Of a DNA stretch of 64,000 nt, positions 1-64,000 are shown piece by piece. Each line of letters starts with the position of its first letter. Position 1 is the first letter of the stretch. A program made the translations under genes and the position numbers. The notes beneath the pieces are model-generated. The model was given only the letters and a program-made list of their open reading frames with translations, was not told the DNA's origin and searched no databases. The DNA is from an uncultured Thiodictyon sp. (GTDB lineage Bacteria > Pseudomonadota > Gammaproteobacteria > Chromatiales > Chromatiaceae), in NCBI RefSeq assembly GCF_903946935.1, contig NZ_CAJAXH010000021.1, forward strand, positions 1 to 64,000, given 5' to 3'.

Positions 1-104
1 AGCACCCGCAGGGCGCCGCCGGCGGCCTCGCGGATCAGCCGCACGGCGTCATAGGTGTTCGACAGTCCGCTGTTGTACCAGAGCAGTGGCGCAGAATCAG
101 TCAT
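1..104 (-). CDS. ATP-grasp-like protein, N-terminal 34 residues only (cut by window edge)
   Basis: The minus-strand reading from an ATG at 104 gives a short open start (MTDSAPLLWYNSGLSNTYDA...) that runs off the left edge. A short hydrophobic strand followed by a YNSGLSNTYDA-type turn and an LIRE helix resembles the start of the ATP-grasp ligases found in Ter-associated biosynthetic clusters. No ATP-grasp motif lies in the visible part, so the family is inferred mostly from the neighbours (aldolase, PRTases, HAD). It is the last visible gene of the minus-strand operon, separated from the aldolase by a dispersed repeat. Confidence 0.5.
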   Translation of the reverse strand, partial: MTDSAPLLWYNSGLSNTYDAVRLIREAAGGALRV

Positions 105-118
105 CCTACATCCCGCAA

Positions 119-257
119 TTGCTCACGCCAAGGCGCCAAGCTCGCCAAGAAATATAATAGGGTAAGCGAAATCACCAGATCATCCGCCGGGTGAATGGCC
201 CAAGGCAGATCAGATGCTGAAAAACCTTGGCGAGCTTGGCGCCTTGGCGTGACAACT
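119..257. repeat. Repeat family A, copy 1
   Basis: An imperfect inverted-repeat element of about 139 bp. It starts TTGCTCACGCCAAGGCGCCA and ends GGCGCCTTGGCGTGA, with an AT-richer core containing a CCGGGTGAATGG segment. It fills the gap between the aldolase and the ATP-grasp-like gene. The other copies are near 10365, 32601, 39314, 46800, 48265 and 61476. Confidence 0.85.
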
Positions 258-285
258 GCCCTTTCTTGGGTCATCGCTGTCGCCC

Positions 286-1224
286 TCAGGCGTTGGCGCG
301 GTCGCCGCGCAGCCCGTAGGCGTCCAGGCGGGCGAGGGTGCGCGCCGCCCAATGGCTGTGGGTGGTCGGCTCGGCCATCTGGCCGTTGAGGCGAAACACG
401 CCCGCCGCCTCCGGCGCCAGGACCGCCCGTGCCAGCACCGCCTCGCCCGGCGGCACCGCATAGGCGGCCTCGATCGGGCCGACCTGGCTGGGGTGGATCG
501 CCGTCTTCGCCATCAGCCCGTGGATCAGGTCCAGCTCCAGCTCGCGGGCCAACACGTGGGGGCAGTCCAGGTGCTCGAAGACCGGCGCCGACAGGTCGTA
601 ACCCTGACCGCGAAACTCGATGATCAGGTCATCGATCACCCGGCGCAGCGGCGTGTCATAGGCGGTCAATTCTTTCGGCCGGCGGATGCCAAGCAGGTGG
701 AGCAGGTCGTTGCCGCCGATGCGGATACAGGTCACGCGCTCACGCACCTGGTCGAGCCGCACGCGCAGCCGGCGCAGCCGGTCGCGGCAGAACGCGACCT
801 CGGTCTCAACAATCGGCATGATCGCCAGGTGCCGCGCCGGGGCCAGCGCGTCCAGATAGTCGCCCAGGTTGTGCTCGTCGAGCTTCGGCAGGCACACCCC
901 ATCCACCCGTTCGATCCCGCGCATCCTGACCATCTCGGCCAGGATTTCGGGGTTACGCGGGCGCAGAAAGCGCAGGGGGCCGGCCGGCTCCAGATGGCTC
1001 AGTGCCGCGCGCAGATTGGCCAGCGCGCGCGCCAGGTCGCGGGCATGCACCGAGTCCTCGGTGCAGACCACGAGCGAGCGCAGCCCCGGGAACTTGTGCC
1101 CATTGAGCAGGCTCGGTAGGTCCGCGCGCGTGGCCGGCATGTAGAGCGAGGCCCCGAGCCGCAGGTAGGTCGGCGGGAGGTCCCCGGGGGCGGGGTCGGT
1201 CTGGCGCAGCGAGTCGATGCTCAT
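286..1224 (-). CDS. HpcH/HpaI aldolase / citrate-lyase beta-like protein of the Ter biosynthetic module
   Basis: This 312-residue protein belongs to the CitE/HpcH TIM-barrel aldolase superfamily, which makes or breaks C-C bonds on acyl-CoA or keto-acid substrates using Mg2+. Visible family features are the early VVCTEDSV strand, the central IRIGGNDLL segment and the late TAIHPSQVGPIEAAY motif typical of CitE-like proteins. Its ATG overlaps the stop of the upstream PRTase (ATGA), so translation is probably coupled. From published work on Ter clusters, HpcH-like enzymes occur with PRTase, HAD and ATP-grasp proteins in a predicted nucleoside-like metabolite pathway. The actual substrate is unknown. 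Confidence 0.85.
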   Translation of the reverse strand: MSIDSLRQTDPAPGDLPPTYLRLGASLYMPATRADLPSLLNGHKFPGLRSLVVCTEDSVHARDLARALANLRAALSHLEPAGPLRFLRPRNPEILAEMVRMRGIERVDGVCLPKLDEHNLGDYLDALAPARHLAIMPIVETEVAFCRDRLRRLRVRLDQVRERVTCIRIGGNDLLHLLGIRRPKELTAYDTPLRRVIDDLIIEFRGQGYDLSAPVFEHLDCPHVLARELELDLIHGLMAKTAIHPSQVGPIEAAYAVPPGEAVLARAVLAPEAAGVFRLNGQMAEPTTHSHWAARTLARLDAYGLRGDRANA

Positions 1225-2363
1225 GGTTCATTGCTCCTGACTGGACCGGCGCCGGTGGCGCCACGTTGGGATTGGATGAGCGCGGCGGCCCGGAACGGCA
1301 TCCCGGGCTCGCTGCCGATCGGCACTCCGCGAGTCTGCGCCAACTCGATCAGGTGGCGGACGTCGGGGTCGTCGTGCGTGCGCAGCAGCAGGTGTTCCGG
1401 CACCCGGCGCAACAGGACCCGGGTCGCCTCGGCGACCCCGGGCTTGATCAGGTTCTGATCGACGATGCCGTGGCGCGTCATGCAGCCGTGGAGCCAGTCG
1501 CGGGTCTGGCGCGCGCGCGCCGCCCGCTCGTCGACCCGGATCGCCTGCGCCTGGACGCGCTCGAAGGTCGCGGCGATCCGGTCGAGGAACCAGGTCGAGC
1601 GGTCCGCCGCGGCGAACGCCTCGTAGAGCACACAGCCGTGGAAATCGTCCGCCCCGATCTGGTGGTTGAGCACCGAGCGCGACACCAGGCCGGAGACGGT
1701 CGCGTTGAGGATACCCGATGGAATCGCATAGTCGTCGTAGCTGGCGGCCACGTCGGCCACGCCGCCGATGTCGCTCACGACATAGAGCCGGTCGTCGAGT
1801 TGTTCCGGCTCGGTGCGGTTCCACTGCGCCACCGCGGCCTTGAGTTCCGCCGTGATGACCCCCTTGGCGGTCCAGCCGTCGACGAACACCACCCCGGCCG
1901 CCGGGCGGTCGGCGCGGCGCAGCAGATAGCGTAGTGCATTGGTGTCGATGCCGCGGTCGCGGATGATCGAGATCGAATAGTGACGCGCGGCGACCCCCAG
2001 GTGCGTGGTCAGCGCGCGGGTCAGGAGTGCCCCGATCGGGGTGCCCGCCCGGGCCAGCGACACCACCGTGATGGGCGCGACCCGGGTGCGGGCGATGTGG
2101 GTGGCGAGCGACAGGCAGTCGCGCCCCAACCGCTCGGCATGGGTGTCGGTCAACGCGCAAAAGAGTTCCAGATAGGCTGCCGGCGGCAGTGACTCAGGGG
2201 CCAGCATCTCCGAGTAATGGCGCGTGGCGCCCTGGATCATCTGCTCCTTAAGCCGCACCGGGGTAGGGTCGAGCTGGATCGGCTTGAGCAAAAACTGGCA
2301 GTCCGCCAGCGCATAGCTGCCGCTGAAGGGGGCCTGCGTGAATGCCTGGGGGTCCGCGCTCAC
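1221..2363 (-). CDS. StiP-type phosphoribosyltransferase-like protein (PRTase_1 family)
   Basis: The protein has 380 residues when started at the GTG at 2363. That GTG overlaps the HAD stop as GTGA, which is why I prefer it to the longer track ORF at 2417. Features are an FSGSYALADCQFLL start, a VVSLARAGTPIGALL segment and a VVFVDGWTAKGVI segment that matches the PRPP-binding loop position of type I PRTases. Databases often call this family 'cysteine protease StiP'; the Ter literature treats it as a PRTase. It probably attaches a ribosyl-phosphate in a Ter-linked nucleoside-like pathway (inference). It sits between the HAD and aldolase genes with 4-nt overlaps on both sides. Confidence 0.8.
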   Translation of the reverse strand: MSADPQAFTQAPFSGSYALADCQFLLKPIQLDPTPVRLKEQMIQGATRHYSEMLAPESLPPAAYLELFCALTDTHAERLGRDCLSLATHIARTRVAPITVVSLARAGTPIGALLTRALTTHLGVAARHYSISIIRDRGIDTNALRYLLRRADRPAAGVVFVDGWTAKGVITAELKAAVAQWNRTEPEQLDDRLYVVSDIGGVADVAASYDDYAIPSGILNATVSGLVSRSVLNHQIGADDFHGCVLYEAFAAADRSTWFLDRIAATFERVQAQAIRVDERAARARQTRDWLHGCMTRHGIVDQNLIKPGVAEATRVLLRRVPEHLLLRTHDDPDVRHLIELAQTRGVPIGSEPGMPFRAAALIQSQRGATGAGPVRSNEP

Positions 2364-3103
2364 GACCAGCGCTCCTGGTGGATCTGCGTGCCGCTCGGCA
2401 CCAGCGCGAAGTCGCACAGCGTCATGAAACCGAGATCCGAGAGGCTGTCGCCGAGCCCGAGGAAGGTCCGCGCCGGGTCCTGCGCGCGCTTGATCGCCAT
2501 CAGGTGCGCCACTGCGGCGCGCTTGTCGGCAAAGGGGGGCAGGGCGGCGAGGTTGCGCCCGTTGCGGTGCAGCCGCCAGCGCGCGGCACCCTGCGCCAGC
2601 ACCAGTTGCTCCGCCTGGTCCAGGGCCGCCTCCTCCCCCTTGATCGAGACATAGACCGGCACCCCGGCGTCCTCGATCACCCGCACCCGCGCCGCGAGCC
2701 GGGCGCGCTCGATCAGGTCCTGCACGGCGGCGGTCAGGTCGTGCATCGCCGGTCCAAACGCCGCGGCCCCGGCCGCCAGCGGCGCGCGCCAGGACGGCAG
2801 CACCTCGCCATCCGGCCCGTAGAGCACGGCGCCGTGGCTGGTGATCCGGCAGGCGTGAAATACCGGACTCACCACCCGCTCCAGGGCCGTGCGGTTGCGC
2901 CCGGTCACCGGAATGACCTCGCAGCCGCCCAGCAGGTCCAGCAGCGCCAACTGGGCCGGGGTGTGGAAGGAGAGCGGCGCGCCGTCCCGGTCATAGGCCG
3001 CCTCGGTCAGGGCGTCCGCGCCGCCGGCCAGGGCGCGCGCCTTGGTCTGCGTCTGAAACAGGGTGTCGTCCAGGTCGGTGAAGACGGTGATCGCGCGGGT
3101 CAT
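2360..3103 (-). CDS. HAD-superfamily phosphatase of the Ter biosynthetic module
   Basis: The protein has 247 residues from the ATG at 3103; the longer track ORF to 4084 is in the wrong frame for its neighbour and is a shadow there. HAD motif I is FTDLDDTLF, motif II is the VIPVTGRN strand, and motif III/IV is a Lys near PPFADKRAAV followed by LGLGDSLSDLGFM. This pattern is closest to Cof/sucrose-phosphatase-like HAD enzymes. It likely removes a phosphate from a sugar- or nucleoside-like intermediate (inference). Its ATG overlaps the stop of the upstream PRTase (ATGA), and its own stop overlaps the StiP-type gene, giving a tightly coupled operon. Confidence 0.85.
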   Translation of the reverse strand: MTRAITVFTDLDDTLFQTQTKARALAGGADALTEAAYDRDGAPLSFHTPAQLALLDLLGGCEVIPVTGRNRTALERVVSPVFHACRITSHGAVLYGPDGEVLPSWRAPLAAGAAAFGPAMHDLTAAVQDLIERARLAARVRVIEDAGVPVYVSIKGEEAALDQAEQLVLAQGAARWRLHRNGRNLAALPPFADKRAAVAHLMAIKRAQDPARTFLGLGDSLSDLGFMTLCDFALVPSGTQIHQERWS

Positions 3104-4236
3104 CGCGCTGCCTCCAGGGCGCCGGGGATCGGCATGCACTGCCAGGCGAGCCCCGGGTGGGGGGTGTTGCAGGCGCGCGCCTCCTCGTAGAGTGCGAGCG
3201 CGAGCCGCTCCGCCCCGGGTGGATTGTGGAGGTAATAGCCCACACCCTCGCCATAGGGGTCGGGGCAGACAGCGGTTCGGGCGACCGCACCGCCAAGCAG
3301 CACCGGCGAGCGCGAGGTGGTTTGAAAAGTCACGTCTCGGCCCGCAAGTTCCAGGGCCTCGGCCGCCAGGAAGGGCGCGAAGGCGCACTCCCCGGTGCCG
3401 ATGATGGTCAAGGGCCGGCCGGCCGCCTCCAGCGGCGGCGCGAGCGCCGGGGGCCGCGCCCCACCCGGGGGCAGGTGCAGGCCGCGGCGGCCGAGATCCT
3501 CGCGTGCCACCCAGCCGGTCTGGCGCGCCTCGACATCGGCCGGCAGCGCCCCGGTGACGGCACCGGCGTCCGGCTCGAAGGCGAACTGGCCGTCGAGCAG
3601 GCTGCACCAGCGGGTCCGGACGGTCCCGCCCAGGTCGCGGGCGATCCGCTCGCGCGCCGCGGCCCCCAGCCAGTTGACCAGGCTCGCCAGTACAATTTGC
3701 TCGAGCTTGGGCATGCGGGGCCCAAGCTGTTCGGCGAGCCGTTTGACCGACTGCCCGGTCGAGACCTCGTCGTCGACGATGACCAGGGTGCGCGCGCCCT
3801 CGAAGAGATGCGCCAGCGCGGGTAGCGGGCGGTGGAGCAGGTGAGTCGGGGCGTGTGAATGCGCCTCCTCGAAGGTCAGCAGGGGTGGCGCGGCCAGCGG
3901 TCGGCGGGTCGTGTGTTGGTAGCCGATGTCGGTGCGACCGTTCGCGCGGGCCAGGCTGTCGGCAACGCCGGCGCCCAACCCGGTGGCGGTCTCCGCCATC
4001 CCGATGACCCAGACCGGCCCCGGGGCATCCAGGAGCGGGGCGGAGAGTCGCCGATAGGTGTCGCGCATACCCTGAGGCCGGCACGGGATATGTCGACCTA
4101 ACACCTTGGATACGAAAAGGAACGGGCGGCGCGGGTTGGCGCGGGCGGCGAACCCGAGCAGGTGCGAGAGCGGCAGCTCCTCGCGCTCGGTGGCGATGCG
4201 CAGGGTGCCGCCGGGGATGTCAAATGCGTAGTTCAT
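3100..4236 (-). CDS. PRTase with C-terminal TRSP domain (Ter biosynthetic module)
   Basis: The protein has 378 residues starting MNYAFDIPGG; I chose the ATG at 4236 because an AAGGGG ribosome-binding site precedes it. A PRTase core is seen in TLVIVDDEVSTGQS, the classic PRPP loop with two acidic residues. The C-terminal part has IIGTGECAFAPFLAA and the DPYGEGVGYYLHN segment expected of the TRSP domain. An N-terminal RPFLFVSKVLGRHIP segment matches the family. It is the first gene of the minus-strand operon and diverges from terB. In related loci such proteins act with an orotate-PRTase-like partner, HAD and ATP-grasp proteins; the substrate is not known. Confidence 0.82.
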   Translation of the reverse strand: MNYAFDIPGGTLRIATEREELPLSHLLGFAARANPRRPFLFVSKVLGRHIPCRPQGMRDTYRRLSAPLLDAPGPVWVIGMAETATGLGAGVADSLARANGRTDIGYQHTTRRPLAAPPLLTFEEAHSHAPTHLLHRPLPALAHLFEGARTLVIVDDEVSTGQSVKRLAEQLGPRMPKLEQIVLASLVNWLGAAARERIARDLGGTVRTRWCSLLDGQFAFEPDAGAVTGALPADVEARQTGWVAREDLGRRGLHLPPGGARPPALAPPLEAAGRPLTIIGTGECAFAPFLAAEALELAGRDVTFQTTSRSPVLLGGAVARTAVCPDPYGEGVGYYLHNPPGAERLALALYEEARACNTPHPGLAWQCMPIPGALEAAR

Positions 4237-4532
4237 CGATCTGGCCCCTTGGGTCAAGATTAAACGGTGGACGACGCGGCGGGCGCGCGGCGGGTGGCGG
4301 CCGGCGACCGACCCTGGCGCGACGATACACGAAGATTGAGTGGCTGCCCCGCCGATGCGGTGGCCGGGGAGGGCGCGCGGCCCTCTGAAGCGCTGTTGTG
4401 ACCGCCCGGTGACCGGTTCGGTGACAAAACTGTCATACCGCGGTCCTTGACGGTCTGCGGTGGACAGAATACCTTGTTCTTTGCGCTGACCCTGAGGCAG
4501 GGTCTCTCTATCATTTAACCAAGGTGTGCCCC
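4237..4532. promoter_or_regulatory. Divergent regulatory region between the biosynthetic operon and terB
   Basis: These 296 bases separate two divergent operons and hold no credible ORF. A weak sigma70-like match on the plus strand is TTGACG at 4447-4452 with TACCTT 17 nt later. No clear operator palindrome was found. Shared control of both arms is inferred from the layout only. Confidence 0.4.
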
Positions 4533-4988
4533 ATGCTGCAAGGTATGTTCGATAAGTTGAAAGAAATGGGTTCCAATCTCAAGGACGAGGCGACCCGCTT
4601 TCGTAGCAAGACCTTTATGAACGCCTGTACCGCCGGCTGCGCGATTATCGCGAGCGCCGACGGCGAGGTGAGCGCCGAGGAAAAGCGCAAGATGATGGCC
4701 TTCATGAAGAGCTCGGACGTGCTGTCGCTCTATGATGCGGCCGATGTCATCAAGAGCTTCGAGGGCCATTGCGCCAAATACGAATTCGATGCCCAGATCG
4801 GCGAGGCCGAGGCGCTCGCGGTGGTCGCCGGGATCAAATCAAAGCCGGCGGAGGCCCGCCTGCTGGTGCGCGCCTGCTGTGTCATCGCCGGGGCCGACGG
4901 CAATTTCGACGAGGCCGAGCGTGGTGCCGTGACCCGTATTTGTCACGAGCTCGGCCTGGATCCCAGCGAGTTTTTGCCGACCAAATAG
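4533..4988 (+). CDS. terB: TerB-family tellurite-resistance-type protein
   Basis: The protein has 151 residues from the ATG at 4533. An AAGGTG sits six bases upstream, and I prefer this start to the GTG at 4524. It is an all-helical TerB protein with two acidic repeats, ASADGEVSAEE and AGADGNFDEAE, that correspond to the conserved acidic patches of the TerB fold thought to bind metal. It is soluble with no signal peptide. It opens the plus-strand operon directly before three vWA genes. A short hairpin (GGGTGCGC/GCGCACCC, 4997-5016) with no T-run lies between it and the next gene and may tune readthrough. Confidence 0.9.
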   Translation: MLQGMFDKLKEMGSNLKDEATRFRSKTFMNACTAGCAIIASADGEVSAEEKRKMMAFMKSSDVLSLYDAADVIKSFEGHCAKYEFDAQIGEAEALAVVAGIKSKPAEARLLVRACCVIAGADGNFDEAERGAVTRICHELGLDPSEFLPTK

Positions 4989-5042
4989 GCCCATCCGGGT
5001 GCGCGGCTGCGCACCCCGGGGTGCATCGATGAAGAGGCACTG

Positions 5043-5684
5043 ATGAGACGACTCCCAGTCTATCTTGTATTGGACACCTCGGGCTCCATGTCCGGCGAGC
5101 CGATCGAGGCGGTGAAGACCGGCTTGCAAACGCTGATCTCGGCCTTGCGTCAGGACCCCAACGCCTTGGAGAGCGCCTATCTGTCGGTCATCGCCTTCGA
5201 CAGCGGCGCGCGTCAGGTGGTGCCGCTCACCGAGGTGGCCGCCTTCCAGGCCCCGGATATCCAGGCCAGCGGCACCACCGCGTTGGGTGCGGCGCTCACC
5301 CTGCTCGCCGCCTCGATCGAGCGGGATGTGGTCAAAGGCAGCGCCGAGCAGCGCGGCGACTGGAAGCCGCTGGTCTTTCTGATGACCGATGGGGCGCCTA
5401 CCGACAATTGGCAGCGGGGCAAGGAGGCCCTGGACCGGGTCAAGATCGGGACCCTGATCGCCTGTGCCGCCGGTCCGGGCGCCAAGCAGGACATCCTGCG
5501 GCAGCTGACCGAGTCCGTGGTCAGCCTCGACACCGCCGATGCGTCCACGATCAAGGCCTTTTTTCAGTGGGTGTCGGCGTCGGTCGCGGTCAGCAGCCGC
5601 AAGCTCGACCTCACCAAGAAAGACATCGGCGGCCTGGGCGACCTGCCCCCACCCCCGCCGCAGATCAACGTTGCCGGGGTCTGA
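5043..5684 (+). CDS. TerY-type von Willebrand factor A protein 1
   Basis: A 213-residue vWA domain protein with a complete MIDAS metal site: DTSGSMS near residue 11, the GTTALGAAL threonine, and MTDGAPTD. It has no signal peptide or TM segment, so it is cytoplasmic. It matches the TerY family, which in Ter clusters occurs beside a PP2C phosphatase and a kinase (the TerY-P triad) and is thought to act as a metal-dependent scaffold. A proline-rich tail (PPPPPQ) ends the protein. The second vWA gene begins 5 nt after the stop, so the genes are probably cotranslated. Confidence 0.88.
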   Translation: MRRLPVYLVLDTSGSMSGEPIEAVKTGLQTLISALRQDPNALESAYLSVIAFDSGARQVVPLTEVAAFQAPDIQASGTTALGAALTLLAASIERDVVKGSAEQRGDWKPLVFLMTDGAPTDNWQRGKEALDRVKIGTLIACAAGPGAKQDILRQLTESVVSLDTADASTIKAFFQWVSASVAVSSRKLDLTKKDIGGLGDLPPPPPQINVAGV

Positions 5685-5689
5685 ATCCG

Positions 5690-6328
5690 ATGAGCGAGCG
5701 GCGGCTACCTGTCTATATCCTGGTCGATACCTCGGGCTCGATGCGCGGGGAGCCGATCCACGCGCTCAATGTCGGGCTCAAGGCCATGGAGCAGGCCCTG
5801 AGGCGCGATCCCTTCGCGCTGGATACGGTCCACCTGTCGCTCATCACCTTCGATCTGGAGGCGCGCGAGGTCTTCCCGCTGACCCCGCTGGACGCGGTGC
5901 GCATCCCCGAGATCGAGGTGCCGAGTTCCGGCGCGACCTTTCTCGGGGCGGCCCTGGATCTGCTGGTGCAGCGGGTCGACCGGGACGTGCGCCGCGGCAG
6001 CGAGACCCAGCACGGCGACTGGCGCCCCATGGTCTTCGTGATGACCGACGGCGCGCCCTCGGACACCCAGGCCTACAAGGAGGCGGTGGCGGCGGTCAAA
6101 CAGCGCGACTTCGCCCGCATCGTGGCCTGTGCCGCCGGACCCAAGGCGCGGGTCGAGGCACTGCGCGAACTCACCGACACGGTGGTGTCGCTCGATACAC
6201 TCGACGGTGCCATGTTTGCCCAATTTTTTCAATGGGTGTCCGGCAGCATCGCGGCGGGCGGGCGCAGCGGACGCACCGCGGGCGACAGCCTGCCCGCCCT
6301 GCCGGGTGAGCTGCGTATCGCCATCTAG
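5690..6328 (+). CDS. TerY-type von Willebrand factor A protein 2
   Basis: The protein has 212 residues starting MSERRLPVYILVDTSG; the track ORF beginning at 5408 is an upstream extension through the previous gene and is not used. The MIDAS residues are intact (DTSGSMR, GATFLGAAL, MTDGAPSD). It is a close paralogue of the preceding vWA protein along its whole length, including the FFQWVS helix near the end, so the pair arose by tandem duplication. No membrane or export signal is seen. Two similar vWA proteins could form a heteromeric scaffold (inference). Confidence 0.88.
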   Translation: MSERRLPVYILVDTSGSMRGEPIHALNVGLKAMEQALRRDPFALDTVHLSLITFDLEAREVFPLTPLDAVRIPEIEVPSSGATFLGAALDLLVQRVDRDVRRGSETQHGDWRPMVFVMTDGAPSDTQAYKEAVAAVKQRDFARIVACAAGPKARVEALRELTDTVVSLDTLDGAMFAQFFQWVSGSIAAGGRSGRTAGDSLPALPGELRIAI

Positions 6329-6358
6329 GTCATCCAGGGGTCATCCAGGGGCAACACG

Positions 6359-7411
6359 ATGCGGCGTCTACCCATCTTTCTTGTACTCGATGTGTCCGAA
6401 TCCATGGCGGGCGATAACCTGTTCCGCCTCCAGGAGGGCATCGGGACCATTGTTTCCACCTTGCGCACCAATCCCCAGGCGCTCGACACCGTCTGGCTCT
6501 CGGTCATCGCCTTTGCCGGGATCGCGCAGACCCTGGTCGAGCTCCAGGACCTGGCCGCCTTTCGCGCCCCGGTCCTGCCGATGGGCGGCGGCACCGCCCT
6601 GGGGGGCGCGCTCGAGCATGTCATGAACGAGATCGATCGGCAGGTGGCGGTGCCCAGCCCCACCCGCAAGGGCGACTGGCGACCGATCGTCTATCTGTTC
6701 ACCGACGGCAAGCCGACCGATCAGGTGGCCGCGGCGCGCGCGCGCTGGCAGGAGCGCTACGCCGCCCGCGTGGACCTGGTGGCCGTGGCCATCGGTCGCT
6801 ATGCCGATCAGGCCACGCTGCGCTCGCTGACCGAACACGTCCTGGTCTTCGACGATACCGCGTCCGGGGGGTTCGACGTGTTCGTGCGCTGGCTCACCGA
6901 ATCGGTGTCGGCGCAGAGTAGCCGCGTGGGTGAGCCCGGGAACGGCCGTCTGTCCCTGGCCAAGGCGGACCCGGGCGTGCTGTGTCCGCTCACCGCCACG
7001 ACCGCCTTGGCGCCCGCCGCCGACCCGGATTGTGTGGTCCTGGTGGGGCGCTGCCAGACCAGCGGGCGCCCCTATCTGGTCAAGTACGACCGTGAGACGG
7101 TGCCCATTGCCATGGAGTCCTTTTCGATCGACGCCAGCGGCTATCGGGTCGCGGGTTGTTATCCGCTGACCGAGGACTATTTCCGCTGGAGCGACTCCAG
7201 TGGCACGGGCGGGAGCGCCAATACCGCCGATCTGATGGGCGGTGCCGCGTGCCCGCACTGCGGCAACCCGATCACGGTGGCCCTGTGCGGCTGCGGCAAG
7301 CTGATGTGTCTGCGCGGACCCGGTGAGGCGACCTGTCCCTGGTGCCACTCCGAACTGGAGTTTGCCCCCAGTGCCAGTCAAGGTTTCGATGTCGAGCGAC
7401 GACAAGGCTAG
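6359..7411 (+). CDS. TerY-type vWA protein 3 with C-terminal TerY-C zinc ribbon
   Basis: This 350-residue protein has an N-terminal vWA domain (about 1-200) with MIDAS DVSESMA, GGTALGGAL and FTDGKPTD. A middle region includes VVLVGRCQTSGRPYLVKYD. The C-terminal zinc-binding part has cysteine pairs in AACPHCGN, LCGCGKLMC and CPWCHSE, matching the TerY-C arrangement. It follows vWA 2 by 30 nt and is followed 3 nt after its stop by the PP2C gene. vWA-ribbon, phosphatase and kinase in a row is the TerY-P triad described in Ter systems. Confidence 0.88.
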   Translation: MRRLPIFLVLDVSESMAGDNLFRLQEGIGTIVSTLRTNPQALDTVWLSVIAFAGIAQTLVELQDLAAFRAPVLPMGGGTALGGALEHVMNEIDRQVAVPSPTRKGDWRPIVYLFTDGKPTDQVAAARARWQERYAARVDLVAVAIGRYADQATLRSLTEHVLVFDDTASGGFDVFVRWLTESVSAQSSRVGEPGNGRLSLAKADPGVLCPLTATTALAPAADPDCVVLVGRCQTSGRPYLVKYDRETVPIAMESFSIDASGYRVAGCYPLTEDYFRWSDSSGTGGSANTADLMGGAACPHCGNPITVALCGCGKLMCLRGPGEATCPWCHSELEFAPSASQGFDVERRQG

Positions 7412-7414
7412 CCA

Positions 7415-8848
7415 GTGGATAGTGAGACCCGTACCAAGCTGTCGATCGCCCTGCTCGACGCACTGCGGGGGCGCCTGCCCGACGACACCCGCTGGCCGAG
7501 CGGGGACGTGCTAGCGCAGGCGCTGGCGGCGGCTGGACGGCTGATCGATCTGATCGTGGTGCCGCCCCCGGCGGGCGACGATCCAGTCGCGGTACCCACC
7601 GCGGCCGACTCGGCACCGCTCGCCCCCGACCAGCGACCCGGGGACATCCCCGCCACCCCCTTACCCAGGAGCGCCCCAGTGCCGCCCCGTCCGCTCGCCG
7701 AGATCGAGTCCAACGCCCGCGCCGGGGAGCCCTTCCGGGCGCGCCTGGCGGTGCGCACGCGCGAGGGTCAGGCGCTGGAGGTGCTCGGGTGCGAGGTCCC
7801 GGCGGCGGCCGGCGTCACCTATGAGGCTGGTTTCTTGACCGGGACGCCGCTGACGCCCGGCGAGTATCGGCTAGCGGTGACCTGCCGGGAGTCCGCTGCG
7901 CCGGACGCGCCGCCCTGCCAGGTCGCCACCACCCTGGTGGTGAACGCCGACCCGCGCGCCCTGTGGCAGGACCTGCCGTCCGACCGGGACGCCCCCGGCT
8001 GGAAAGCGGACACCGATGCGCTGTGCCTCCCCGCGGCTCATGGCCGTCAACTCCTGCTGGCCAGTCGCCGCGGGCGCTCGCACGCCCATGTCGGGGCCTT
8101 GCGCGACGACGACTATGGCTGCTGCGTGACCGCGGCCGATGGCTGGACCCTGATCGCGGTGGCCGACGGTGCGGGGAGCGCGAGCCATTCGCGGATCGGC
8201 TCGCGTATTGCGGTCGACACCGCGGTGGCGGTTGCCCGCGAGCGCCTGCTCGATGACCAATCCGGGGCACGGCTCCAAGAGTTCGTCAGCGACGACCCGA
8301 CAGTGGCCCGCACGGCGGCCTATCGCACCCTGGGCGCCGCGGCATTCGCGGCGGTCAAGGCCATCGAGTCCAAGGCGCAGGAGCAGGGCAATGAGCCACG
8401 CGACTATGCGACCACCCTGTTGCTGGCCGCCCACACCCGCACCCCGCAGGGCGAGCTGGTGGCCATCTATTGGGTGGGCGACGGCGCCATCGCACTCTAT
8501 AGCACCGAGCGCGGGGTCGAGTTGCTGGGGATGCCCGAGGGCGGCGACTATGCCGGTCAGACCCAGTTCCTGGAGCGCGCGGTCTTTGCCGATGGGGAGC
8601 AGATCATGCAGCGGCTCAAGGTCCGGGTCTTGCCCGATTTCACCGCCCTGCTGTTGATGACCGACGGGGTGAGCGACCCCCGATTCCCGTCGGATGCGGT
8701 GCTGCGCCAATCCGCGGCCTGGGCCGAGCTCTGGGCGGAGCTTGAGCCGCTGCTGGCCGATCCAGACCCGGCGGCGCGCACGCTCGAATGGCTCAATTTC
8801 TGGAGCCGCGGCAATCACGACGACCGCACGCTGGCGGTCTTGTGGTAA
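7415..8848 (+). CDS. PP2C-family serine/threonine phosphatase with N-terminal extension
   Basis: The 477-residue protein starts at a GTG 3 nt after the preceding stop. Residues about 1-180 are a Pro/Ala-rich leader with a small beta-rich segment. The PP2C_2 catalytic domain follows: acidic metal ligands in RDDDYG and VADGAGSASHSRIGS, then YWVGDGAIALY and LLLMTDGVSD. All the expected Asp positions are visible, so it is probably active. It would remove phosphate from proteins phosphorylated by the adjacent kinase. The gene sits between TerY-C and the kinase with almost no spacing. Confidence 0.88.
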   Translation: MDSETRTKLSIALLDALRGRLPDDTRWPSGDVLAQALAAAGRLIDLIVVPPPAGDDPVAVPTAADSAPLAPDQRPGDIPATPLPRSAPVPPRPLAEIESNARAGEPFRARLAVRTREGQALEVLGCEVPAAAGVTYEAGFLTGTPLTPGEYRLAVTCRESAAPDAPPCQVATTLVVNADPRALWQDLPSDRDAPGWKADTDALCLPAAHGRQLLLASRRGRSHAHVGALRDDDYGCCVTAADGWTLIAVADGAGSASHSRIGSRIAVDTAVAVARERLLDDQSGARLQEFVSDDPTVARTAAYRTLGAAAFAAVKAIESKAQEQGNEPRDYATTLLLAAHTRTPQGELVAIYWVGDGAIALYSTERGVELLGMPEGGDYAGQTQFLERAVFADGEQIMQRLKVRVLPDFTALLLMTDGVSDPRFPSDAVLRQSAAWAELWAELEPLLADPDPAARTLEWLNFWSRGNHDDRTLAVLW

Positions 8849-8858
8849 GGGCCGCCGG

Positions 8859-10358
8859 ATGAATGACATCATCGAACTCAAGACCTGGCAAGGCGACACC
8901 GTCGCCTTCGAGGACGCCGTCATTGGGTCCGGTGCCATGAAGGACGTCTGTTTCTCCCCGGATCGCTCCTATGTGATCGGGTTCTTCCGCGAGCCCCAGG
9001 GCCCCGCCGCCCGCGAGCGCCTGCGGGTGATCTGCGAAGACTACCGCGAGGGCATCTTTGGGCAGGTCGGCGGCGACTATTGGCGGGAACTCTTCTGCTG
9101 GCCGACCGGTGTCGTTGAACACGAGGGACGGGTCGGGGTGGTGGCGCCGGCCTATGCGCCGCAGTTCTTCTTTGAATACGGCTCCGCCAATAACGATATG
9201 CTCGGCATCAAGGGCCGGGAGAAGGAGGGCAAATGGTTCGCGAGCGCCAACAATCAGGCGCGCTTTCTGGACCCGCGCGAGCGCGGCGATTGGCTCAACT
9301 ATCTGCGCATCTGCATGCGCATCGCCCGTGCGGTGCGGCGGATGCATGCCGCCGGGCTCGCCCATAGCGACCTGTCCTATAAGAATGTGCTGGTCGATCC
9401 CCGCAGCGGCAGCGCCTGTATCATCGACCTCGATGGGTTGGTGGTCCCCGGCAAGTATCCCCCCGAGGTGGTGGGCACACCGGATTTCATTGCCCCCGAG
9501 GTCGTGATGACGGCCCACCTGCCGCACGATAGCCCGGCGCGCAAGCTCCCCTGTATCGCGACCGATCGTCACGCCCTGGCGGTCCTGATCTATATGTATC
9601 TGCTCTACCGCCATCCGCTGCGCGGCGGTAAGGTCCACGACCCCGATCCGAGCCAAGACGAGACCCTCTCAATGGGTGAGCGCGCGCTCTTTGTCGAGCA
9701 CGCACACGACTTCAGCAATCGCATCCGGGTGGCCGATGCGCGCCCCAGCGAGTTGCCCTGGTGCGATACGCAGCGCATGCCCTATACCCTGACCGGTCCC
9801 TATCTGGCGCCGCTCTTCGCGCGTGCGTTTACCGATGGGTTGCGCGACCCGCGGGCGCGTCCGAGTGCCGAGGATTGGGAGTTTGCGCTGGTGCGCACCG
9901 CCGATCTCATCCTGCCCTGCGCCAATCGCGGCTGTGTGCAGGGATGGTTCGTATTCGACAACCGGCGGGCGCCGAGCTGTCCCTTCTGTGGGACGCCCTA
10001 CCCGGGGGCGCTCCCGGTGCTCAATTTCTATTCGAGCCGGCATGGCGACAGCTTCCGCCCGGACGACCAGCGGCTGATGGTGTATACTAACCAGTCATTG
10101 TTCGAGTGGCATGTGAATCGTCACCTGGCCCCCAACGAACGCCTCACCGAGGCGCAGAAGGTCCGGGTCGGCTATTTTGTCTTCCACCAAGGCACCTGGT
10201 GGTTGGTCAACGAGCGGCTCCCGCACTGCCGCGACCTGAGTGCCGGGCGAGATATCGCCGTGGGTGAGCGCGTGGCCCTGCGCGACGGACTCCAATTGCT
10301 CCTGTCGCGCGAGTCCGGCGGGCGCCTGGCGCTCGTGCAGATGGCCGGAGGTGGCTAG
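8859..10358 (+). CDS. TerY-P-type protein kinase-like protein with C-terminal zinc ribbon
   Basis: The protein has 499 residues from the ATG at 8859, in frame with and shorter than the track ORF. Kinase features are a glycine-loop-like GSGAMKDV, the catalytic loop HSDLSYKNVL (HRD changed to HSD, with Asp and Asn kept), the metal site IIDLDG in place of DFG, and an APE-like FIAPEVV. A C-terminal zinc ribbon follows (CANRGC ... CPFCGTP), and then a region of about 130 residues that I do not recognise. No obvious beta-3 Lys is seen. It ends the TerY-P triad and likely phosphorylates TerY or TerD partners (inference). Confidence 0.85.
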   Translation: MNDIIELKTWQGDTVAFEDAVIGSGAMKDVCFSPDRSYVIGFFREPQGPAARERLRVICEDYREGIFGQVGGDYWRELFCWPTGVVEHEGRVGVVAPAYAPQFFFEYGSANNDMLGIKGREKEGKWFASANNQARFLDPRERGDWLNYLRICMRIARAVRRMHAAGLAHSDLSYKNVLVDPRSGSACIIDLDGLVVPGKYPPEVVGTPDFIAPEVVMTAHLPHDSPARKLPCIATDRHALAVLIYMYLLYRHPLRGGKVHDPDPSQDETLSMGERALFVEHAHDFSNRIRVADARPSELPWCDTQRMPYTLTGPYLAPLFARAFTDGLRDPRARPSAEDWEFALVRTADLILPCANRGCVQGWFVFDNRRAPSCPFCGTPYPGALPVLNFYSSRHGDSFRPDDQRLMVYTNQSLFEWHVNRHLAPNERLTEAQKVRVGYFVFHQGTWWLVNERLPHCRDLSAGRDIAVGERVALRDGLQLLLSRESGGRLALVQMAGGG

Positions 10359-10364
10359 CCCGGA

Positions 10365-10518
10365 TTGCTCACGCCAAGGCGCCAAGCACGCCAAGGTTTT
10401 GAGTATGAAGGTAATATCAGGTAAGCGTGTTGGTAATTCTGTCAGGGCGTCAATCCGGGTGTTCGTGATCAACTAATCGACTGTTTTCTTGGCGATCTTG
10501 GCGCCTTGGCGTGAGACT
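10365..10518. repeat. Repeat family A, copy 2
   Basis: It has the family A ends (TTGCTCACGCCAAGGCGCCA and GCGCCTTGGCGTGAGA), but its core differs from the other copies and lacks the CCGGGTGA segment. It lies between the kinase gene and the TerD-family gene cluster, where it could act as a processing hairpin in the transcript (inference). Confidence 0.85.
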
Positions 10519-10595
10519 CCTGAGGAATCCGGGCTTAAGGCTGGCGCGACTGCGCGGCCTTTCTTATCAATCACTAACAGCGAATGGGTATCGTC

Positions 10596-11171
10596 ATGGC
10601 ACTGAATCTTTCAAAGGGTGATCGGATCTCGCTGGAAAAGACCGGCGGTGCCGGCCTGACCCGCGTGATACTGGGTCTCGGGTGGGGCAAGCGCAAGAAG
10701 AAGGGCTTCTTCGGGTCATCGGAGGTCGAGGTCGATCTCGATGCATCCTGTCTGCTCTTCTCGTCCGGGAAACTGACCGACACGGTATGGTTCAGGCAAT
10801 TGAAGAGCCAGGACGGGGCCGTCCGGCACACCGGCGATGACCGCTCGGGCGGCGGCAGCGACGACAATGAGCAGATCAGCGTCGAACTGACCAAGTTGCC
10901 GGCGACGGTCGACGCCTTGATCTTCACTGTCAATTCATTTCTCAATGACAGCTTCGAGGGCATCCCCAATGCGCGTTGCCGCTTGCTGGATGCGGCGGGA
11001 AACAAGGAGCTGGCCCGTTTCGACCTGTCGCTCGACGGGGCCAAGAGCACCGGTATGGTGATGGCCAAGCTGTATCGCGAGAACGGCGCCTGGAACCTGC
11101 AGGCGATCGGCGAGCCGGGTATGGGCCGCACCTTCAACGACATGATGCCACTGATCGGCCGTCATCTCTGA
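10596..11171 (+). CDS. TerD-family protein (TerZ-like)
   Basis: The protein has 191 residues starting MALNLSKGDRISLEK; the MALxLxKG start typical of TerD proteins makes me prefer the ATG at 10596 to the one at 10584. TerD features are the WGKRKKKG loop, VDLDASCLL, and the acidic loop GDDRSGGGSDDNE that binds Ca2+ in TerD. The C-terminal third has VMAKLYRENGAWNLQAIGEP, the family's beta-hairpin. The lysine-rich insert FGSSEVEVD is TerZ-like rather than TerD-like. It is the first of four TerD-family genes in a row. Confidence 0.88.
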   Translation: MALNLSKGDRISLEKTGGAGLTRVILGLGWGKRKKKGFFGSSEVEVDLDASCLLFSSGKLTDTVWFRQLKSQDGAVRHTGDDRSGGGSDDNEQISVELTKLPATVDALIFTVNSFLNDSFEGIPNARCRLLDAAGNKELARFDLSLDGAKSTGMVMAKLYRENGAWNLQAIGEPGMGRTFNDMMPLIGRHL

Positions 11172-11181
11172 GGGGACAGCG

Positions 11182-12336
11182 ATGGACCTGCAATCCGGTC
11201 AGAACGCCCCCGTCGGTGGGGGCCTGGTGCGCCTGGCGCTGACCTGCGACCCGGCGAATCAGGCCCCCAGCCTGGACGTGAGCGCCTTTCTACTCGATGC
11301 CGCCGGTCGCGTCGCGGGGGATGGCGGGTTCGTCTTCTACGGCAACCCGAACGATCCCGCGGGCGCGGTCAAGCTCGATCCGGTGGCGGCCAGCTTCCAG
11401 GTCGATCTGGCGCGGATACCAACCGGGATCGAGCGGGTGGTGATCGCCTTGAGTATCGATTCCGGTGTAGCCGGATTGCGCGCCTTCTCGCAGTTTCGGG
11501 CGCTGCGCTTGAGCGCGACCAGCCCCAATGTCGACTTGCAGTTCCCGGTGGCGAGCGCGGGCATGGTCGAGAGTGCGCTGATCATGGGCGAACTCTATCT
11601 GCGCAACGGTGCCTGGAAGCTGCGCGCACTGGGTCAGGGCTTTGCCGGCGGGCTCGCCCCGCTGGCCCGCAATTATGGCGTCGATGTGAGCGAGGCGACG
11701 GCTCCGCCCCCGGCGCCGGTCCCCGCGACTCCACCCGCAGCACCCTCGCGCATCGACCTGCGCAAGCGTGAGCCGATCTCATTGGAGAAGCCGTCCAAGG
11801 GCTTTGGCCAGATCGAGATCAATCTCAATTGGAAGCGCGGCACGGTCAAGCGCGGCCTGTTCGGGGGCACGAGCGGCGGTATCGACTTGGACCTGGGGTG
11901 CATGATCGAGCATGCCGACGGCAACAAGGACGTGATTCAGGCCCTGGGCGAGCGCTTCGGTTATCTGGACGGACCGCCCTTTGCGAAACTGCTCGGGGAT
12001 GATCGTACCGGCGAGTCGACCTCCGGCGAGACCTTGTTGATCAACGGCGATCGGTGGACGGCCTTCAAGCGGGTGCTGATCTATGCCTTCATTTACGAGG
12101 GCGTACCCAACTGGGCCGCCGCCGACGCCGTGGTAACCGTCAAGGCGCCCGGTTCGGCGGAATTGGTCGTCGCGCTCGATGAGCACTCAACCGGCAAGGG
12201 GATGTGCGCGATTGCGCTGCTGGAGAACGATGGCGGACGGATTCGCGTGACCAAGCTCGTGGAATACTATGCCGCCCACCCGCAGATGGACGAGGCCTAT
12301 CGCTTCGGCTTCCAGTGGCAGGCCGGGCGGAAGTAG
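11182..12336 (+). CDS. terA: TerA-like protein with two TerD domains
   Basis: The protein has 384 residues, close to the 385 of classical TerA. TerD domain 1 (about 1-172) runs from LVRLALTCD to [17 protein letters not shown] and lacks the acidic Ca2+ loop. A Pro/Ala linker (about 175-190) leads to domain 2, which has [18 protein letters not shown] and a [13 protein letters not shown] loop. The C-terminus ([18 protein letters not shown]) matches TerA proteins. It starts 10 nt after the preceding stop. TerA proteins are soluble and co-purify with other Ter proteins in published work. Confidence 0.85.
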
Positions 12337-12404
12337 TCCACTCAACCAAACCGGCGCGTCGGCGTCGACTAGTCTTCATTCGCATTTCAGAGGAGCAACG
12401 GATC

Positions 12405-12980
12405 ATGGCCGTTTCGCTGCAAAAGGGTGGGCGGATTTCGCTGGACAAGGCGGCGCCCGGACTCAAGAATATCCTCGTGGGGCTCGGTTGGGACCCGCGG
12501 GTAACCGACGGTGCGCCATTCGACCTGGACGCCTCGGCCTTCCTGGTCGCCGCCTCCGGCAAGGTCCGTAGCGACGCCGATTTCATCTTTTATAATCAGT
12601 TGAAGTCCGCCTGCGGTTCGGTCGAACATGGCCCGGACAACATGGATGGTGGCGGGGATGGTGACGATGAGGTTATTGACGTCTACCTGGACAAGGTCCC
12701 CGCTGACGTCGCCAAGATCGTATTCACCGTGACCATCCACGAGGCCGACACCCGCAAGCAGAACTTCGGCCAGGTGGGCAACGCCTATATTCGCCTGGTC
12801 AACAAGGACAGCGGCGCCGAGGTGGTGCGTTTCGATCTCGGCGAGGAATACTCCACCGAGACCGCGATGGTGTTCGCCGAGCTCTATCGCAGCGGCGCCG
12901 AATGGAAATTCAATGCCATCGGCCAGGGCTACGCCGGCGGCCTGGCGCCCATGGCACGTCAATACGGCGTGTCGGTCTAG
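12405..12980 (+). CDS. terD: Calcium-binding TerD stress protein
   Basis: The protein has 191 residues, the standard TerD length; the track ORF at 12204 is an upstream extension. An AGAGGAG site precedes the ATG at 12405. All TerD hallmarks are present: [15 protein letters not shown], the acidic [14 protein letters not shown] loop, [12 protein letters not shown], and [15 protein letters not shown]. Published TerD structures bind two Ca2+ ions through these acidic residues. It is soluble. A hairpin plus T-run just after it (12991-13018) may lower transcription into the next gene. Confidence 0.92.
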
Positions 12981-12990
12981 TTTTTTTTCC

Positions 12991-13018
12991 GGCCCGACCG
13001 ATACCCGGCGGGCCTTTT
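12991..13018 (+). terminator. Weak intrinsic terminator or attenuator between terD and terE
   Basis: GGCCCG pairs with CGGGCC around a 12-nt loop and is followed by TTTT; eight T residues precede it. Lying between two cotranscribed ter genes, it is more likely a partial terminator or processing site than a full stop. Confidence 0.5.
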
Positions 13019-13064
13019 CAGCAACCACGGCCGCACGGCGGCCGATCCAATGGAGCGCTCGCAG

Positions 13065-13634
13065 ATGCCAGTCAACTTGACCAAGGGTGGAAACGTCTCC
13101 CTGACCAAAGAGGCCCCGGGGATCAGCAAGATCCGCTTCGGCCTGGGTTGGGACGCCCGCAGCACCGACGGCGCCGCCTTCGACCTGGACGCGGTCGCGG
13201 TGGTCGTCGGCGCGGATGGGAAGGTGCTCTCGCAGCCATACTTTGTCTTTTTCAACAACCTGGCGACGCCCGATAAGTCGGTGGTCCACCAGGGCGACAA
13301 CCGCACCGGCGAGGGTGAGGGCGACGATGAGGTGATCGCGGTCGATCTGCCCAAACTGCCGGCCGAGTCCGCCAAGGTGGTCTTTGCGGCCACCATCTAT
13401 GAGGCCGACACCCGTAAGCAGAACTTCGGCCAGGTGGCCAACGCCTATATCCGCGCGGTCGACGAGGCCACCGGTGCCGAGGTCATGCGCTTCGACCTGA
13501 GCGAGGACTTCTCCACCGAGACCTCGCTGGTGTTCGGCGAACTCTACCGCCGCGAGGCCGAATGGAAGTTCAAGGCCATCGGTGCCGGCTACGCCGACGG
13601 CCTGGCCGGTCTGGTGCGCGATTACGGGGTGTAG
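13065..13634 (+). CDS. terE: TerD-family protein (TerE-like)
   Basis: The protein has 189 residues starting [14 protein letters not shown] prefer the ATG at 13065 to the one at 13050 because GGAGC lies about eight bases upstream. It is strongly similar to the preceding TerD ([48 protein letters not shown]) and keeps the acidic loop [13 protein letters not shown], so calcium binding is expected. It is a tandem duplicate of terD; the TerE name follows position and length and is not certain. Confidence 0.85.
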
Positions 13635-13729
13635 GAGCGACTCCCGGCCGCGACAGCCGGCCGCCAGGGATGGTGGCCAATCCCCATCGCGCTCCTGACA
13701 ATGTGTTAGGCCCTGCGCGCCTCGAGCCC

Positions 13730-13760
13730 CGTAGGGTCCGCTGTGCGGACCGATCGCCGC
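13730..13760. repeat. Repeat family D, copy 1 (GGTCCGC hairpin)
   Basis: GTAGGGTCCGCTGTGCGGACC followed by GATCGCCGC forms a tight hairpin. Near-identical copies lie at 36079-36109 and, inverted, at 40288-40316. It lies in the gap before terC. Confidence 0.8.
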
Positions 13761-13830
13761 CCATTTTCACCCGGACGCCTCCCGATCGGACGCCCGGGTC
13801 ATTCTCAACTCGCTATCAACGGAGCATAAG

Positions 13831-14859
13831 GTGGAACACCATTTTGGTTACCCCTTCCACGTCATCCTGGTCTTTTTTGTGACCGTGGGGCTGGCGGTCT
13901 ATGTCGATCTGCGCGCCCATCGCTCGTCCACAGAGATCGGCCTCAAAGACGCCGCGCTCTGGTCCGTTTTCTGGATCGGCCTGGCGCTCGCCTTCTATGG
14001 CTATCTATGGGTCGGTTACAATAAGGAGTGGGCCGACCTGTATCTCACCGGTTATGTGCTGGAGAAGACACTATCGGTCGATAACCTGATGGTCTTTATA
14101 GCCATCTTCTCTTCATTCGCGATCAGCGGAGGGCTCCAGCACCGAATCCTCTATTGGGGCATCTTGGGTGCCCTGATATTCCGCGCTATTTTTGTGCTGG
14201 CCGGTACCAGCCTGTTCCTCGCCAGCGCCTGGGTCGGCTTCCTGTTTGCGGCCGTGGTCGCCTGGAGCGCCTGGAAGATGATGACCGCGCGGGAGGAGGA
14301 GGAGGAGATCGCTGACTATACCGACCATTGGTCGGTACGGATCGCCAAGCGGGTCCTGCCGATCTTCCCGCGGATGCACGCCGGACGCTTCTTCATCACC
14401 CGCAAGGTTGCCGAAGAGCTGCTGGACGGCGACTCGACCCTGCAGCTGCATGGCCGTACCTGGGCCTCCTTCTTCGCCACGCCCGCCTTCCTGTGTCTGC
14501 TGGCCATCGAGACCTCGGACATCATGTTCGCCTTCGACTCGGTGCCGGCCGTCATCGCCGTGACCCAGGAACCGCTCTTGGTCTATGCCGCGATGATCTT
14601 CGCCATCCTCGGCCTGCGCAGCCTCTATTTCGTGCTCGCGGCCCTGACCCGTTATCTGGTCCATCTGGAGAAGGCGGTTATCGTCCTGCTCTATTTCATC
14701 GCCGCCAAGCTGGCGCTACAGAGCTGGAATCACACCATCGGCGACACCGGCATCGATATCGGCGCCGGGCTCAGTCTCGGCATCGTGCTCGGCATCCTGG
14801 CACTGGGCGTCATTGCCTCTTTGGTATTCCCCGAGCGTGAGGGCGACGGCAAGGAATAG
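13831..14859 (+). CDS. terC: TerC-family integral membrane protein
   Basis: This 342-residue TerC protein starts with a GTG preceded by GGAG. It has about nine predicted membrane helices. The conserved acidic motifs are EKTLSVDNLMVF in one helix and ETSDIMFAFDSVPAV in a later one; these likely hold a metal site. A charged cytoplasmic loop (REEEEEIADY) lies between helices. TerC is the membrane anchor or metal exporter of Ter systems, and related proteins (Alx, MeeF/MeeY) export Mn2+. The call of metal transport for this copy is inference. Confidence 0.92.
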   Translation: MEHHFGYPFHVILVFFVTVGLAVYVDLRAHRSSTEIGLKDAALWSVFWIGLALAFYGYLWVGYNKEWADLYLTGYVLEKTLSVDNLMVFIAIFSSFAISGGLQHRILYWGILGALIFRAIFVLAGTSLFLASAWVGFLFAAVVAWSAWKMMTAREEEEEIADYTDHWSVRIAKRVLPIFPRMHAGRFFITRKVAEELLDGDSTLQLHGRTWASFFATPAFLCLLAIETSDIMFAFDSVPAVIAVTQEPLLVYAAMIFAILGLRSLYFVLAALTRYLVHLEKAVIVLLYFIAAKLALQSWNHTIGDTGIDIGAGLSLGIVLGILALGVIASLVFPEREGDGKE

Positions 14860-14905
14860 TGCGCAGCGGCTGGCGATGATTCCGCCCATTCCGTGGTTGC
14901 CATCC

Positions 14906-14958
14906 GTCGCGGCCGGGGGGCCGCTCCTACGGCGTAGGAGCGGCCCCCCGGCCGCGAC
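14906..14958. repeat. Repeat family C, REP-like perfect 26-bp hairpin after terC
   Basis: Two 26-bp arms (GTCGCGGCCGGGGGGCCGCT... and its exact complement) are separated by one base. The CGTAGGAGCGGC motif is REP-like. It follows terC and may stop or stabilise the ter transcript. Other family C copies are at 15285-15421, 35995-36017 and 41567-41590. Confidence 0.8.
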
Positions 14959-15006
14959 CGGTAGCCGCAAGGAAGGTCTCAAGTTCCAGCGCAGGACATC
15001 CACCAG

Positions 15007-15096
15007 GAGCGCCGCACCCCAGTGCGGCCCGGCTCATCCGCGGCATGCAATGCCGCGGTCGCTTGCGAGGGCGTGCCGCACTGGGGTTCGGCGCTC
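15007..15096. repeat. Nested inverted repeat upstream of the first SUMF1 gene
   Basis: Outer arms of 22 bp (15007-15028 and 15075-15096) match with one mismatch. An inner palindrome (CCGCGGCAT-GCA-ATGCCGCGG, 15038-15058) lies in the loop. It ends 23 nt before the gene start, so in RNA it would form a large structure ahead of the start codon. Confidence 0.7.
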
Positions 15097-15119
15097 CCAG
15101 TGCGACAGGGAGTGACCTG

Positions 15120-16313
15120 ATGTTGGTATGCAGGCATTGCGATCAGCCTCTGGGTTGGGCGATTGAATACTGTCCGTTTTGCGGCAAGGTTCAACCGGTT
15201 GCCGTCGCGAAAAGGCCGTCGCCCGCACCTGTGCCGGAAGAGGTCGCAGTGGTCCAGGCCCGGCGGCCCCCTAGCGCCGCACCCGTGGGAGCGGCGTCCC
15301 GCCGCGAAGACCCCGCATCAATCCCTGAGCTCGTTGCCTCTCCCCGTGGGAGCGGCCTCCAGTCGCGATGCGACGCTGCGGCAACCTGCGAGGTTTCGCC
15401 GCGGCTGGAAGTCACTCCCACAGGCTCCCGGCGCGGCTTTCAAGGTCAACTCAAGACCCCCCGTTTGGAGCGCACCCAAGATCGAGGCGGGTGGCGCTGG
15501 TGGTGGCCGACGGCGCTCGCGGCAGGCCTGTCGGTGCTGGGCCTCGCGCTCTGGTATCAGTGGTGGGGCGGCACCTCGACGCTTCACCCGCCCATGGTCC
15601 CCATCCCTGCCGGCAGTTTCTCGATGGGTTGCCAGCCAGCTGATAGGGGCTGCTATGACGATGAAAATCCGGCCCATCAGGTCCAAGTCCCGGCCTTTGA
15701 GATCGGCAAGTATGAGGTGACCTTTGATGAATGGGACGCCTGCGTGGCCGAGCGTCGCTGCACGCATAAACCCGACGACGAACGCTGGGGCCGGGGCAGC
15801 CGGCCGGTAATCAATGTCTCCTGGGACGATGCCCAGCAATATGTGGCCTGGCTCGGCCGCAAGACCGGCAAGCCCTATCGCTTGCCCAGCGAGGCCGAAT
15901 GGGAATACGCGGCCCGCGCCGGTACCCGAACCGCCTGGTCGTTCGGCGATGACGAGCAGGCCCTGGGCGATTACGCTTGGTTCGATGCAAACGCTGGCGG
16001 TAAGACTCACCCGGTCGGCGAAAAGCGGCCCAACCCCTGGGGCCTCTACGATGTGCATGGCAACGTCTGGGAGTGGGTCCAGGACAAGGGACACGGCAGC
16101 TATCAAGGTGCCCCCGCGGACGGTCGCCCCTGGGACGATGTCTCGGGCGCTGGGCGCGTGGCGCGCGGCGGTGGCTGGATCGGCTCCGGTCGCTACGTCC
16201 GCTCCGCCTGTCGCAGCGGCAATGTTTCCGGCGTCCGGGACCTCAATGTCGGTTTCCGGCTCGCCCTAGGTCCCCAGCCCGGCCAGGCCTCGCGGGCGTA
16301 TCTCCTTTGGTGA
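15120..16313 (+). CDS. Zinc ribbon / single TM / SUMF1 (formylglycine-generating enzyme-like) protein 1
   Basis: The protein has 397 residues from the ATG at 15120 (MLVCRHCDQPLGWA). Order: a four-Cys zinc ribbon (residues 4-22, CRHC and CPFC), a long low-complexity linker, a TM helix (about 130-147, LAAGLSVLGLALWY), then a SUMF1 domain from about residue 160 to the end. The SUMF1 part has IPAGSFSMGC, PVINVSWDDAQQY, RLPSEAEWEYAARAG, GNVWEWV and a late RGGGWI. The topology implies a cytoplasmic ribbon and a periplasmic SUMF1 domain. Three REP-like units are read as linker codons. Whether the domain is catalytic or a ligand-binding relative is not decidable here. Confidence 0.82.
   Translation: MLVCRHCDQPLGWAIEYCPFCGKVQPVAVAKRPSPAPVPEEVAVVQARRPPSAAPVGAASRREDPASIPELVASPRGSGLQSRCDAAATCEVSPRLEVTPTGSRRGFQGQLKTPRLERTQDRGGWRWWWPTALAAGLSVLGLALWYQWWGGTSTLHPPMVPIPAGSFSMGCQPADRGCYDDENPAHQVQVPAFEIGKYEVTFDEWDACVAERRCTHKPDDERWGRGSRPVINVSWDDAQQYVAWLGRKTGKPYRLPSEAEWEYAARAGTRTAWSFGDDEQALGDYAWFDANAGGKTHPVGEKRPNPWGLYDVHGNVWEWVQDKGHGSYQGAPADGRPWDDVSGAGRVARGGGWIGSGRYVRSACRSGNVSGVRDLNVGFRLALGPQPGQASRAYLLW
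15285..15421. repeat. Three REP-like units (family C) inside a coding linker
   Basis: Units at 15285-15310 and 15346-15370 begin GTGGGAGCGGC and lie in direct orientation. A third at 15394-15421 is inverted. All three are translated as part of the disordered linker of the zinc-ribbon SUMF1 protein. Confidence 0.7.
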
Positions 16314-16372
16314 CATCGCTCCAGCGGTGTCACCCCAGTGTCAGCCACTCTGCGCCGCGAGCGCCGACGCCA
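16309..16372. repeat. Repeat family E, copy 1
   Basis: A GGTGACATCGCT/AGCGGTGTCACC hairpin is followed by a CTGCGCCGCGAGCGCCGAC tail. It overlaps the stop codon of the first SUMF1 gene. Copies recur inverted near 21799 and in the same orientation at 60511. Confidence 0.75.
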
Positions 16373-16406
16373 CCATTTTTTCAACCCTGATCAGGAGCAC
16401 ACTGCA

Positions 16407-17081
16407 ATGGCCGATTGGCAAAAACGAGGCGAAAGCGTCGTCAATTCCGGTATCGGTTTTGTTTCCGGCATCGGGCACGCCTTCAAGAATCTGGGGTCCA
16501 CGATCAAGCGGGGTAAGTACGCGAACTTTATCGAAACCTTTTGCGCCATTGCCGGCGATGTCGCCTCGCAGGATGGCCGTTTTGAGGACTCGGAGTCCGC
16601 CGGGTTCAAGCGCTTTCTGCTCGACAATCACGACAATCCGGTGATCGGCGCATTCCCGGTCAACGACCTGCTCGGCAAGTTCAAGCAGTATGCCATCGCG
16701 GCCTTTCTGTGCGATGAGGAAGCGCTCCTCAAGGCCATCAAGGGTGTCGAGCCCGGCAGCGAAGAGGCGCGCACCGTGATCATCGGCGCGCTGGCCGTCG
16801 CCTATGCCGATGGGGAGTGCGATAACGCCGAGGCCGCCTGTATTCAGGGCTACGCCAAGAAGCTGAATATCGATCTCGCCCAAGTCGCGCAAGAGCTCAA
16901 TCTCTCCCTGCCGACCTCCAACGTCGCTGCCTTGCCGCACATCGGCGCGCCGCCTGCCGCGCTGTCGGCGCCGAATCAACCCCAGCAACCCCTGTGCAAA
17001 AGGTGTTGGGCCTTTCTGGTGGCGGGACAGAGCAAATGCGATTGCGGGAGAGACCTCACGCACGACTATGCGGTCAAGTAA
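16407..17081 (+). CDS. TerB-family protein with C-terminal zinc ribbon
   Basis: The protein has 224 residues from the ATG at 16407. A TerB helical domain (about 30-170) carries two acidic repeats, VASQDGRFEDSES and AYADGECDNAEA. A Pro/Ala linker and a C-terminal four-Cys ribbon (CKRCWAF ... CDCGRD) follow. The basic N-terminus (WQKRGESVVNSG) is not exported. Unlike the first TerB it carries a ribbon, as do several other proteins in this locus, so a shared complex is plausible (inference). It sits between two SUMF1 genes. Confidence 0.82.
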   Translation: MADWQKRGESVVNSGIGFVSGIGHAFKNLGSTIKRGKYANFIETFCAIAGDVASQDGRFEDSESAGFKRFLLDNHDNPVIGAFPVNDLLGKFKQYAIAAFLCDEEALLKAIKGVEPGSEEARTVIIGALAVAYADGECDNAEAACIQGYAKKLNIDLAQVAQELNLSLPTSNVAALPHIGAPPAALSAPNQPQQPLCKRCWAFLVAGQSKCDCGRDLTHDYAVK

Positions 17082-17203
17082 CGGCCAGGGCGCCCACGCC
17101 ACCCCGAACGACAAAAGTGGCGGGTGCCTTGGCCGTTCCCCCACCCCGCCCTCCCTCAATAGGGGAGGGCGGCTTGGACCGCGCTCCTGGCGCGACTTTC
17201 ACG
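17080..17203. repeat. Repeat family B, copy 1
   Basis: An element of about 124 bp begins in the stop codon of the TerB-ribbon gene. It contains CTTGGCCGTTCCCCCACCCC and ends GCGCGACTTTCACG. A partial second copy of its left end follows (about 17204-17236). A closely similar inverted copy is at 51803-51929, inside the tonB reading frame. Confidence 0.75.
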
Positions 17204-17279
17204 ATAATGGCCATGGTGCCCGCGCCACCCCGAACCGGACAGACGCATCACCTGATCGCGCGCGACCCGGTACGCGTTG

Positions 17280-18377
17280 ATGTTGTCCTGTCGGCATTGC
17301 GATGCGCGGTTGGGTTGGGCGGTCAAGTATTGTCCGTATTGCGGTAAGTCCCAGGCGCGCGCCGAGGTGGTGGAAGTGGCGCCCCCGCTGGAGCCGATAC
17401 CAATACCAGCCCAGCCTCGGCCGGCCAAGCCGATCGAACCGCGCCTGGAAGACGATTGGTCGCAACCCCTGCCGACAGTTGAGCCGGCAACCGAACCGGT
17501 TGCGTCGGTCGCACCGGTCGCGCCCGTCGTGCCGCCCCCCGGTCGGCCGCCCAAGGCGCCACGGCAGCGCCGCGATTGGTGGCCGGCCCTGTTCGGGGTC
17601 TGTCTGACCGCGTCGGCGTTTGGCGGCTGGTATCGGTATCGCGAGACCCGGACCATGATCCCGATCCCGGCCGGCAGCTTCATCATGGGCTGCGCGCCTA
17701 GCCTTGGGCGAGGTTGTAACGATTCGGAGACACCAGCCCATCGGGTCGATGTGGCCGCCTTCGAGCTGGGCCGGCACGAGGTGACCTTTGCCGAATGGGA
17801 TGCCTGTGCGGCCGCCGGCGGCTGTCCCAAGAAGCCCAATGACTGGGGGAGCGGCCAACGCCCGGTGATCAACGTCTCCTGGGAGGATGCCCAGCAGTAT
17901 CTGGCTTGGCTCAACGGCACGACCCACAAGGCGTATCGGCTGCCCACTGAGGCCGAATGGGAATATGCCGCCCGCGCCGGGACGACGACGGCCTTCAGCA
18001 CCGGCGATTGCATTGCCCCCCGGCAAGCCAACTATCACGACAAGGCCGACCACCCCGGCTGTCCTACCAAGACCGGGGTGTCGCTCGGCAAGACCCGGCC
18101 GGTGGGCAGCTATCCCGCCAACCCCTGGGGTCTGCGCGACATGCTGGGTAATGTCCAAGAGTGGGTACAGGACTGTTGGCACGAGGACTACCGCGGCGCC
18201 CCGACCGACGGCACCGCCTGGAGGGATGCCTGCTCAGACCCCCAGCGGCGCGTCTTGCGCGGCGGCTCCTGGTACAACGATGCGCAATCGCTACGTTCAG
18301 CCAGCCGCACCCGGGCCTTGCGCACCGCCGGTGCGTCCTCGTTCGGTTTCCGGGTGGCCAGGACCCTGGCCCCGTGA
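17280..18377 (+). CDS. Zinc ribbon / single TM / SUMF1 protein 2
   Basis: The protein has 365 residues from the ATG at 17280. The zinc ribbon (CRHCDARLGWAVKYCPYCGK) is nearly the same as in SUMF1 protein 1. A Pro-rich linker of about 70 residues precedes a TM segment (PALFGVCLTASAFGGWY, about 102-118). The SUMF1 domain has IPAGSFIMGCAP, PVINVSWEDAQQYL, RLPTEAEWEYAARAG, GNVQEWVQD and RGGSWYNDA. It is a paralogue of the first SUMF1 gene with the intervening linker diverged. The SUMF1 domain probably faces the periplasm. Substrate or ligand unknown. Confidence 0.82.
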   Translation: MLSCRHCDARLGWAVKYCPYCGKSQARAEVVEVAPPLEPIPIPAQPRPAKPIEPRLEDDWSQPLPTVEPATEPVASVAPVAPVVPPPGRPPKAPRQRRDWWPALFGVCLTASAFGGWYRYRETRTMIPIPAGSFIMGCAPSLGRGCNDSETPAHRVDVAAFELGRHEVTFAEWDACAAAGGCPKKPNDWGSGQRPVINVSWEDAQQYLAWLNGTTHKAYRLPTEAEWEYAARAGTTTAFSTGDCIAPRQANYHDKADHPGCPTKTGVSLGKTRPVGSYPANPWGLRDMLGNVQEWVQDCWHEDYRGAPTDGTAWRDACSDPQRRVLRGGSWYNDAQSLRSASRTRALRTAGASSFGFRVARTLAP

Positions 18378-18639
18378 GCGGACGCCGGACGCCGCCCGCG
18401 CCGGGCAACTCAAGCACCAAGCCGCGGTGCGCTTGACGAAACCCGGTCGACCGCCTACCGTTACCCATTTTCGAGTGGGCGGTTTCGATCTATCGGTGTG
18501 CGATCCCCACCCAGTCGGGTGGGCCAGAACGAACAGCAGCGAAAACAAGGATTGCAGTTGGTGAACGGGCGTTCTACACCCTGCGAGCCGTCGCGCAACG
18601 CCTTGGCGCACGCTCACCATTAGGGGCGAAAATAGCGAA
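18378..18639. other. Gene-free stretch before the unknown protein
   Basis: No credible ORF. A short hairpin (CCCACCC-AGTC-GGGTGGG, 18506-18523) with no T-run is the only structure seen. Confidence 0.4.
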
Positions 18640-20115
18640 ATGGAAACATGGGACCTTGACTATCCTGACGGTCATCGCGAGTCTTGGATCAAAGACGCGG
18701 CGAGCGGTCAATTCAGGCTGGCCTACTACAATGGCCTAGGCCCGGTCGATGACCAATACAGCAAACCCGAGCTGGCCGAACTTGTCGGCGCTCGTCTCTG
18801 CCGTGAGGATGACGCCACGGTGCTGTACCCCGGGCTCTTTCGCTATTCAACGGTGACCGGAAAGCCGCTGTCCGACCCTTTGGCGTCTAAGGCGGAAAGC
18901 TGGTTGCCCCCATTTGGTCGGAGCCATACCGCTGACCCCTTCGGGATGCCGGGGCTGCGCCAGACCCACATCAATTTGGCTTTGGCCAGAACCCTCTTGC
19001 CTGAGCAGGACCCGGGCGCCCTGCTGCCCTTGCCGCCACCCGGCGATTATCATTTTTTTGTCGGCAACCTCGCCGCGCGGCGTGCCTCGCTGCTGGCCAT
19101 CGAGCCACGCAAAGGCATGCTCTACCTGTTTCGCGACTCTCAGTCGCGGTGGGTCGAGGTGCGTGGCCAGCATCAACTCTTGCCTGAATCCTCGCTCGCG
19201 ACCAGTCAGTGGAGCTTGGCCTGTCCGGATGCCGGTAGGCAACAACTGTACCTGCCGACCGATCGCGGGCTGGCCCTGCTCGATATCAATATCTTAAGCC
19301 TGAGCTATGACCTGCGCCTGTTCCCCGGGCGTTGCATGGGTGCGCCCGTCTGTTTTCAGGGCAAGCAGATATTCGTCCCGGTCATCGCCGATGGGGACAA
19401 GGGCGGCATTCTTCAAATCGCTACCGGCGATCCCTCGCGGATCGATCCATTGGAATTCAAGCGCTGCTTCCTCGCTGAACCCTTTGCGGCAAGCCTCGTC
19501 GACCAACGCCGGATCATCTGGCTCAACCGGCTCGGTCAACTGATACTCAAGTTCGACGATACGACCCAGCGACCGAATAGCTCATTTATCCCTTGGCCGG
19601 CGGGATTCCAGCCCTGCTTCCAATTTGGCAGCCCCTATCGTGCGCGCGACGGGGTGCTCTGGCAGCTTGGCTTCGACCAGGCGCGCGGACGTTATGAATA
19701 TTTGACGCTCGCCCACAACCAGCCCGAGCGCCAGGAGACCGCCTCCCCACGCTTCGGTTCCGGCACGATCAACTTTACGCTCGAAACGCAACTACGCAGT
19801 CATCCCTGGCTCGATCCCGAGACGGTGAGCGATGCGGGATCGCGTCATATTGTGGCGCCGCTGTTGGAGTCGCCCAATAAGTCGGCGTTCTGCGTGCGCA
19901 TCCCCTGGAATCAGGGGGCGGACGACCTGTTTAGCAGCCAGGGCAAACATGCCGCTGTGTTCCGGCTGGTCATGGAACATGGGGATATCGATTTTTTCAT
20001 GAAAAAGCTCACGCGCCCCTGGCTGACCCGCGCCTTTGTCTATCGCCACGAGCTTTATCTGTATCACCCGGACTTCGATCGGCATATCCCCGGTTGGAAA
20101 CTGTTGACCTGCTGA
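18640..20115 (+). CDS. Unknown protein, soluble, beta-rich
   Basis: The 491-residue protein starts METWDLDYPDGHRESW. I do not recognise the family. It has no signal peptide or TM helix and is rich in short beta-strand-like blocks with aromatic and Gly residues (LLAIEPRKGMLYLF, QQLYLPTDRGLALLDI, QIFVPVIADGDKGGIL, RIIWLNRLGQLILKF). These repeat about every 45-60 residues, as in a beta-propeller. It sits 17 nt before the next gene and within the Ter locus. A propeller-type scaffold is inference; the low similarity of the blocks leaves other folds open. Confidence 0.6.
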   Translation: METWDLDYPDGHRESWIKDAASGQFRLAYYNGLGPVDDQYSKPELAELVGARLCREDDATVLYPGLFRYSTVTGKPLSDPLASKAESWLPPFGRSHTADPFGMPGLRQTHINLALARTLLPEQDPGALLPLPPPGDYHFFVGNLAARRASLLAIEPRKGMLYLFRDSQSRWVEVRGQHQLLPESSLATSQWSLACPDAGRQQLYLPTDRGLALLDINILSLSYDLRLFPGRCMGAPVCFQGKQIFVPVIADGDKGGILQIATGDPSRIDPLEFKRCFLAEPFAASLVDQRRIIWLNRLGQLILKFDDTTQRPNSSFIPWPAGFQPCFQFGSPYRARDGVLWQLGFDQARGRYEYLTLAHNQPERQETASPRFGSGTINFTLETQLRSHPWLDPETVSDAGSRHIVAPLLESPNKSAFCVRIPWNQGADDLFSSQGKHAAVFRLVMEHGDIDFFMKKLTRPWLTRAFVYRHELYLYHPDFDRHIPGWKLLTC

Positions 20116-20132
20116 TTAATGGAGGCATCGTC

Positions 20133-21605
20133 ATGCGCCTACGTTCGCTGCTCTTGTTGCTTTCACTGATCTCGCCGGTGCCTGCTGCCACGGCGATGCA
20201 GCAGGCCTTTTTGATTCAAAACTCGGGCTGGATGGAGCCATTTTATAGCGATCCGCAATCGCTGTTCAAATCGCTGATTTTGGCCGTGTTCCATACCGTG
20301 ACGCGGCCGCAGGATCGGGTCTTTGTTTCGGTCTTCAACCAATCGGTCGGCAACAATAAATCGCCGGTGCTGATTTATCAAAACGGCCAAGCCCGCTCTG
20401 TCGATGAAGTCATCGGCGACATCAAGGTGGCCAAGAAGCCTCAATCCAGCGCATTGACCGATACGGATTTTCAGGAGGCGGTCACCAAGACCATTATCGA
20501 TCGATTTCAAGGCAAGCCCGGAATCATATGGATTTTCACCAATAACAAGAACAGCCCGAATAACGATGCGGCAACGATCGTCCGCAATCGCGAGTTTTAC
20601 CAATTAATCCATAACGAGCCGACCATCGCCAGAACCGTCGCCTTTCCGTTGGGCATGCCGGTCAAGGGTCGAGTCTATAAGGCCAGCGGCCTGATGGTCT
20701 ATGCCTTGGCCTATGGCAACGAGGCCGACGCCGCCTTGCGCTACCTGATCGACAGCGGACGGGTCGGACAGGTATTCACCGAGACGCCGGCGCGGTTGAA
20801 GCCGCTGGATCGCGACTCTGTACGTCTACTGCCGCAGGAAATCCGCAACCAGCCTGGAACCACGGTGGGGTTGGCCGCGGATCGGCACACGGTGGTATTG
20901 GATGTCGAGGCATCCAAGCAACAGCCGAGTGTCGAGATCCTGGCGTCGCTCGAAAACCTGTTTTATCCCTATATTATCGAATCGGCTGACCTCTCGGCCA
21001 GCTTTGTCGTCGCCGCGTCGCGCAGTACATTGGCGCCGGAGCCATCGCGCATCGCCGCGCTGGAGCCGGGCGCGCGTAAAGAAATCAGGGTGACCCTGCC
21101 CATTCCGCTCGCTCAAGTCCCTTCGATCTGGTCGATCAAGGCCTTGCGTTCATTCGGTACGCGCTTTGAAATCCATGGCACACTCGAGTTGGAACTGAGC
21201 AATCAGCGGCTCGTCCTATCGGATGCCTTTAGCAAGAATCTGAATACACTGTTTCCCGGCGACCCCATTTCCGAGGTGTTTTCTCCGCCGCAGGATACAC
21301 TGTCATCCCAGGTCAGCGTTCCCTTTGTGATTCGCATCGTTTATCCCACGTATCCCATCTTGCTCATTGGTCTGGCCCTGCTGGTGGGGCTGGGGGTGAT
21401 CCTGTCGGCGCTCATCCTTGGCAACCGGTCGCGCGTCTATCAATTGCGGGTCGATGGTCAGGTGCAGACCTGTCGGCTCAAGCCGTTTCGCTCCCAGCCA
21501 TTGTATTCTGCCCGGGGTGAGTTGGTTGCAAGGGTCAGGCGCGGGTTAGCGCGGATTGAGGTCCTTGACCGCAAAGAGGGGCACAGCGTTGAAATCAACC
21601 AATAG
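20133..21605 (+). CDS. Secreted vWA-like protein with C-terminal TM anchor
   Basis: The protein has 490 residues from the ATG at 20133, preceded by GGAGG; the track ORF at 20094 starts earlier in the same frame. A signal peptide (MRLRSLLLLLSLISPVPAATA) is followed by a vWA-like fold in which the first MIDAS motif reads QNSGWM instead of DxSxS, and IIWIFTNNKNSPNND takes the place of the second motif. A TM helix (about 408-432, YPILLIGLALLVGLGVIL) precedes a cytoplasmic tail of about 60 residues (YQLRVDGQVQTCRLKPF). The fold would face the periplasm. The motifs are degenerate, so metal binding is uncertain. Confidence 0.65.
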   Translation: MRLRSLLLLLSLISPVPAATAMQQAFLIQNSGWMEPFYSDPQSLFKSLILAVFHTVTRPQDRVFVSVFNQSVGNNKSPVLIYQNGQARSVDEVIGDIKVAKKPQSSALTDTDFQEAVTKTIIDRFQGKPGIIWIFTNNKNSPNNDAATIVRNREFYQLIHNEPTIARTVAFPLGMPVKGRVYKASGLMVYALAYGNEADAALRYLIDSGRVGQVFTETPARLKPLDRDSVRLLPQEIRNQPGTTVGLAADRHTVVLDVEASKQQPSVEILASLENLFYPYIIESADLSASFVVAASRSTLAPEPSRIAALEPGARKEIRVTLPIPLAQVPSIWSIKALRSFGTRFEIHGTLELELSNQRLVLSDAFSKNLNTLFPGDPISEVFSPPQDTLSSQVSVPFVIRIVYPTYPILLIGLALLVGLGVILSALILGNRSRVYQLRVDGQVQTCRLKPFRSQPLYSARGELVARVRRGLARIEVLDRKEGHSVEINQ

Positions 21606-21909
21606 CGACGGTCAATGTTCCGTAAAGACTTTCCGGCCTTGATCCTAACCGCGACCGACGGCCGCCGGGGCCTTGATCATCGTTCCGGCCACTCCGGGGC
21701 CGGAGTCCAAGGCTTTAGCCTTGAATGGACAGGACCAAGGCTGAAGCCTTGGACTCCAGAAGATGGTCGCTAGCCGGAGCGACGATCAAGGCCGCCGCGG
21801 GGCGCGCAGCGCCCAACACCTGCGTGACACCGCTGAAGCAGTGTCACAAGAGGTGGTGTGGCCGTTTTTTTTACAGCCTTCCTGCCATTGATTCAAACGG
21901 AGAAACACT
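21606..21909. repeat. Intergenic stretch filled by repeats H and E
   Basis: No gene is seen. A 22-bp inverted repeat with one mismatch (GGAGTCCAAGGCTTTAGCCTTG at 21702-21723, partner at 21736-21757) is family H; a single arm recurs at 36041-36063. An inverted family E copy (GTGACACCGCTGAAGCAGTGTCAC and a CGCGCAGCGCC tail) spans about 21799-21848. Confidence 0.75.
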
Positions 21910-22401
21910 ATGGCCCAAACGCACACGACACCTGACAGCACGGCCGCACATCCAGGGGCAGCGACGCCGGCGACCCATGGATTCAATCTCCCCGATCCGA
22001 ATGCTTCGGCGTCAAACCTGACGGCTGGGGAAGCGCCGGGAGCAAGTCCGGCGGCCGGGACCGCAGTGACAACCGCACCCCCAATCCCCCCTGAGATCGT
22101 TGGCAAGTCCGATACCCTGACGCGCGATCTGGCCATCGGCGGCGGCGTTTTGCTCGTCCTGGTCATTGCCTTTTTCTTTGCCAAGGGCGCTTATGCCAAT
22201 CTGTTGGTTCGCCAGCGGGTCGCGCCGAGTTCTGCCAATGCGGCCGGTTGGTGGCTGTTCGTCTTATTGACCAGCCTGGCGACCTGCGGCGTTTTGGCGG
22301 TCGTCGACCAGGTCCGGTTTATGACGCCGATCTACCTCGCAAGCTTCTTAGGCGTGGCCCTATTGGCATTGATATTGATGCTGGTGACCGGCCGCCGCTG
22401 A
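21910..22401 (+). CDS. Unknown three-TM membrane protein
   Basis: The 163-residue protein has a polar, Ala/Pro/Thr-rich N-terminus of about 70 residues. Three hydrophobic helices follow: LAIGGGVLLVLVIAFFFAKGAY, NAAGWWLFVLLTSLATCGVLAVV and FMTPIYLASFLGVALLALILM. No known domain is recognised. It lies 41 nt before the tubulin-like gene and is probably cotranscribed with it. It could anchor the tubulin-like protein to the membrane (inference). The Ser/Pro-rich tail resembles a flexible binding arm. Confidence 0.65.
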   Translation: MAQTHTTPDSTAAHPGAATPATHGFNLPDPNASASNLTAGEAPGASPAAGTAVTTAPPIPPEIVGKSDTLTRDLAIGGGVLLVLVIAFFFAKGAYANLLVRQRVAPSSANAAGWWLFVLLTSLATCGVLAVVDQVRFMTPIYLASFLGVALLALILMLVTGRR

Positions 22402-22442
22402 ACTAGTCAGCCCATAGTATCCCCCGAAAATAGGAGCTCATC

Positions 22443-25400
22443 ATGGCAGAGCAAGAGAGCGCGGCGCGCCCCAAACCGGTTGAAAAGATCGTCAAACTAC
22501 GCCCGACCCTGTATATCGGGGTGGGCGGTACCGGTATGGAGGTGATCCTGAGGGTGCGCCGCCGGATACTCGCCGCCGCGTGGGGGCCGGCCCGCAACCC
22601 GGTGCGGATTTCGAGCCTGGCGGAATTTCCGGTCGCTCAATTCATCCATTTCGATCTGGATCAGGGCGCGCTGGTGGAGTCGGGGAAATCGCAGCGCACC
22701 GATCCGCTGGCCGACGCGGTCAAGCTGTCCGACGAGGACCGTCTGGTAGAGTCCTTTGAGATCGAGCGCTACAGTCGCAGCGATGACGACCTGGCCAAGT
22801 ACCCCTATATCGAAAACTGGTCCCCGCTGACGCCGAAGAAGATCCGTGAGATGGGCATCGACCCGGCCAAAGGTGCCGGTCAGATTCGCGCGATTTCGCG
22901 TCTGTATTTCTTCGACAAATACACAAAGGTCAAAGAAAAGATCCGCTCAAAATTGGTTTGGCTAAAGAGCGGGCTGTCCAAGGACACGCAACTCAAGGCG
23001 CTCGGGCTCGATCTGGATCAGAGTAAATTTCGCATCGTGGTCATCGGCTCGGTGGCCGGCGGTACCGGTGCCGGCTCCTTTCTCGATATGGGTTGGTTGG
23101 CCAACTGGATCGCCAAGGAGACGGTGAGCGCGGCGGATGTCGAGATGATGGTGTTCCTGCCTACCGGTTACCAGAGCGCGAATAAGGAGCGGACCGAGGC
23201 CAACGGTTATGCCTCATTTATGGAGCTCGAGACCTGCATGCGGGGCGGTTCGCATTTTGTGACGCGCTGGGATGCCTATGATCGCCCGCAGTTGAGTGTG
23301 AAGCCGTACGACGAGGTGTATCTGATCGACTCGGGCAACCTGGCGCAGTTGCATACCAGCAATCAGAAAGACATTTACGATATGGTGGCGGATGCACTGT
23401 TTGAGGATTTTGCCTCGATCGACTTTGCCAACAAGAAGCGCTCAGTTGCAGTCAATCAACGCCAGCACAAGATACTTCCCTTTACCCCGCCGGTCCCCGG
23501 CAACCGGTATGGGGACATGCGCCTATCCTATTATCAGGGCTATTCCGCATTTGGCCAATCGGTACTGGATACCCAGCGCGGCGTGCAGCGCGATATGCGT
23601 GCCTATTATTGGACGGCGGAGATGGTCAAGGCCTTTTTCGGGGTGGCCCTGGAGAATGTCGGGGCGCGTCGCGCCACTGACAAACAACGCGACGACTTCA
23701 TGGCACAGTATATCCAACTGGTGCCACACGCGTTCACCAATTTCCCCGAGCTCAGCGATCGCCGTGCCCAGCTCAACCGCGCTGAATTTACCGATTCTCA
23801 GATCACCGACAGCCTGCTGATCGATCGTCAGGGATCGCTGATCGATGGGATGCTGCAAAAGGTGGGCGCGAGCATCGAGCGCATTGCCTCAGGGAATAAC
23901 AAGGACGAGTGGGGCCTGAGTATCCGGGAGGCATTCAAGCAATTGGAGCGCGACGTGGTGCGCGATCAGGACTCCACGGCCGATGCCACCGAGGATCGCG
24001 TCAGCCGCGGTGCTGCCGAGTCGTTCATTGACACGACGACCAGGATTCGCGATCAGCTCTATGTCTATCTGGACAACAAAGAACACGGCGGGCTGGAATA
24101 TGTCCTGTCGCTCGTCGAACAAATCAAGGATCGCCTGGAGAATCCAAGCACCGGCCTGATCGCGGCATTGGCCGATAATGCCAGGCGCTACGGAGAAATA
24201 CGCGATGTGGTGCGCACCTGCGAATATGACCGGTTGTTGAACAACCTGGATCAGACCAAAGGTGGCGGTCTGTTCAGTTTCGGCAACAAGGAGGAACAGG
24301 CCCGGCTGATCCTGGGTCAGATAAGGGAGGAGATCTGTCATTTCTTGCAGTTTCATCTGCGCGCTACGGCGGCCGCTCATGCCTCGGCGCTGTTGAAAAG
24401 GGTTTCTCAATGGTTGGGTGAACGGCAAGGCATCGATGGGCGTGGCGATGCCGCCTGGAGCGGCTTGGTCGGTGAGATCCAGGCCGGTCGCAATGCCGTG
24501 CTCGCCATGATCGACTCGGTCGAGGGCAAGGTGACGCTCTTGCGGGAGGACACGCGCAAGGACCATGCCACCTATATCCTGGTGGAGACCCCGGAGGAGG
24601 GTGTAGCGCTGCCGCCGACGAATGAGCTGCGGGCCTGGGCGGATGAGGTGTTCACCGATATCGGCGGCTCGCGGACCCTATTCCCGATGCTCGCCGAACC
24701 CAAGGAGCGTGAACGGCTGATCGGTCTGCTGCGGGTCAAGGCGGAACAGCAGATTGCGGCGGCCTCCCATCAACAGCCGGATGAGGGCGACCCGCTGCTG
24801 CTCGCGCTGGAGGCGATGACTCCGACTGAACGGCAACGGCGTTTCGAGGAGCTGATCACGCGGGCGATGCCCTGGGTAGACGCCAGTTGGGGGAAGGATT
24901 TCGAGCCCAAGCCGGATCAATTCAAGTGCTATATCGGGGTCGCCAGCGCGGCCGAATACGAGAAGCGTTTCAAGGAGGAGTTGTTGATGCAGGTGCCGGC
25001 GGGGGTCGGGATTTCACCGGCGCAGGTGGCCTTCGTGGATACCGGCGTGCCCGGTCGGGCGGTCTGCTATTGTGAGTTGTCCGGTATCCCATTGACGACC
25101 CTGCGCGGCATGGAGGCGTGGCGGACCAGCTATCGCAAGGAGTCTGAGAAGATTCCGCTGCACACCCACCGCGATTCCACCCAGTTCACCCATCCGCTGG
25201 CCCCTTCGACCTCCGAGCTCAATCGCCTGGCCGACGACTTTTATCAGTTTTTGTCAGGTGTCATGCTCGGTATTCTGAGCCGGGACGCCCGGGGGGAGAC
25301 GGTTCCGCCCGGGCAGTATGTGTTTGCCGTGAGCCGCGGCGACACTCGGCGAATCGGCAATGAACGCGCCTTTCGCCTCAATGGCCTGCCGGAGACCTAT

Positions 25401-26156
25401 CATAGCCAGATCCTGGCCGAGATCGGCGAGCGGATCAATGGTCTGAATCCGACTCAGTTCGTCTGTCTGGCGGTGTTGGCCGACTATTATGCCAAGGAGG
25501 TCTATACGCCCTGTCTGGTGTCGGATGAAACCGGCAATCAAAAGCCAGTGAAGGGCTTTCCGGCCGCCATGGCCGAGGAGATGGCGCGGGATTGGCGGGA
25601 GAAGGCCAGACGGATGGGGACCAGCGCGGCCGATGGCGCCCGGGCTGAACGCCAGGCGCTTGAGCAGTTAGATGCCTGGAGTCAGCGCGTGGAAAACTCG
25701 GACGCGGATGCCTACCCGTGGGAGGTCAAGGAGGGTGAGCTGCCGCGGGTGAAGCGGGTGGTGCGCCCGATTTTTTTCCAGATCGACGCCTTGGATGCGC
25801 TGTTAGAGTTAACCGCGCCGACACAGGCCCCAAGGGCGGTCGGCGCACCGACGACCCAACCGGCACCGACAATACCGGGTGCTGTGCCGCCGCCGCCCTT
25901 TGCCGCCCCCACACCCCAGTACCAGTATTTTCTGGCGATGAATGGGCAGCAACACGGTCCCTATCCAGCCGTCCAGTTGCAGCAGTGGGTGACTGCCGGT
26001 CAACTCGATGCGGCGACGCTTGCCTGGCGCGATGGCCTGCCGGCGTGGGCGCCGCTCAATCAGATTGCCGAGCTGGCCTCGCTATTCACCGTCAGCCCGC
26101 CGCCGCCCATTCCCGGGGCGCCCGGCATGCCCCCGGCCCTGCCGCCCGGGACCTAG
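22443..26156 (+). CDS. Tubulin-like (Tub_2-type) protein with C-terminal GYF_2 domain
   Basis: The 1237-residue protein has an AGGAGCTCATC site before its ATG. The N-terminal part has the nucleotide loop GVGGTGMEV (26-34) and the tubulin/FtsZ signature AGGTGAGSF (205-213), so a GTPase fold is likely. The middle (about 300-1120) is long, mostly helical and unassigned. A Pro-rich linker leads to a GYF_2 domain (about 1158-1215: YFLAMNGQQHGPYPAVQLQQW), which usually binds proline-rich ligands. Large Tub_2 proteins are known but little studied. Polymerisation is inference. The next gene begins 2 nt after the stop. Confidence 0.8.
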   Translation: MAEQESAARPKPVEKIVKLRPTLYIGVGGTGMEVILRVRRRILAAAWGPARNPVRISSLAEFPVAQFIHFDLDQGALVESGKSQRTDPLADAVKLSDEDRLVESFEIERYSRSDDDLAKYPYIENWSPLTPKKIREMGIDPAKGAGQIRAISRLYFFDKYTKVKEKIRSKLVWLKSGLSKDTQLKALGLDLDQSKFRIVVIGSVAGGTGAGSFLDMGWLANWIAKETVSAADVEMMVFLPTGYQSANKERTEANGYASFMELETCMRGGSHFVTRWDAYDRPQLSVKPYDEVYLIDSGNLAQLHTSNQKDIYDMVADALFEDFASIDFANKKRSVAVNQRQHKILPFTPPVPGNRYGDMRLSYYQGYSAFGQSVLDTQRGVQRDMRAYYWTAEMVKAFFGVALENVGARRATDKQRDDFMAQYIQLVPHAFTNFPELSDRRAQLNRAEFTDSQITDSLLIDRQGSLIDGMLQKVGASIERIASGNNKDEWGLSIREAFKQLERDVVRDQDSTADATEDRVSRGAAESFIDTTTRIRDQLYVYLDNKEHGGLEYVLSLVEQIKDRLENPSTGLIAALADNARRYGEIRDVVRTCEYDRLLNNLDQTKGGGLFSFGNKEEQARLILGQIREEICHFLQFHLRATAAAHASALLKRVSQWLGERQGIDGRGDAAWSGLVGEIQAGRNAVLAMIDSVEGKVTLLREDTRKDHATYILVETPEEGVALPPTNELRAWADEVFTDIGGSRTLFPMLAEPKERERLIGLLRVKAEQQIAAASHQQPDEGDPLLLALEAMTPTERQRRFEELITRAMPWVDASWGKDFEPKPDQFKCYIGVASAAEYEKRFKEELLMQVPAGVGISPAQVAFVDTGVPGRAVCYCELSGIPLTTLRGMEAWRTSYRKESEKIPLHTHRDSTQFTHPLAPSTSELNRLADDFYQFLSGVMLGILSRDARGETVPPGQYVFAVSRGDTRRIGNERAFRLNGLPETYHSQILAEIGERINGLNPTQFVCLAVLADYYAKEVYTPCLVSDETGNQKPVKGFPAAMAEEMARDWREKARRMGTSAADGARAERQALEQLDAWSQRVENSDADAYPWEVKEGELPRVKRVVRPIFFQIDALDALLELTAPTQAPRAVGAPTTQPAPTIPGAVPPPPFAAPTPQYQYFLAMNGQQHGPYPAVQLQQWVTAGQLDAATLAWRDGLPAWAPLNQIAELASLFTVSPPPPIPGAPGMPPALPPGT

Positions 26157-26158
26157 AG

Positions 26159-26875
26159 GTGTTGGTCTGTCAATATTGCGGCGAGGCGCTGGGTTGGGCG
26201 GTCGCCTATTGCCCGTTTTGCGGCAAGCCGAAGCCAGCGGCGGTCGTTAAACCGAAGCGGTCGCCGCCGCCCGCCCCGCCGGCCCGTGCCCGAGCCAGTG
26301 CCCCGGCCGAGCCGGCAGTGGTGATATTGACTAAGGGGCAAAATGTCTCCCTGTCGCGATTGGCGCCCAATGTGCAGTGCATCCTGATCGATCAGGGTTG
26401 GGATCGGCGCACGGCGGCGGGTGTGGATATGGACCTGGATGAAATCCTCTTTATGACCGCAGCGGACGGTAAGGTGCGGGGCGACGAAGACCTGGTCTTC
26501 TACAATCAACCCAGGTCCGCGTGCGGTGCTATTGAACTGATCGGCAGCAAAGAGAAAGGCGAGAAATTCACGGTCAAGCTGGACCGGATTCCAGACGCGA
26601 TCCAGCGCCTGGTGGTGGGCGTGACCATTTATGACGATGCGGTGCGGGTCAGAAACTTTGGCCAGGTCCGCGGGGCCTATATCCGCATCATCGACCCGGC
26701 GAGCGCGCTCGAGCTGGTCCGCTTTGCGCTCCCGGAGGAATATAGTACAGAGACGGCGATGATTTTCGGTGAGATCTATCGCCGTCAAGGCGAATGGAAG
26801 CTCAAGGCCGTGGGCCAGGGTTTTTCAGGTGGTCTGCGTGCGCTCTGCGGTCAGTTCGGGGTCAGCGTGGCCTGA
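26159..26875 (+). CDS. Zinc ribbon fused to a TerD domain
   Basis: The protein has 238 residues from a GTG at 26159, aligned with the MLVCRHC starts of the SUMF1 proteins; the track ORF at 25985 runs through the previous gene. The ribbon (VCQYCGEALGWAVAYCPFCGK) is nearly identical to the SUMF1-linked ribbons. A linker and a TerD domain (about 60-238) follow: [56 protein letters not shown]. The acidic calcium loop is replaced by ELIGSKEKGEKF, so Ca2+ binding is doubtful. It starts 2 nt after the tubulin-like gene, so the two are probably cotranslated. Confidence 0.85.
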   Translation: MLVCQYCGEALGWAVAYCPFCGKPKPAAVVKPKRSPPPAPPARARASAPAEPAVVILTKGQNVSLSRLAPNVQCILIDQGWDRRTAAGVDMDLDEILFMTAADGKVRGDEDLVFYNQPRSACGAIELIGSKEKGEKFTVKLDRIPDAIQRLVVGVTIYDDAVRVRNFGQVRGAYIRIIDPASALELVRFALPEEYSTETAMIFGEIYRRQGEWKLKAVGQGFSGGLRALCGQFGVSVA

Positions 26876-26903
26876 CGATCCGGTCAGCCTGGAAAGAAAA
26901 GTC

Positions 26904-27060
26904 GTCCGCAAATGAACGCAAATAAACGCAAAATAAAAAAGTTGGTGGCGAGAGCTTCGCCGCTCCGGCGCGGCGCGTCCGCCGGTTGAACTTCCTGTTT
27001 CAGCGATCGACAGACGACCTTTGGTAGTTATTTGCGTTCATTTGCGTTCATTTGCGGACC
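26904..27060. repeat. Repeat family F, copy 1 (convergent gene gap)
   Basis: An inverted repeat has outer arms made of AATGAACGCAAATAAACGCA units and their complements (GTCCGCAAATGAACGC ... TTTGCGTTCATTTGCGGAC). It lies between convergent genes and may act as a bidirectional terminator. A related copy lies at 59079-59130. Confidence 0.75.
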
Positions 27061-27068
27061 CAAGGCCC

Positions 27069-28364
27069 TTACACAGGCAGCAGCGGCGACAGCCAGCGCC
27101 CGAACTGCCCCGGCTGGCGGGTTTGAATGAGTACGGTGCCAGGCCCGTGGAAGCGGCAGACGATGTTCTCGCCCGAGGTGAAGGCGGCAACCAGCCCGGG
27201 ATTGCCAAGCTCCAGGCCATACTGCATGGACTGTGACCAAGCGACCAGGTGCCCGTTATCGATGATCTTTTGCTCGCCCGGCCCCAGACGCAGCGCATGA
27301 ATTGCGCCGAAGGACTCCAGAAACACCACCCCTTGCCCCTGCGCCTTGAGGATGAAAAAGCCGCCGCCGCTGAACAGCCCCTTGGCGATGTTCTGCATCT
27401 TGCTGCTGATCTCCACCCCCTGGGAGCAGGCGAGAAAATTGCCGTGCGCAATCACCAGTCCGTCCGCCGGTTGGACCTCCACCGCAGCGATGTCGCCCGG
27501 CGTGGCCGGGGCGAAATAGACCGAGCCGGGACCGCGGGTGGCGGTCAGGGTCTGGAGAAAAAAGCTCTCCCCGCTCACCATGCGGGTGAGTCCGCTGAGT
27601 AGCCCGCCCTGGGTGGTGCTGTCGACTGCCAGTGTCGGGCTCATGGCGACCATGGCATCGGACTGCGCCTTGAGCTGCTGGCCCTGCGGCAGGTCGACCC
27701 TGGCGAGTGCGAAGGCGCCGCGATAGAGGATCGCGTAATCGAGACCGGACGCCGGTGAATGCACCGTCTCCCCCTCGCTCGCCGCTGCCCGGGACTCGGG
27801 CTGAGGCGGCGGCACCGCGCTGGTCTCCTCCTGACCGCCCCCGATGTCGACCCCGAAGTGACTCGCCAGGGGTCCCAGTCCGCCGGCAAAGCCCTGGGCG
27901 ACGGCCCGGAATTTCCACCCGTCCTGATGCCGGTAGACCTCGCACAGGATCAGTGCGGCCTCCTGCATACCGCCGGTCGGTGGACTGAACCGGGCCAACT
28001 CGGACCCCGCCGCATCCCGCACCCGGACCTCGATCCGGCGCGCCTGGGCGAATGAACCGCCGCCATACAGCGTGAGACAGACGGCGACCTTCGTCACCGC
28101 CGGGGAAAGCGCGCCAGGGACGATCCGCAGCCGTCGCTGCGCCGCTGCCACCTCGCTCAAGGCCACGCCGCCGCAGGGCGAACGCGGGCTGTTGTAGAAA
28201 ACAAAATCCTCGTCCGCGCCGACCCGCCCGCCGGTCTGCAAGAGGAACGCGCTGGCATCGACGTCCTTGCCGGCGGGCTTTTCGGGTTCCCAGAACACGT
28301 CCACCACGATCTCGATCGTGGCCGGTAGCCGCAGGTTACCGCCTGGTTGAAGTTCGGTGGCCAT
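27069..28364 (-). CDS. TerD-AIM24 fusion protein
   Basis: The protein has 431 residues starting MATELQPGGNLRL; the ATG at 28364 is 4 nt after the stop of the AIM24 gene, and the longer track ORF is a frame extension. The TerD domain (about 1-170) has VDASAFLLQTGGRVGADEDF, SGVALSEVAAA in place of the acidic calcium loop, and MQEAALILCEVYR. The linker is Pro/Ala-rich. The AIM24 domain (about 200-431) has AFALARVDLPQGQQLKAQSDAMVAM and VSGESFFLQ. The fusion ties the Ter family to AIM24 directly, and the AIM24 part is close to the upstream gene. Function unknown. Confidence 0.85.
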   Translation of the reverse strand: MATELQPGGNLRLPATIEIVVDVFWEPEKPAGKDVDASAFLLQTGGRVGADEDFVFYNSPRSPCGGVALSEVAAAQRRLRIVPGALSPAVTKVAVCLTLYGGGSFAQARRIEVRVRDAAGSELARFSPPTGGMQEAALILCEVYRHQDGWKFRAVAQGFAGGLGPLASHFGVDIGGGQEETSAVPPPQPESRAAASEGETVHSPASGLDYAILYRGAFALARVDLPQGQQLKAQSDAMVAMSPTLAVDSTTQGGLLSGLTRMVSGESFFLQTLTATRGPGSVYFAPATPGDIAAVEVQPADGLVIAHGNFLACSQGVEISSKMQNIAKGLFSGGGFFILKAQGQGVVFLESFGAIHALRLGPGEQKIIDNGHLVAWSQSMQYGLELGNPGLVAAFTSGENIVCRFHGPGTVLIQTRQPGQFGRWLSPLLPV

Positions 28365-28368
28365 GGCG

Positions 28369-29094
28369 TCAGCTACTGCTACGGCTGGGCAGCAAGCGGC
28401 TGACCCAGGACCCGAAGGCCTTCGGGTTGCGGCTCTGGATATAGACGGTGCCGGGGCCGCTGAAGCGGCACACCAGGCCCTCGCCCGAGGTGAAGCTGGA
28501 CATCCAGCCGGAGCTGGCCTTCTCCAGAGCGTAGTGCATCCCCTCCGGCCAGGCGACCAGATGGCCATTGTCGACGATCATCTCCTCGCCGGCCGGGACC
28601 ACCAGTGGATGGATGGACCCATAGCTCTCGACGAACACCATCCCGCGCCCGGAGGCCTTCAGGACGAACAGTCCCTCGCCGCTGAACAGCCCACGGGTGA
28701 GGTTTTGCGCGGTGGTGGAGATCTGCACGCCCTCGCTGGCGGCAAGAAAGCCGTCTTTTTGCAGGATATAGGACTGGGTGCCGTCCAGATGAATCGGCAG
28801 CAGGTCGCCCGGTTGGGCCGGGGCGAGCAGCGCGGTTCCGGCCCCGCGCGACGCCTTCAGGGTCTGGAAGAAAAAGCTCTCGCCGCTGAACATCCGCCCG
28901 AGCCCGCCCAGCAAACCGCCTTCCAGTTTTCCCTCCACGTCGACCGTCGGGTCCATCGCCACCATGGCGTCCGACTGCGCCTTGATCGCCTGCTTGGCGT
29001 TCAGATGGACCTCCAGCAGCGCGAAGGCACCGCGGTAAAGCACCCGAAAGGTCAGGTCCTCGAGCGTTTGCAGATCGGCTGAAGTCGCTGCCAT
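28369..29094 (-). CDS. AIM24-family protein
   Basis: This 241-residue protein has the AIM24/TIGR00266 beta-sandwich features: AFALLEVHLNAKQAIKAQSDAMVAM, GGLLGGLGRMFSGESFFFQT, and FSGEGLFVLKASGRGMVF. An AGGAA site precedes the ATG. No TM or signal peptide is seen. AIM24 is a mitochondrial membrane-organising protein in yeast, while the bacterial members have no settled function. It is transcribed just before the TerD-AIM24 fusion gene and after the cupin gene, and its C-terminal half matches the fusion's AIM24 part. Confidence 0.88.
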   Translation of the reverse strand: MAATSADLQTLEDLTFRVLYRGAFALLEVHLNAKQAIKAQSDAMVAMDPTVDVEGKLEGGLLGGLGRMFSGESFFFQTLKASRGAGTALLAPAQPGDLLPIHLDGTQSYILQKDGFLAASEGVQISTTAQNLTRGLFSGEGLFVLKASGRGMVFVESYGSIHPLVVPAGEEMIVDNGHLVAWPEGMHYALEKASSGWMSSFTSGEGLVCRFSGPGTVYIQSRNPKAFGSWVSRLLPSRSSS

Positions 29095-29132
29095 AGGAAT
29101 TTCCTAAGTAATTAAGGCTGGATAGCGGATGA

Positions 29133-29603
29133 TCAGGTCGCAAACAGGCCCTCCAGGCGGGCGCGATACCCGGCTGCCTCGGCTGCCTGCTCGGCCGGTG
29201 CCCAGGGCGCCAGCTCCTCCGGCAGGAGCGGACGGTAAGGCCCGGCCTTGGCCTCCAGAAAGACCGTCCCCGACGCCAGGCAGACCAGAGAGTGATACTG
29301 ACCCGCCGGGATATCAATCCCAAAGGCGTCGCTGCCGACCGCGAGCAGCGCAGTCTCGGTGACCTGGCCCGCCTCGTCAAAGAAAATCATGCCCATGCGC
29401 CCCCGCAGCAGCACCATCAGCTCCTCTTTTTCCGGGTCCAGGTGCCGATGCGGTCGGATGTAGGTACACGGCTCCAGCGCGTTGAGCAGCCGGTTGCAGC
29501 GCGACGCGTCCGACGGGTGGAAGTTGTAGTTCTTGCGCTGCCGCGGGCTGGCCTGGGCCTCGCCACTGACCTGTGCGAGCAGCGTGTCGGTGATGAGCTT
29601 CAT
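29133..29603 (-). CDS. WbuC-family cupin-fold protein
   Basis: The 156-residue protein contains a cupin core with metal-binding His and Glu residues in RPHRHLDPEKEELMVLLRG, followed by FGIDIPAGQYHSLVCL. This matches the WbuC cupin family found in O-antigen and other loci. No enzyme role can be read from the sequence. It is first in the minus-strand group cupin, AIM24, TerD-AIM24. The 38-nt gap to the AIM24 gene is compatible with cotranscription. Confidence 0.82.
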   Translation of the reverse strand: MKLITDTLLAQVSGEAQASPRQRKNYNFHPSDASRCNRLLNALEPCTYIRPHRHLDPEKEELMVLLRGRMGMIFFDEAGQVTETALLAVGSDAFGIDIPAGQYHSLVCLASGTVFLEAKAGPYRPLLPEELAPWAPAEQAAEAAGYRARLEGLFAT

Positions 29604-29829
29604 GGTTTGTTCCAGTCAGTCAATGATGGTTTCGCGGCGGCCGGCCTCGGCCTGGATCGTCTCGCCCGGCCCCGGTGCGCGATGCCGCTACCGGCGACGT
29701 GATCTTGAGCGCGCTGAACAAGTCCTTCGCCGACTGGCTGGTGGAGCACCAGCGCCTGTTGGCCGCGGCCCCGCAGGGAGCGCTCGACGACTTCATGACG
29801 GATCGGGACCAAACGGACCGCTGCGGGCC
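29604..29829. other. Gene-free stretch with a possible relic
   Basis: No intact gene. A plus-strand fragment (about 29675-29800) reads ALNKSFADWLVEHQRLLAAA, which looks protein-like but is not a recognised family. It precedes the vapC remnant. Confidence 0.35.
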
Positions 29830-29973
29830 GCGCTCTACTCCCTTGGCAAGCCCTTGGCACCCCTTGACCTCATGATCGCCGCCCACGCCCTGGCCGAGGG
29901 GGTAATCCTCATTACTGCCGATCGTGCCTTCTCCCAGGTTCCTGGCCTCTGCGTGCAGGATTACGATCAGTGA
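29830..29973 (+). pseudogene. vapC-type PIN-domain toxin remnant (C-terminal end)
   Basis: The plus-strand frame reads LGKPLAPLDLMIAAHALAEG and then ITADRAFSQVPGLCVQDYDQ. This matches the last third of VapC PIN toxins (PxDLLIAAHAL, then a (T/N)xxxFxxVPGL motif). The N-terminal half with the first catalytic Asp is missing, and no start is in frame close by. No antitoxin gene is seen. A decayed toxin-antitoxin fragment. Confidence 0.7.
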
Positions 29974-29991
29974 TGAGCACAGTCGCCGAAT

Positions 29992-30318
29992 TTAAGTTCC
30001 GGACGTTTCCGATTCCGGCGCTGGTGCCAGGCTCTTCAAGCGCAGATGCAGCGCCGCCTTGGCCAGCAGGTGCGCGCTCACCGGTGCGGTGATGAACAGA
30101 AACAGGGTTACCAATAGCTCGTGCAGGCTGAGTCCCGTGCCGCGGGTACTGAACCACAGCGAGGAGGCCAGCAGCAGGCTGCCGACACCTAGCGTAGTCG
30201 CCTTGGTGGGGCCGTGCAGGCGGCAGTAAAAGTCCTTGAGCCGCACGAGTCCCAGCGCGCCGATGAAGGTGAATAGGGCGCCGGTCAGGATCAGGATGGA
30301 GGTCAATAGCTCGATCAT
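29992..30318 (-). CDS. mrpG: Mrp Na+/H+ antiporter subunit G
   Basis: The protein has 108 residues from the ATG at 30318; the longer track ORF in this frame runs through the neighbour. Three TM helices (LTSILILTGALFTFIGALGLV, TTLGVGSLLLASSLWFS, LHELLVTLFLFITAPVSAHLL) and the RLKDFYCRLHGPTKATTLG loop typical of MrpG/MnhG are visible. It is the last gene of the mrp operon. Confidence 0.9.
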   Translation of the reverse strand: MIELLTSILILTGALFTFIGALGLVRLKDFYCRLHGPTKATTLGVGSLLLASSLWFSTRGTGLSLHELLVTLFLFITAPVSAHLLAKAALHLRLKSLAPAPESETSGT

Positions 30319-30329
30319 TGCGTGCTTGC

Positions 30330-30599
30330 CTATTCGATGATATCGCCGCGCAGCAGGTATTTGCACAGTGCCACCGTGCCGACGAAGCCCATCAGTGCGA
30401 TCAGGATGGCGGCCTCGAAATAGACCGCGCTGTCCTGCGCGATGCCGAAGAGCACCAGGAGCGCGATGGCATTCACGGCCAGGGTGTCGAGTGCGAGGAT
30501 ACGGTCCGGGACGCTGGGGCCGATCAAGAGCCGCCACAGGGTCAAGGTGAAGGCGGTCCCGACCAAGGCGAATGCAATGGGGATGGCGATGCTCAACAT
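30330..30599 (-). CDS. mrpF: Mrp Na+/H+ antiporter subunit F
   Basis: This 89-residue protein has three TM helices and the GPSVPDRILALDTLAVNAIA motif of MrpF/MnhF. Its start overlaps the end of mrpE by 7 nt, and it is followed after 11 nt by mrpG. MrpF is a small membrane subunit needed for assembly or activity of the antiporter. Confidence 0.9.
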   Translation of the reverse strand: MLSIAIPIAFALVGTAFTLTLWRLLIGPSVPDRILALDTLAVNAIALLVLFGIAQDSAVYFEAAILIALMGFVGTVALCKYLLRGDIIE

Positions 30600-31087
30600 G
30601 GGTCGAATACCTGCCGCAACGGGGCCTCATAACGGGTCTTGATGGTGGCGATCAGCGCGGCCGGGTCGGCCAGGTCGAGTGCGTGGACCAGCAGGGTGCG
30701 CCGATCCTGGGTCAAATGGGCGGAGACGGTGCCCGGGGTCAAACAGATGGCGTTGGCCAGCAGGCTGATGGCGAGTTCCGATTGAAGGTCCAGCGGGACC
30801 TGCACGAACCCAGGCCGCAGCCGCGCCGGCCCGCGCAGGATCAGCCAGGCCACCCGCAGGTTGGCGGCCACGATGTCGTGGAGCATCAGGGCGCCGAAGC
30901 CGAGTAGGGTCAGCGGGCGGCGGACCAGGACCCGTTCAGGCCAGAAGCGCAGGCTGAAGAGCGGGATCGTTAGGCCCAGGAACAGGCCCAGCAGGACCTG
31001 CCCCGGTTCCAGGCTGTTGACCAGCAGGAGCCAGATCGCGGTCAGGGTCGGGGTCAGGATGGGGTGCGGCAGCAGGCGACGGATCAT
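30593..31087 (-). CDS. mrpE: Mrp Na+/H+ antiporter subunit E
   Basis: The 164-residue protein matches MrpE/MnhE: two N-terminal TM helices (LTLTAIWLLLVNSLEPGQVLLGLFLGL), the VAWLILRGP segment, and the conserved ICLTPGTVSAHL and TRYEAPL regions. Its ATG overlaps the mrpD stop (ATGA). Confidence 0.9.
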   Translation of the reverse strand: MIRRLLPHPILTPTLTAIWLLLVNSLEPGQVLLGLFLGLTIPLFSLRFWPERVLVRRPLTLLGFGALMLHDIVAANLRVAWLILRGPARLRPGFVQVPLDLQSELAISLLANAICLTPGTVSAHLTQDRRTLLVHALDLADPAALIATIKTRYEAPLRQVFDPC

Positions 31088-32586
31088 GGCCTTGCTCCGC
31101 CGCGTGGTCCCAGGACCGCCTGCACATAGCCAGCCGGGTGCAGCAGTTGCCGGGCGATGGCGTCGGTGTAGTCGTTGAGCGGGCCGGCCCAGAGGGTCAT
31201 GGCCACACCCAGGGCGAGCAATCCGGCGACCAGACCCAGCGCGGCCCCCGGGGGGGTTGGCGTATCCGCCGCGGGCGCCGAGTCGATGGTCTTATAAAAC
31301 AGCCGACTGCCGCTGCGCGCCAGGGCCATCAAGGCCAGTAGCCCGCCGACCAGCACGACCCCCAGCACCCAGGGCGCCGACGGCCGATCGAGCGCCGCGC
31401 GCAGGATGAGGAACTTGCCGATAAAGCCGGAGAGCGGCGGCAGCCCGGCCATCGCGATGGCGCACAGAAAAAACAGCACCCCCAGCACCCAGTGCCGACC
31501 CAGCACCGGGCCGGGTTCCAGCCGGTCGGCCAGGTCCCCCCGCTGGCCGGCGATCTGGTCGGCGAGCAGGAACAGGGCCGCCGCCGCGAAGGTGCTGTGC
31601 GGCAGGTAATAGAGCCCGGCAGCGATCCCCGCCGCGCTACCCAGGCCAAAGGCGGTGAGCAAGGTGCCGACCGAGGCGAGCACCAGATAAGCGACCTGCG
31701 CCCGCAGCCGGTCGCTCCCGGTCGCGCCGATCATGCCGACCGCCAGGGTCAGCAGTGCCAGCGGCAGGAGCCAGTCAATGATGAGTGCGCCGCCGAAGAC
31801 CAGGGTGGAGAGTCGCAGGATGGCATAGGCCCCGACCTTGGTCATGATGGCGAACAGTGCCGCCACCGGCGCGCTGGTGTTGGCATAGGCGCCCGGCAGC
31901 CAGAGCGAGAGCGGCACCAGCGCCGCCTTGAGCGCAAAGACCCCGAACAGCAATAGGCCGGCGGCGCGCACCAACGGCAGTCGATCGGGGCTCACGGCCG
32001 CCACCTGCACCGCCAGGTCGGCCAGGTTGAGCGTGCCGAGCAGGCCATAGAACAGCCCGGCCGCGATCAGGAACAGGGCCGAGCCGGCCAGGTTGATGAC
32101 CACATAGTGCAGGGCAGCGCGGGTGCGCAGCCGCCCGCCGCCATGCAGCAGCAGGCCGTAAGAGGCGATCAGCAGGACCTCGAAGAAGACGAACAGGTTG
32201 AACAGGTCGCCGGTCAGGAAGGCCCCGTTGAGTCCGAACAGCTCCAGTTGAAAGAGCACATGGAAGTGCCGGCCCGCCCGGTCGGTGCCGAGGCTCCCGT
32301 AGGCCAGTGCAAAGAGTGCCAGCAGGGCGGTGGTGACCAGCAACCAGGCGGCCAGGCGATCCGCCACCAGGCAGATGCCGAAGGGTGCCGGCCAGTTTCC
32401 GAGCGCATAGACCAGGATGTCGCCATCCGCCACCGCGCGGGTCAGCAGCAGAGCCAGCGCCAATTGCCCGAGCACCGCGGCCAGGGCGAGGCCCCGCCGC
32501 CAACGCAGGTCCATGCCCCGCAACAGGAGCAGCAAGATGCCCGCCAACAGGGGCAGCAGGAGCGGGGCGATGACCAGGTGACTCAT
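31084..32586 (-). CDS. mrpD: Mrp Na+/H+ antiporter subunit D
   Basis: This 500-residue protein has about 14 TM helices and belongs to the NuoN/NuoM-like antiporter family. Diagnostic segments are LFVFFEVLLIASYGLLLHG, FALKAALVPLSLWLPGAYANTSAPVAALFAIMTKVGAYA and GLPPLSGFIGKFLI. The lysines and glutamates used in ion coupling lie in these segments. Family A repeat copy 3 lies between mrpC and this gene, and its stop overlaps mrpE. Confidence 0.92.
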   Translation of the reverse strand: MSHLVIAPLLLPLLAGILLLLLRGMDLRWRRGLALAAVLGQLALALLLTRAVADGDILVYALGNWPAPFGICLVADRLAAWLLVTTALLALFALAYGSLGTDRAGRHFHVLFQLELFGLNGAFLTGDLFNLFVFFEVLLIASYGLLLHGGGRLRTRAALHYVVINLAGSALFLIAAGLFYGLLGTLNLADLAVQVAAVSPDRLPLVRAAGLLLFGVFALKAALVPLSLWLPGAYANTSAPVAALFAIMTKVGAYAILRLSTLVFGGALIIDWLLPLALLTLAVGMIGATGSDRLRAQVAYLVLASVGTLLTAFGLGSAAGIAAGLYYLPHSTFAAAALFLLADQIAGQRGDLADRLEPGPVLGRHWVLGVLFFLCAIAMAGLPPLSGFIGKFLILRAALDRPSAPWVLGVVLVGGLLALMALARSGSRLFYKTIDSAPAADTPTPPGAALGLVAGLLALGVAMTLWAGPLNDYTDAIARQLLHPAGYVQAVLGPRGGARP

Positions 32587-32600
32587 CCTGGGCCCCCCAA

Positions 32601-32735
32601 TCGCTCACGCCAAGACGCCAAGACGCCAAGTAAGAAAGACGCGCCTGCGCTAGTCCAATCGCCGGGCCGGTGAGTGGCGTAACCTGGATATCGCGCCGAA
32701 AAAACTTGGCGTGCTTGGCGTCTTGGCGTGAGAAC
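32601..32735. repeat. Repeat family A, copy 3, inside the mrp operon
   Basis: An element of about 135 bp has TCGCTCACGCCAAGACGCCA at one end and GGCGTCTTGGCGTGAGAA at the other. It sits between mrpC and mrpD, where most mrp operons have little or no gap. It shows no ORF. It may fold as a hairpin that changes downstream mRNA levels. Confidence 0.85.
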
Positions 32736-32749
32736 GGTCTTTTTCCGGC

Positions 32750-33099
32750 TCATGAATCAGTGTCCCGAACCTCAGGTTCATGCAAGCCATCCACATGATC
32801 ATTGCCCAACTCGGCCCGCGCCTTGAGCGCCAGCATGATGACAAAGGCGGTCATGGCGAAGCCGATGACGATAGCGGTGAGGACCAGTGCCTGGGGCAGG
32901 GGGTCGGTATAGCCCGCGGCCGTCGCCGTGACGATCGGCGGCCGGCCGATCTGAAGCCGCCCCATGGCGAATAGAAAGAGGTTCACCGCGTAGGACAGCA
33001 GGCTCAGACCCAGTACCACCGGGAAGGTGCGGGCGCGCAGCAGCAGATAGACACCGGCGGCGGTCAGCAGTCCGATCATGAGTGCGAGCAGGGCCTCCA

Positions 33100-33100
<1 letters not shown>
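32750..33100 (-). CDS. mrpC: Mrp Na+/H+ antiporter subunit C
   Basis: The 116-residue NuoK-like protein has three TM helices, including ALLALMIGLLTAAGVYLLL and PVVLGLSLLSYAVNLFLFAMG, and a third before the C-terminus (PLPQALVLTAIVIGFAMTAFVIML). The SYAVNLFLFA and DPLPQALVLTAIVI stretches are diagnostic. Its ATG overlaps the stop of the mrpA-B gene (TGATG). Confidence 0.92.
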
Positions 33101-35901
<2,801 letters not shown>

Positions 35902-36166
35902 GGGACAGTCCGGGGCACGGGCTTCTCGGTCGGTTGGTCAGGACCCGATTCTAACTGACGCACGCGGCGTGCCGGAGATATTCCCCCCGAACCCGTGGGA
36001 GCGGCTTGCGCCGCGACGGACCCGCGGGAACCAGCGAATGGAGTCCAAGGCTTCAGCCTTGGCGCCCTCATCCAAGGGGTAGGGTCCGCTGTGCGGACCG
36101 ATTGCCGCTTCCGGGAGTGTTCGTCTTCGGTTAGTCTATCCAAAAGCAGTCCACCGGATCAGGGAT
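35902..36166. repeat. Divergent gap holding REP, H and D repeats
   Basis: No gene. A REP-like unit (GTGGGAGCGGCTTGCGCCGC, 35995-36017), a family H arm (36041-36063) and a family D hairpin (36079-36109) lie in a row. The mrp operon and the STAND gene start on either side. Confidence 0.7.
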
Positions 36167-38422
36167 ATGCCACCCACCGCCGAGCCAGCCAGCCGCCGCC
36201 CGCCGCCCCATCCGTTCCGGATCTTCCTCGCCTCCCCCGGCGATGTCGCCCACGAGCGCCAGATCGTGCGCGAGGTCATTGACCAGGTGCGGATGGAACT
36301 GCGCTTCTGCGACCGGCTGGACCTGAAACTCATCGCCTGGGATCAGCCTGGCGCCGCCGTGGCCATGCAGGCGGGCCTGACCCCCCAGGAGGCGATCGAC
36401 CGCGGCCTGCCCCGACCCTGTGAGTGCGACCTGGTCTTGGCCCTGTTCTGGGGGCGGATGGGCACGCCCCTCGCGTCCGACTACCGCAGGCCCGACGGCT
36501 CCCCCTATGCGTCCGGCAGCGAATGGGAATACCGCAATGCACTGGAGGGCTTTCGCGCGCACGGCCGGCCCGCGGTCTGGCTGTTTCGTCGCACGCAGCG
36601 GCCGACCGTCCAGCTCGGCGATCCCGCCCTACAGGAGCTTGAGGAACAGTGGCAGGCGGTTGAGCGCTTCGTGGCCGCGGAACGCAACAACCCCGACGGC
36701 TCCATCGCCAGCGGCATCAATCGCTACCAGACCCCCGAAGCCTTCGCCACCCTGCTCGAGCGGCTGCTGCGCGACCACCTGGAGCGGCTCGTCAGTACAC
36801 TGGATCAGGCGCCCGCGTCGGCTGACGGCGCGGCGGACGCCGACGCGCCCGTCACCGCCGAGCCCGCCTACCGGGGCGACCCCTACCCGGGCCTCGCCGC
36901 CTTCACCCCGGAGCAGGCGCCGATCTTTTTCGGCCGCGACGCGCCGGTCGACCAACTCTCGGCACTGCTCAAAGACCCCCGCACTCGCTTTGCCGTCGTG
37001 GTCGGGCTGTCCGGGGCCGGCAAGTCGTCCCTGGTCGCGGCGGGGCTGATCCCGCGGCTGCGCGAGGGGCTGATTGGCGGTGCGCCCTGGGTGGACTGCC
37101 GCTTCACCCCGGCGGAGCGCGGGCGCGACCCCTTTCTCTCACTCGCCTGGGCACTCAAGGGGTACCTGCCGGGCGAGGGCGGCACCGTGGCGGACCTGGC
37201 CCGCGACCTGCAAACCGACCCGGGGCGGTTCGGCGCCGCTGCCGCAACCCTGTTGGCGGGCCGTCCGGCAGGGGCGGAACTGTTGCTCTACATCGACCAG
37301 TTGGAAGAGCTGTTCGTCCAGACCGACCCCGTGCTCACCGCCGATTTCGTCGCCCTCCTGAGCCGCGCCGCGGACCTGCCCCGGGTGCGCTGCCTGGCGA
37401 CCCTGCGCGCGGACTTCTACGCCGCCGCCTGCGCTGAGGCGGGACTGGCCGCGCTGCTGCGCCGCGACCGCGGCACCCTCCCGCTGGACCCGCCGGGCCG
37501 CCCGGCCCTGGCGGCCATGATCGCCCGCCCGGCGCGTGCGGTCGGGCTCGAGCTGGAGGAGGGGCTCACGGACCGCATCCTGGAGGACGCCAGGGGGTCT
37601 GCCGCCGGGCCGGGCACCCTGGCCCTGACCGCCTTTGCACTCAACGAACTGTATCGACTGGGCGGGGCGGCCGGGCGCCTGACACAGGCCGATTACACCG
37701 CCATCGGCGGCATCGACGGTGCCGTGCGCCTCTGTGCCGAGAAGTGGCTCGGTGATCTGGGTCAGGTCCCCGACGCGGCCCTGGGGGACCTGTTCGAGCA
37801 CCTGGTGGAGGTTGACGAACAGGAGATCGCCACCCGCCGCCGCGCCCCCCAAGCCGACCTGCCGCCCGCCTCCCGGCCCCTGGCCGACGCCCTGACCAGG
37901 GCGCGTCTGCTCACCGCCGGGCGCGGTGCGGACGAGGCCCCCACCCTGGAACTGGCGCACGAGAGCCTGCTGCGCGCCTGGCCGCGGCTGGCGGACTGGG
38001 TCCGCGACCATGCCGAGGCCCTGCGCGCCCGCCGCGACCTGGAGCGTGCCGCGGCCGAATGGCAGGCCGCCCGGCGTCCTGCAACTGACCTGCGGGTCGG
38101 CCCCCAGCTCAAGCGCTACCGGGGCGCGCCGCCGCCGCGTTCCCAGCTGGCCGCGGACTATCTGCGCGCCTGCGGTCGGCGGGTGAGGCGGGGGCGGGTG
38201 CTGGGAACCCTGGGCCTGGTCCTGCTCGGCGGCATCGTGTTGGTCTGGAACCACATCAACCAGCCCACCGGCTATCCGCCCTCCCTGATGGCCAAGGGCC
38301 TGGCCGTCCAACTTGGGCTTGGGCGCCTGCCCGGGCCGCTGCGGCTGCTGCATGAGCCGGAGGTTGTCGCCATCCCGGGGGGGGGCCTTCCGGATGGGCG
38401 ACGGTATCGGCGATGGCTTTGA
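36167..38422 (+). CDS. DUF4062 - STAND NTPase - TM protein, N-terminal part of a frameshifted gene
   Basis: The 751-residue reading has DUF4062 (about 16-110: IFLASPGDVAHERQIV and CDLVLALFWGRMGTPL), an nSTAND1 NTPase (from about 238; Walker A GLSGAGKSS, Walker B LLLYIDQLEEL), a winged-helix-like part (LELAHESLLRAWPRL) and a TM helix (about 678-694). It then enters a SUMF1 start (VVAIPGGG) and loses frame at a G9 run (38377-38385). Removing one G gives a protein of 991 residues through 39143. STAND NTPases with effector domains are often conflict or defence proteins; that role is inference here. Confidence 0.75.
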   Translation: MPPTAEPASRRPPPHPFRIFLASPGDVAHERQIVREVIDQVRMELRFCDRLDLKLIAWDQPGAAVAMQAGLTPQEAIDRGLPRPCECDLVLALFWGRMGTPLASDYRRPDGSPYASGSEWEYRNALEGFRAHGRPAVWLFRRTQRPTVQLGDPALQELEEQWQAVERFVAAERNNPDGSIASGINRYQTPEAFATLLERLLRDHLERLVSTLDQAPASADGAADADAPVTAEPAYRGDPYPGLAAFTPEQAPIFFGRDAPVDQLSALLKDPRTRFAVVVGLSGAGKSSLVAAGLIPRLREGLIGGAPWVDCRFTPAERGRDPFLSLAWALKGYLPGEGGTVADLARDLQTDPGRFGAAAATLLAGRPAGAELLLYIDQLEELFVQTDPVLTADFVALLSRAADLPRVRCLATLRADFYAAACAEAGLAALLRRDRGTLPLDPPGRPALAAMIARPARAVGLELEEGLTDRILEDARGSAAGPGTLALTAFALNELYRLGGAAGRLTQADYTAIGGIDGAVRLCAEKWLGDLGQVPDAALGDLFEHLVEVDEQEIATRRRAPQADLPPASRPLADALTRARLLTAGRGADEAPTLELAHESLLRAWPRLADWVRDHAEALRARRDLERAAAEWQAARRPATDLRVGPQLKRYRGAPPPRSQLAADYLRACGRRVRRGRVLGTLGLVLLGGIVLVWNHINQPTGYPPSLMAKGLAVQLGLGRLPGPLRLLHEPEVVAIPGGGLPDGRRYRRWL

Positions 38423-39143
38423 GGACGAGCGGCCGGTTCATGAGGTGACCATCGCGCCCTTCGAGCTTGGCCGGACCGAGGTCACCTTCGAGGACTACGA
38501 TCTCTTCGCCGCCGCCACCGGCCGGACCCGGCCGGGCGACGAGGGCTGGGGACGCGCTCAACGACCGGTTATCAACGTCTCTTGGGAGGAGGCGAGCGCC
38601 TATGCCGCCTGGCTTGCCAAGATCACCGGTCGCGCCTGGCGGCTGCCGAGCGAGGCCGAGTGGGAATATGCCGCCCGCGCCGGGACCACCAAGGCCCGCT
38701 GGTACGAGGAGACCGAGGGGGCGGAGGCCGAGCCCTGCCGGTTCATGAATGGGCAGGACCAGAGCCTCGATCGGTCAAGCTATTTTTCGGCGAGCACAAA
38801 AAAAATGTACGCAAGTCAGGACCTATGGAAGCCCTTCGATTGTGACGACCATTTCGTCAATACCGCCCCGGTCGCCACCTACCAGCCCAATCCGTGGGGC
38901 CTGTACGACATGCTGGGCAATGTCTGGGAATGGGTGGCCGACTGTCATTACGGGTACGCGGACGCCCCCAAAGACGGCGTGGCGGATACAGAGGATGGCG
39001 AAAGCAAGAACTGTGCCGTCCGGGTGCTGCGCGGCGGCTCCTGGAACTACGAGGGCCGCAACCTACGCGCCGCCGTCCGTGACGGGTACGCGCCGGGCAA
39101 CCGCGCCTACGGCCTCGGTCTGCGTCTCGCCAGATCACTTTGA
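38385..39143 (+). pseudogene. SUMF1 domain, C-terminal part of the frameshifted STAND gene
   Basis: The frame after the G9 run encodes a nearly complete SUMF1 domain: AFRMGDGIGDGFEDERPVHE, PVINVSWEEASAYAAWL, RLPSEAEWEYAARAG, GNVWEWVADC, and RVLRGGSWNYEGRNLRAAVR. A length check supports a single-base change: 36167-39143 is 2977 nt, and minus one base is 992 codons. It could be a sequencing error, a real mutation, or a phase-variable run. The domain matches the SUMF1 parts of the Ter-linked proteins. Confidence 0.8.
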
Positions 39144-39656
39144 TTTTTTCCTCTTGACTTTTTCCCTTTTATGCTTTCTCTTTTTCCTGGTTCCCATGCC
39201 CCGCGCCTCTTGCCTCTCGTTCCCACGCTCCGCGTGGGAATGCATCCCAGGACGCTCCGCGTCCAGTGATCAGGCGCCCCGCACCCCATCCATGGGTTAA
39301 CCCAAATCCGGAATTGCTCACGCCAAGGCGCCAAGACGCCAAGAAAAATCAAGAGCATGTGGACAGCATCCGAATCACCCGACGGGTGAGTCACCAAGCG
39401 GCGATAACGCATTGAAGCCCTTGGCGAGCTTGGCGCCTTGGCGTGAGAACTGCTCTTTCCTCTCGTTCCCACGCTCCAGCGTGGGAATGCCGTGCGGGCG
39501 CTCCGCGTCCGGTCTTGCTGCTTGGGCGCGGAGCGCCTGCCTCTGCCCGCGGGCGCGTTCGCCATGAGCGAATGTCCAGGGATTGCGTCCATGGCAAAGT
39601 TCGATCAATGAGGCTAGAATCAGGCCAAATTTGGTACCACTACTGGTCGCCCAATC
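39144..39656. repeat. Repeat-rich gene-free stretch (families G and A)
   Basis: No gene. Two family G hairpins (CTCGTTCCCACGCTCC(A)GCGTGGGAATGC) lie at about 39217-39262 and 39460-39512. Family A copy 4 is at 39314-39452, with the ends TTGCTCACGCCAAGGCGCCA and GGCGCCTTGGCGTGAGAAC. No promoter for the toxin-antitoxin pair is clear. Confidence 0.8.
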
Positions 39657-39923
39657 ATGAAGCTCACCGCTAACATCAAACCGATCAGCCACTTGAAGGC
39701 CCATACGGCAGAGGTGGTCCGGCGCCTCATGGATGAGCGTGAGCCGCTGGTCATCACCCAGAATGGCGAGGCCAAGGTGGTGATGCAGGACGTTCGCTCT
39801 TACGAAGAGACGCAGGAGACGCTGGCGTTGTTGAAAGTCCTGGCGCTCGGCAACCGCCAAATCGAAGCGGGTCGGGTCGAGCCTGCGCGTGCGGTCTTTG
39901 CCAGGCTGCGTGGGGCCGATTGA
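39657..39923 (+). CDS. Phd/YefM-type antitoxin
   Basis: This 88-residue protein begins MKLTANIKPISHLKAHTAEVVRRL, the N-terminal DNA-binding fold of Phd/YefM antitoxins, followed by PLVITQNGEAKVVMQDVRSYEE, which is diagnostic. It binds its own promoter and neutralises the following toxin by its C-terminal tail. Its stop overlaps the toxin's ATG (TGATG), as is usual for type II pairs. Confidence 0.9.
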   Translation: MKLTANIKPISHLKAHTAEVVRRLMDEREPLVITQNGEAKVVMQDVRSYEETQETLALLKVLALGNRQIEAGRVEPARAVFARLRGAD

Positions 39924-40243
39924 TGTCTGGTGAGGTCTTTGTGACCGAGGATGCGACGCGCGATATGTACGGCATCTTCGATTACATCGCCGATCATGAC
40001 AGTCCGGTAACGGCGCGCGACGTCATGGGTGGGCTTGAGGAGGTGATCGCCGCGTTGGCCGATTTTCCGGAGCGTGGCGATTACCCCAAGGAACTCGTGC
40101 GGTTGGGCATTCGCGAATATCGCGAGGTCCATTTCAAGCCCTATCGCATCGTCTATCGCGTGTTGGGGGATGACGTCTATGTCTATCTGGTGGCCGATGG
40201 TAGGCGGGAGATGCAGGGGTTGTTGACCCGTCGGCTGTTGTGA
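39923..40243 (+). CDS. RelE/ParE-type toxin
   Basis: The protein has 106 residues from the ATG at 39923. I prefer it to the TTG at 39920 because it gives the common TGATG overlap. The RelE/ParE fold shows TEDATRDMYGIFDYIAD, PERGDYPKELVRLGIREYREVHFKPYRIVYRV and VYVYLVADGRR. It is a ribosome-dependent mRNase or a gyrase inhibitor; the two cannot be separated by sequence here. Confidence 0.88.
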   Translation: MSGEVFVTEDATRDMYGIFDYIADHDSPVTARDVMGGLEEVIAALADFPERGDYPKELVRLGIREYREVHFKPYRIVYRVLGDDVYVYLVADGRREMQGLLTRRLL

Positions 40244-40244
40244 C

Positions 40245-40423
40245 TCGCGGTCTTGGTTATAAACCCGGCCACAGTGCCGGCCGCGAGGTCATTGGTCCGC
40301 ACAGCGGACCCTACGGGGATAAGGGGCCGGGGGATAAGGGGCCGGGCTCAATTAAATTCGTCGGGCGGAGAAGAACTTAATTGAGCCCGACCCCTTAACC
40401 CTGCCTTGACTTCAAGACCGCGA
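40245..40423. mobile_element. MITE-like 179-bp element with 11-bp terminal inverted repeats
   Basis: The ends TCGCGGTCTTG and CAAGACCGCGA are exact complements. Inside are an inverted family D hairpin (40288-40316), a GGGGCCGGG direct repeat and a 13-bp inverted repeat (CGGGCTCAATTAA at 40343-40355, complement at 40377-40389). No ORF. No target-site duplication is evident, so mobility is a guess. Confidence 0.5.
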
Positions 40424-40434
40424 TCCATTGCCGG

Positions 40435-40770
40435 TTAACACTTTTTATGGTCTAGACAGTTAGCACAGAAGAATCCACCGCGCCGAAAGGTATTGCCATT
40501 GCGTTTTTCTGCGTCTGGATGGTAGCCGGTGGCGTGCTCATAGCCAATGGCGCGGCATCTGAAATCGCCCTCGGTCTGGCGCCCGGACGGGACCTCTCCG
40601 AAGGTGGTGGCATTATCCCAAATGTGAGAATCATAGTTGCTACTCGTCGCTGCCGGCAGGAGCTGCGGCGCGATGGCACCGGCGTTTAGCCCTGGCTGAC
40701 CGGTCGCGCAGCCAACCAGTAGTGTGGTGACGCAGCTAAGAATGGGTAACGTGCGGTTGAGTGTTGTCAT
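40435..40770 (-). CDS. Small predicted lipoprotein of unknown function
   Basis: This 111-residue protein has a lipoprotein signal peptide: MTTLNRTLPILSCVTTLLVGC, with the lipobox LVGC and the lipidated Cys at position 21. The mature part is polar, with YDSHIWDNATTFGEV, a RCRAIGYEHATGYH segment and a Cys-rich end (FFCANCLDHKKC). No family is recognised. It stands alone on the minus strand. Confidence 0.65.
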   Translation of the reverse strand: MTTLNRTLPILSCVTTLLVGCATGQPGLNAGAIAPQLLPAATSSNYDSHIWDNATTFGEVPSGRQTEGDFRCRAIGYEHATGYHPDAEKRNGNTFRRGGFFCANCLDHKKC

Positions 40771-41198
40771 GGTGTTGGTTTCTCAGTGTCCAATAACGCG
40801 AACATGCCAGCAAGAACTGCTGATCGATAGGTATGATGGGCGGGGGGAAGTGGCTATTCTGTTCGATAACGCACGCAGTTTTGATTAAAGCTCCTATTTT
40901 CGGGCGCGAGGTCGGGCGGCCGCGACGAATACGACACATAATCAACGCGCGAAGCAGATGCACCTGACCTGCGGTGGGTAGCGTTGCACCGGCTGGGGTC
41001 GTGATCGGCATCGGACAAAGTGTGTTCGATGCGCGGCGAAGCCAGACCGGGCGTCGGTCGGGGCGCGTCGCCAAACCCGGAACGGTCGGGCGGCGGAGAT
41101 TCTTGCTTGACAGCGGGCTCGAGACTGTGGAAAATACGCGGTCTTTATCCGAGCCCCTGTCCAGGGCTCTTGCCCAACGGATTCCAGGAGACCCCCCC
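40771..41198. other. Gene-free stretch upstream of the lipoprotein and rpsT
   Basis: ORFs listed here are shadows. The right end holds the rpsT promoter; nothing else is recognised in the left half. Confidence 0.5.
41107..41136 (+). promoter_or_regulatory. Putative rpsT promoter (sigma70-like)
   Basis: A consensus -35 TTGACA lies at 41107-41112, and AAAATA at 41131-41136 with an 18-nt spacer. It lies 63 nt before the rpsT start, with no other gene between. Confidence 0.6.
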
Positions 41199-41462
41199 TT
41201 GGCCAACTCAGCACAAGCCGAAAAACGCGCCCGTCAGGCCGAGAAGCGTCGTCAGCAGAACGCCTCTCAGCGCAGCACCTTCCGCACCTTCGTCAAGAAG
41301 GTCGTCAAGGCCATTGAATCGGGTGACAAGGCGGCGGCGACCGAGGCCTACAAGAGTGCGTTGCCGGAGATCGACGGCGCCACCACCAAGGGGATCATCC
41401 ACGCCAACAAGGCCGCCCGTCACAAGAGCCGCCTGAACGCCCATATCAAGGCGATGGCGTAA
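41199..41462 (+). CDS. rpsT: 30S ribosomal protein S20
   Basis: This 87-residue protein starts at TTG ([21 protein letters not shown]), with CAGGAG eight bases before it. The very basic helices and the [20 protein letters not shown] end are diagnostic of bS20, which binds 16S rRNA in the small subunit. E. coli rpsT also starts at UUG, which takes part in its autoregulation, so the rare start is conserved. The track ORF from 40974 is an upstream extension. Confidence 0.95.
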
Positions 41463-41503
41463 GGCCGATCAGCCCGGCTTGAGCCCCGCCGCGGGGCTCC
41501 AGC

Positions 41504-41536
41504 AAAAAAAGACCGGCTCATGAGCCGGTTTTTTTT
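41504..41536 (+). terminator. Intrinsic terminator after rpsT
   Basis: A perfect palindrome ACCGGCTCATGAGCCGGT (41512-41529) is flanked by an A7 run before it and a T8 run after it. It would also work as a terminator on the other strand for rutE. Confidence 0.92.
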
Positions 41537-41566
41537 GTGCCTGTTGATCGTCGCGCGAAGGTAGCG

Positions 41567-41590
41567 TCGCGGCGGGGCGCCGCTCCTACG
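41567..41590. repeat. REP-like unit (family C)
   Basis: TCGCGGCGGGGCGCCGCTCC followed by TACG lies between the rpsT terminator and the rutE stop. It carries the same GTAGGAGCGGC motif (complement strand) as the other family C copies. Confidence 0.65.
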
Positions 41591-41595
41591 CGGGA

Positions 41596-42189
41596 TCAGA
41601 GCAGGGTCACGGCCCGCTCGAACGCCAGGCGCGGGCTGCGGGGGAAGAGCGAGCTCGGCTCGCCGTAACCCAGGGCGATGAGGAAGTTGGAGCGGTAGCG
41701 GCCGTCGGCAAAAAACTCGGCGTCAACCTTGGCGTTATCGAACCCGGACATGGGCCCCGCGTCCAGCCCCAGGGCGCGGGCCGCCAGGATCAGATAGGCC
41801 CCCTGCAGGGTGCCGTTGCGAAAGGCCGTCGCCTGCGTGAGCTCCGGGTTGGGCGTGAAGAAGCCCGCGGCGTCGGGGTTGTGTGGCCACAGTTCCGGCA
41901 GCAGTTCAGCGAAGCGCAGGTCGTGGGCCAGGATGGCCGTCACCGGGGCCTCGCGCACCTTGGCCACGTTGCCCTCCATCAGGGCCGGCACCAGCCGCTC
42001 CTTGGCCGCCGCGCTGTGCAGGAAGACGATGCGCGCGGGCTGGCAGTTCATGCTGGTGGGGCCGTAGCGCATCAGGTCATAGAGTTCGCGCAGTTGCGCC
42101 TCGGCGACCGGCCGATCCTGCCAGCGGGGGTAGGTGCGCGCGGCCCGGAAGAGCTGATCGAGCGCCTGGGTGTCGAGCGGTTGGTTCAT
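41596..42189 (-). CDS. rutE: RutE-like malonic semialdehyde reductase / nitroreductase
   Basis: The 197-residue protein starts [10 protein letters not shown] at 42189; the longer track ORF is a frame extension. The nitroreductase fold shows [33 protein letters not shown] and a late [18 protein letters not shown], matching RutE (E. coli RutE is 196 residues). RutE reduces malonic semialdehyde in pyrimidine breakdown, but no other rut gene is near, so a more general nitroreductase role is possible. It diverges from the next gene. Confidence 0.82.
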
Positions 42190-42246
42190 GAGGGGTGGTC
42201 TCCGGTGAGTCTGATGGCCGATTCTAAAACAAGGGGAGCCGAGACG

Positions 42247-42939
42247 ATGACCATGACCGAGCGCGCCGGCATCGATTGGGGCCGCATCGACGACTGTTTT
42301 CTGGACATGGACGGGACCCTGCTCGACCTGCACTTCGATAACCATTTCTGGTTGGAGCACGTCCCGCGCCGCTACGCCGAGGCCCGCGGGGTTACCCTGG
42401 AGGCGGCCAAGGCGCAATTGCAAGGCCATTCCCGGGCGATCGAGGGGACGCTCGACTGGTACTGCCTGGACCACTGGAGCCGCGAGCTCGGGCTGGACAT
42501 CGCGCTACTCAAGGCGGAGGTCGACCACCTGATTGCGGTGCATCCGCATGTGGTGGACTTCCTGGAGGCCCTGGCCGCCCGCGGCAAGCGCCGTGTCCTG
42601 GTGACCAATGCGCATCATAAGTCACTGGCGCTCAAGATGGGCCGTACGCGCCTCGCCGGTCACTTCGAGCACATCGTCTCATCCCATGCCCTGGGATTGC
42701 CGAAGGAGTCGCCGGACTTCTGGCCGCGCCTGCATGCGATCCTGCCATTCGACCCGGCCCGCACCCTGTTTGTCGACGACAGCCTGAGCGTGCTGCGCTC
42801 GGCCCGCACCTACGGGTTCGGTGCGTTGCGCGCCGTGCTGCAACCCGACTCCCAGGCGCCCCGGCGGGTGCAGGACGAGTTCCCGGGCATCGTCGACTTC
42901 GCCGAGCTGCTCCCGGGGCTTGGTGCCTCAAGCGGTTAA
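42247..42939 (+). CDS. HAD-family GMP/IMP nucleotidase (YrfG-like)
   Basis: The 230-residue protein has HAD motif [13 protein letters not shown], the helical cap after it ([14 protein letters not shown]), motif II VLVTNAH, and motifs III/IV in [12 protein letters not shown] and [11 protein letters not shown]. The pattern and length fit YrfG-type 5'-nucleotidases of gammaproteobacteria. It likely dephosphorylates GMP or IMP. The GATGACCATGACC start offers two in-frame ATGs; I use the first (42247). Confidence 0.8.
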
Positions 42940-42988
42940 GGTGATCCAGTGTCCGCAGCGCGCGGTGTGCTTCGCGGTACTGGATCGC

Positions 42989-44590
42989 TCAGGACTCCGT
43001 GGGCCCGCCGGCTGGCCCGTCCGCTGCCGGCGTGGCGGTTTGGGCATCGCCCGGCTTGGCCGCGGGCTTGCGCCGCCGCCGCCGGCGCTTCTTTGCCGGC
43101 TCCGGGCCGGCCTGCGGGGACGGCCCGGATGGCTCGGACGGTCCGGCGGACGAGGTGAGTGCGGCCTGTTCGGGCGCAGGGCGCTCCCGGCGTGGGGGCG
43201 CCGCTGCCGCGGGTGCCTCGGGGGGCGTGGTCGGCGCCGCGACCGTGGGCCGATCCGCCGGTCGCGGGCGTTCCGGGCCGCGTGGTCCGTCGCGCCGGCT
43301 GGGGCCGCCCGGGCTGCGGCCGCGTGGACCGCCGCTACCCGGGGGGCCGCGCCCGTCGCGGTCGGTGCGGTATTCCCGATCCTCGCGCTCCGGGCGCAGG
43401 CGCGAGCGGTAGTCGATCTCGGGCAGCAGGGCGGACTCGATCGGCTCGACCGGCACCTTGGCGCCGATGAAGCGCTCGATGTCCGGCAGGCAGAAGGCAT
43501 AGGTCTCGCACACGAAGCTGATGGCGTCCCCGGCCGCCCCGGCGCGGGCGGTGCGCCCGATGCGGTGGACATAGTCCTCCGCGTCCTCCGGCAGGTCGTA
43601 GTTGACCACATGGGTCACGTCCGGGATGTGCAGACCGCGCGCCGCGACATCGGTGCCCACCAGGACCGGCAGGTCGCCGTCGGTGAAACTCTTGAGCAGT
43701 TTCAGGCGTTTTTTCTGGGGGACGTCGCCCGAGAGCACGGCAGTGTTGATCCCGTTGCCCTGGAGGTAGCCCCAGACCCGGTCGGCCTCGCGCTTGGTGT
43801 TGACGAAGACCATCACCCGCGGGTCCTCCCAGGTGCGCACCAGCCCGATCAGCAGCGGGATCTTCTCCGAGTTGGCGGTCATGTAGCAGCGCTGGCGCAC
43901 GCGGTCGGCCGTCACCGTTTCCGACTCGATCTTGACCAACTGGGGATTGTTCATGTGCTCGTAGGCGAGCTCCAGGACCCGATAAGACAGGGTCGCGGAG
44001 AACAGCATCCCCAGGCGCGCCTCCGGCGGCGGCATGCGCTTGAAGAGGAAGCGGATGTCCTTGATGAACCCCAGGTCGAACATGCGGTCCGCCTCGTCGA
44101 GCACCACCACCTCGACCCGGCTGAGGTTAAAGACGTGCTGCTTGAAGTAGTCGATCAGACGCCCGGGGGTGCCGATCAGGATGTCGACGCCCGCCGCCAG
44201 CGCGTCGCGCTGTTCCTGATAGCCGGTACCGCCGAACACCAGCCCGACGCGAAACCCGGTGTGGCGGGCGAGGAGCAGGGTATCGTGGTGGATCTGCACC
44301 GCCAATTCCCGGGTGGGCGCCACGATCAGTGCGCGCGGTTGGGCCGGGTGGTCGGACGGTGGCGGCTGCGCGGCCAGCAGACGCTCCAGGATCACCAGGA
44401 GGAAGGCGGCGGTCTTGCCGGTGCCGGTCTGGGCCTGGCCCGCGATGTCCTGGCCGGCGAGCGCAACGGGCAGTGTGGCGGCCTGAATCGGGGTACAGTG
44501 GGAGAATCCGGCGTCGGCGAGACCTTCAAGTACACTCAGATCAAGGTCAAAGTGGTCGAACCGGGTCGCGGTCAGGTGTGTCTCTGTCAT
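42989..44590 (-). CDS. rhlB: DEAD-box ATP-dependent RNA helicase RhlB
   Basis: This 533-residue protein has all the DEAD-box motifs: TPIQAATLP (Q), AQTGTGKT (I), PTRELA (Ia), TPGRL (Ib), [11 protein letters not shown] (II), SATL (III), [12 protein letters not shown] (V) and [10 protein letters not shown] (VI). The early [14 protein letters not shown] and the SHCTPIQ region are RhlB-like. The last 110 residues are a Pro/Arg/Gly-rich basic extension ending [15 protein letters not shown], suited to RNA binding. RhlB works with RNase E in the degradosome. It diverges from trxA, as in E. coli. Confidence 0.9.
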
Positions 44591-44828
44591 TGAAATCCTT
44601 CAATTGTTCTCAACGGTCGCAGCCCACCCAAGGCAAGGCTTGCAAATTCTTTGCGCTTTGGATCAAATAGCATCTTAACCCTTGGGCATAAAACTGCGCT
44701 AATTTGCCGCTTGCTGCCTGCCCCTGACTCAGTCTGGAACCGGATTCCCCGCCCGGCCGTACCCTCGGCCCGTGAGTCTTGAGGCCTGCCCCGGCGGCCC
44801 TGCGCAACACCAAACGGAGTCCACAGTA

Positions 44829-45155
44829 GTGAGCGATAACATCGTCCATGTGACCGATGTCTCTTTTGAGGATGATGTGCTGAAATCCTCTATCCCAGTT
44901 CTGGTAGACTTCTGGGCCGATTGGTGCGGGCCCTGCAAGATGATCGCCCCGGTGCTCGACGAGATCGCCGACGAGTATGTCGGCCGGCTCACGGTCGCCA
45001 AGCTCAACATCGACGAGAACGCCAAGACCCCGCCGGTCTATGGTATTCGCGGTATCCCCACCCTGAAACTGTTCCGTGAGGGTGAGGTGGTCGCGGAGAA
45101 GGTCGGAGCGGTGTCCAAGTCGCAGTTGACGGCCTTCATCAACACCAATCTCTGA
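44829..45155 (+). CDS. trxA: Thioredoxin 1
   Basis: This 108-residue protein starts at GTG ([10 protein letters not shown]). The active site is [10 protein letters not shown] and the cis-Pro loop is [10 protein letters not shown]; both match TrxA. It reduces protein disulfides in the cytoplasm. The track ORF starting at 44772 is an upstream extension. It is followed by rho, the order found in E. coli. Palindrome CCCCGCGCGCGGGG (45167-45180) follows the stop without a T-run. Confidence 0.95.
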
Positions 45156-45412
45156 TTCCCCGGTGGCCCCGCGCGCGGGGTCCAAGGCGCTTCCCGGCCC
45201 GCCGATCCCTGGCCGGTGCGATCCAATTCTGCGGGATCGCCAGTTTTCGTGCGTGTACGCCCACCAGTGCGCGTGCCCCGTGTCAATCGAATCCACGCGG
45301 CGTTCGTCCGGACGCCCCCTCCGCGGTGCAGCCCCCCGAGTCGTCTCCCCTTGACGCCGATCCCTCGCGGGACGCCCAGCACCTCCCCTGACCTCTGCCT
45401 CAGAAGACCCGA

Positions 45413-46669
45413 ATGAATCTAACCGAACTAAAAAAGACGCCGGTGCCCGAGCTGGTCGAGCTGGCGCAGTCCATGGAGATCGAAGGTGTCGGCCGCTCGC
45501 GCAAACAGGACCTGATCTTCGCCATCCTCAAGGCCCAGGCCAAGCGCGGTGAGGACATCTACGGCGACGGGGTCTTGGAGATCCTGACCGACGGCTTTGG
45601 TTTCCTGCGCTCTGCCGACGCCTCCTATCTGGCCGGGCCGGACGACATCTATGTCTCCCCCAGCCAGATCCGCCGCTTCTCCCTGCGTACCGGCGACACC
45701 ATCTCCGGCAAGATTCGCCCGCCCAAGGACGGGGAGCGCTATTTTGCGCTGCTCAAGGTCAACGACATCAACTTCGATCGGCCCGAGAACGCCAAGTCGA
45801 AGATCCTGTTCGAGAACTTTACCCCGCTCTTCGCCCAGAAGCGGCTCACGCTGGAGATCGGCAACGGCAGTACCGAGGACCTGACGGCGCGCACCATCGA
45901 TCTGGTGGCACCCATCGGCAAGGGTCAGCGCGGCCTCATCGTGTCCCCGCCAAAGGCCGGTAAGACCATGATGTTGCAAAACATCGCGCAGTCCATCGGG
46001 CACAACCACCCGGACTGCTATCTGATCGTGCTGCTGATCGACGAACGCCCGGAGGAGGTCACTGAAATGTCGCGCTCGGTGCGCGGCGAGGTCATCTCCT
46101 CCACCTTCGACGAGCCCGCCACCCGCCATGTGCAGGTGGCCGAGATGGTGATCGAGAAGGCCAAGCGGCTGGTGGAGCACAAGCGCGACGTGGTGATCCT
46201 GCTCGACTCCATCACGCGGCTGGCGCGCGCCTACAACACCGTGATCCCCTCCTCCGGCAAGGTACTCACCGGCGGTGTGGACGCCAACGCCTTGCAGCGC
46301 CCCAAGCGCTTCTTCGGCGCCGCCCGCAACATCGAGGAGGGCGGCTCGCTTACCATCCTCGCCACCGCCCTGGTCGATACCGGCTCGCGCATGGACGACG
46401 TCATCTACGAGGAGTTCAAGGGTACCGGTAACATGGAAATCCACATGGACCGGCGGATCGCCGAGCGGCGCATCTTCCCCTCCATCAACATCAACCGCTC
46501 CGGCACCCGCCGCGAAGAGTTGCTGATGCCCGCCGCCGAGCTCCAGAAGATGTGGATCCTGCGCAAGATCCTGCATCCCATGGACGAACTGGCCGCCATG
46601 GAGTTCCTGCACGACAAGCTCAAGACCACCAAGACCAACGGTGAGTTCTTCGACTCCATGAAGGGCTGA
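45413..46669 (+). CDS. rho: Transcription termination factor Rho
   Basis: This 418-residue protein (E. coli Rho is 419) starts [18 protein letters not shown]. The N-terminal RNA-binding fold has DGFGFLRS and [13 protein letters not shown]. The ATPase part has Walker [11 protein letters not shown], a DERPEEVT catalytic region and Walker [16 protein letters not shown]. The Q- and R-loops follow in [13 protein letters not shown] leader of 257 nt separates it from trxA, as expected for Rho autoregulation. Confidence 0.97.
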
Positions 46670-46799
46670 GGCGCAGGATCCAGCACCCAGGACCAGGGAG
46701 TGTCCGCACATCGACGTCAATGAGTAGACGCCAGGCGGGGGGCGCGAGGCGCGGACCCCGCCAGCCCCGCGACCGGGGCGGTTCAGCCTAAACCCGGGA

Positions 46800-46940
46800 A
46801 TTGCTCACGCCAAGGCGCCGAGCTCGCCAAGCAATACAATCGGGTAGAGCCACTCTCCAGGTCACCCTCCGGGTGACTGCCGCAACGCTGATAACGCACT
46901 GAAAAGCCTTGGCGAGCTTGGCGCCTTGGCGTGACAACCG
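46800..46940. repeat. Repeat family A, copy 5
   Basis: The element starts TTGCTCACGCCAAGGCGCC and ends GGCGCCTTGGCGTGACAA, with an AT-richer core containing the CCGGGTGACTG segment. It lies between rho and modD, which are convergent, and may serve as a terminator for both. Confidence 0.85.
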
Positions 46941-46946
46941 CTCCTT

Positions 46947-47822
46947 CTAGGTGCAGAGGCCCGCGTCTGCCAGGCCCAGACTAAACCGCACCTGTACATC
47001 CCGCGGCGGCGCCTGATGGGGGGCCGAGGTGACCAGTAGTCTGGCGCCGGCCCGGGCATAGTCCTCGGCATTGCGGGCATTGACGCCGCCCGCCGCGGCG
47101 ACGACGCTCGTCGAGCCCCGTGCGGCGAGGGCCGCAACCACCTCCGCCACGGTCTGCGGCGAACACTTTTCCAATTGCAGCACGTCCGCCTCGGCCCAGA
47201 TGAGCGCCTCCTGCACCGTGCCGACCTCCACCACCACCCGCTTCTCCGGGCACTGCCGGCGCAGTCGCGCGATGGTCTGGGCAGGAGATTCCGACCCCAG
47301 AAACTGCCGATGCTCGGCGAAGATCAGCAGGGTCTCCGAGAGCCCGGTGCGATGCATCACCGCACCCCCGGCGAGCAGTGACTTGACCGCCAACCGGCGG
47401 TTGCCCGGGACGTTCTTGCGGGTCCCGGCCACCAGGGCCTGGGGGTCGCCCCGCCGGGCGGCGGCGACGATGGCCGCCGCGCTGGTGGCGATACCGGAAC
47501 ACCATTCGACCAGGGTCTGGGCGGTCTTCCAACCCGCATGCAAGGCGCTGGCGCTGCCGCTGGCCTCCAACAGTAGGGTCTCGGTCGGCGCCTCGGCCCC
47601 CGAGTGGACCAGCAGCCGCCCCTGCGCCCCACATAATTCAAAAAGCCTTAGCGCCTCCTCGACGCCGCAGACCACCATGGGGTCCCGGGCGAAGAAGCGG
47701 ATGGTCCCCGGCTGTCGGGCGATTCCCAGCGACTCGGTGGTGAGGTCGCCAAACGGGACATCCTCGCCGAGCAGTTGCTGGAGTGCGTGGTCAGCGAGGA
47801 CGCTGGGGGTGGCTGAGATCAT
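46947..47822 (-). CDS. modD: ModD protein (molybdenum transport-associated, NadC-like)
   Basis: The 291-residue protein belongs to the quinolinate phosphoribosyltransferase fold: DVPFGDLTTESLG, the TRKNVPGNRRLAVKSLLAGG motif with its Lys and Arg, VEVGTVQEAL, and AAAGGVNARNAEDYA. The TRK motif and the HRTGLSETLLIF stretch separate ModD from NadC. ModD is found in mod operons, but its role there is not settled. It is encoded divergently from the ABC/TonB uptake genes and is the main pointer to molybdate or tungstate. Confidence 0.85.
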   Translation of the reverse strand: MISATPSVLADHALQQLLGEDVPFGDLTTESLGIARQPGTIRFFARDPMVVCGVEEALRLFELCGAQGRLLVHSGAEAPTETLLLEASGSASALHAGWKTAQTLVEWCSGIATSAAAIVAAARRGDPQALVAGTRKNVPGNRRLAVKSLLAGGAVMHRTGLSETLLIFAEHRQFLGSESPAQTIARLRRQCPEKRVVVEVGTVQEALIWAEADVLQLEKCSPQTVAEVVAALAARGSTSVVAAAGGVNARNAEDYARAGARLLVTSAPHQAPPRDVQVRFSLGLADAGLCT

Positions 47823-48085
47823 CGAGGGGGTCTCCGATTGGAATGCGCAAGCGCGGACCCGCTTGAGAGCCCGACCAAATGGGTCAGTCTAGGCTACAGC
47901 GGAGGCAACCTCAACCATCGCGGCGGGCGGCCCCGCCTCGCGCGGCTTCATCTGGCCGCTTTGTTGCTTATCAAATAGCGAGATGGGTGATTCCTGACAA
48001 ACGGAACATTGATTTATCGCAATATACTGTTTGTAAAGGTCTCGCGTCGAGTTCCAGTGTGGAGCTGGTTTCTTCACATTTAGTT

Positions 48086-48112
48086 TACGCTATATCCAGA
48101 TCGATATAGGCT
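48086..48112. promoter_or_regulatory. Operator-like inverted repeat near modD
   Basis: TACGCTATATC-CAGAT-CGATATAGG contains CTATATC and GATATAG as exact inverted arms six bases apart. The 10-mer TACGCTATAT recurs at 48544. This resembles the TATAT-type half sites bound by ModE. It sits about 265 nt before the modD start. Confidence 0.4.
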
Positions 48113-48264
48113 CCGCGACGCCCGTCGCGTCGGGCCGCCCCGCCCGATCGGTATCCTCTCGGTCGGCAACGATGGCAAGACGGCCGATGGCTCGGTCTGA
48201 GGCGTGTCCGTCAAGCCATCGACAGCCCGATCCTCCGCCGCGCCTGCCAGCCTAAATCCGGAAG

Positions 48265-48407
48265 TTGCCGCTCACGCCATGGCGCCAAGGCGCCAAGAAC
48301 GATCAAGGGCCTGTGGGCAGCATCGGAATCGCCGGACGGGTGAGTCGCCAAGCGGCGATAACGCATTGAAAAAACTTAGCGAGCTTGGCGCCTTGGCGTG
48401 AGCGCTG
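48265..48407. repeat. Repeat family A, copy 6
   Basis: It begins TTGCCGCTCACGCCATGGCG and ends GGCGCCTTGGCGTGAGC, with the CCGGACGGGTGAGTC core. It sits between the two operator-like sites. Confidence 0.85.
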
Positions 48408-48543
48408 TTCTTTCTAGGGTCAACGCCAAGGCTCGGTCCGCCCTCGCCCTCGCTGCGCCGGGGTCGCCCTGTCTTGCCCTCACGCGCCAAGTCTTGTCGC
48501 TAAGTCGACGAATCCACCTGAATGTCTTGTCTGTTCTTAAGTG

Positions 48544-48571
48544 TACGCTATATATAATTATAATGACGATA
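48544..48571. promoter_or_regulatory. Operator-like site upstream of the ABC/TonB operon (ModE or Fur)
   Basis: The stretch begins TACGCTATAT, the same 10-mer as the site near modD. It can be read as a ModE-type site (CGCTATATA, then a partner ending ACGAT) or as a Fur-type site (TATAAT-TATAAT-GACGAT, 13 of 19 to the Fur consensus by my count). It lies about 100 nt before the binding-protein start, so it may decide the regulator. Confidence 0.4.
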
Positions 48572-48668
48572 GCTTTATGTATGTTCGATAAGGTATTTTT
48601 TTGCAAATATAGTTATGGTACGATTTATGCTTAAGAAATAGCGATACCTAACCTACGAGCAGTTCACG

Positions 48669-49781
48669 ATGCATCTTGTCTTACATCAAGCCCTTGGCGG
48701 CCTCCGGTCTCACCCTGCGGTTCGCCGCCTGGGCGTGGCTGGCCTCCTGTGTCTACTGCCGCTCTGGGGGCTTGGCCCGGGGACAAGCCAGGCCCGCGAG
48801 GTGCAGGACATGGCCGGTCGCACGGTGGCCGTCCCCGATCCGGTCGCCCGCCCCTTCGGCGCCGCCCCCCCCTTGACCGCCTTGTTGCTGGCCCTGGCCC
48901 CAGACCTGGTCCATGCACTCAATATGCCCTTAGCGCCGGGCGCACTGGACTATCTGCCGCCCCCCGCGGCGCCCTTGCCGGTGTTGGGCAGCGCCATGGG
49001 CCATGGGCGCCAGATCAATCCGGAGGCCCTGCTGGCGGTGCGGCCGGACCTGGCGCTGGCCTGGCTGAACGCCGCCTCCGACCTGGACCAGGCGGGGATC
49101 GAGGCGCCCTTCCGGAAGATCGGCGTACCTGTGTTCTTTCTGAAACTGGACACCCTGGAGGATTGGCCGGCGGCCTTCGAGACGGCGGGTCGGCTGTTGG
49201 GCCGGGAGGCGCGCGCCCAAGCGCTGGCCGACTACATCCGCGCGGCCCAGGCGCGGGTCACGGCGGCGGTGTCAGGGATCGCGTCGGCCCAGCAGGTGCG
49301 GGTCTACTACGCCGAGGGCCCGGACGGTCTGGCGACTGACTGCAACACCTCCTTTCATACAGAGGCGATCGCCCTGGCCGGGGCCTACAACGTCTACCGC
49401 TGCACCGCCAAGACCATGGTCGGGCAGGAGCGGGTGAGTCTGGAGCAGGTGCTGCTGTGGCAGCCCCAGGTCCTGCTGGTGCAGGACCCGGTCTTTGCCC
49501 GCACGGTTCGGCACGACCCCCGCTGGGCCCAGGTGCCGGCCGTGGCGGCTGGGCGGGTGATCGCGATCCCCCGGCTGCCGCTGAACTGGATTGATCGGCC
49601 GCCGTCCTTCATGCGGGCACTGGGCATCCAGTGGCTCGCCAACGCACTCTATCCGGAGCGTTTGCCCCTGGACCTGGAGGCCGAGACCCGGCGCTTCTAT
49701 ACGCTCTTCTTTGGGGTCGAACCCACCCAGGCGCAGGTCGCGGCCCTGCTCCACGTCGATTCCGCGGGTACGGCCCCTTGA
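48669..49781 (+). CDS. Periplasmic substrate-binding protein of a FecB/BtuF-type metal ABC transporter
   Basis: This 370-residue protein has an N-terminal export signal (LGVAGLLCLLPLWGL), then a PF01497-type two-lobe fold: DMAGRTVAVPDP, an INPEALLAVRPDLALAW segment, YYAEGPDGLATD and VQDPVFARTV. Its VIAIPRLPLNWIDRPPSFMRA motif occurs in FecB-like metal or metal-chelate receptors. It is the first gene of a six-gene operon. The substrate may be molybdate or tungstate (modD context) or an iron chelate; cobalamin is less likely, since no riboswitch was found. Confidence 0.78.
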   Translation: MHLVLHQALGGLRSHPAVRRLGVAGLLCLLPLWGLGPGTSQAREVQDMAGRTVAVPDPVARPFGAAPPLTALLLALAPDLVHALNMPLAPGALDYLPPPAAPLPVLGSAMGHGRQINPEALLAVRPDLALAWLNAASDLDQAGIEAPFRKIGVPVFFLKLDTLEDWPAAFETAGRLLGREARAQALADYIRAAQARVTAAVSGIASAQQVRVYYAEGPDGLATDCNTSFHTEAIALAGAYNVYRCTAKTMVGQERVSLEQVLLWQPQVLLVQDPVFARTVRHDPRWAQVPAVAAGRVIAIPRLPLNWIDRPPSFMRALGIQWLANALYPERLPLDLEAETRRFYTLFFGVEPTQAQVAALLHVDSAGTAP

Positions 49782-50917
49782 GTCGGCCGATCCCACTGCG
49801 GGCCAGCGCCTTAAGCCCGGGCTTGGCCGCAGCCGCGGGCCGGCCAGCCCGCACCGCGCCGACGGCAACGCGCCCCCCGGTCGCGGATCGGGGGCGGGTG
49901 GCCGAATCCCACCCGTTCGGTTGGTTGCTGGCGCTCGCACTCCTGTTGCCGGTGGCCATGCTGTTGTCACTGTCCTACGGGCGTTTTCCGCTGACCCCAG
50001 GCGAGGTGGCGGCCACCCTGATGGGCCTCGCCGACCCGGACGCGGGGCCGGCGCGCGCTGGCCTCTTGCAGAGTCTAGTCTATGAGATCCGGTTGCCGCG
50101 GGTGTTGGCGGCGGCGTTGATCGGCGCGGCCCTGGCCGCCTCCGGGACGGCCTATCAGGCGGTCTTCGTCAACCCGCTGGTCTCGCCGGGGATCCTGGGG
50201 GTGCTGGCCGGGGCCAGTTGTGGGGCGGCCCTGGGGTTGCTGGCGGGGCAGGGCTGGTGGCTGGTGCAACTCCTGAGCATCGGCGGCGGGCTGGCGGCCA
50301 TGCTGGTGGGCATTGGGATCGGCCGACTGTTCGGGGTCCAGTCCCTGGTCATGCTGGTGTTGGGCGGCATCTTCTCCGGCGCACTGTTCTCGGCCCTGCT
50401 GTCACTGGTCAAGTACCTGGCCGACCCCTACGAGCAGTTGCCGGCCATCGTCTACTGGCTGATGGGTAGCCTGGGGCAGGTCGATGGGGCGACCCTGTGG
50501 CGGCTCGCCCCGCCGATGCTGGCCGGCATCCTGGGTCTGGCGGTGCTGGGGCGTGCCTTGGATGCACTCGCCATGGGGGACGACGCGGCGCGCTCGCTCG
50601 GGGTGCCGGTGCGGGCGGTGCGTGGCATGGTCATCGGCTGCGCGACCGTCGCCTCGGCCCTGACGGTCGCCATCGCCGGGACGATCGGCTGGGTGGGGCT
50701 CCTGGTGCCGCACATGGCGCGCCTCCTGGTCGGGCCGCTCAACCGCTATTTGGTGCCGGCCAGCGCCCTGCTGGGGGCGGTCTTTCTCTTGGCCGCCGAC
50801 GCCCTGGCGCGCGGTCTGGGGGATACCGAACTGCCCATCGGCATCGTCACCGAGTTGGTTGGCCTGCCCATCTTCCTCCTGGTGTTGCGCAACGTGCGCC
50901 GGGGCTGGGGGTCATGA
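49778..50917 (+). CDS. FecCD-type metal ABC transporter permease
   Basis: The protein has 379 residues from the TTG at 49778, which overlaps the previous stop as TTGA; the ATG-started track ORF is longer and reads through the previous gene. A basic, Pro/Ala-rich start of about 50 residues precedes about nine TM helices. FecCD markers are LRLPRVLAAALIGAALAASGTAYQAVFVNPLVSPGILGV and the late VGLLVPHMARLL. It would form the membrane channel with the next gene's ATPase. Confidence 0.85.
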   Translation: MSRPIPLRASALSPGLAAAAGRPARTAPTATRPPVADRGRVAESHPFGWLLALALLLPVAMLLSLSYGRFPLTPGEVAATLMGLADPDAGPARAGLLQSLVYEIRLPRVLAAALIGAALAASGTAYQAVFVNPLVSPGILGVLAGASCGAALGLLAGQGWWLVQLLSIGGGLAAMLVGIGIGRLFGVQSLVMLVLGGIFSGALFSALLSLVKYLADPYEQLPAIVYWLMGSLGQVDGATLWRLAPPMLAGILGLAVLGRALDALAMGDDAARSLGVPVRAVRGMVIGCATVASALTVAIAGTIGWVGLLVPHMARLLVGPLNRYLVPASALLGAVFLLAADALARGLGDTELPIGIVTELVGLPIFLLVLRNVRRGWGS

Positions 50918-51750
50918 GCGGGGCACCGTTACTGGAGGCGCGGGGCCTGCGTTACGCCTACCCCGGCGCCGGCACCGAGGTCCTGAGCGGGATCAGTCTG
51001 GGCGTCCGCGCGGGGCAGGTCGTCGCCCTGCTCGGGGCCAACGGCAGTGGCAAGAGCACCCTGCTGCGGCTCCTGCTGGGGTTGCTGGCGCCGGGGGCGG
51101 GCAGCGTTTGGCTGGACGGTCGAGCGCTGACGGCCGTTAGCCGCCGGGCGGCGGCACGGCGCCTCGCCTATGTCCCGCAACTGCACAGCGTCCCCTTTCC
51201 GTATCTGGTGCGCGATCTGGTGGCCCTGGGGTGTATCCCACGCCGCGGACTCTTCCGGACCTTGGGGCCGACGGATCATGCGGCGGTGGGGGCCGCGCTG
51301 GAGCGACTCGGGATCGGCCACCTGGCGCAGCGGCCCTACACGGGGCTGTCGGGGGGTGAGCGCCAACTCTGTCTGATCGCCCGCGCACTGGTGCAGGAGG
51401 CCGCGGTCATCCTGATGGACGAGCCGGTGACCGGACTCGACTACGGCAACCAATGGCGTCTGCTGGCCCTGTTGCGGGAGCTGGCGGCCGAGGGGCGGGC
51501 GGTGGTGGCGACCACCCACTATCCGGACCATGCACTCAGTACCGCGGATCGGGTGGTGCTGCTCCATGAGGGCCGGTTACTGGCGGACGGCACGCCGGAG
51601 ACCGTGGTGACCCCGGCCAATCTGCATACCCTCTACCGGATCAAGGTGAGTACCCACCGGGTCCCCGGCGGCCCCCTGGCCCTGGTGCCGACCCTGCTCG
51701 GGCGCCCGGCGTTGGGGCCGACCCGGACCCAGGGGGTGTGCCATGGCTGA
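50914..51750 (+). CDS. FecE/BtuD-type ABC transporter ATP-binding protein
   Basis: The protein has 278 residues from the ATG at 50914; the track ORF at 50497 is an extension. Motifs: Walker A GANGSGKST, Q-loop YVPQLHSV, signature LSGGERQL, Walker B VILMDEPVTGLD and a switch His in TTHYPDH. The ATG overlaps the permease stop (ATGA), and the end overlaps the tonB start by 8 nt. It powers import by the preceding permease. Confidence 0.9.
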   Translation: MSGAPLLEARGLRYAYPGAGTEVLSGISLGVRAGQVVALLGANGSGKSTLLRLLLGLLAPGAGSVWLDGRALTAVSRRAAARRLAYVPQLHSVPFPYLVRDLVALGCIPRRGLFRTLGPTDHAAVGAALERLGIGHLAQRPYTGLSGGERQLCLIARALVQEAAVILMDEPVTGLDYGNQWRLLALLRELAAEGRAVVATTHYPDHALSTADRVVLLHEGRLLADGTPETVVTPANLHTLYRIKVSTHRVPGGPLALVPTLLGRPALGPTRTQGVCHG

Positions 51751-52702
51751 TACCGCCTTAACCGCGGCGGGTCGGTCCTGGTTGCCGCAGCGGCCAGCTG
51801 ACCGTGAAAGTCGCGCCGGGAGCGCGCTCAAATTATCCCTCCCCTATTGGGGAATGGCGGGGTGGGGGAACGGCCAAGGCGCCCGCCACTTTCATTTTTC
51901 GGGGTGGTGCGGGCGCCATGGCCGTTACGGCACCAGTACGCTGTGGCTCGCCGCCGTTGCGCTCGCCCATGGCGCGGTCGGTCTGGCGCTGGTGCAGCGC
52001 CTGGGGACCCCGCCCGAACCGCTGCCGGTGACGGTGTTTGCGGTCGCCTGGCTGGCGCCCACGCCCGCCGCCGGGTTGGCCGAACCCGCGCCCGCGGCGC
52101 CGCCCGCGCCCCTGGCGGTTCAGGCGCCGGCCAGCGAGCCGCCGCCAGCCGCCGTGCCCGTGCCGCTCATCTCCAGTCCGGCGCCGGTCGCAGCGGCTCG
52201 ACCAGCGCCGGTGCGTCAGGTCAAGGCGCGCGTCCCGGCCAAGCGCAAGGTCGCCGAGCCCAAGTCTCGCCCACGTCAGTCCAAGGTGCTGCGCCAGGCC
52301 AGACCCGTTGAGTCGAAGCCCCGGCCGGCCGGCCCGGCAGTCCCCGCCGCCGCGCGCGCCGAACCTGCGACCGGCGCCGCCCGCGCTCAGGCACCGGCCG
52401 CCCGCTCGGCTGGCCCGGCGACCCAGCCCAGTTTCCACGCCGGTTACCTGCGCAACCCAGCCCCCGCTTACCCGGAGGCGGCCCGCCGCCGCGGCGAACA
52501 GGGGCGCGTGCTCCTGCGGGTGCAGGTGAGCCCCGCCGGTCTGCCCCAGTCGATCGGAATCCAGTCGGCGAGCGGCTCGTCGGCGCTCGATCGGGCCGCC
52601 CTGGCGGCGGTCCAGCGCTGGCGCTTCGTCCCGGCCCGTCAGGGCGGGCGGGCGGTGACCGGTACGGTCCTGGTGCCCCTGTCTTTTTCGCTGCGGAGAT
52701 AA
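51743..52702 (+). CDS. TonB-like energy transducer
   Basis: The 319-residue ORF overlaps the ATPase stop by 8 nt. A TM helix (about 71-92, LAAVALAHGAVGLALVQRL) is followed by a Pro/Ala/Lys-rich stretch spanning the periplasm and the TonB C-terminal domain (NPAPAYPEAARRRGEQG, VLLRVQVSPAGLPQS, WRFVPARQGG). Residues about 21-62 are encoded by an inverted repeat family B copy, so the real start may be downstream. It would pass proton-motive force to the outer-membrane receptor encoded after exbD. Confidence 0.85.
   Translation: MADTALTAAGRSWLPQRPADRESRAGSALKLSLPYWGMAGWGNGQGARHFHFSGWCGRHGRYGTSTLWLAAVALAHGAVGLALVQRLGTPPEPLPVTVFAVAWLAPTPAAGLAEPAPAAPPAPLAVQAPASEPPPAAVPVPLISSPAPVAAARPAPVRQVKARVPAKRKVAEPKSRPRQSKVLRQARPVESKPRPAGPAVPAAARAEPATGAARAQAPAARSAGPATQPSFHAGYLRNPAPAYPEAARRRGEQGRVLLRVQVSPAGLPQSIGIQSASGSSALDRAALAAVQRWRFVPARQGGRAVTGTVLVPLSFSLRR
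51803..51929. repeat. Repeat family B, copy 2 (inverted), within the tonB frame
   Basis: The reverse complement closely matches 17080-17203, with shared blocks CTTGGCCGTTCCCCCACCCC, CCAATAGGGGAGGG and GCGCGACTTTCACG. It lies in the 5' part of the tonB ORF and supplies about 42 codons. Confidence 0.75.
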
Positions 52703-52705
52703 TCC

Positions 52706-53434
52706 TTGAACGACCTCATCCCAAACGGCCCCGAGCTCCCCTTGGGTCTCACCCACTTCATCACCCAGGCCGACGCCCTGGCCCTCGGGGTGCTGGGCCT
52801 GCTGCTGGTCATGTCGGTGGCCTCCTGGACCCAGATCCTGGCCAAGTCCTGGGCCGCTTGGCGCCGCCGCCGGCGCTCCCGCGCCTTCCTGATCGGCTTC
52901 CGGGAACGCGCGAGCGTTACCGCGGCGGACCTTGCCCCCTTGGCCCAGCGCCCGAGCGAGCCCTTTGCCCGCCTCGCTCTGGCCGGGTTGAGCGCCCAGG
53001 CCGGGTTGCACCCGCTGTCCGACCCGGCCGCCCCGGGGCGCGACACGCCCATCGTCCGCGCCCTGGTCCAGACCATCGCCCACGAGACCATCCGCCTGGA
53101 GTCCGGGCTGACACTCCTGGCCTCGATCGCCTCGACCGCCCCCTTCGTGGGTCTGTTCGGCACCGTCTGGGGGATCTATCACGCCCTGCTCGGGATCGGG
53201 CGCGCGGGTCAGGGGAGCCTGGATCAGGTGGCTGGGCCGGTTGGTGAGGCACTGATCATGACCGGGCTGGGGCTCGCGGTCGCCATCCCCGCGGTGCTTG
53301 CCTATAACGCCTTCAACCGCGGCAATCGGGTGCTGATCGACCGGCTGGAGGGCTTTGCCCATGACCTGTTGAGTTTCCTCGCCGGCCATGTCCGCGACGC
53401 GGGTGCCGGCGTGGCCGTCGCGGAGGCCGGCTGA
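52706..53434 (+). CDS. exbB: ExbB-like energy transducing protein
   Basis: This 242-residue protein starts at TTG 52706, 3 nt after the tonB stop. Three TM helices are seen: LALGVLGLLLVMSVASW, then LTLLASIASTAPFVGLFGTVWGIY and ALIMTGLGLAVAIPAVLAYNAF. The last two are the conserved ExbB/TolQ/MotA core. It forms the proton channel with ExbD that energises TonB. It has the TFGVxGTV-like TAPFVGLFGTV motif. Confidence 0.9.
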   Translation: MNDLIPNGPELPLGLTHFITQADALALGVLGLLLVMSVASWTQILAKSWAAWRRRRRSRAFLIGFRERASVTAADLAPLAQRPSEPFARLALAGLSAQAGLHPLSDPAAPGRDTPIVRALVQTIAHETIRLESGLTLLASIASTAPFVGLFGTVWGIYHALLGIGRAGQGSLDQVAGPVGEALIMTGLGLAVAIPAVLAYNAFNRGNRVLIDRLEGFAHDLLSFLAGHVRDAGAGVAVAEAG

Positions 53435-53856
53435 TGGCCTTCGGTGACCTTGGACACGGCTCGCAGACCCGTCCGCTGGCCCAGATCAACATGATCCCGC
53501 TGATCGACGTGATGTTGGTGCTCCTGATCGTCTTCATGATCACGGCGCCGCTGCTGACGCATCGTCTGGGTCTGGAACTGCCCCAGGCGAGCAGCCTGCC
53601 GCAGCCGGCGAACCCGGACGCCATCCGCCTGGAGATCCAGGCCGACGGCACCCTGACCTGGAACGCTGAACCGCTGACCGACGAGGCGCTGGCGCAACGC
53701 ATGGCCGCGGCCGCCGCCGGGCCGACGATCCCTGAACTGCATGTCCTCGCCGACCGTCGCGTGCCCTACGGGCGCGTCGCCCAGGTGCTGGCGGGGGCTG
53801 GGCGTGCTGGATTGAACCGCATCGGGTTCGTCTCCGAGCCCGCACCGCAACCCTAA
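53434..53856 (+). CDS. exbD: ExbD-like energy transducing protein
   Basis: This 140-residue protein has a single TM helix (MIPLIDVMLVLLIVFMITAP) with the essential Asp in PLIDVMLVLLI, followed by a periplasmic domain. Its ATG overlaps the exbB stop (TGATG). The stop codon lies in the first CCCTAA unit of a hexamer array. Confidence 0.92.
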   Translation: MAFGDLGHGSQTRPLAQINMIPLIDVMLVLLIVFMITAPLLTHRLGLELPQASSLPQPANPDAIRLEIQADGTLTWNAEPLTDEALAQRMAAAAAGPTIPELHVLADRRVPYGRVAQVLAGAGRAGLNRIGFVSEPAPQP

Positions 53857-53880
53857 CCCTAACCCTAACCCTAACCCTTA
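53851..53880. repeat. Telomere-like CCCTAA tandem array
   Basis: Four perfect CCCTAA units and a fifth, CCCTTA, lie in a row. The first contributes the exbD stop. The complementary strand has five GGG runs spaced by TTA, a G-quadruplex-competent pattern. It lies 25 nt before the receptor gene. Confidence 0.9.
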
Positions 53881-53904
53881 AACCAACGAAGAACTCCGCG
53901 CAGC

Positions 53905-56244
53905 ATGAATGCCCATCGACTTCAATCAGACACTGGTATCGCACCGGGTCAAAGGAACCGGAACCCATCGGGCCAGTGGCCCCAGCCGCGGTGGCGCTGG
54001 CCACTGATCGGTTTGGCGGTGCCCGCCTTGCTGGCGCTCGCCCCCGGGGCGAGCGGCGAGGAGGCCCCCCAACTGGGGACCGTGGAGGTCTCCGCCGATG
54101 CCCCGACCGGGGCCAACGTCTCGCTGCCGAGCGACACGGCGACCGTCTACGAGGTGGGGCCCGCGGGGGTCCAGCTCTGGGGCGGGGCCGGTGCGACTAA
54201 CCCCTATCGCACGGCCAGTGGGATGCCCGGGGTCAACGCGCAGACCCCGGACGCCTATGGTCTCACCAACATTCCGGGCGGGGTGAAGGGGATGCGGGTG
54301 CGCGGCGAACTCAGCACCCATGGCGGCACCGGTACCATTGAGGGTCTGTCGCTCACCGGCATCGGCCCCGGGCCAGGGTATCAGTGGCTGTTCGACGCCG
54401 AGAACTTTGCCGCGGTCTCGCTGGCCCAGGGCCCCATCGCCCCGGACCGGCTCGCCTTCTACACCACCAGCGGGGCGCTCGATACGCGCCTGCTCTGGCC
54501 CCAGGAGCAACTGGGGTTCCAGATCAATCAAACGGTCGGCTCCTTCGCCCTGAACCGCACCTTTGCCCGGGTCGACTCCGGGCGGTTGCCCGACGGCACC
54601 GCCTTCTTCGTATCCGGTTCAGTGACCGATGCCGACAAATGGCGCGGACCGGGCGCGACCCCCGCGGGCAGGCAGCACCTGGAGGCGGCCCTGTCGCGAC
54701 CGCTCGGCGAGCGCGGGAACGTCAAGATCTATGCCGCCTATACCGACATGCAGATGGACAACTACCGCGCCCTGACCTATGCCCAGACGCGGGACTTGGG
54801 CACCTATCGCTTCTACGACTTCGCCGACACGGCCACCACGAATCCCCTCCAGGCGGCGACCTATTACCAGTACAACCGCCAAAGTTTTAAGGACTGGGCC
54901 ATCTTCTCCGAGCTGTCCTGGAAATTCGGAGAGGCCACTGAGGTGGTCTTCAAGCCCTTCTATGTGAATGAGGAGGGTTACTACCTGGACGGGACGTCCA
55001 CGGGCAAGGTGCGCCAGTGGCTGATGGACCACGACTGGTACGGCGCCACGCTGGAGCTGACCACCCGGTTGGTCGGAACCGACCTCAAGGTCGGCTACTG
55101 GTGGGAATCCATGGACCCCCCAGGCCCGCCCACCGCCTGGAAGATGTACACCCCCAACGCCTCAGGCTCCCTCGCGGGGCCGGTCGCCTGGACCATCCTG
55201 GCCGACGTGGCGCAGCGGCGCCGATATGAAAGCTTCTATGCCATTGCCGACCGTCAGATCGGTGCGCTCCAGGTCCAGGGCGGGCTGCGCACGGTGAGCG
55301 ATACCCAGCCGGGGCTCCATTTCTATGACACCACCGGCCTCGGCGATGTGTCCTATGACCAGGCACTGGCCCAGTCCAAAGGGGTGATCGCCGGCCGCAG
55401 CGTCGCCCCGATCACCATGAACGAGGTGCTGCCCTTCCTGTCAATGGCCTATGAGCTCAGTCCGCGCGTGCTGCTGCGCACCGCGCTGGGGCGCAACTAC
55501 GGCGCCCCGAGCTTCGACCTGTGGCCGGTCTACCAGTCGTACTATGCAGTCTTCAAGGCCCGCGGCATCACCGCCAATCAACTCTGGCAGGCGATGCGCC
55601 CCGAGACCGCCGACGCAGTGGATGTCGGGATGCGCCTGACCTTTGAGCGCGGCTGGTTGGAACCGACCCTATATTACGCCCGCTACTACAACAAGAGCGT
55701 CGCCTATGACCCGGATGGAGCTGGTCCACTGGTGCCCTTCTCCCAGAACGTCGGGCAGAGCCGCGGCTGGGGTGTACAGTTGACCGGCTACTGGCGGCCG
55801 CTGGCGGGGCTGGACCTCTTCGGCTCGCTCTCCTACGACAACAACCAGTTCGTCGAGGACCTGCCGCTCTTCACCGGTGGCACCTTGGCGGTTTCAGGGT
55901 TACAACTGCCGGACGTGCCCCTGTGGTCGGCCAAGGTCGGCGCCACCTGGAGCCGCGGCGCCTTTGCCGTTTCGCCGGTCGTGCGCTATACGGATTCGCG
56001 TTACGGTGACACCCAGCATACCCAGCAGGTCCCCGGCTATACCACGGTCGACCTCACCTTGCGTTACCAACACCGCATCCCGCGCGGCATGCTCACCGCC
56101 AGCGTGACCTGCACCAACCTGTTTGACGCTCAGTACATCGGGTTCATCAACGCGAGCTATTACCAGACCTTCGACACCAGCAGCGCCTATTACTACCCCG
56201 GGGCGCCGCGCGCCGTGGTGGCGCAGGTGTCACTGGCCTTTTGA
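53905..56244 (+). CDS. TonB-dependent outer-membrane receptor
   Basis: This 779-residue protein has an N-terminal signal-like helix (about 33-50: PLIGLAVPALLALAPGASG), a TonB-box-like GTVEVSADAP, a plug domain (about 60-190: GVNAQTPDAYGLTNIPGG, IEGLSLTGIG) and a 22-strand-type barrel ending in VAQVSLAF, with the terminal Phe. It would bring a metal complex across the outer membrane using ExbB-ExbD-TonB encoded just upstream. The ligand is not identifiable from the sequence; molybdate, tungstate and iron chelates are the options. Confidence 0.88.
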   Translation: MNAHRLQSDTGIAPGQRNRNPSGQWPQPRWRWPLIGLAVPALLALAPGASGEEAPQLGTVEVSADAPTGANVSLPSDTATVYEVGPAGVQLWGGAGATNPYRTASGMPGVNAQTPDAYGLTNIPGGVKGMRVRGELSTHGGTGTIEGLSLTGIGPGPGYQWLFDAENFAAVSLAQGPIAPDRLAFYTTSGALDTRLLWPQEQLGFQINQTVGSFALNRTFARVDSGRLPDGTAFFVSGSVTDADKWRGPGATPAGRQHLEAALSRPLGERGNVKIYAAYTDMQMDNYRALTYAQTRDLGTYRFYDFADTATTNPLQAATYYQYNRQSFKDWAIFSELSWKFGEATEVVFKPFYVNEEGYYLDGTSTGKVRQWLMDHDWYGATLELTTRLVGTDLKVGYWWESMDPPGPPTAWKMYTPNASGSLAGPVAWTILADVAQRRRYESFYAIADRQIGALQVQGGLRTVSDTQPGLHFYDTTGLGDVSYDQALAQSKGVIAGRSVAPITMNEVLPFLSMAYELSPRVLLRTALGRNYGAPSFDLWPVYQSYYAVFKARGITANQLWQAMRPETADAVDVGMRLTFERGWLEPTLYYARYYNKSVAYDPDGAGPLVPFSQNVGQSRGWGVQLTGYWRPLAGLDLFGSLSYDNNQFVEDLPLFTGGTLAVSGLQLPDVPLWSAKVGATWSRGAFAVSPVVRYTDSRYGDTQHTQQVPGYTTVDLTLRYQHRIPRGMLTASVTCTNLFDAQYIGFINASYYQTFDTSSAYYYPGAPRAVVAQVSLAF

Positions 56245-56372
56245 TCCAGCCATCCGCGCGGCGCCCGCGATCGGTTGGGCGCCGCCGCCACCGCTGATCG
56301 AGCAATTTCTGCGGCGGCGTTCCGCGAGTCGGTATTGCTCGTCATTCCGGCCGGGACGCCGGAATCCAGGCC
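56245..56372. repeat. Gene-free stretch with a palindromic unit
   Basis: No gene. ATTCCGGCCGGGACGCCGGAAT (about 56343-56364) is a hairpin of a type common in repeats. The following ORF begins inside its flank. Confidence 0.5.
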
Positions 56373-56636
56373 ATGGACGGCACCCTCTCGGCCGCCGCGG
56401 ACTCACAGAATATTGCGGGCCGGCCGGAACGACTCAAGGTCTGGCGCGACGGCGCCCCGGACCCGCTGACCGAGGGTCTGGCGCAGTTGGACGGTTATCT
56501 GGCGGGCCTGGGGTTGGACTGGGGATGGCTGGTGATCTTCGACCGCCGGGCGGGGCAGCCGCCCATGGCCGAGCGCACCGCGAGCCAGCAGGCGCAGAGT
56601 CCCCAGGGGCGTTGCATTGAGGTGGTGTGCGCTTGA
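56373..56636 (+). pseudogene. Remnant of an AAA-ATPase / PD-(D/E)XK-type protein (C-terminal end)
   Basis: The 87-residue frame reads LTEGLAQLDGYLAGLGLDWGWLVIFDRRAGQPP. This matches the C-terminal piece of bacterial AAA-ATPase-like proteins with a nuclease-like end (LDxYLxxLGLxxGxLVIFDRR). No ATPase part exists upstream, so it is probably a decayed copy. It lies between the receptor and miaB. Confidence 0.55.
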
Positions 56637-56696
56637 CCCCGCGTGGCGCCGCCGAGCCTGGACCGGGCGCCCCCCTTCCGTTACCCTCAGCGCACG

Positions 56697-58037
56697 ATGA
56701 CCAGAAAGCTTTATATCCAAACCTACGGCTGCCAGATGAACGAGTACGACTCCGCCCGTCTGGCGGATGTGCTGCGCGAGTCCCATGGCCTGGTGCTCAC
56801 CGAGCACGCGGAAGACGCCGACGTGCTGCTGCTCAACACCTGCTCGATCCGCGAGAAGGCGCAGGAGAAGGTGTTCTCCCAGCTCGGACGCTGGCGGCCC
56901 TGGAAGCTGGCGCGCCCCGATCTCGTGATCGGCGTGGGCGGTTGTGTGGCGAGCCAGGAGGGGGAGGCGATCCGCACCCGCGCACCCTATGTCGATCTGG
57001 TGTTCGGCCCCCAGACCCTGCACCGCCTGCCGCAGATGCTCGACGCGCTGGCGGCGGGTCGGCAGCCCCTGGTGGACGTGTCCTTTCCGGTGGACGAGAA
57101 ATTCGACTGCCTGCCCGCGCCGCAGGCGGACGGCCCGACGGCCTTTGTCTCGGTGATGGAGGGCTGCTCGCGGTTCTGCACCTATTGTGTGGTGCCCTAC
57201 ACCCGGGGTGCGGAGGTCAGCCGGCCCTGCGCCGATGTGGCTTCCGAGGTCGCGGCCCTGGCCGTTCAGGGGGTGCGGGAGGTCACCCTGCTGGGCCAGA
57301 ACGTCAACGCCTATCGTGGACGGTTGGACGCTGGGGGCGTGGCGAACCTGGCGGCACTGATCCGCCAGGTGGCGGTCATCGACGGCATCGACCGCATCCG
57401 CTTCACCACCAGCCACCCCTTGGCCTTTTCCAAGTCGCTGGTCGATGCCTATCGGGAGGTACCGCAGTTGGCGAGCCTGTTGCACCTGCCGGTGCAGTCG
57501 GGTTCCGACCGCATCCTGGCCGCCATGCGGCGCGGCTACACGGCGCTGGAATTTCGCTCCAAGATTCGGGCGATCCGGGAGGCGCGCCCCGACATCCTGA
57601 TCTCGTCCGATTTCATCGTCGGCTTCCCCGGGGAGACCGAGGCCGACTTTGCCGCGACCCTGGCACTGATCGACGACTGCGCCTTTGATCTGAGCTACAG
57701 TTTCATCTACAGCCGCCGCCCCGGCACCCCGGCGGCGGACTATCCGGACGACTGCCCGCTGGAGGTCAAGAAGGAGCGACTGGCCCGCCTGCAACAGCGC
57801 ATCGAGTCCAACACCCGCGCCTACAGCGCGGCGATGGTGGGTACGGTGCAGTCTGTACTGGTGGAGGGGCCGTCCCGCAAGGACCCCGCCGAACTCTCCG
57901 GGCGGACCGAAAACAATCGGGTGGTCAACTTTGCCGGCGCCGCCGACTTGATCGGGCGCTTTGTCGACCTGACCATTACCGAGGCACTGCCGAACTCACT
58001 GCGCGGGCGCTTGGCCCCTGGGGCCAGCGTCCGTTGA
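56697..58037 (+). CDS. miaB: tRNA-2-methylthio-N6-dimethylallyladenosine synthase MiaB
   Basis: The protein has 446 residues from the ATG at 56697; the track ORF at 56643 is an upstream extension. The N-terminal cluster-binding part has [11 protein letters not shown] and [11 protein letters not shown] and [11 protein letters not shown]; the radical-SAM motif is [17 protein letters not shown]-terminal TRAM domain follows ([22 protein letters not shown]). MiaB adds a methylthio group to i6A37 of tRNAs. It begins the miaB-phoH-ybeY-corC run. Confidence 0.95.
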
Positions 58038-58069
58038 TTCCTCAATCAGCCATCTGAAATCTGAAATTC

Positions 58070-59098
58070 TTGTCTGCCCAACCTCAATCTCTCGACTTGG
58101 AACTGGCCCCGGCGGACAACCCGCGGCTGGCCAATCTCTGCGGACCCTTTGAACAACACCTGCGGCTGATCGAGCGGCGGCTCGGCATCGAGATCAGCAA
58201 CCGCGGCATGTCCTTCCGGCTCATCGGCGAGGGGGCGGCGGTGCGCCTGGGGGACCAGCTCCTGCGCGATCTCTATGCCGACACCGGCGATGAGGTGCTG
58301 AGTCCGGAGGCGATCCACCTGTCACTGCGCGCGCTCGGCGCGGACGACCTGATGGGGGCCGTGGAGAGCCGGTTGCCGGAGCTGATCATCAAGACCAAGC
58401 GCGGTCTGATCAAGGCGCGCGGGCCCAATCAGCAGGAATATCTGCACGCCATCGCCCACCACGACATCGCCTTCGGGGTCGGCCCGGCCGGCACCGGCAA
58501 GACCTATCTGGCGGTGGCCAGCGCGGTGGAGGCACTGGAGTCGGATCGGGTGCGGCGTCTGTTGCTGGTGCGCCCCGCGGTGGAGGCGGGCGAGCGGCTC
58601 GGCTTCCTGCCCGGGGACCTGGCGCAGAAGATCGACCCCTATCTGCGTCCGCTCTATGATGCCCTCTTTGAGATGCTCGGCTTCGAGAAGGTCAACAAGC
58701 TCCTGGAGCGCAACGTGATCGAGGTGGCACCGCTCGCCTATATGCGCGGGCGGACCTTGAACGATGCCTTCATCATCCTGGACGAGGCGCAGAACACCAC
58801 GCCCGAGCAGATGAAGATGTTCCTCACCCGCATCGGCTTCGGCTCCACCGCGGTGATTACCGGCGACGTCACCCAGGTCGACCTGCCGCGCGGTCAACTC
58901 TCCGGGCTGCGGCAGGCGGTGGAGGTCTTGAAGGACGTGGACGGCATCAGCTTCACCTTCTTCAATGCCCGTGATGTGGTGCGCCATGCCCTGGTCCAGC
59001 GTATCGTCCACGCCTATGAGGCCTTCGATCGGCCGGAGCCATTGGGACGACCCAATGGATCAAAAAACAAAGACTTGGCCGCAAATGAACGCAAATAA
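58070..59098 (+). CDS. ybeZ: PhoH-like ATPase (YbeZ)
   Basis: This 342-residue protein starts at a TTG and shows the PhoH ATPase: [12 protein letters not shown] Walker A and [18 protein letters not shown] Walker B, with [10 protein letters not shown]-like [11 protein letters not shown]. The N-terminal KH-like part precedes it. The C-terminal AANERK end and the stop are encoded by family F repeat copy 2. It pairs with YbeY, the next gene. Confidence 0.92.
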
Positions 59099-59130
59099 AC
59101 GCAAATTCATTTTTTTGCGTTCATCCGCGG
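59079..59130. repeat. Repeat family F, copy 2 (overlaps the end of ybeZ)
   Basis: CGCAAATGAACGCAAATAAACGC recurs from copy 1 with an inverted TTGCGTTCATCCGCGG partner. It supplies the last codons and the stop of ybeZ and forms a hairpin before ybeY. Confidence 0.75.
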
Positions 59131-59157
59131 CACCGTTTTCTTCTTAGGGCTATCGCT

Positions 59158-59637
59158 ATGGAACTCGATCTCGATCTTCAAGTCGCCACCGCGGCGCCCG
59201 ACCTGCCGACGCAGCCGGACTTTGAGCGCTGGGCCGTCGCCGCCCTGGAGGGTCGGCGGGAGCGGGCGACGCTCACCATCCGCATCGTGGACGTGACTGA
59301 GGGCCAGGCACTCAACCTCTACTACCGGGGGCAGGAGCATCCGACCAATGTACTCTCATTCCCCTTCGAGGCGCCGCCCGGACTGCCCGGGGAGGAGGCC
59401 GACGACCTGCTTGGCGACCTGGTGATCTGTGCCGCAGTGGTGAGCCGCGAGGCGCAGGAGCAGGGCAAGCCGGCGCCCGCCCACTGGGCCCACCTGGTGG
59501 TCCACGGCGTGTTGCATCTGCTCGGTGAGGATCACCTCAACGATCCTGAGGCAGAGCAGATGGAGGGACTGGAAACGGACATCCTGGGCCGGTTAGGATT
59601 CCCGCCACCCTACGCGGAGACCCCTGTTACCCCATGA
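59158..59637 (+). CDS. ybeY: Endoribonuclease YbeY (rRNA maturation)
   Basis: This 159-residue protein has the UPF0054 zinc motif in [14 protein letters not shown], as part of [15 protein letters not shown]. The [15 protein letters not shown] segment is also diagnostic. YbeY processes the 3' end of 16S rRNA and takes part in ribosome quality control. Its stop overlaps the corC start (ATGA). Confidence 0.95.
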
Positions 59638-60500
59638 CCAGCGATCGATCTACCGACGATTCACGGCCGCGCAACTGGTTCGACCGTTTGACCCAGTTGT
59701 TCGGGAGTGAACCGCAAAACCGTGAGCAGCTCATCGAGCTGCTCAAGGATGCCAAGCAACGCGCCCTGCTGGATACCGACGCACTCAGCATGATCGAGGG
59801 TGTGCTCCAGGTTTCCGAGCTGCGGGTGCGCGACATCATGATCCCGCGGGCCGAGATGGTCTATGTGCGGCGCGAGGACCCCTTGGAACGGGTGCTGGAG
59901 ATCGCGGTGAAGTCCGCCCACTCCCGCTTCCCGGTCATCGGCGAAGACAAGGGCGAGGTGGTGGGCGTCATGCTCGCCAAGGACCTGTTGACCTTCTGCG
60001 TGGAGAGCGGGCGGCGTCCATTCAATATCCGCGACCTGCTGCGTCCCACCGTCTTTGTCCCGGAGAGCAAGCGACTCAATGTGCTGCTGAAGGAATTTCG
60101 CGCCAGCCGCAATCACATGGCGGTGGTGGTCGACGAATACGGCAACGCCGCCGGCCTGGTCACCATCGAGGACGTGTTGGAGCAAATCGTCGGCGAGATC
60201 GAGGACGAGCACGACTATGACGAGGGTGCCGAGATCTTCCGCCGCGGCAAGAACGAATACAGCGCCAAGGCGCGCACCCCGATCGAGGACTTCAACGCCT
60301 ATTTCGCCACCGACCTCTCCGACGCCGAGTTCGACACCATCGGCGGTCTGGTGATCAAGGCCCTAGGCCACCTGCCCAAGCGCGGCGAATCGGTCGACAT
60401 CCACCCCTTCCGCTTTACAGTCATGCGGGCCGACAGCCGGCGCGTCCATCTGTTGAGCATCGAGCGGCTGGATGTCGAGCCGGAGGGGGAGTTGCCCTAA
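59634..60500 (+). CDS. corC: CorC-family protein with paired CBS domains
   Basis: This 288-residue protein has two CBS domains (about 70-195: [77 protein letters not shown]) followed by a CorC_HlyC domain ending in [10 protein letters not shown]. It lacks TM helices, like CorC/YbeX. It is linked to Mg2+/Co2+ efflux and to ribosome function through YbeY. Confidence 0.92.
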
Positions 60501-60510
60501 CCCCTCTTCT

Positions 60511-60571
60511 CGTGACACCGCTGCGGCGGTGTCACGCGTGTGTCAGGCGCTGTGCGCCGCGAGCGCCGACG
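60511..60571. repeat. Repeat family E, copy 3
   Basis: GTGACACCGCTGCGGCGGTGTCAC hairpin, then the CTGTGCGCCGCGAGCGCCGAC tail, as at 16309. It follows corC and may end its transcript. Confidence 0.75.
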
Positions 60572-60697
60572 GCCGGCGCGACGAATAAGCCCGCGAGGCG
60601 TTGCGCGCGATAAACTGGCCTGACGGTCGACCGACCTGGCACGACGAGAAATCAGTCACAATGCGGGCCATCTGCGCCGCTGAACGGGACCTTTTCG

Positions 60698-61456
60698 ATG
60701 CTAAGACCGATCCTTCGACCGTTCTGTTTATTTTGTCTGGTCCTCTGTGCGGTCGCCGCCGCGGCCCCGGCGCCCGCCTGTTTGCCGGATGGATTCGTCA
60801 TCGCGCTCGATGTCGGGCATACGCTGCGCAGCCCGGGGGCCACCAGCGCGCGCGGGGTGCCGGAGTTCCGGTTCAATCGGGCGTTGGCCGCGGTGGTCGC
60901 GGATGCACTCACCGCCGCCGGTTTCGGCAAGACCTTTATCATTAATGGGGATGGCCGTATCGCCTCGTTGCAAGCGCGGGTGGCCGCGGCCGGTCGCCGC
61001 CATGCCGAGCTGTTCATCGCCATCCATCATGACTCGGTACAGCTCCGCTATCTCGACGATTGGACCACGCAGGGCGCGAGCCATCGCTATAGCGATCGGT
61101 TTCACGGTTTTTCGCTGTTCGTATCCGAGAAAAACCCCAGGTTTGCGGACAGCCGGCGCTTTGCCACCCTGGTCGGCACCGCCCTGACGACCCGCGGACT
61201 GACCCCGACGCTGCACCATGCCGAACCGATCCCCGGGGAGGGGCGAGCATTGCTCAATGCGTCCTTAGGGGTCTATCGTTTTGACGATTTGATCGTGCTT
61301 AAAACGGCCAGCATGCCGGCCGTGCTCTTGGAGGCGGGCGTCATTCTGAATCGCGACGAGGAGCTGACGTTGACCGATACCGCCTATCGGCAACGCATCG
61401 CCGCGGCCATCGTCGCGGCGGCGCAGCAGTATTGCTCTGGGGTGTCGGGGCGGTGA
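60698..61456 (+). CDS. N-acetylmuramoyl-L-alanine amidase (Amidase_3)
   Basis: This 252-residue protein has an export signal (MLRPILRPFCLFCLVLCAVAAAAPAPA) and the Amidase_3 catalytic residues: IALDVGHTLRSPGA, FNRALAAVVADAL with a Glu-like position in VPEFRFN, FIAIHHDSVQ and VLLEAGVILN. It cleaves the bond between MurNAc and the L-Ala of peptidoglycan in the periplasm. It has no SPOR or AMIN domain. Confidence 0.88.
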   Translation: MLRPILRPFCLFCLVLCAVAAAAPAPACLPDGFVIALDVGHTLRSPGATSARGVPEFRFNRALAAVVADALTAAGFGKTFIINGDGRIASLQARVAAAGRRHAELFIAIHHDSVQLRYLDDWTTQGASHRYSDRFHGFSLFVSEKNPRFADSRRFATLVGTALTTRGLTPTLHHAEPIPGEGRALLNASLGVYRFDDLIVLKTASMPAVLLEAGVILNRDEELTLTDTAYRQRIAAAIVAAAQQYCSGVSGR

Positions 61457-61475
61457 TCTTGGAAAGGACCGCCAT

Positions 61476-61612
61476 CACGCCAAGGCGCCATCGCCCAAGG
61501 TTTTTCCGTGCGTTATCGACGTTCAGCCAGTCGCCTGGCGGGTGATCCGGGGCGTGGTGCTGGGCTACCGTATTTCTTGGCGAGCTTGGCGCCTTGGCGT
61601 GAGCAATTCCCG
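61476..61612. repeat. Repeat family A, copy 7 (inverted orientation)
   Basis: It begins CATCACGCCAAGGCGCC and ends GGCGCCTTGGCGTGAGCAAT. The core GGCGGGTGATCCGGG runs in the opposite sense to copies 4-6. It lies between the amidase and HNH genes, which are convergent. Confidence 0.8.
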
Positions 61613-61625
61613 GATTTCGGGTGAG

Positions 61626-62219
61626 TCAACTGCCGGTGCGCCCACGCAGCGGGCTGCTGCGCGGAAAGTGCGCGCGCAGAAATTCCATCTGGTCGGCCAG
61701 CACGCCGCGACCCATCAGATAGACATACTCGGCATGGGTCGGGGTGAAGGGTACCGCCAGCAGTTGCATGCCGGCGGCCTCCGGGGTGCGGCCGGCCTTG
61801 AAGTTGTTGCAGCGCACGCAGGCGGTGACCACGTTGTTCCAGTGGTCGCGCCCCCCCTGGCTGGAGGGCCGCACATGGTCGCGGGAGAGCTGGCGACTCG
61901 GGAAGTGGTCGCCGCAATACAGACAGAGGTGGCCGTCGCGCTGGAACAGGGTCTGGTTCGACAGCGGCGGGACATAGTCGTCCTCAAGCTGGCCCTGGCT
62001 GCGATGCAGACCGACGGTGGCGATGATGGACTGGATGAGCAGTTGGCTGCGGCGCCGGGTCGCGGCGTTAATGCCGCCACGCAGGTAAAACAGGGCATCG
62101 CCACAGGCGTAGGCGACTTGATCGAGATAATAGAGGCGGGCGGCGGTGCGGTAGTCCACCCACTCGAGCGGCATTCCCGCCAAATCCGTTCGCAGCACCT
62201 GTTGGTTCAGTGGCAACAT
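61626..62219 (-). CDS. HNH endonuclease-family protein
   Basis: This 197-residue protein has an HNH/zinc fold: CLYCGDHFPSRQLSRDHVRPSSQGG, then DHWNNVVTACVRCNNFKAG, with two CxxC pairs and the DH catalytic pair. The N-terminal half (LEWVDYRTAARLYY) is typical of free-standing HNH proteins near DUF-like endonucleases in proteobacteria. Target unknown. It stands alone on the minus strand. Confidence 0.85.
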   Translation of the reverse strand: MLPLNQQVLRTDLAGMPLEWVDYRTAARLYYLDQVAYACGDALFYLRGGINAATRRRSQLLIQSIIATVGLHRSQGQLEDDYVPPLSNQTLFQRDGHLCLYCGDHFPSRQLSRDHVRPSSQGGRDHWNNVVTACVRCNNFKAGRTPEAAGMQLLAVPFTPTHAEYVYLMGRGVLADQMEFLRAHFPRSSPLRGRTGS

Positions 62220-62661
62220 AAGCGGGATAGGGCTCGCAATTTCCAGTCATGATACACATCGAGCTCAGGTGCGCAAGGGGGCCGACGCGCGGCCCGCGGG
62301 TGGGTGGTGCGCCTGATTCGCTGGCCCCGGCCGGCTGCGGCCTTCGCCCGGGGCGCCGCCTACGCCATTCTGTTCACAGTCTGGGTTCATCCGCCGATGG
62401 CCGCGCGTAGGCCGCGCTGGGGCCCTGTCCGAATCGGTGCGCAGCGCTCGATCAATCAGTTGGAAAAGGAAAACAATCACTTGCAGTCCCGGCCATGTCG
62501 TAGCCGATGAAACAGGACCGTAACAACGGCGCCGCCTGGCGGCCAGGTCGCAAGTCTTACCCACAGAGTTATCCACAGCAATTGTGAACAGCCTCCGTTT
62601 CGTCATGGCCGACAGTCGGTTGCGTCCCCGGCGCAGGATTCAGGCCGGGGGCGCCGCCTGA
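62220..62661. other. Gene-free stretch before priA, with two DnaA-box-like sites
   Basis: The ORFs listed here are shadows. A perfect DnaA box TTATCCACA (62569-62577) and a one-mismatch box TTACCCACA (62557-62565) lie about 90 nt before priA. No AT-rich unwinding element is seen next to them, so a full origin is unlikely. Nothing else is recognised. Confidence 0.5.
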
Positions 62662-64000
62662 GTGGGGGCCAACTTGCCCCCGCCCCGTGCGGCGATCCTG
62701 CGGGTCGCGGTGGCCGGGCCCCTGCCCGGGCTTTTCGACTATCTGCCGCCGACGGATGCCGACACCAGGCCCCTGGTCCCCGGGACGCGCCTGCTGGTGC
62801 CCTTCGGGCGCGGGCAGCGGGTCGGGATGCTGGTCGAGTTTGCCGAGTCCTCCGAGCAGGAACCGGACCGTCTCAAACCGGTCGCCGCGGTGCTCGATGC
62901 CCGGGCGCTGCTCGGCCCGGCGGATTTGGCCCTGATCCGCTGGGCGGCGGAGTATTACCGCTCGCCCCTGGGTGAGGCCCTGTTCGGTGCCCTGCCGGTG
63001 CGCCTGCGCCGCGCGGATGCGCGTCTGGACCTGGACCTCCCGGGGCTGCGCCCGAGCGCCGCCGGGCTGGCCCTGGACTTGGCCGCGCTGGGGCGGGCAC
63101 CGGCGCAACGCCGTGTCATGGAGTGCCTGCGCGCCGCCCCGCAGGGCCTTGGGACGCTTGCGCTGAAGGACCGGCTTGGGTCCTGCGCGGGGCCGCTCAA
63201 GGCCTTGCGCGACCTGGGGCTGATCGAGGCGTGCCGGGTGGCGGCGGGGCCGGTGCCGGTACCGGCGGCGCTCCCGGACCCGGCCACCCCCTACCCAGCC
63301 GGCCCCGATCTCAACCCGGAACAACGGCGGGCCGTGGCCGCGGTGAGTGCGGCCTGGGGCGGTTTTGCCCCCTGCGTGCTCGACGGGGTCACCGGCAGCG
63401 GCAAGACCGAGGTCTATATCCGGCTGATTGCCGAGGCGATTGCGGCCGGCCGTCAGGCCCTGGTGCTGGTGCCGGAGATCGGTCTCACCCCGCAACTGCG
63501 CGACCGCCTGGAACAGCGCCTGCCAGGACCCCACGCGGTGCTGCACTCGGCCCTGCCGGAGGCCGAGCGCGAGCGCGCCTGGCACAGTGCCGCCGCCGGG
63601 CATGCCACCCTGGTGCTCGGCACCCGCTCGGCCTGCTTCGTACCACTGCCGCGCCTGGGGCTGATCGTGGTGGACGAGGAGCACGACGCCTCGCTCAAGC
63701 AGCAAGAGGGCTTCCGCTATTCGGCCCGGGATCTCGCGGTGCGCCGCGCCCAGCAGGCCGCTTGCCCGGTGATCCTGGGCTCGGCCACCCCGTCGCTGGA
63801 GACCCTCTATAACGCCCGCCTCGGGCGCTACCGCCGGTTACATCTGAGTGCGCGCGCCGGCGGCGCCCGGGCGCCCGCCATCGCGGTGCTGGACATCCGC
63901 GGCCAGTCGTTGAGTGCCGGTCTGTCGCCGCTGTTGCGCGCCCAGGTCGAGGCCCAGACCGGTGCCGGCAATCAGGTCATCCTGTTTCTCAATCGCCGCG
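62662..64000 (+). CDS. priA: Primosomal protein N' (PriA helicase), truncated by the window end
   Basis: This frame runs open to the window end (447 codons visible). A TGA directly precedes the GTG at 62662; a TTG at 62674 is also possible. The N-terminal 3'-end-binding fold (LRVAVAGPLPGLFDYLPP) is followed by a helicase core: Walker A GVTGSGKTEVY, DEEHDASLKQ (motif II) and LGSATPSLE (motif III). PriA restarts stalled replication forks. The zinc-binding part lies beyond the window. Confidence 0.93.
   Translation, partial: MGANLPPPRAAILRVAVAGPLPGLFDYLPPTDADTRPLVPGTRLLVPFGRGQRVGMLVEFAESSEQEPDRLKPVAAVLDARALLGPADLALIRWAAEYYRSPLGEALFGALPVRLRRADARLDLDLPGLRPSAAGLALDLAALGRAPAQRRVMECLRAAPQGLGTLALKDRLGSCAGPLKALRDLGLIEACRVAAGPVPVPAALPDPATPYPAGPDLNPEQRRAVAAVSAAWGGFAPCVLDGVTGSGKTEVYIRLIAEAIAAGRQALVLVPEIGLTPQLRDRLEQRLPGPHAVLHSALPEAERERAWHSAAAGHATLVLGTRSACFVPLPRLGLIVVDEEHDASLKQQEGFRYSARDLAVRRAQQAACPVILGSATPSLETLYNARLGRYRRLHLSARAGGARAPAIAVLDIRGQSLSAGLSPLLRAQVEAQTGAGNQVILFLNRR

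Follow-up and report, generated by a model that had tools for sequence, protein, structure and literature searches.

A 64,000-nucleotide stretch of DNA from an uncultured Thiodictyon sp. (hereafter the window) encodes a large tubulin-like protein with a GYF domain near its C-terminus, TUB-GYF, in a gene cassette that adjoins TerD, TerB, TerC, and TerY genes. This arrangement raises the questions of what kind of tubulin relative TUB-GYF is, which of its neighbours belong with it, and whether its role is bound up with ter. The features discussed are collected in Table 1.

Table 1. Features of the TUB-GYF locus (positions in the window).
Feature	Position	Strand	Basis or remark
ter core: TerB, VWA, TerY, PP2C, kinase-like, four TerD, TerC	4524..14859	+	TerC read from sequence
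ZnR-FGE, zinc ribbon CRHCDQPLGWAIEYCPFCGK on a sulfatase-modifying-factor-like domain	15045..16313	+	domain name from sequence reading
TerB-domain protein, ribbon-like Cys motif at C-terminus	16338..17081	+	
Second ZnR-FGE, zinc ribbon CRHCDARLGWAVKYCPYCGK	17277..18377	+	domain name from sequence reading
U491, conserved all-beta propeller-like protein without known family	18640..20115	+	
vWA-like envelope protein	20133..21605	+	signal peptide, periplasmic domain, C-terminal TM, short tail
TM163, 163 aa, Pro/Ala-rich N-terminus, three predicted TM helices	21910..22401	+	conserved directly upstream of TUB-GYF
TUB-GYF, Tubulin_2/FtsZl1-family protein, 1237 aa, ATG start	22443..26156	+	Pfam, AlphaFold2, Foldseek, 24 full-length relatives
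ZnR-TerD, N-terminal zinc ribbon, short Pro-rich linker, TerD domain; soluble	26159..26875	+	Pfam, orthologues, no TM

The TUB-GYF open reading frame is directly preceded by an AGGAG-like Shine-Dalgarno stretch. The first-pass annotation had described a 1237-residue product with the motifs GVGGTG and AGGTGAGSF, and we find the reading frame and both motifs (residues 26–31 and 205–213) as described; the GYF_2 tail that it proposed is recovered by Pfam at residues 1162–1211 (PF14237, E = 8.9e-15). The two motifs hold T1- and T4-type glycine loops of the N-terminal domain, GxGGTG (26–31) and GGTGxG (206–211). A scan of GTDB genome contigs yielded 24 relatives spanning TUB-GYF nearly end to end, among which GGTGxG is invariant and GxGGTG nearly so. 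Residues 23–376 match Tubulin_2 (PF13809, E = 3.7e-53) with 181.5 bits against a curated cut-off of 27, and the same Pfam scan returned neither the canonical FtsZ/tubulin domain PF00091 (at E ≤ 1) nor FtsZ_C or Tubulin_C. By these matches, TUB-GYF is assigned to the Tubulin_2/FtsZl1 family. Its tubulin-like core (approximately residues 20–400) is followed by a mostly helical middle, an alpha/beta C-terminal part, a Pro-rich stretch, the GYF_2 domain, and a PPP-rich end.

The tubulin/FtsZ-type fold, for which the first-pass annotation had named structure prediction as a check, is backed by both the family search and the predicted structure. In the AlphaFold2 model of residues 1–1134, built with the 24 relatives (mean pLDDT 83.5, pTM 0.71), the core follows a tubulin-like order of strands and helices as far as an S7-like strand, and helices at approximately residues 466–808 precede the alpha/beta region. 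The best 50 Foldseek matches of this model in the PDB are all chains of the tubulin superfamily (tubulin, FtsZ, TubZ, CetZ, PhuZ, and other), with probabilities of 0.99–1.00 and target TM-scores of 0.27–0.50. A search of viral structures gave only weak matches, to FtsZ- and tubulin-like phage proteins, and a sequence search of the PDB with profiles of the tubulin, the vWA-like protein, and U491 gave no relatives. Aligned against FtsZ profiles with hhalign, TUB-GYF matches at the T4 loop alone and nothing beyond it, so the attempt to place the T7 loop in this way failed; an acidic residue (D/E) precedes an invariant F-A near the expected T7 position (residues 327–329).

Several modes of action can be weighed against these data. 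TUB-GYF is not the FtsZ of the divisome, since canonical FtsZ is encoded by a separate gene in all 12 genomes searched, including the source genome. It could instead be a dynamic cytoskeletal GTPase, forming filaments that treadmill or show dynamic instability, as those of FtsZ or TubZ do, for cargo movement or membrane remodelling. The tubulin fold, the invariant GGTGxG loop, and the acidic residue before F-A near the predicted T7 are compatible with such a role, and membrane remodelling is proposed for the family in its 2010 description (PMC2875224), but with T7 not established, Foldseek TM-scores to FtsZ and tubulin of at most 0.5 of the target, and a large helical middle that has no counterpart in FtsZ, we consider this unlikely. 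A nucleotide switch that does not polymerise, the core binding GTP or GDP and altering contacts with membrane proteins in place of filament formation, would agree with FtsZ profiles aligning at the T4 loop alone and with the family authors (PMC2875224) having been unable to identify the T6-H7 elements needed for filaments. The tubulin-like strand-helix order of the modelled core through the S7-like strand speaks against such a switch, as does the GYF domain discussed below, and we regard it as rather improbable.

The FtsZl1 family was described in 2010 by Makarova and Koonin (PMC2875224). TUB-GYF resembles it in having an FtsZ-like domain at the N-terminus that bears the T1 and T4 loops, a large and mostly helical remainder, and TM and vWA-type genes as neighbours, although the vWA match is weak here; the GYF tail with its PPP flanks, U491, TM163, and the zinc-ribbon adaptor, none of which appears in the parts of that description consulted, set the present locus apart. 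The source genome encodes two further Tubulin_2 proteins (G000:C41:16044 and G000:C276:46815), the second of which adjoins OmpA-family genes, in keeping with the gene context given for FtsZl1 in 2010. Five aligned Tubulin_2 paralogues from the genus and family end before the GYF region. In two Pseudomonas loci (L078 and L081, both 15395–17827), an 810-aa open reading frame approximately 1.7 kb 3' of TUB-GYF matches it with 280–284 bits and is a second, shorter copy.

The 24 relatives come from Thiodictyon, a Methylococcaceae MAG, Duganella, Rhodoferax, Variovorax, Acinetobacter, Endozoicomonas, deltaproteobacterial MAGs, and many Pseudomonas. Their loci share one gene order across Gamma-, Beta-, and Deltaproteobacteria, namely U491, vWA-like/TM protein, TM163, TUB-GYF, and zinc-ribbon adaptor; where the catalogue has gaps, these go back to contig ends, to the picking of ORFs, or to genes too divergent for the search threshold. 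The genes upstream, for U491, the vWA-like protein, and TM163, encode the constant partners of TUB-GYF. Across 399 sampled genomes of the phylum, full-length TUB-GYF and U491 are found together in three, and both are absent from the rest. A distant copy on plasmid p2 of Azospirillum sp. TSA2s (L087) keeps U491 (hhalign E = 5.8e-14), the TM protein, and TUB-GYF together, with neither a vWA-like gene nor an adaptor adjoining. This plasmid is mobilizable, and the genes flanking its cassette are of the caspase-family, OmpA, and DUF4384 types. PADLOC defence models gave no match to the cassette proteins.

The U491 model is all-beta (pLDDT 84, pTM 0.86); among its best PDB matches by Foldseek, beta-propellers and all-beta folds related to them predominate, with low TM-scores of 0.2–0.4. 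The true start of the vWA-like gene is ATG at 20133, not TTG at 20094, and its product carries an invariant QNSGWM at a MIDAS-like position. The Pfam VWA match is weak (3 of 22 members, best E = 0.082), and hhalign comparisons with single vWA proteins are not significant, although one of these comparisons does place the three motif blocks in the order expected; the vWA relationship is therefore a weak assignment and suggestive only. If the protein does hold a true vWA domain, its metal site would be one without the usual first Asp. The gap between the vWA-like gene and TM163 (21606–21909, 304 nt) is short in most other genomes, and it contains nested, REP-like palindromes with 28-nt and 22-nt arms (21662–21800).

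The gene downstream of TUB-GYF tells a different story from these constant partners. The first-pass annotation had it starting 2 nt past the tubulin stop, and it does so with a GTG at 26159 after a TAG; the annotated interval, ending at 26156, covers the tubulin alone, and the TerD gene ends at 26875. Its product joins a ribbon, C..C...LGWA..YCPFCGK, to a TerD domain (E = 4.8e-61, Pfam). The other ter-linked relatives have 3 nt at this point. No Shine-Dalgarno sequence is obvious in these 2–3 nt junctions, in agreement with translational coupling of the two genes. The pairing of TUB-GYF with ZnR-TerD, as first described, is far beyond chance, and the proposed cotranslation is supported inside the ter-linked clade; the pairing is not a general one, being limited to Thiodictyon and one MAG.

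Twenty-one of the 24 fetched orthologous loci have no ter genes near the cassette, and the linkage is found in Thiodictyon loci and in one MAG (L065) whose sample label is the same as that of a Thiodictyon bin, so that misbinning is possible. In the tree, the ter-linked tubulins group together in a single clade (support 1.0) that branches within the other TUB-GYF proteins. TerD is thus rejected as a general partner, and the ter linkage of the cassette, as judged from the tree and the loci, is secondary and belongs to one small lineage. These data bear on the reading of TUB-GYF as a scaffold dedicated to the ter stress response, with TerD as its constant partner and the GYF domain gathering the Pro-rich zinc-ribbon proteins (TerD and FGE). 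Retention of the ZnR-TerD coupling in Thiodictyon and the MAG, the same zinc ribbon on the two FGE proteins of the locus, and a ter core that lies upstream of the cassette in Thiodictyon and downstream in L065, two different arrangements, would all suit such a module. Given the many loci without ter genes, the single derived clade, and the absence of PPP from all but one of the four ZnR-TerD adaptors in ter-linked loci, we hold a dedicated ter module to be quite improbable.

What is shared beyond the ter-linked clade is the ribbon. In the window and in each of the 24 loci (25 of 25), the gene that follows TUB-GYF opens with the same zinc-ribbon type, with a Cys-His variant in the first knuckle of the L085 adaptor. 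Of the 21 adaptors outside ter loci, 18 carry at least one predicted TM helix, mostly just past the Pro-rich linker, vs. none of the four ter-linked adaptors (window, L063, L064, and L065), all of which carry TerD. The zinc ribbon of the adaptor is hence constant by these comparisons, and its putative output domain is exchanged, usually membrane-anchored vs. soluble TerD. Within the window, nearly the same N-terminal ribbon, C..C...LGWA..YCP[FY]CGK, is found on the products of 15045–16313, 17277–18377, and 26159–26875. A nearly common ribbon on three functionally different proteins suggests a shared docking partner.

GltJ (AgmX), a gliding and focal-adhesion protein of Myxococcus, combines a zinc ribbon, a Pro-rich linker, a GYF domain, and a TM helix; in contrast to the present cassette, it does so in one polypeptide and without a tubulin domain. 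The GYF domain of TUB-GYF is closest to that of GltJ (PDB 7z3c, E = 2.8e-7), and the GYF protein scores 21.4 bits against a GltJ equivalog cut-off of 450, far below it. PPP occurs on either side of the GYF domain in all 25 close tubulin relatives, often at the extreme C-terminus (PPPLA, PPPLV, MPPPL), whereas any PPP is present in only about half of the next-gene adaptors. This difference favours self-binding, and our leading hypothesis is that GYF acts mainly on the tubulin's own proline tails in trans, which we take to be at least as likely as binding to neighbours; the proposal that GYF chiefly targets the Pro-rich linkers of neighbouring proteins is weakened by the same counts. A GYF domain together with its own PPP tails suggests multimerisation, contrary to the non-polymerising switch considered above. 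The Azospirillum copy retains LPPPVP...LPPPLP, and the two most divergent genome members (G440 and G491) have GYF-like tails without PPP, so that a model built on the GYF tail is not universal.

Taken together, we favour a membrane-docked, nucleotide-dependent tubulin-family scaffold at the cell envelope with exchangeable adaptors, a tentative reading of sequences and models to which we give slightly less than an even chance. In such a scaffold, the tubulin would be docked at the inner membrane by TM163 and the vWA-like receptor, which would also relay a signal from the envelope, nucleotide binding would drive assembly via the tubulin core, and GYF domains would bind the PPP tails of neighbouring subunits and thereby crosslink or cap the assembly. 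U491, which is beta-propeller-like, may be an obligate cofactor. Output would lie with the zinc-ribbon adaptor after its recruitment to the assembly. In most lineages this output part would be a membrane-anchored body; in Thiodictyon, whose scaffold would have been captured by the ter stress system, it would be a TerD domain. The fullest version, a five-gene, envelope-spanning machine whose output is set by the adaptor, whose ter capture came about through soluble TerD replacing the membrane-anchored body, and whose assembly is built by PPP/GYF contacts between subunits, is possible but doubtful as a whole.

Similar combinations exist in other systems. The tubulin-containing GAP1-N2 GTPase systems (PMC7159879) also pair a tubulin protein bearing a C-terminal helical region with linked vWA genes, but no TRAFAC GTPase/GAP1, HSP70, or FNIII gene is found among the Pfam-scanned neighbours of TUB-GYF. 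The window shares the full ter core and the C-C lyase/StiP genes with ter stress-response loci (TerB, TerC, TerD, TerY), whereas most orthologous tubulin cassettes lie outside such loci. In the open literature searched, we found no report of the GYF-tubulin cassette, of its ter capture, or of GYF binding by GltJ. On sequence and gene context, we classify TUB-GYF as a variant of FtsZl1 at the level of a subfamily, one that comes with a constant envelope cassette and whose link to ter is secondary. FtsZl1 proteins have had no assigned function since 2010 in the open literature searched, and this subfamily offers a compact, testable set of partners (U491, vWA-like protein, TM163, and zinc-ribbon adaptor) in culturable pseudomonads, with GYF binding to its own proline tails as a concrete assembly hypothesis. 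The exchange of the adaptor body for TerD is a natural experiment that connects the ter response, itself poorly understood, with a tubulin relative, and the main question left by the wide distribution is the role of the tubulin set itself, apart from ter.

Finally, the wider surroundings of the cassette in the window contain further ter-associated and other genes. Genes for a C-C bond lyase (PF15617) and StiP-PELOTA (286–4084, minus strand) diverge from the ter core and belong to the usual ter-linked group. A TerD-AIM24 fusion is followed by a second AIM24 gene (27069–29094, minus strand), and a 29-nt inverted repeat (97% complementary, 98-nt loop, 26904–27059) lies between the convergent ZnR-TerD and TerD-AIM24 genes. 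Further on, a gene for an nSTAND1 NTPase (PF20703, E = 4.7e-93, 36167–38422) adjoins a Mrp-type cation/proton antiporter group (29992–35901).
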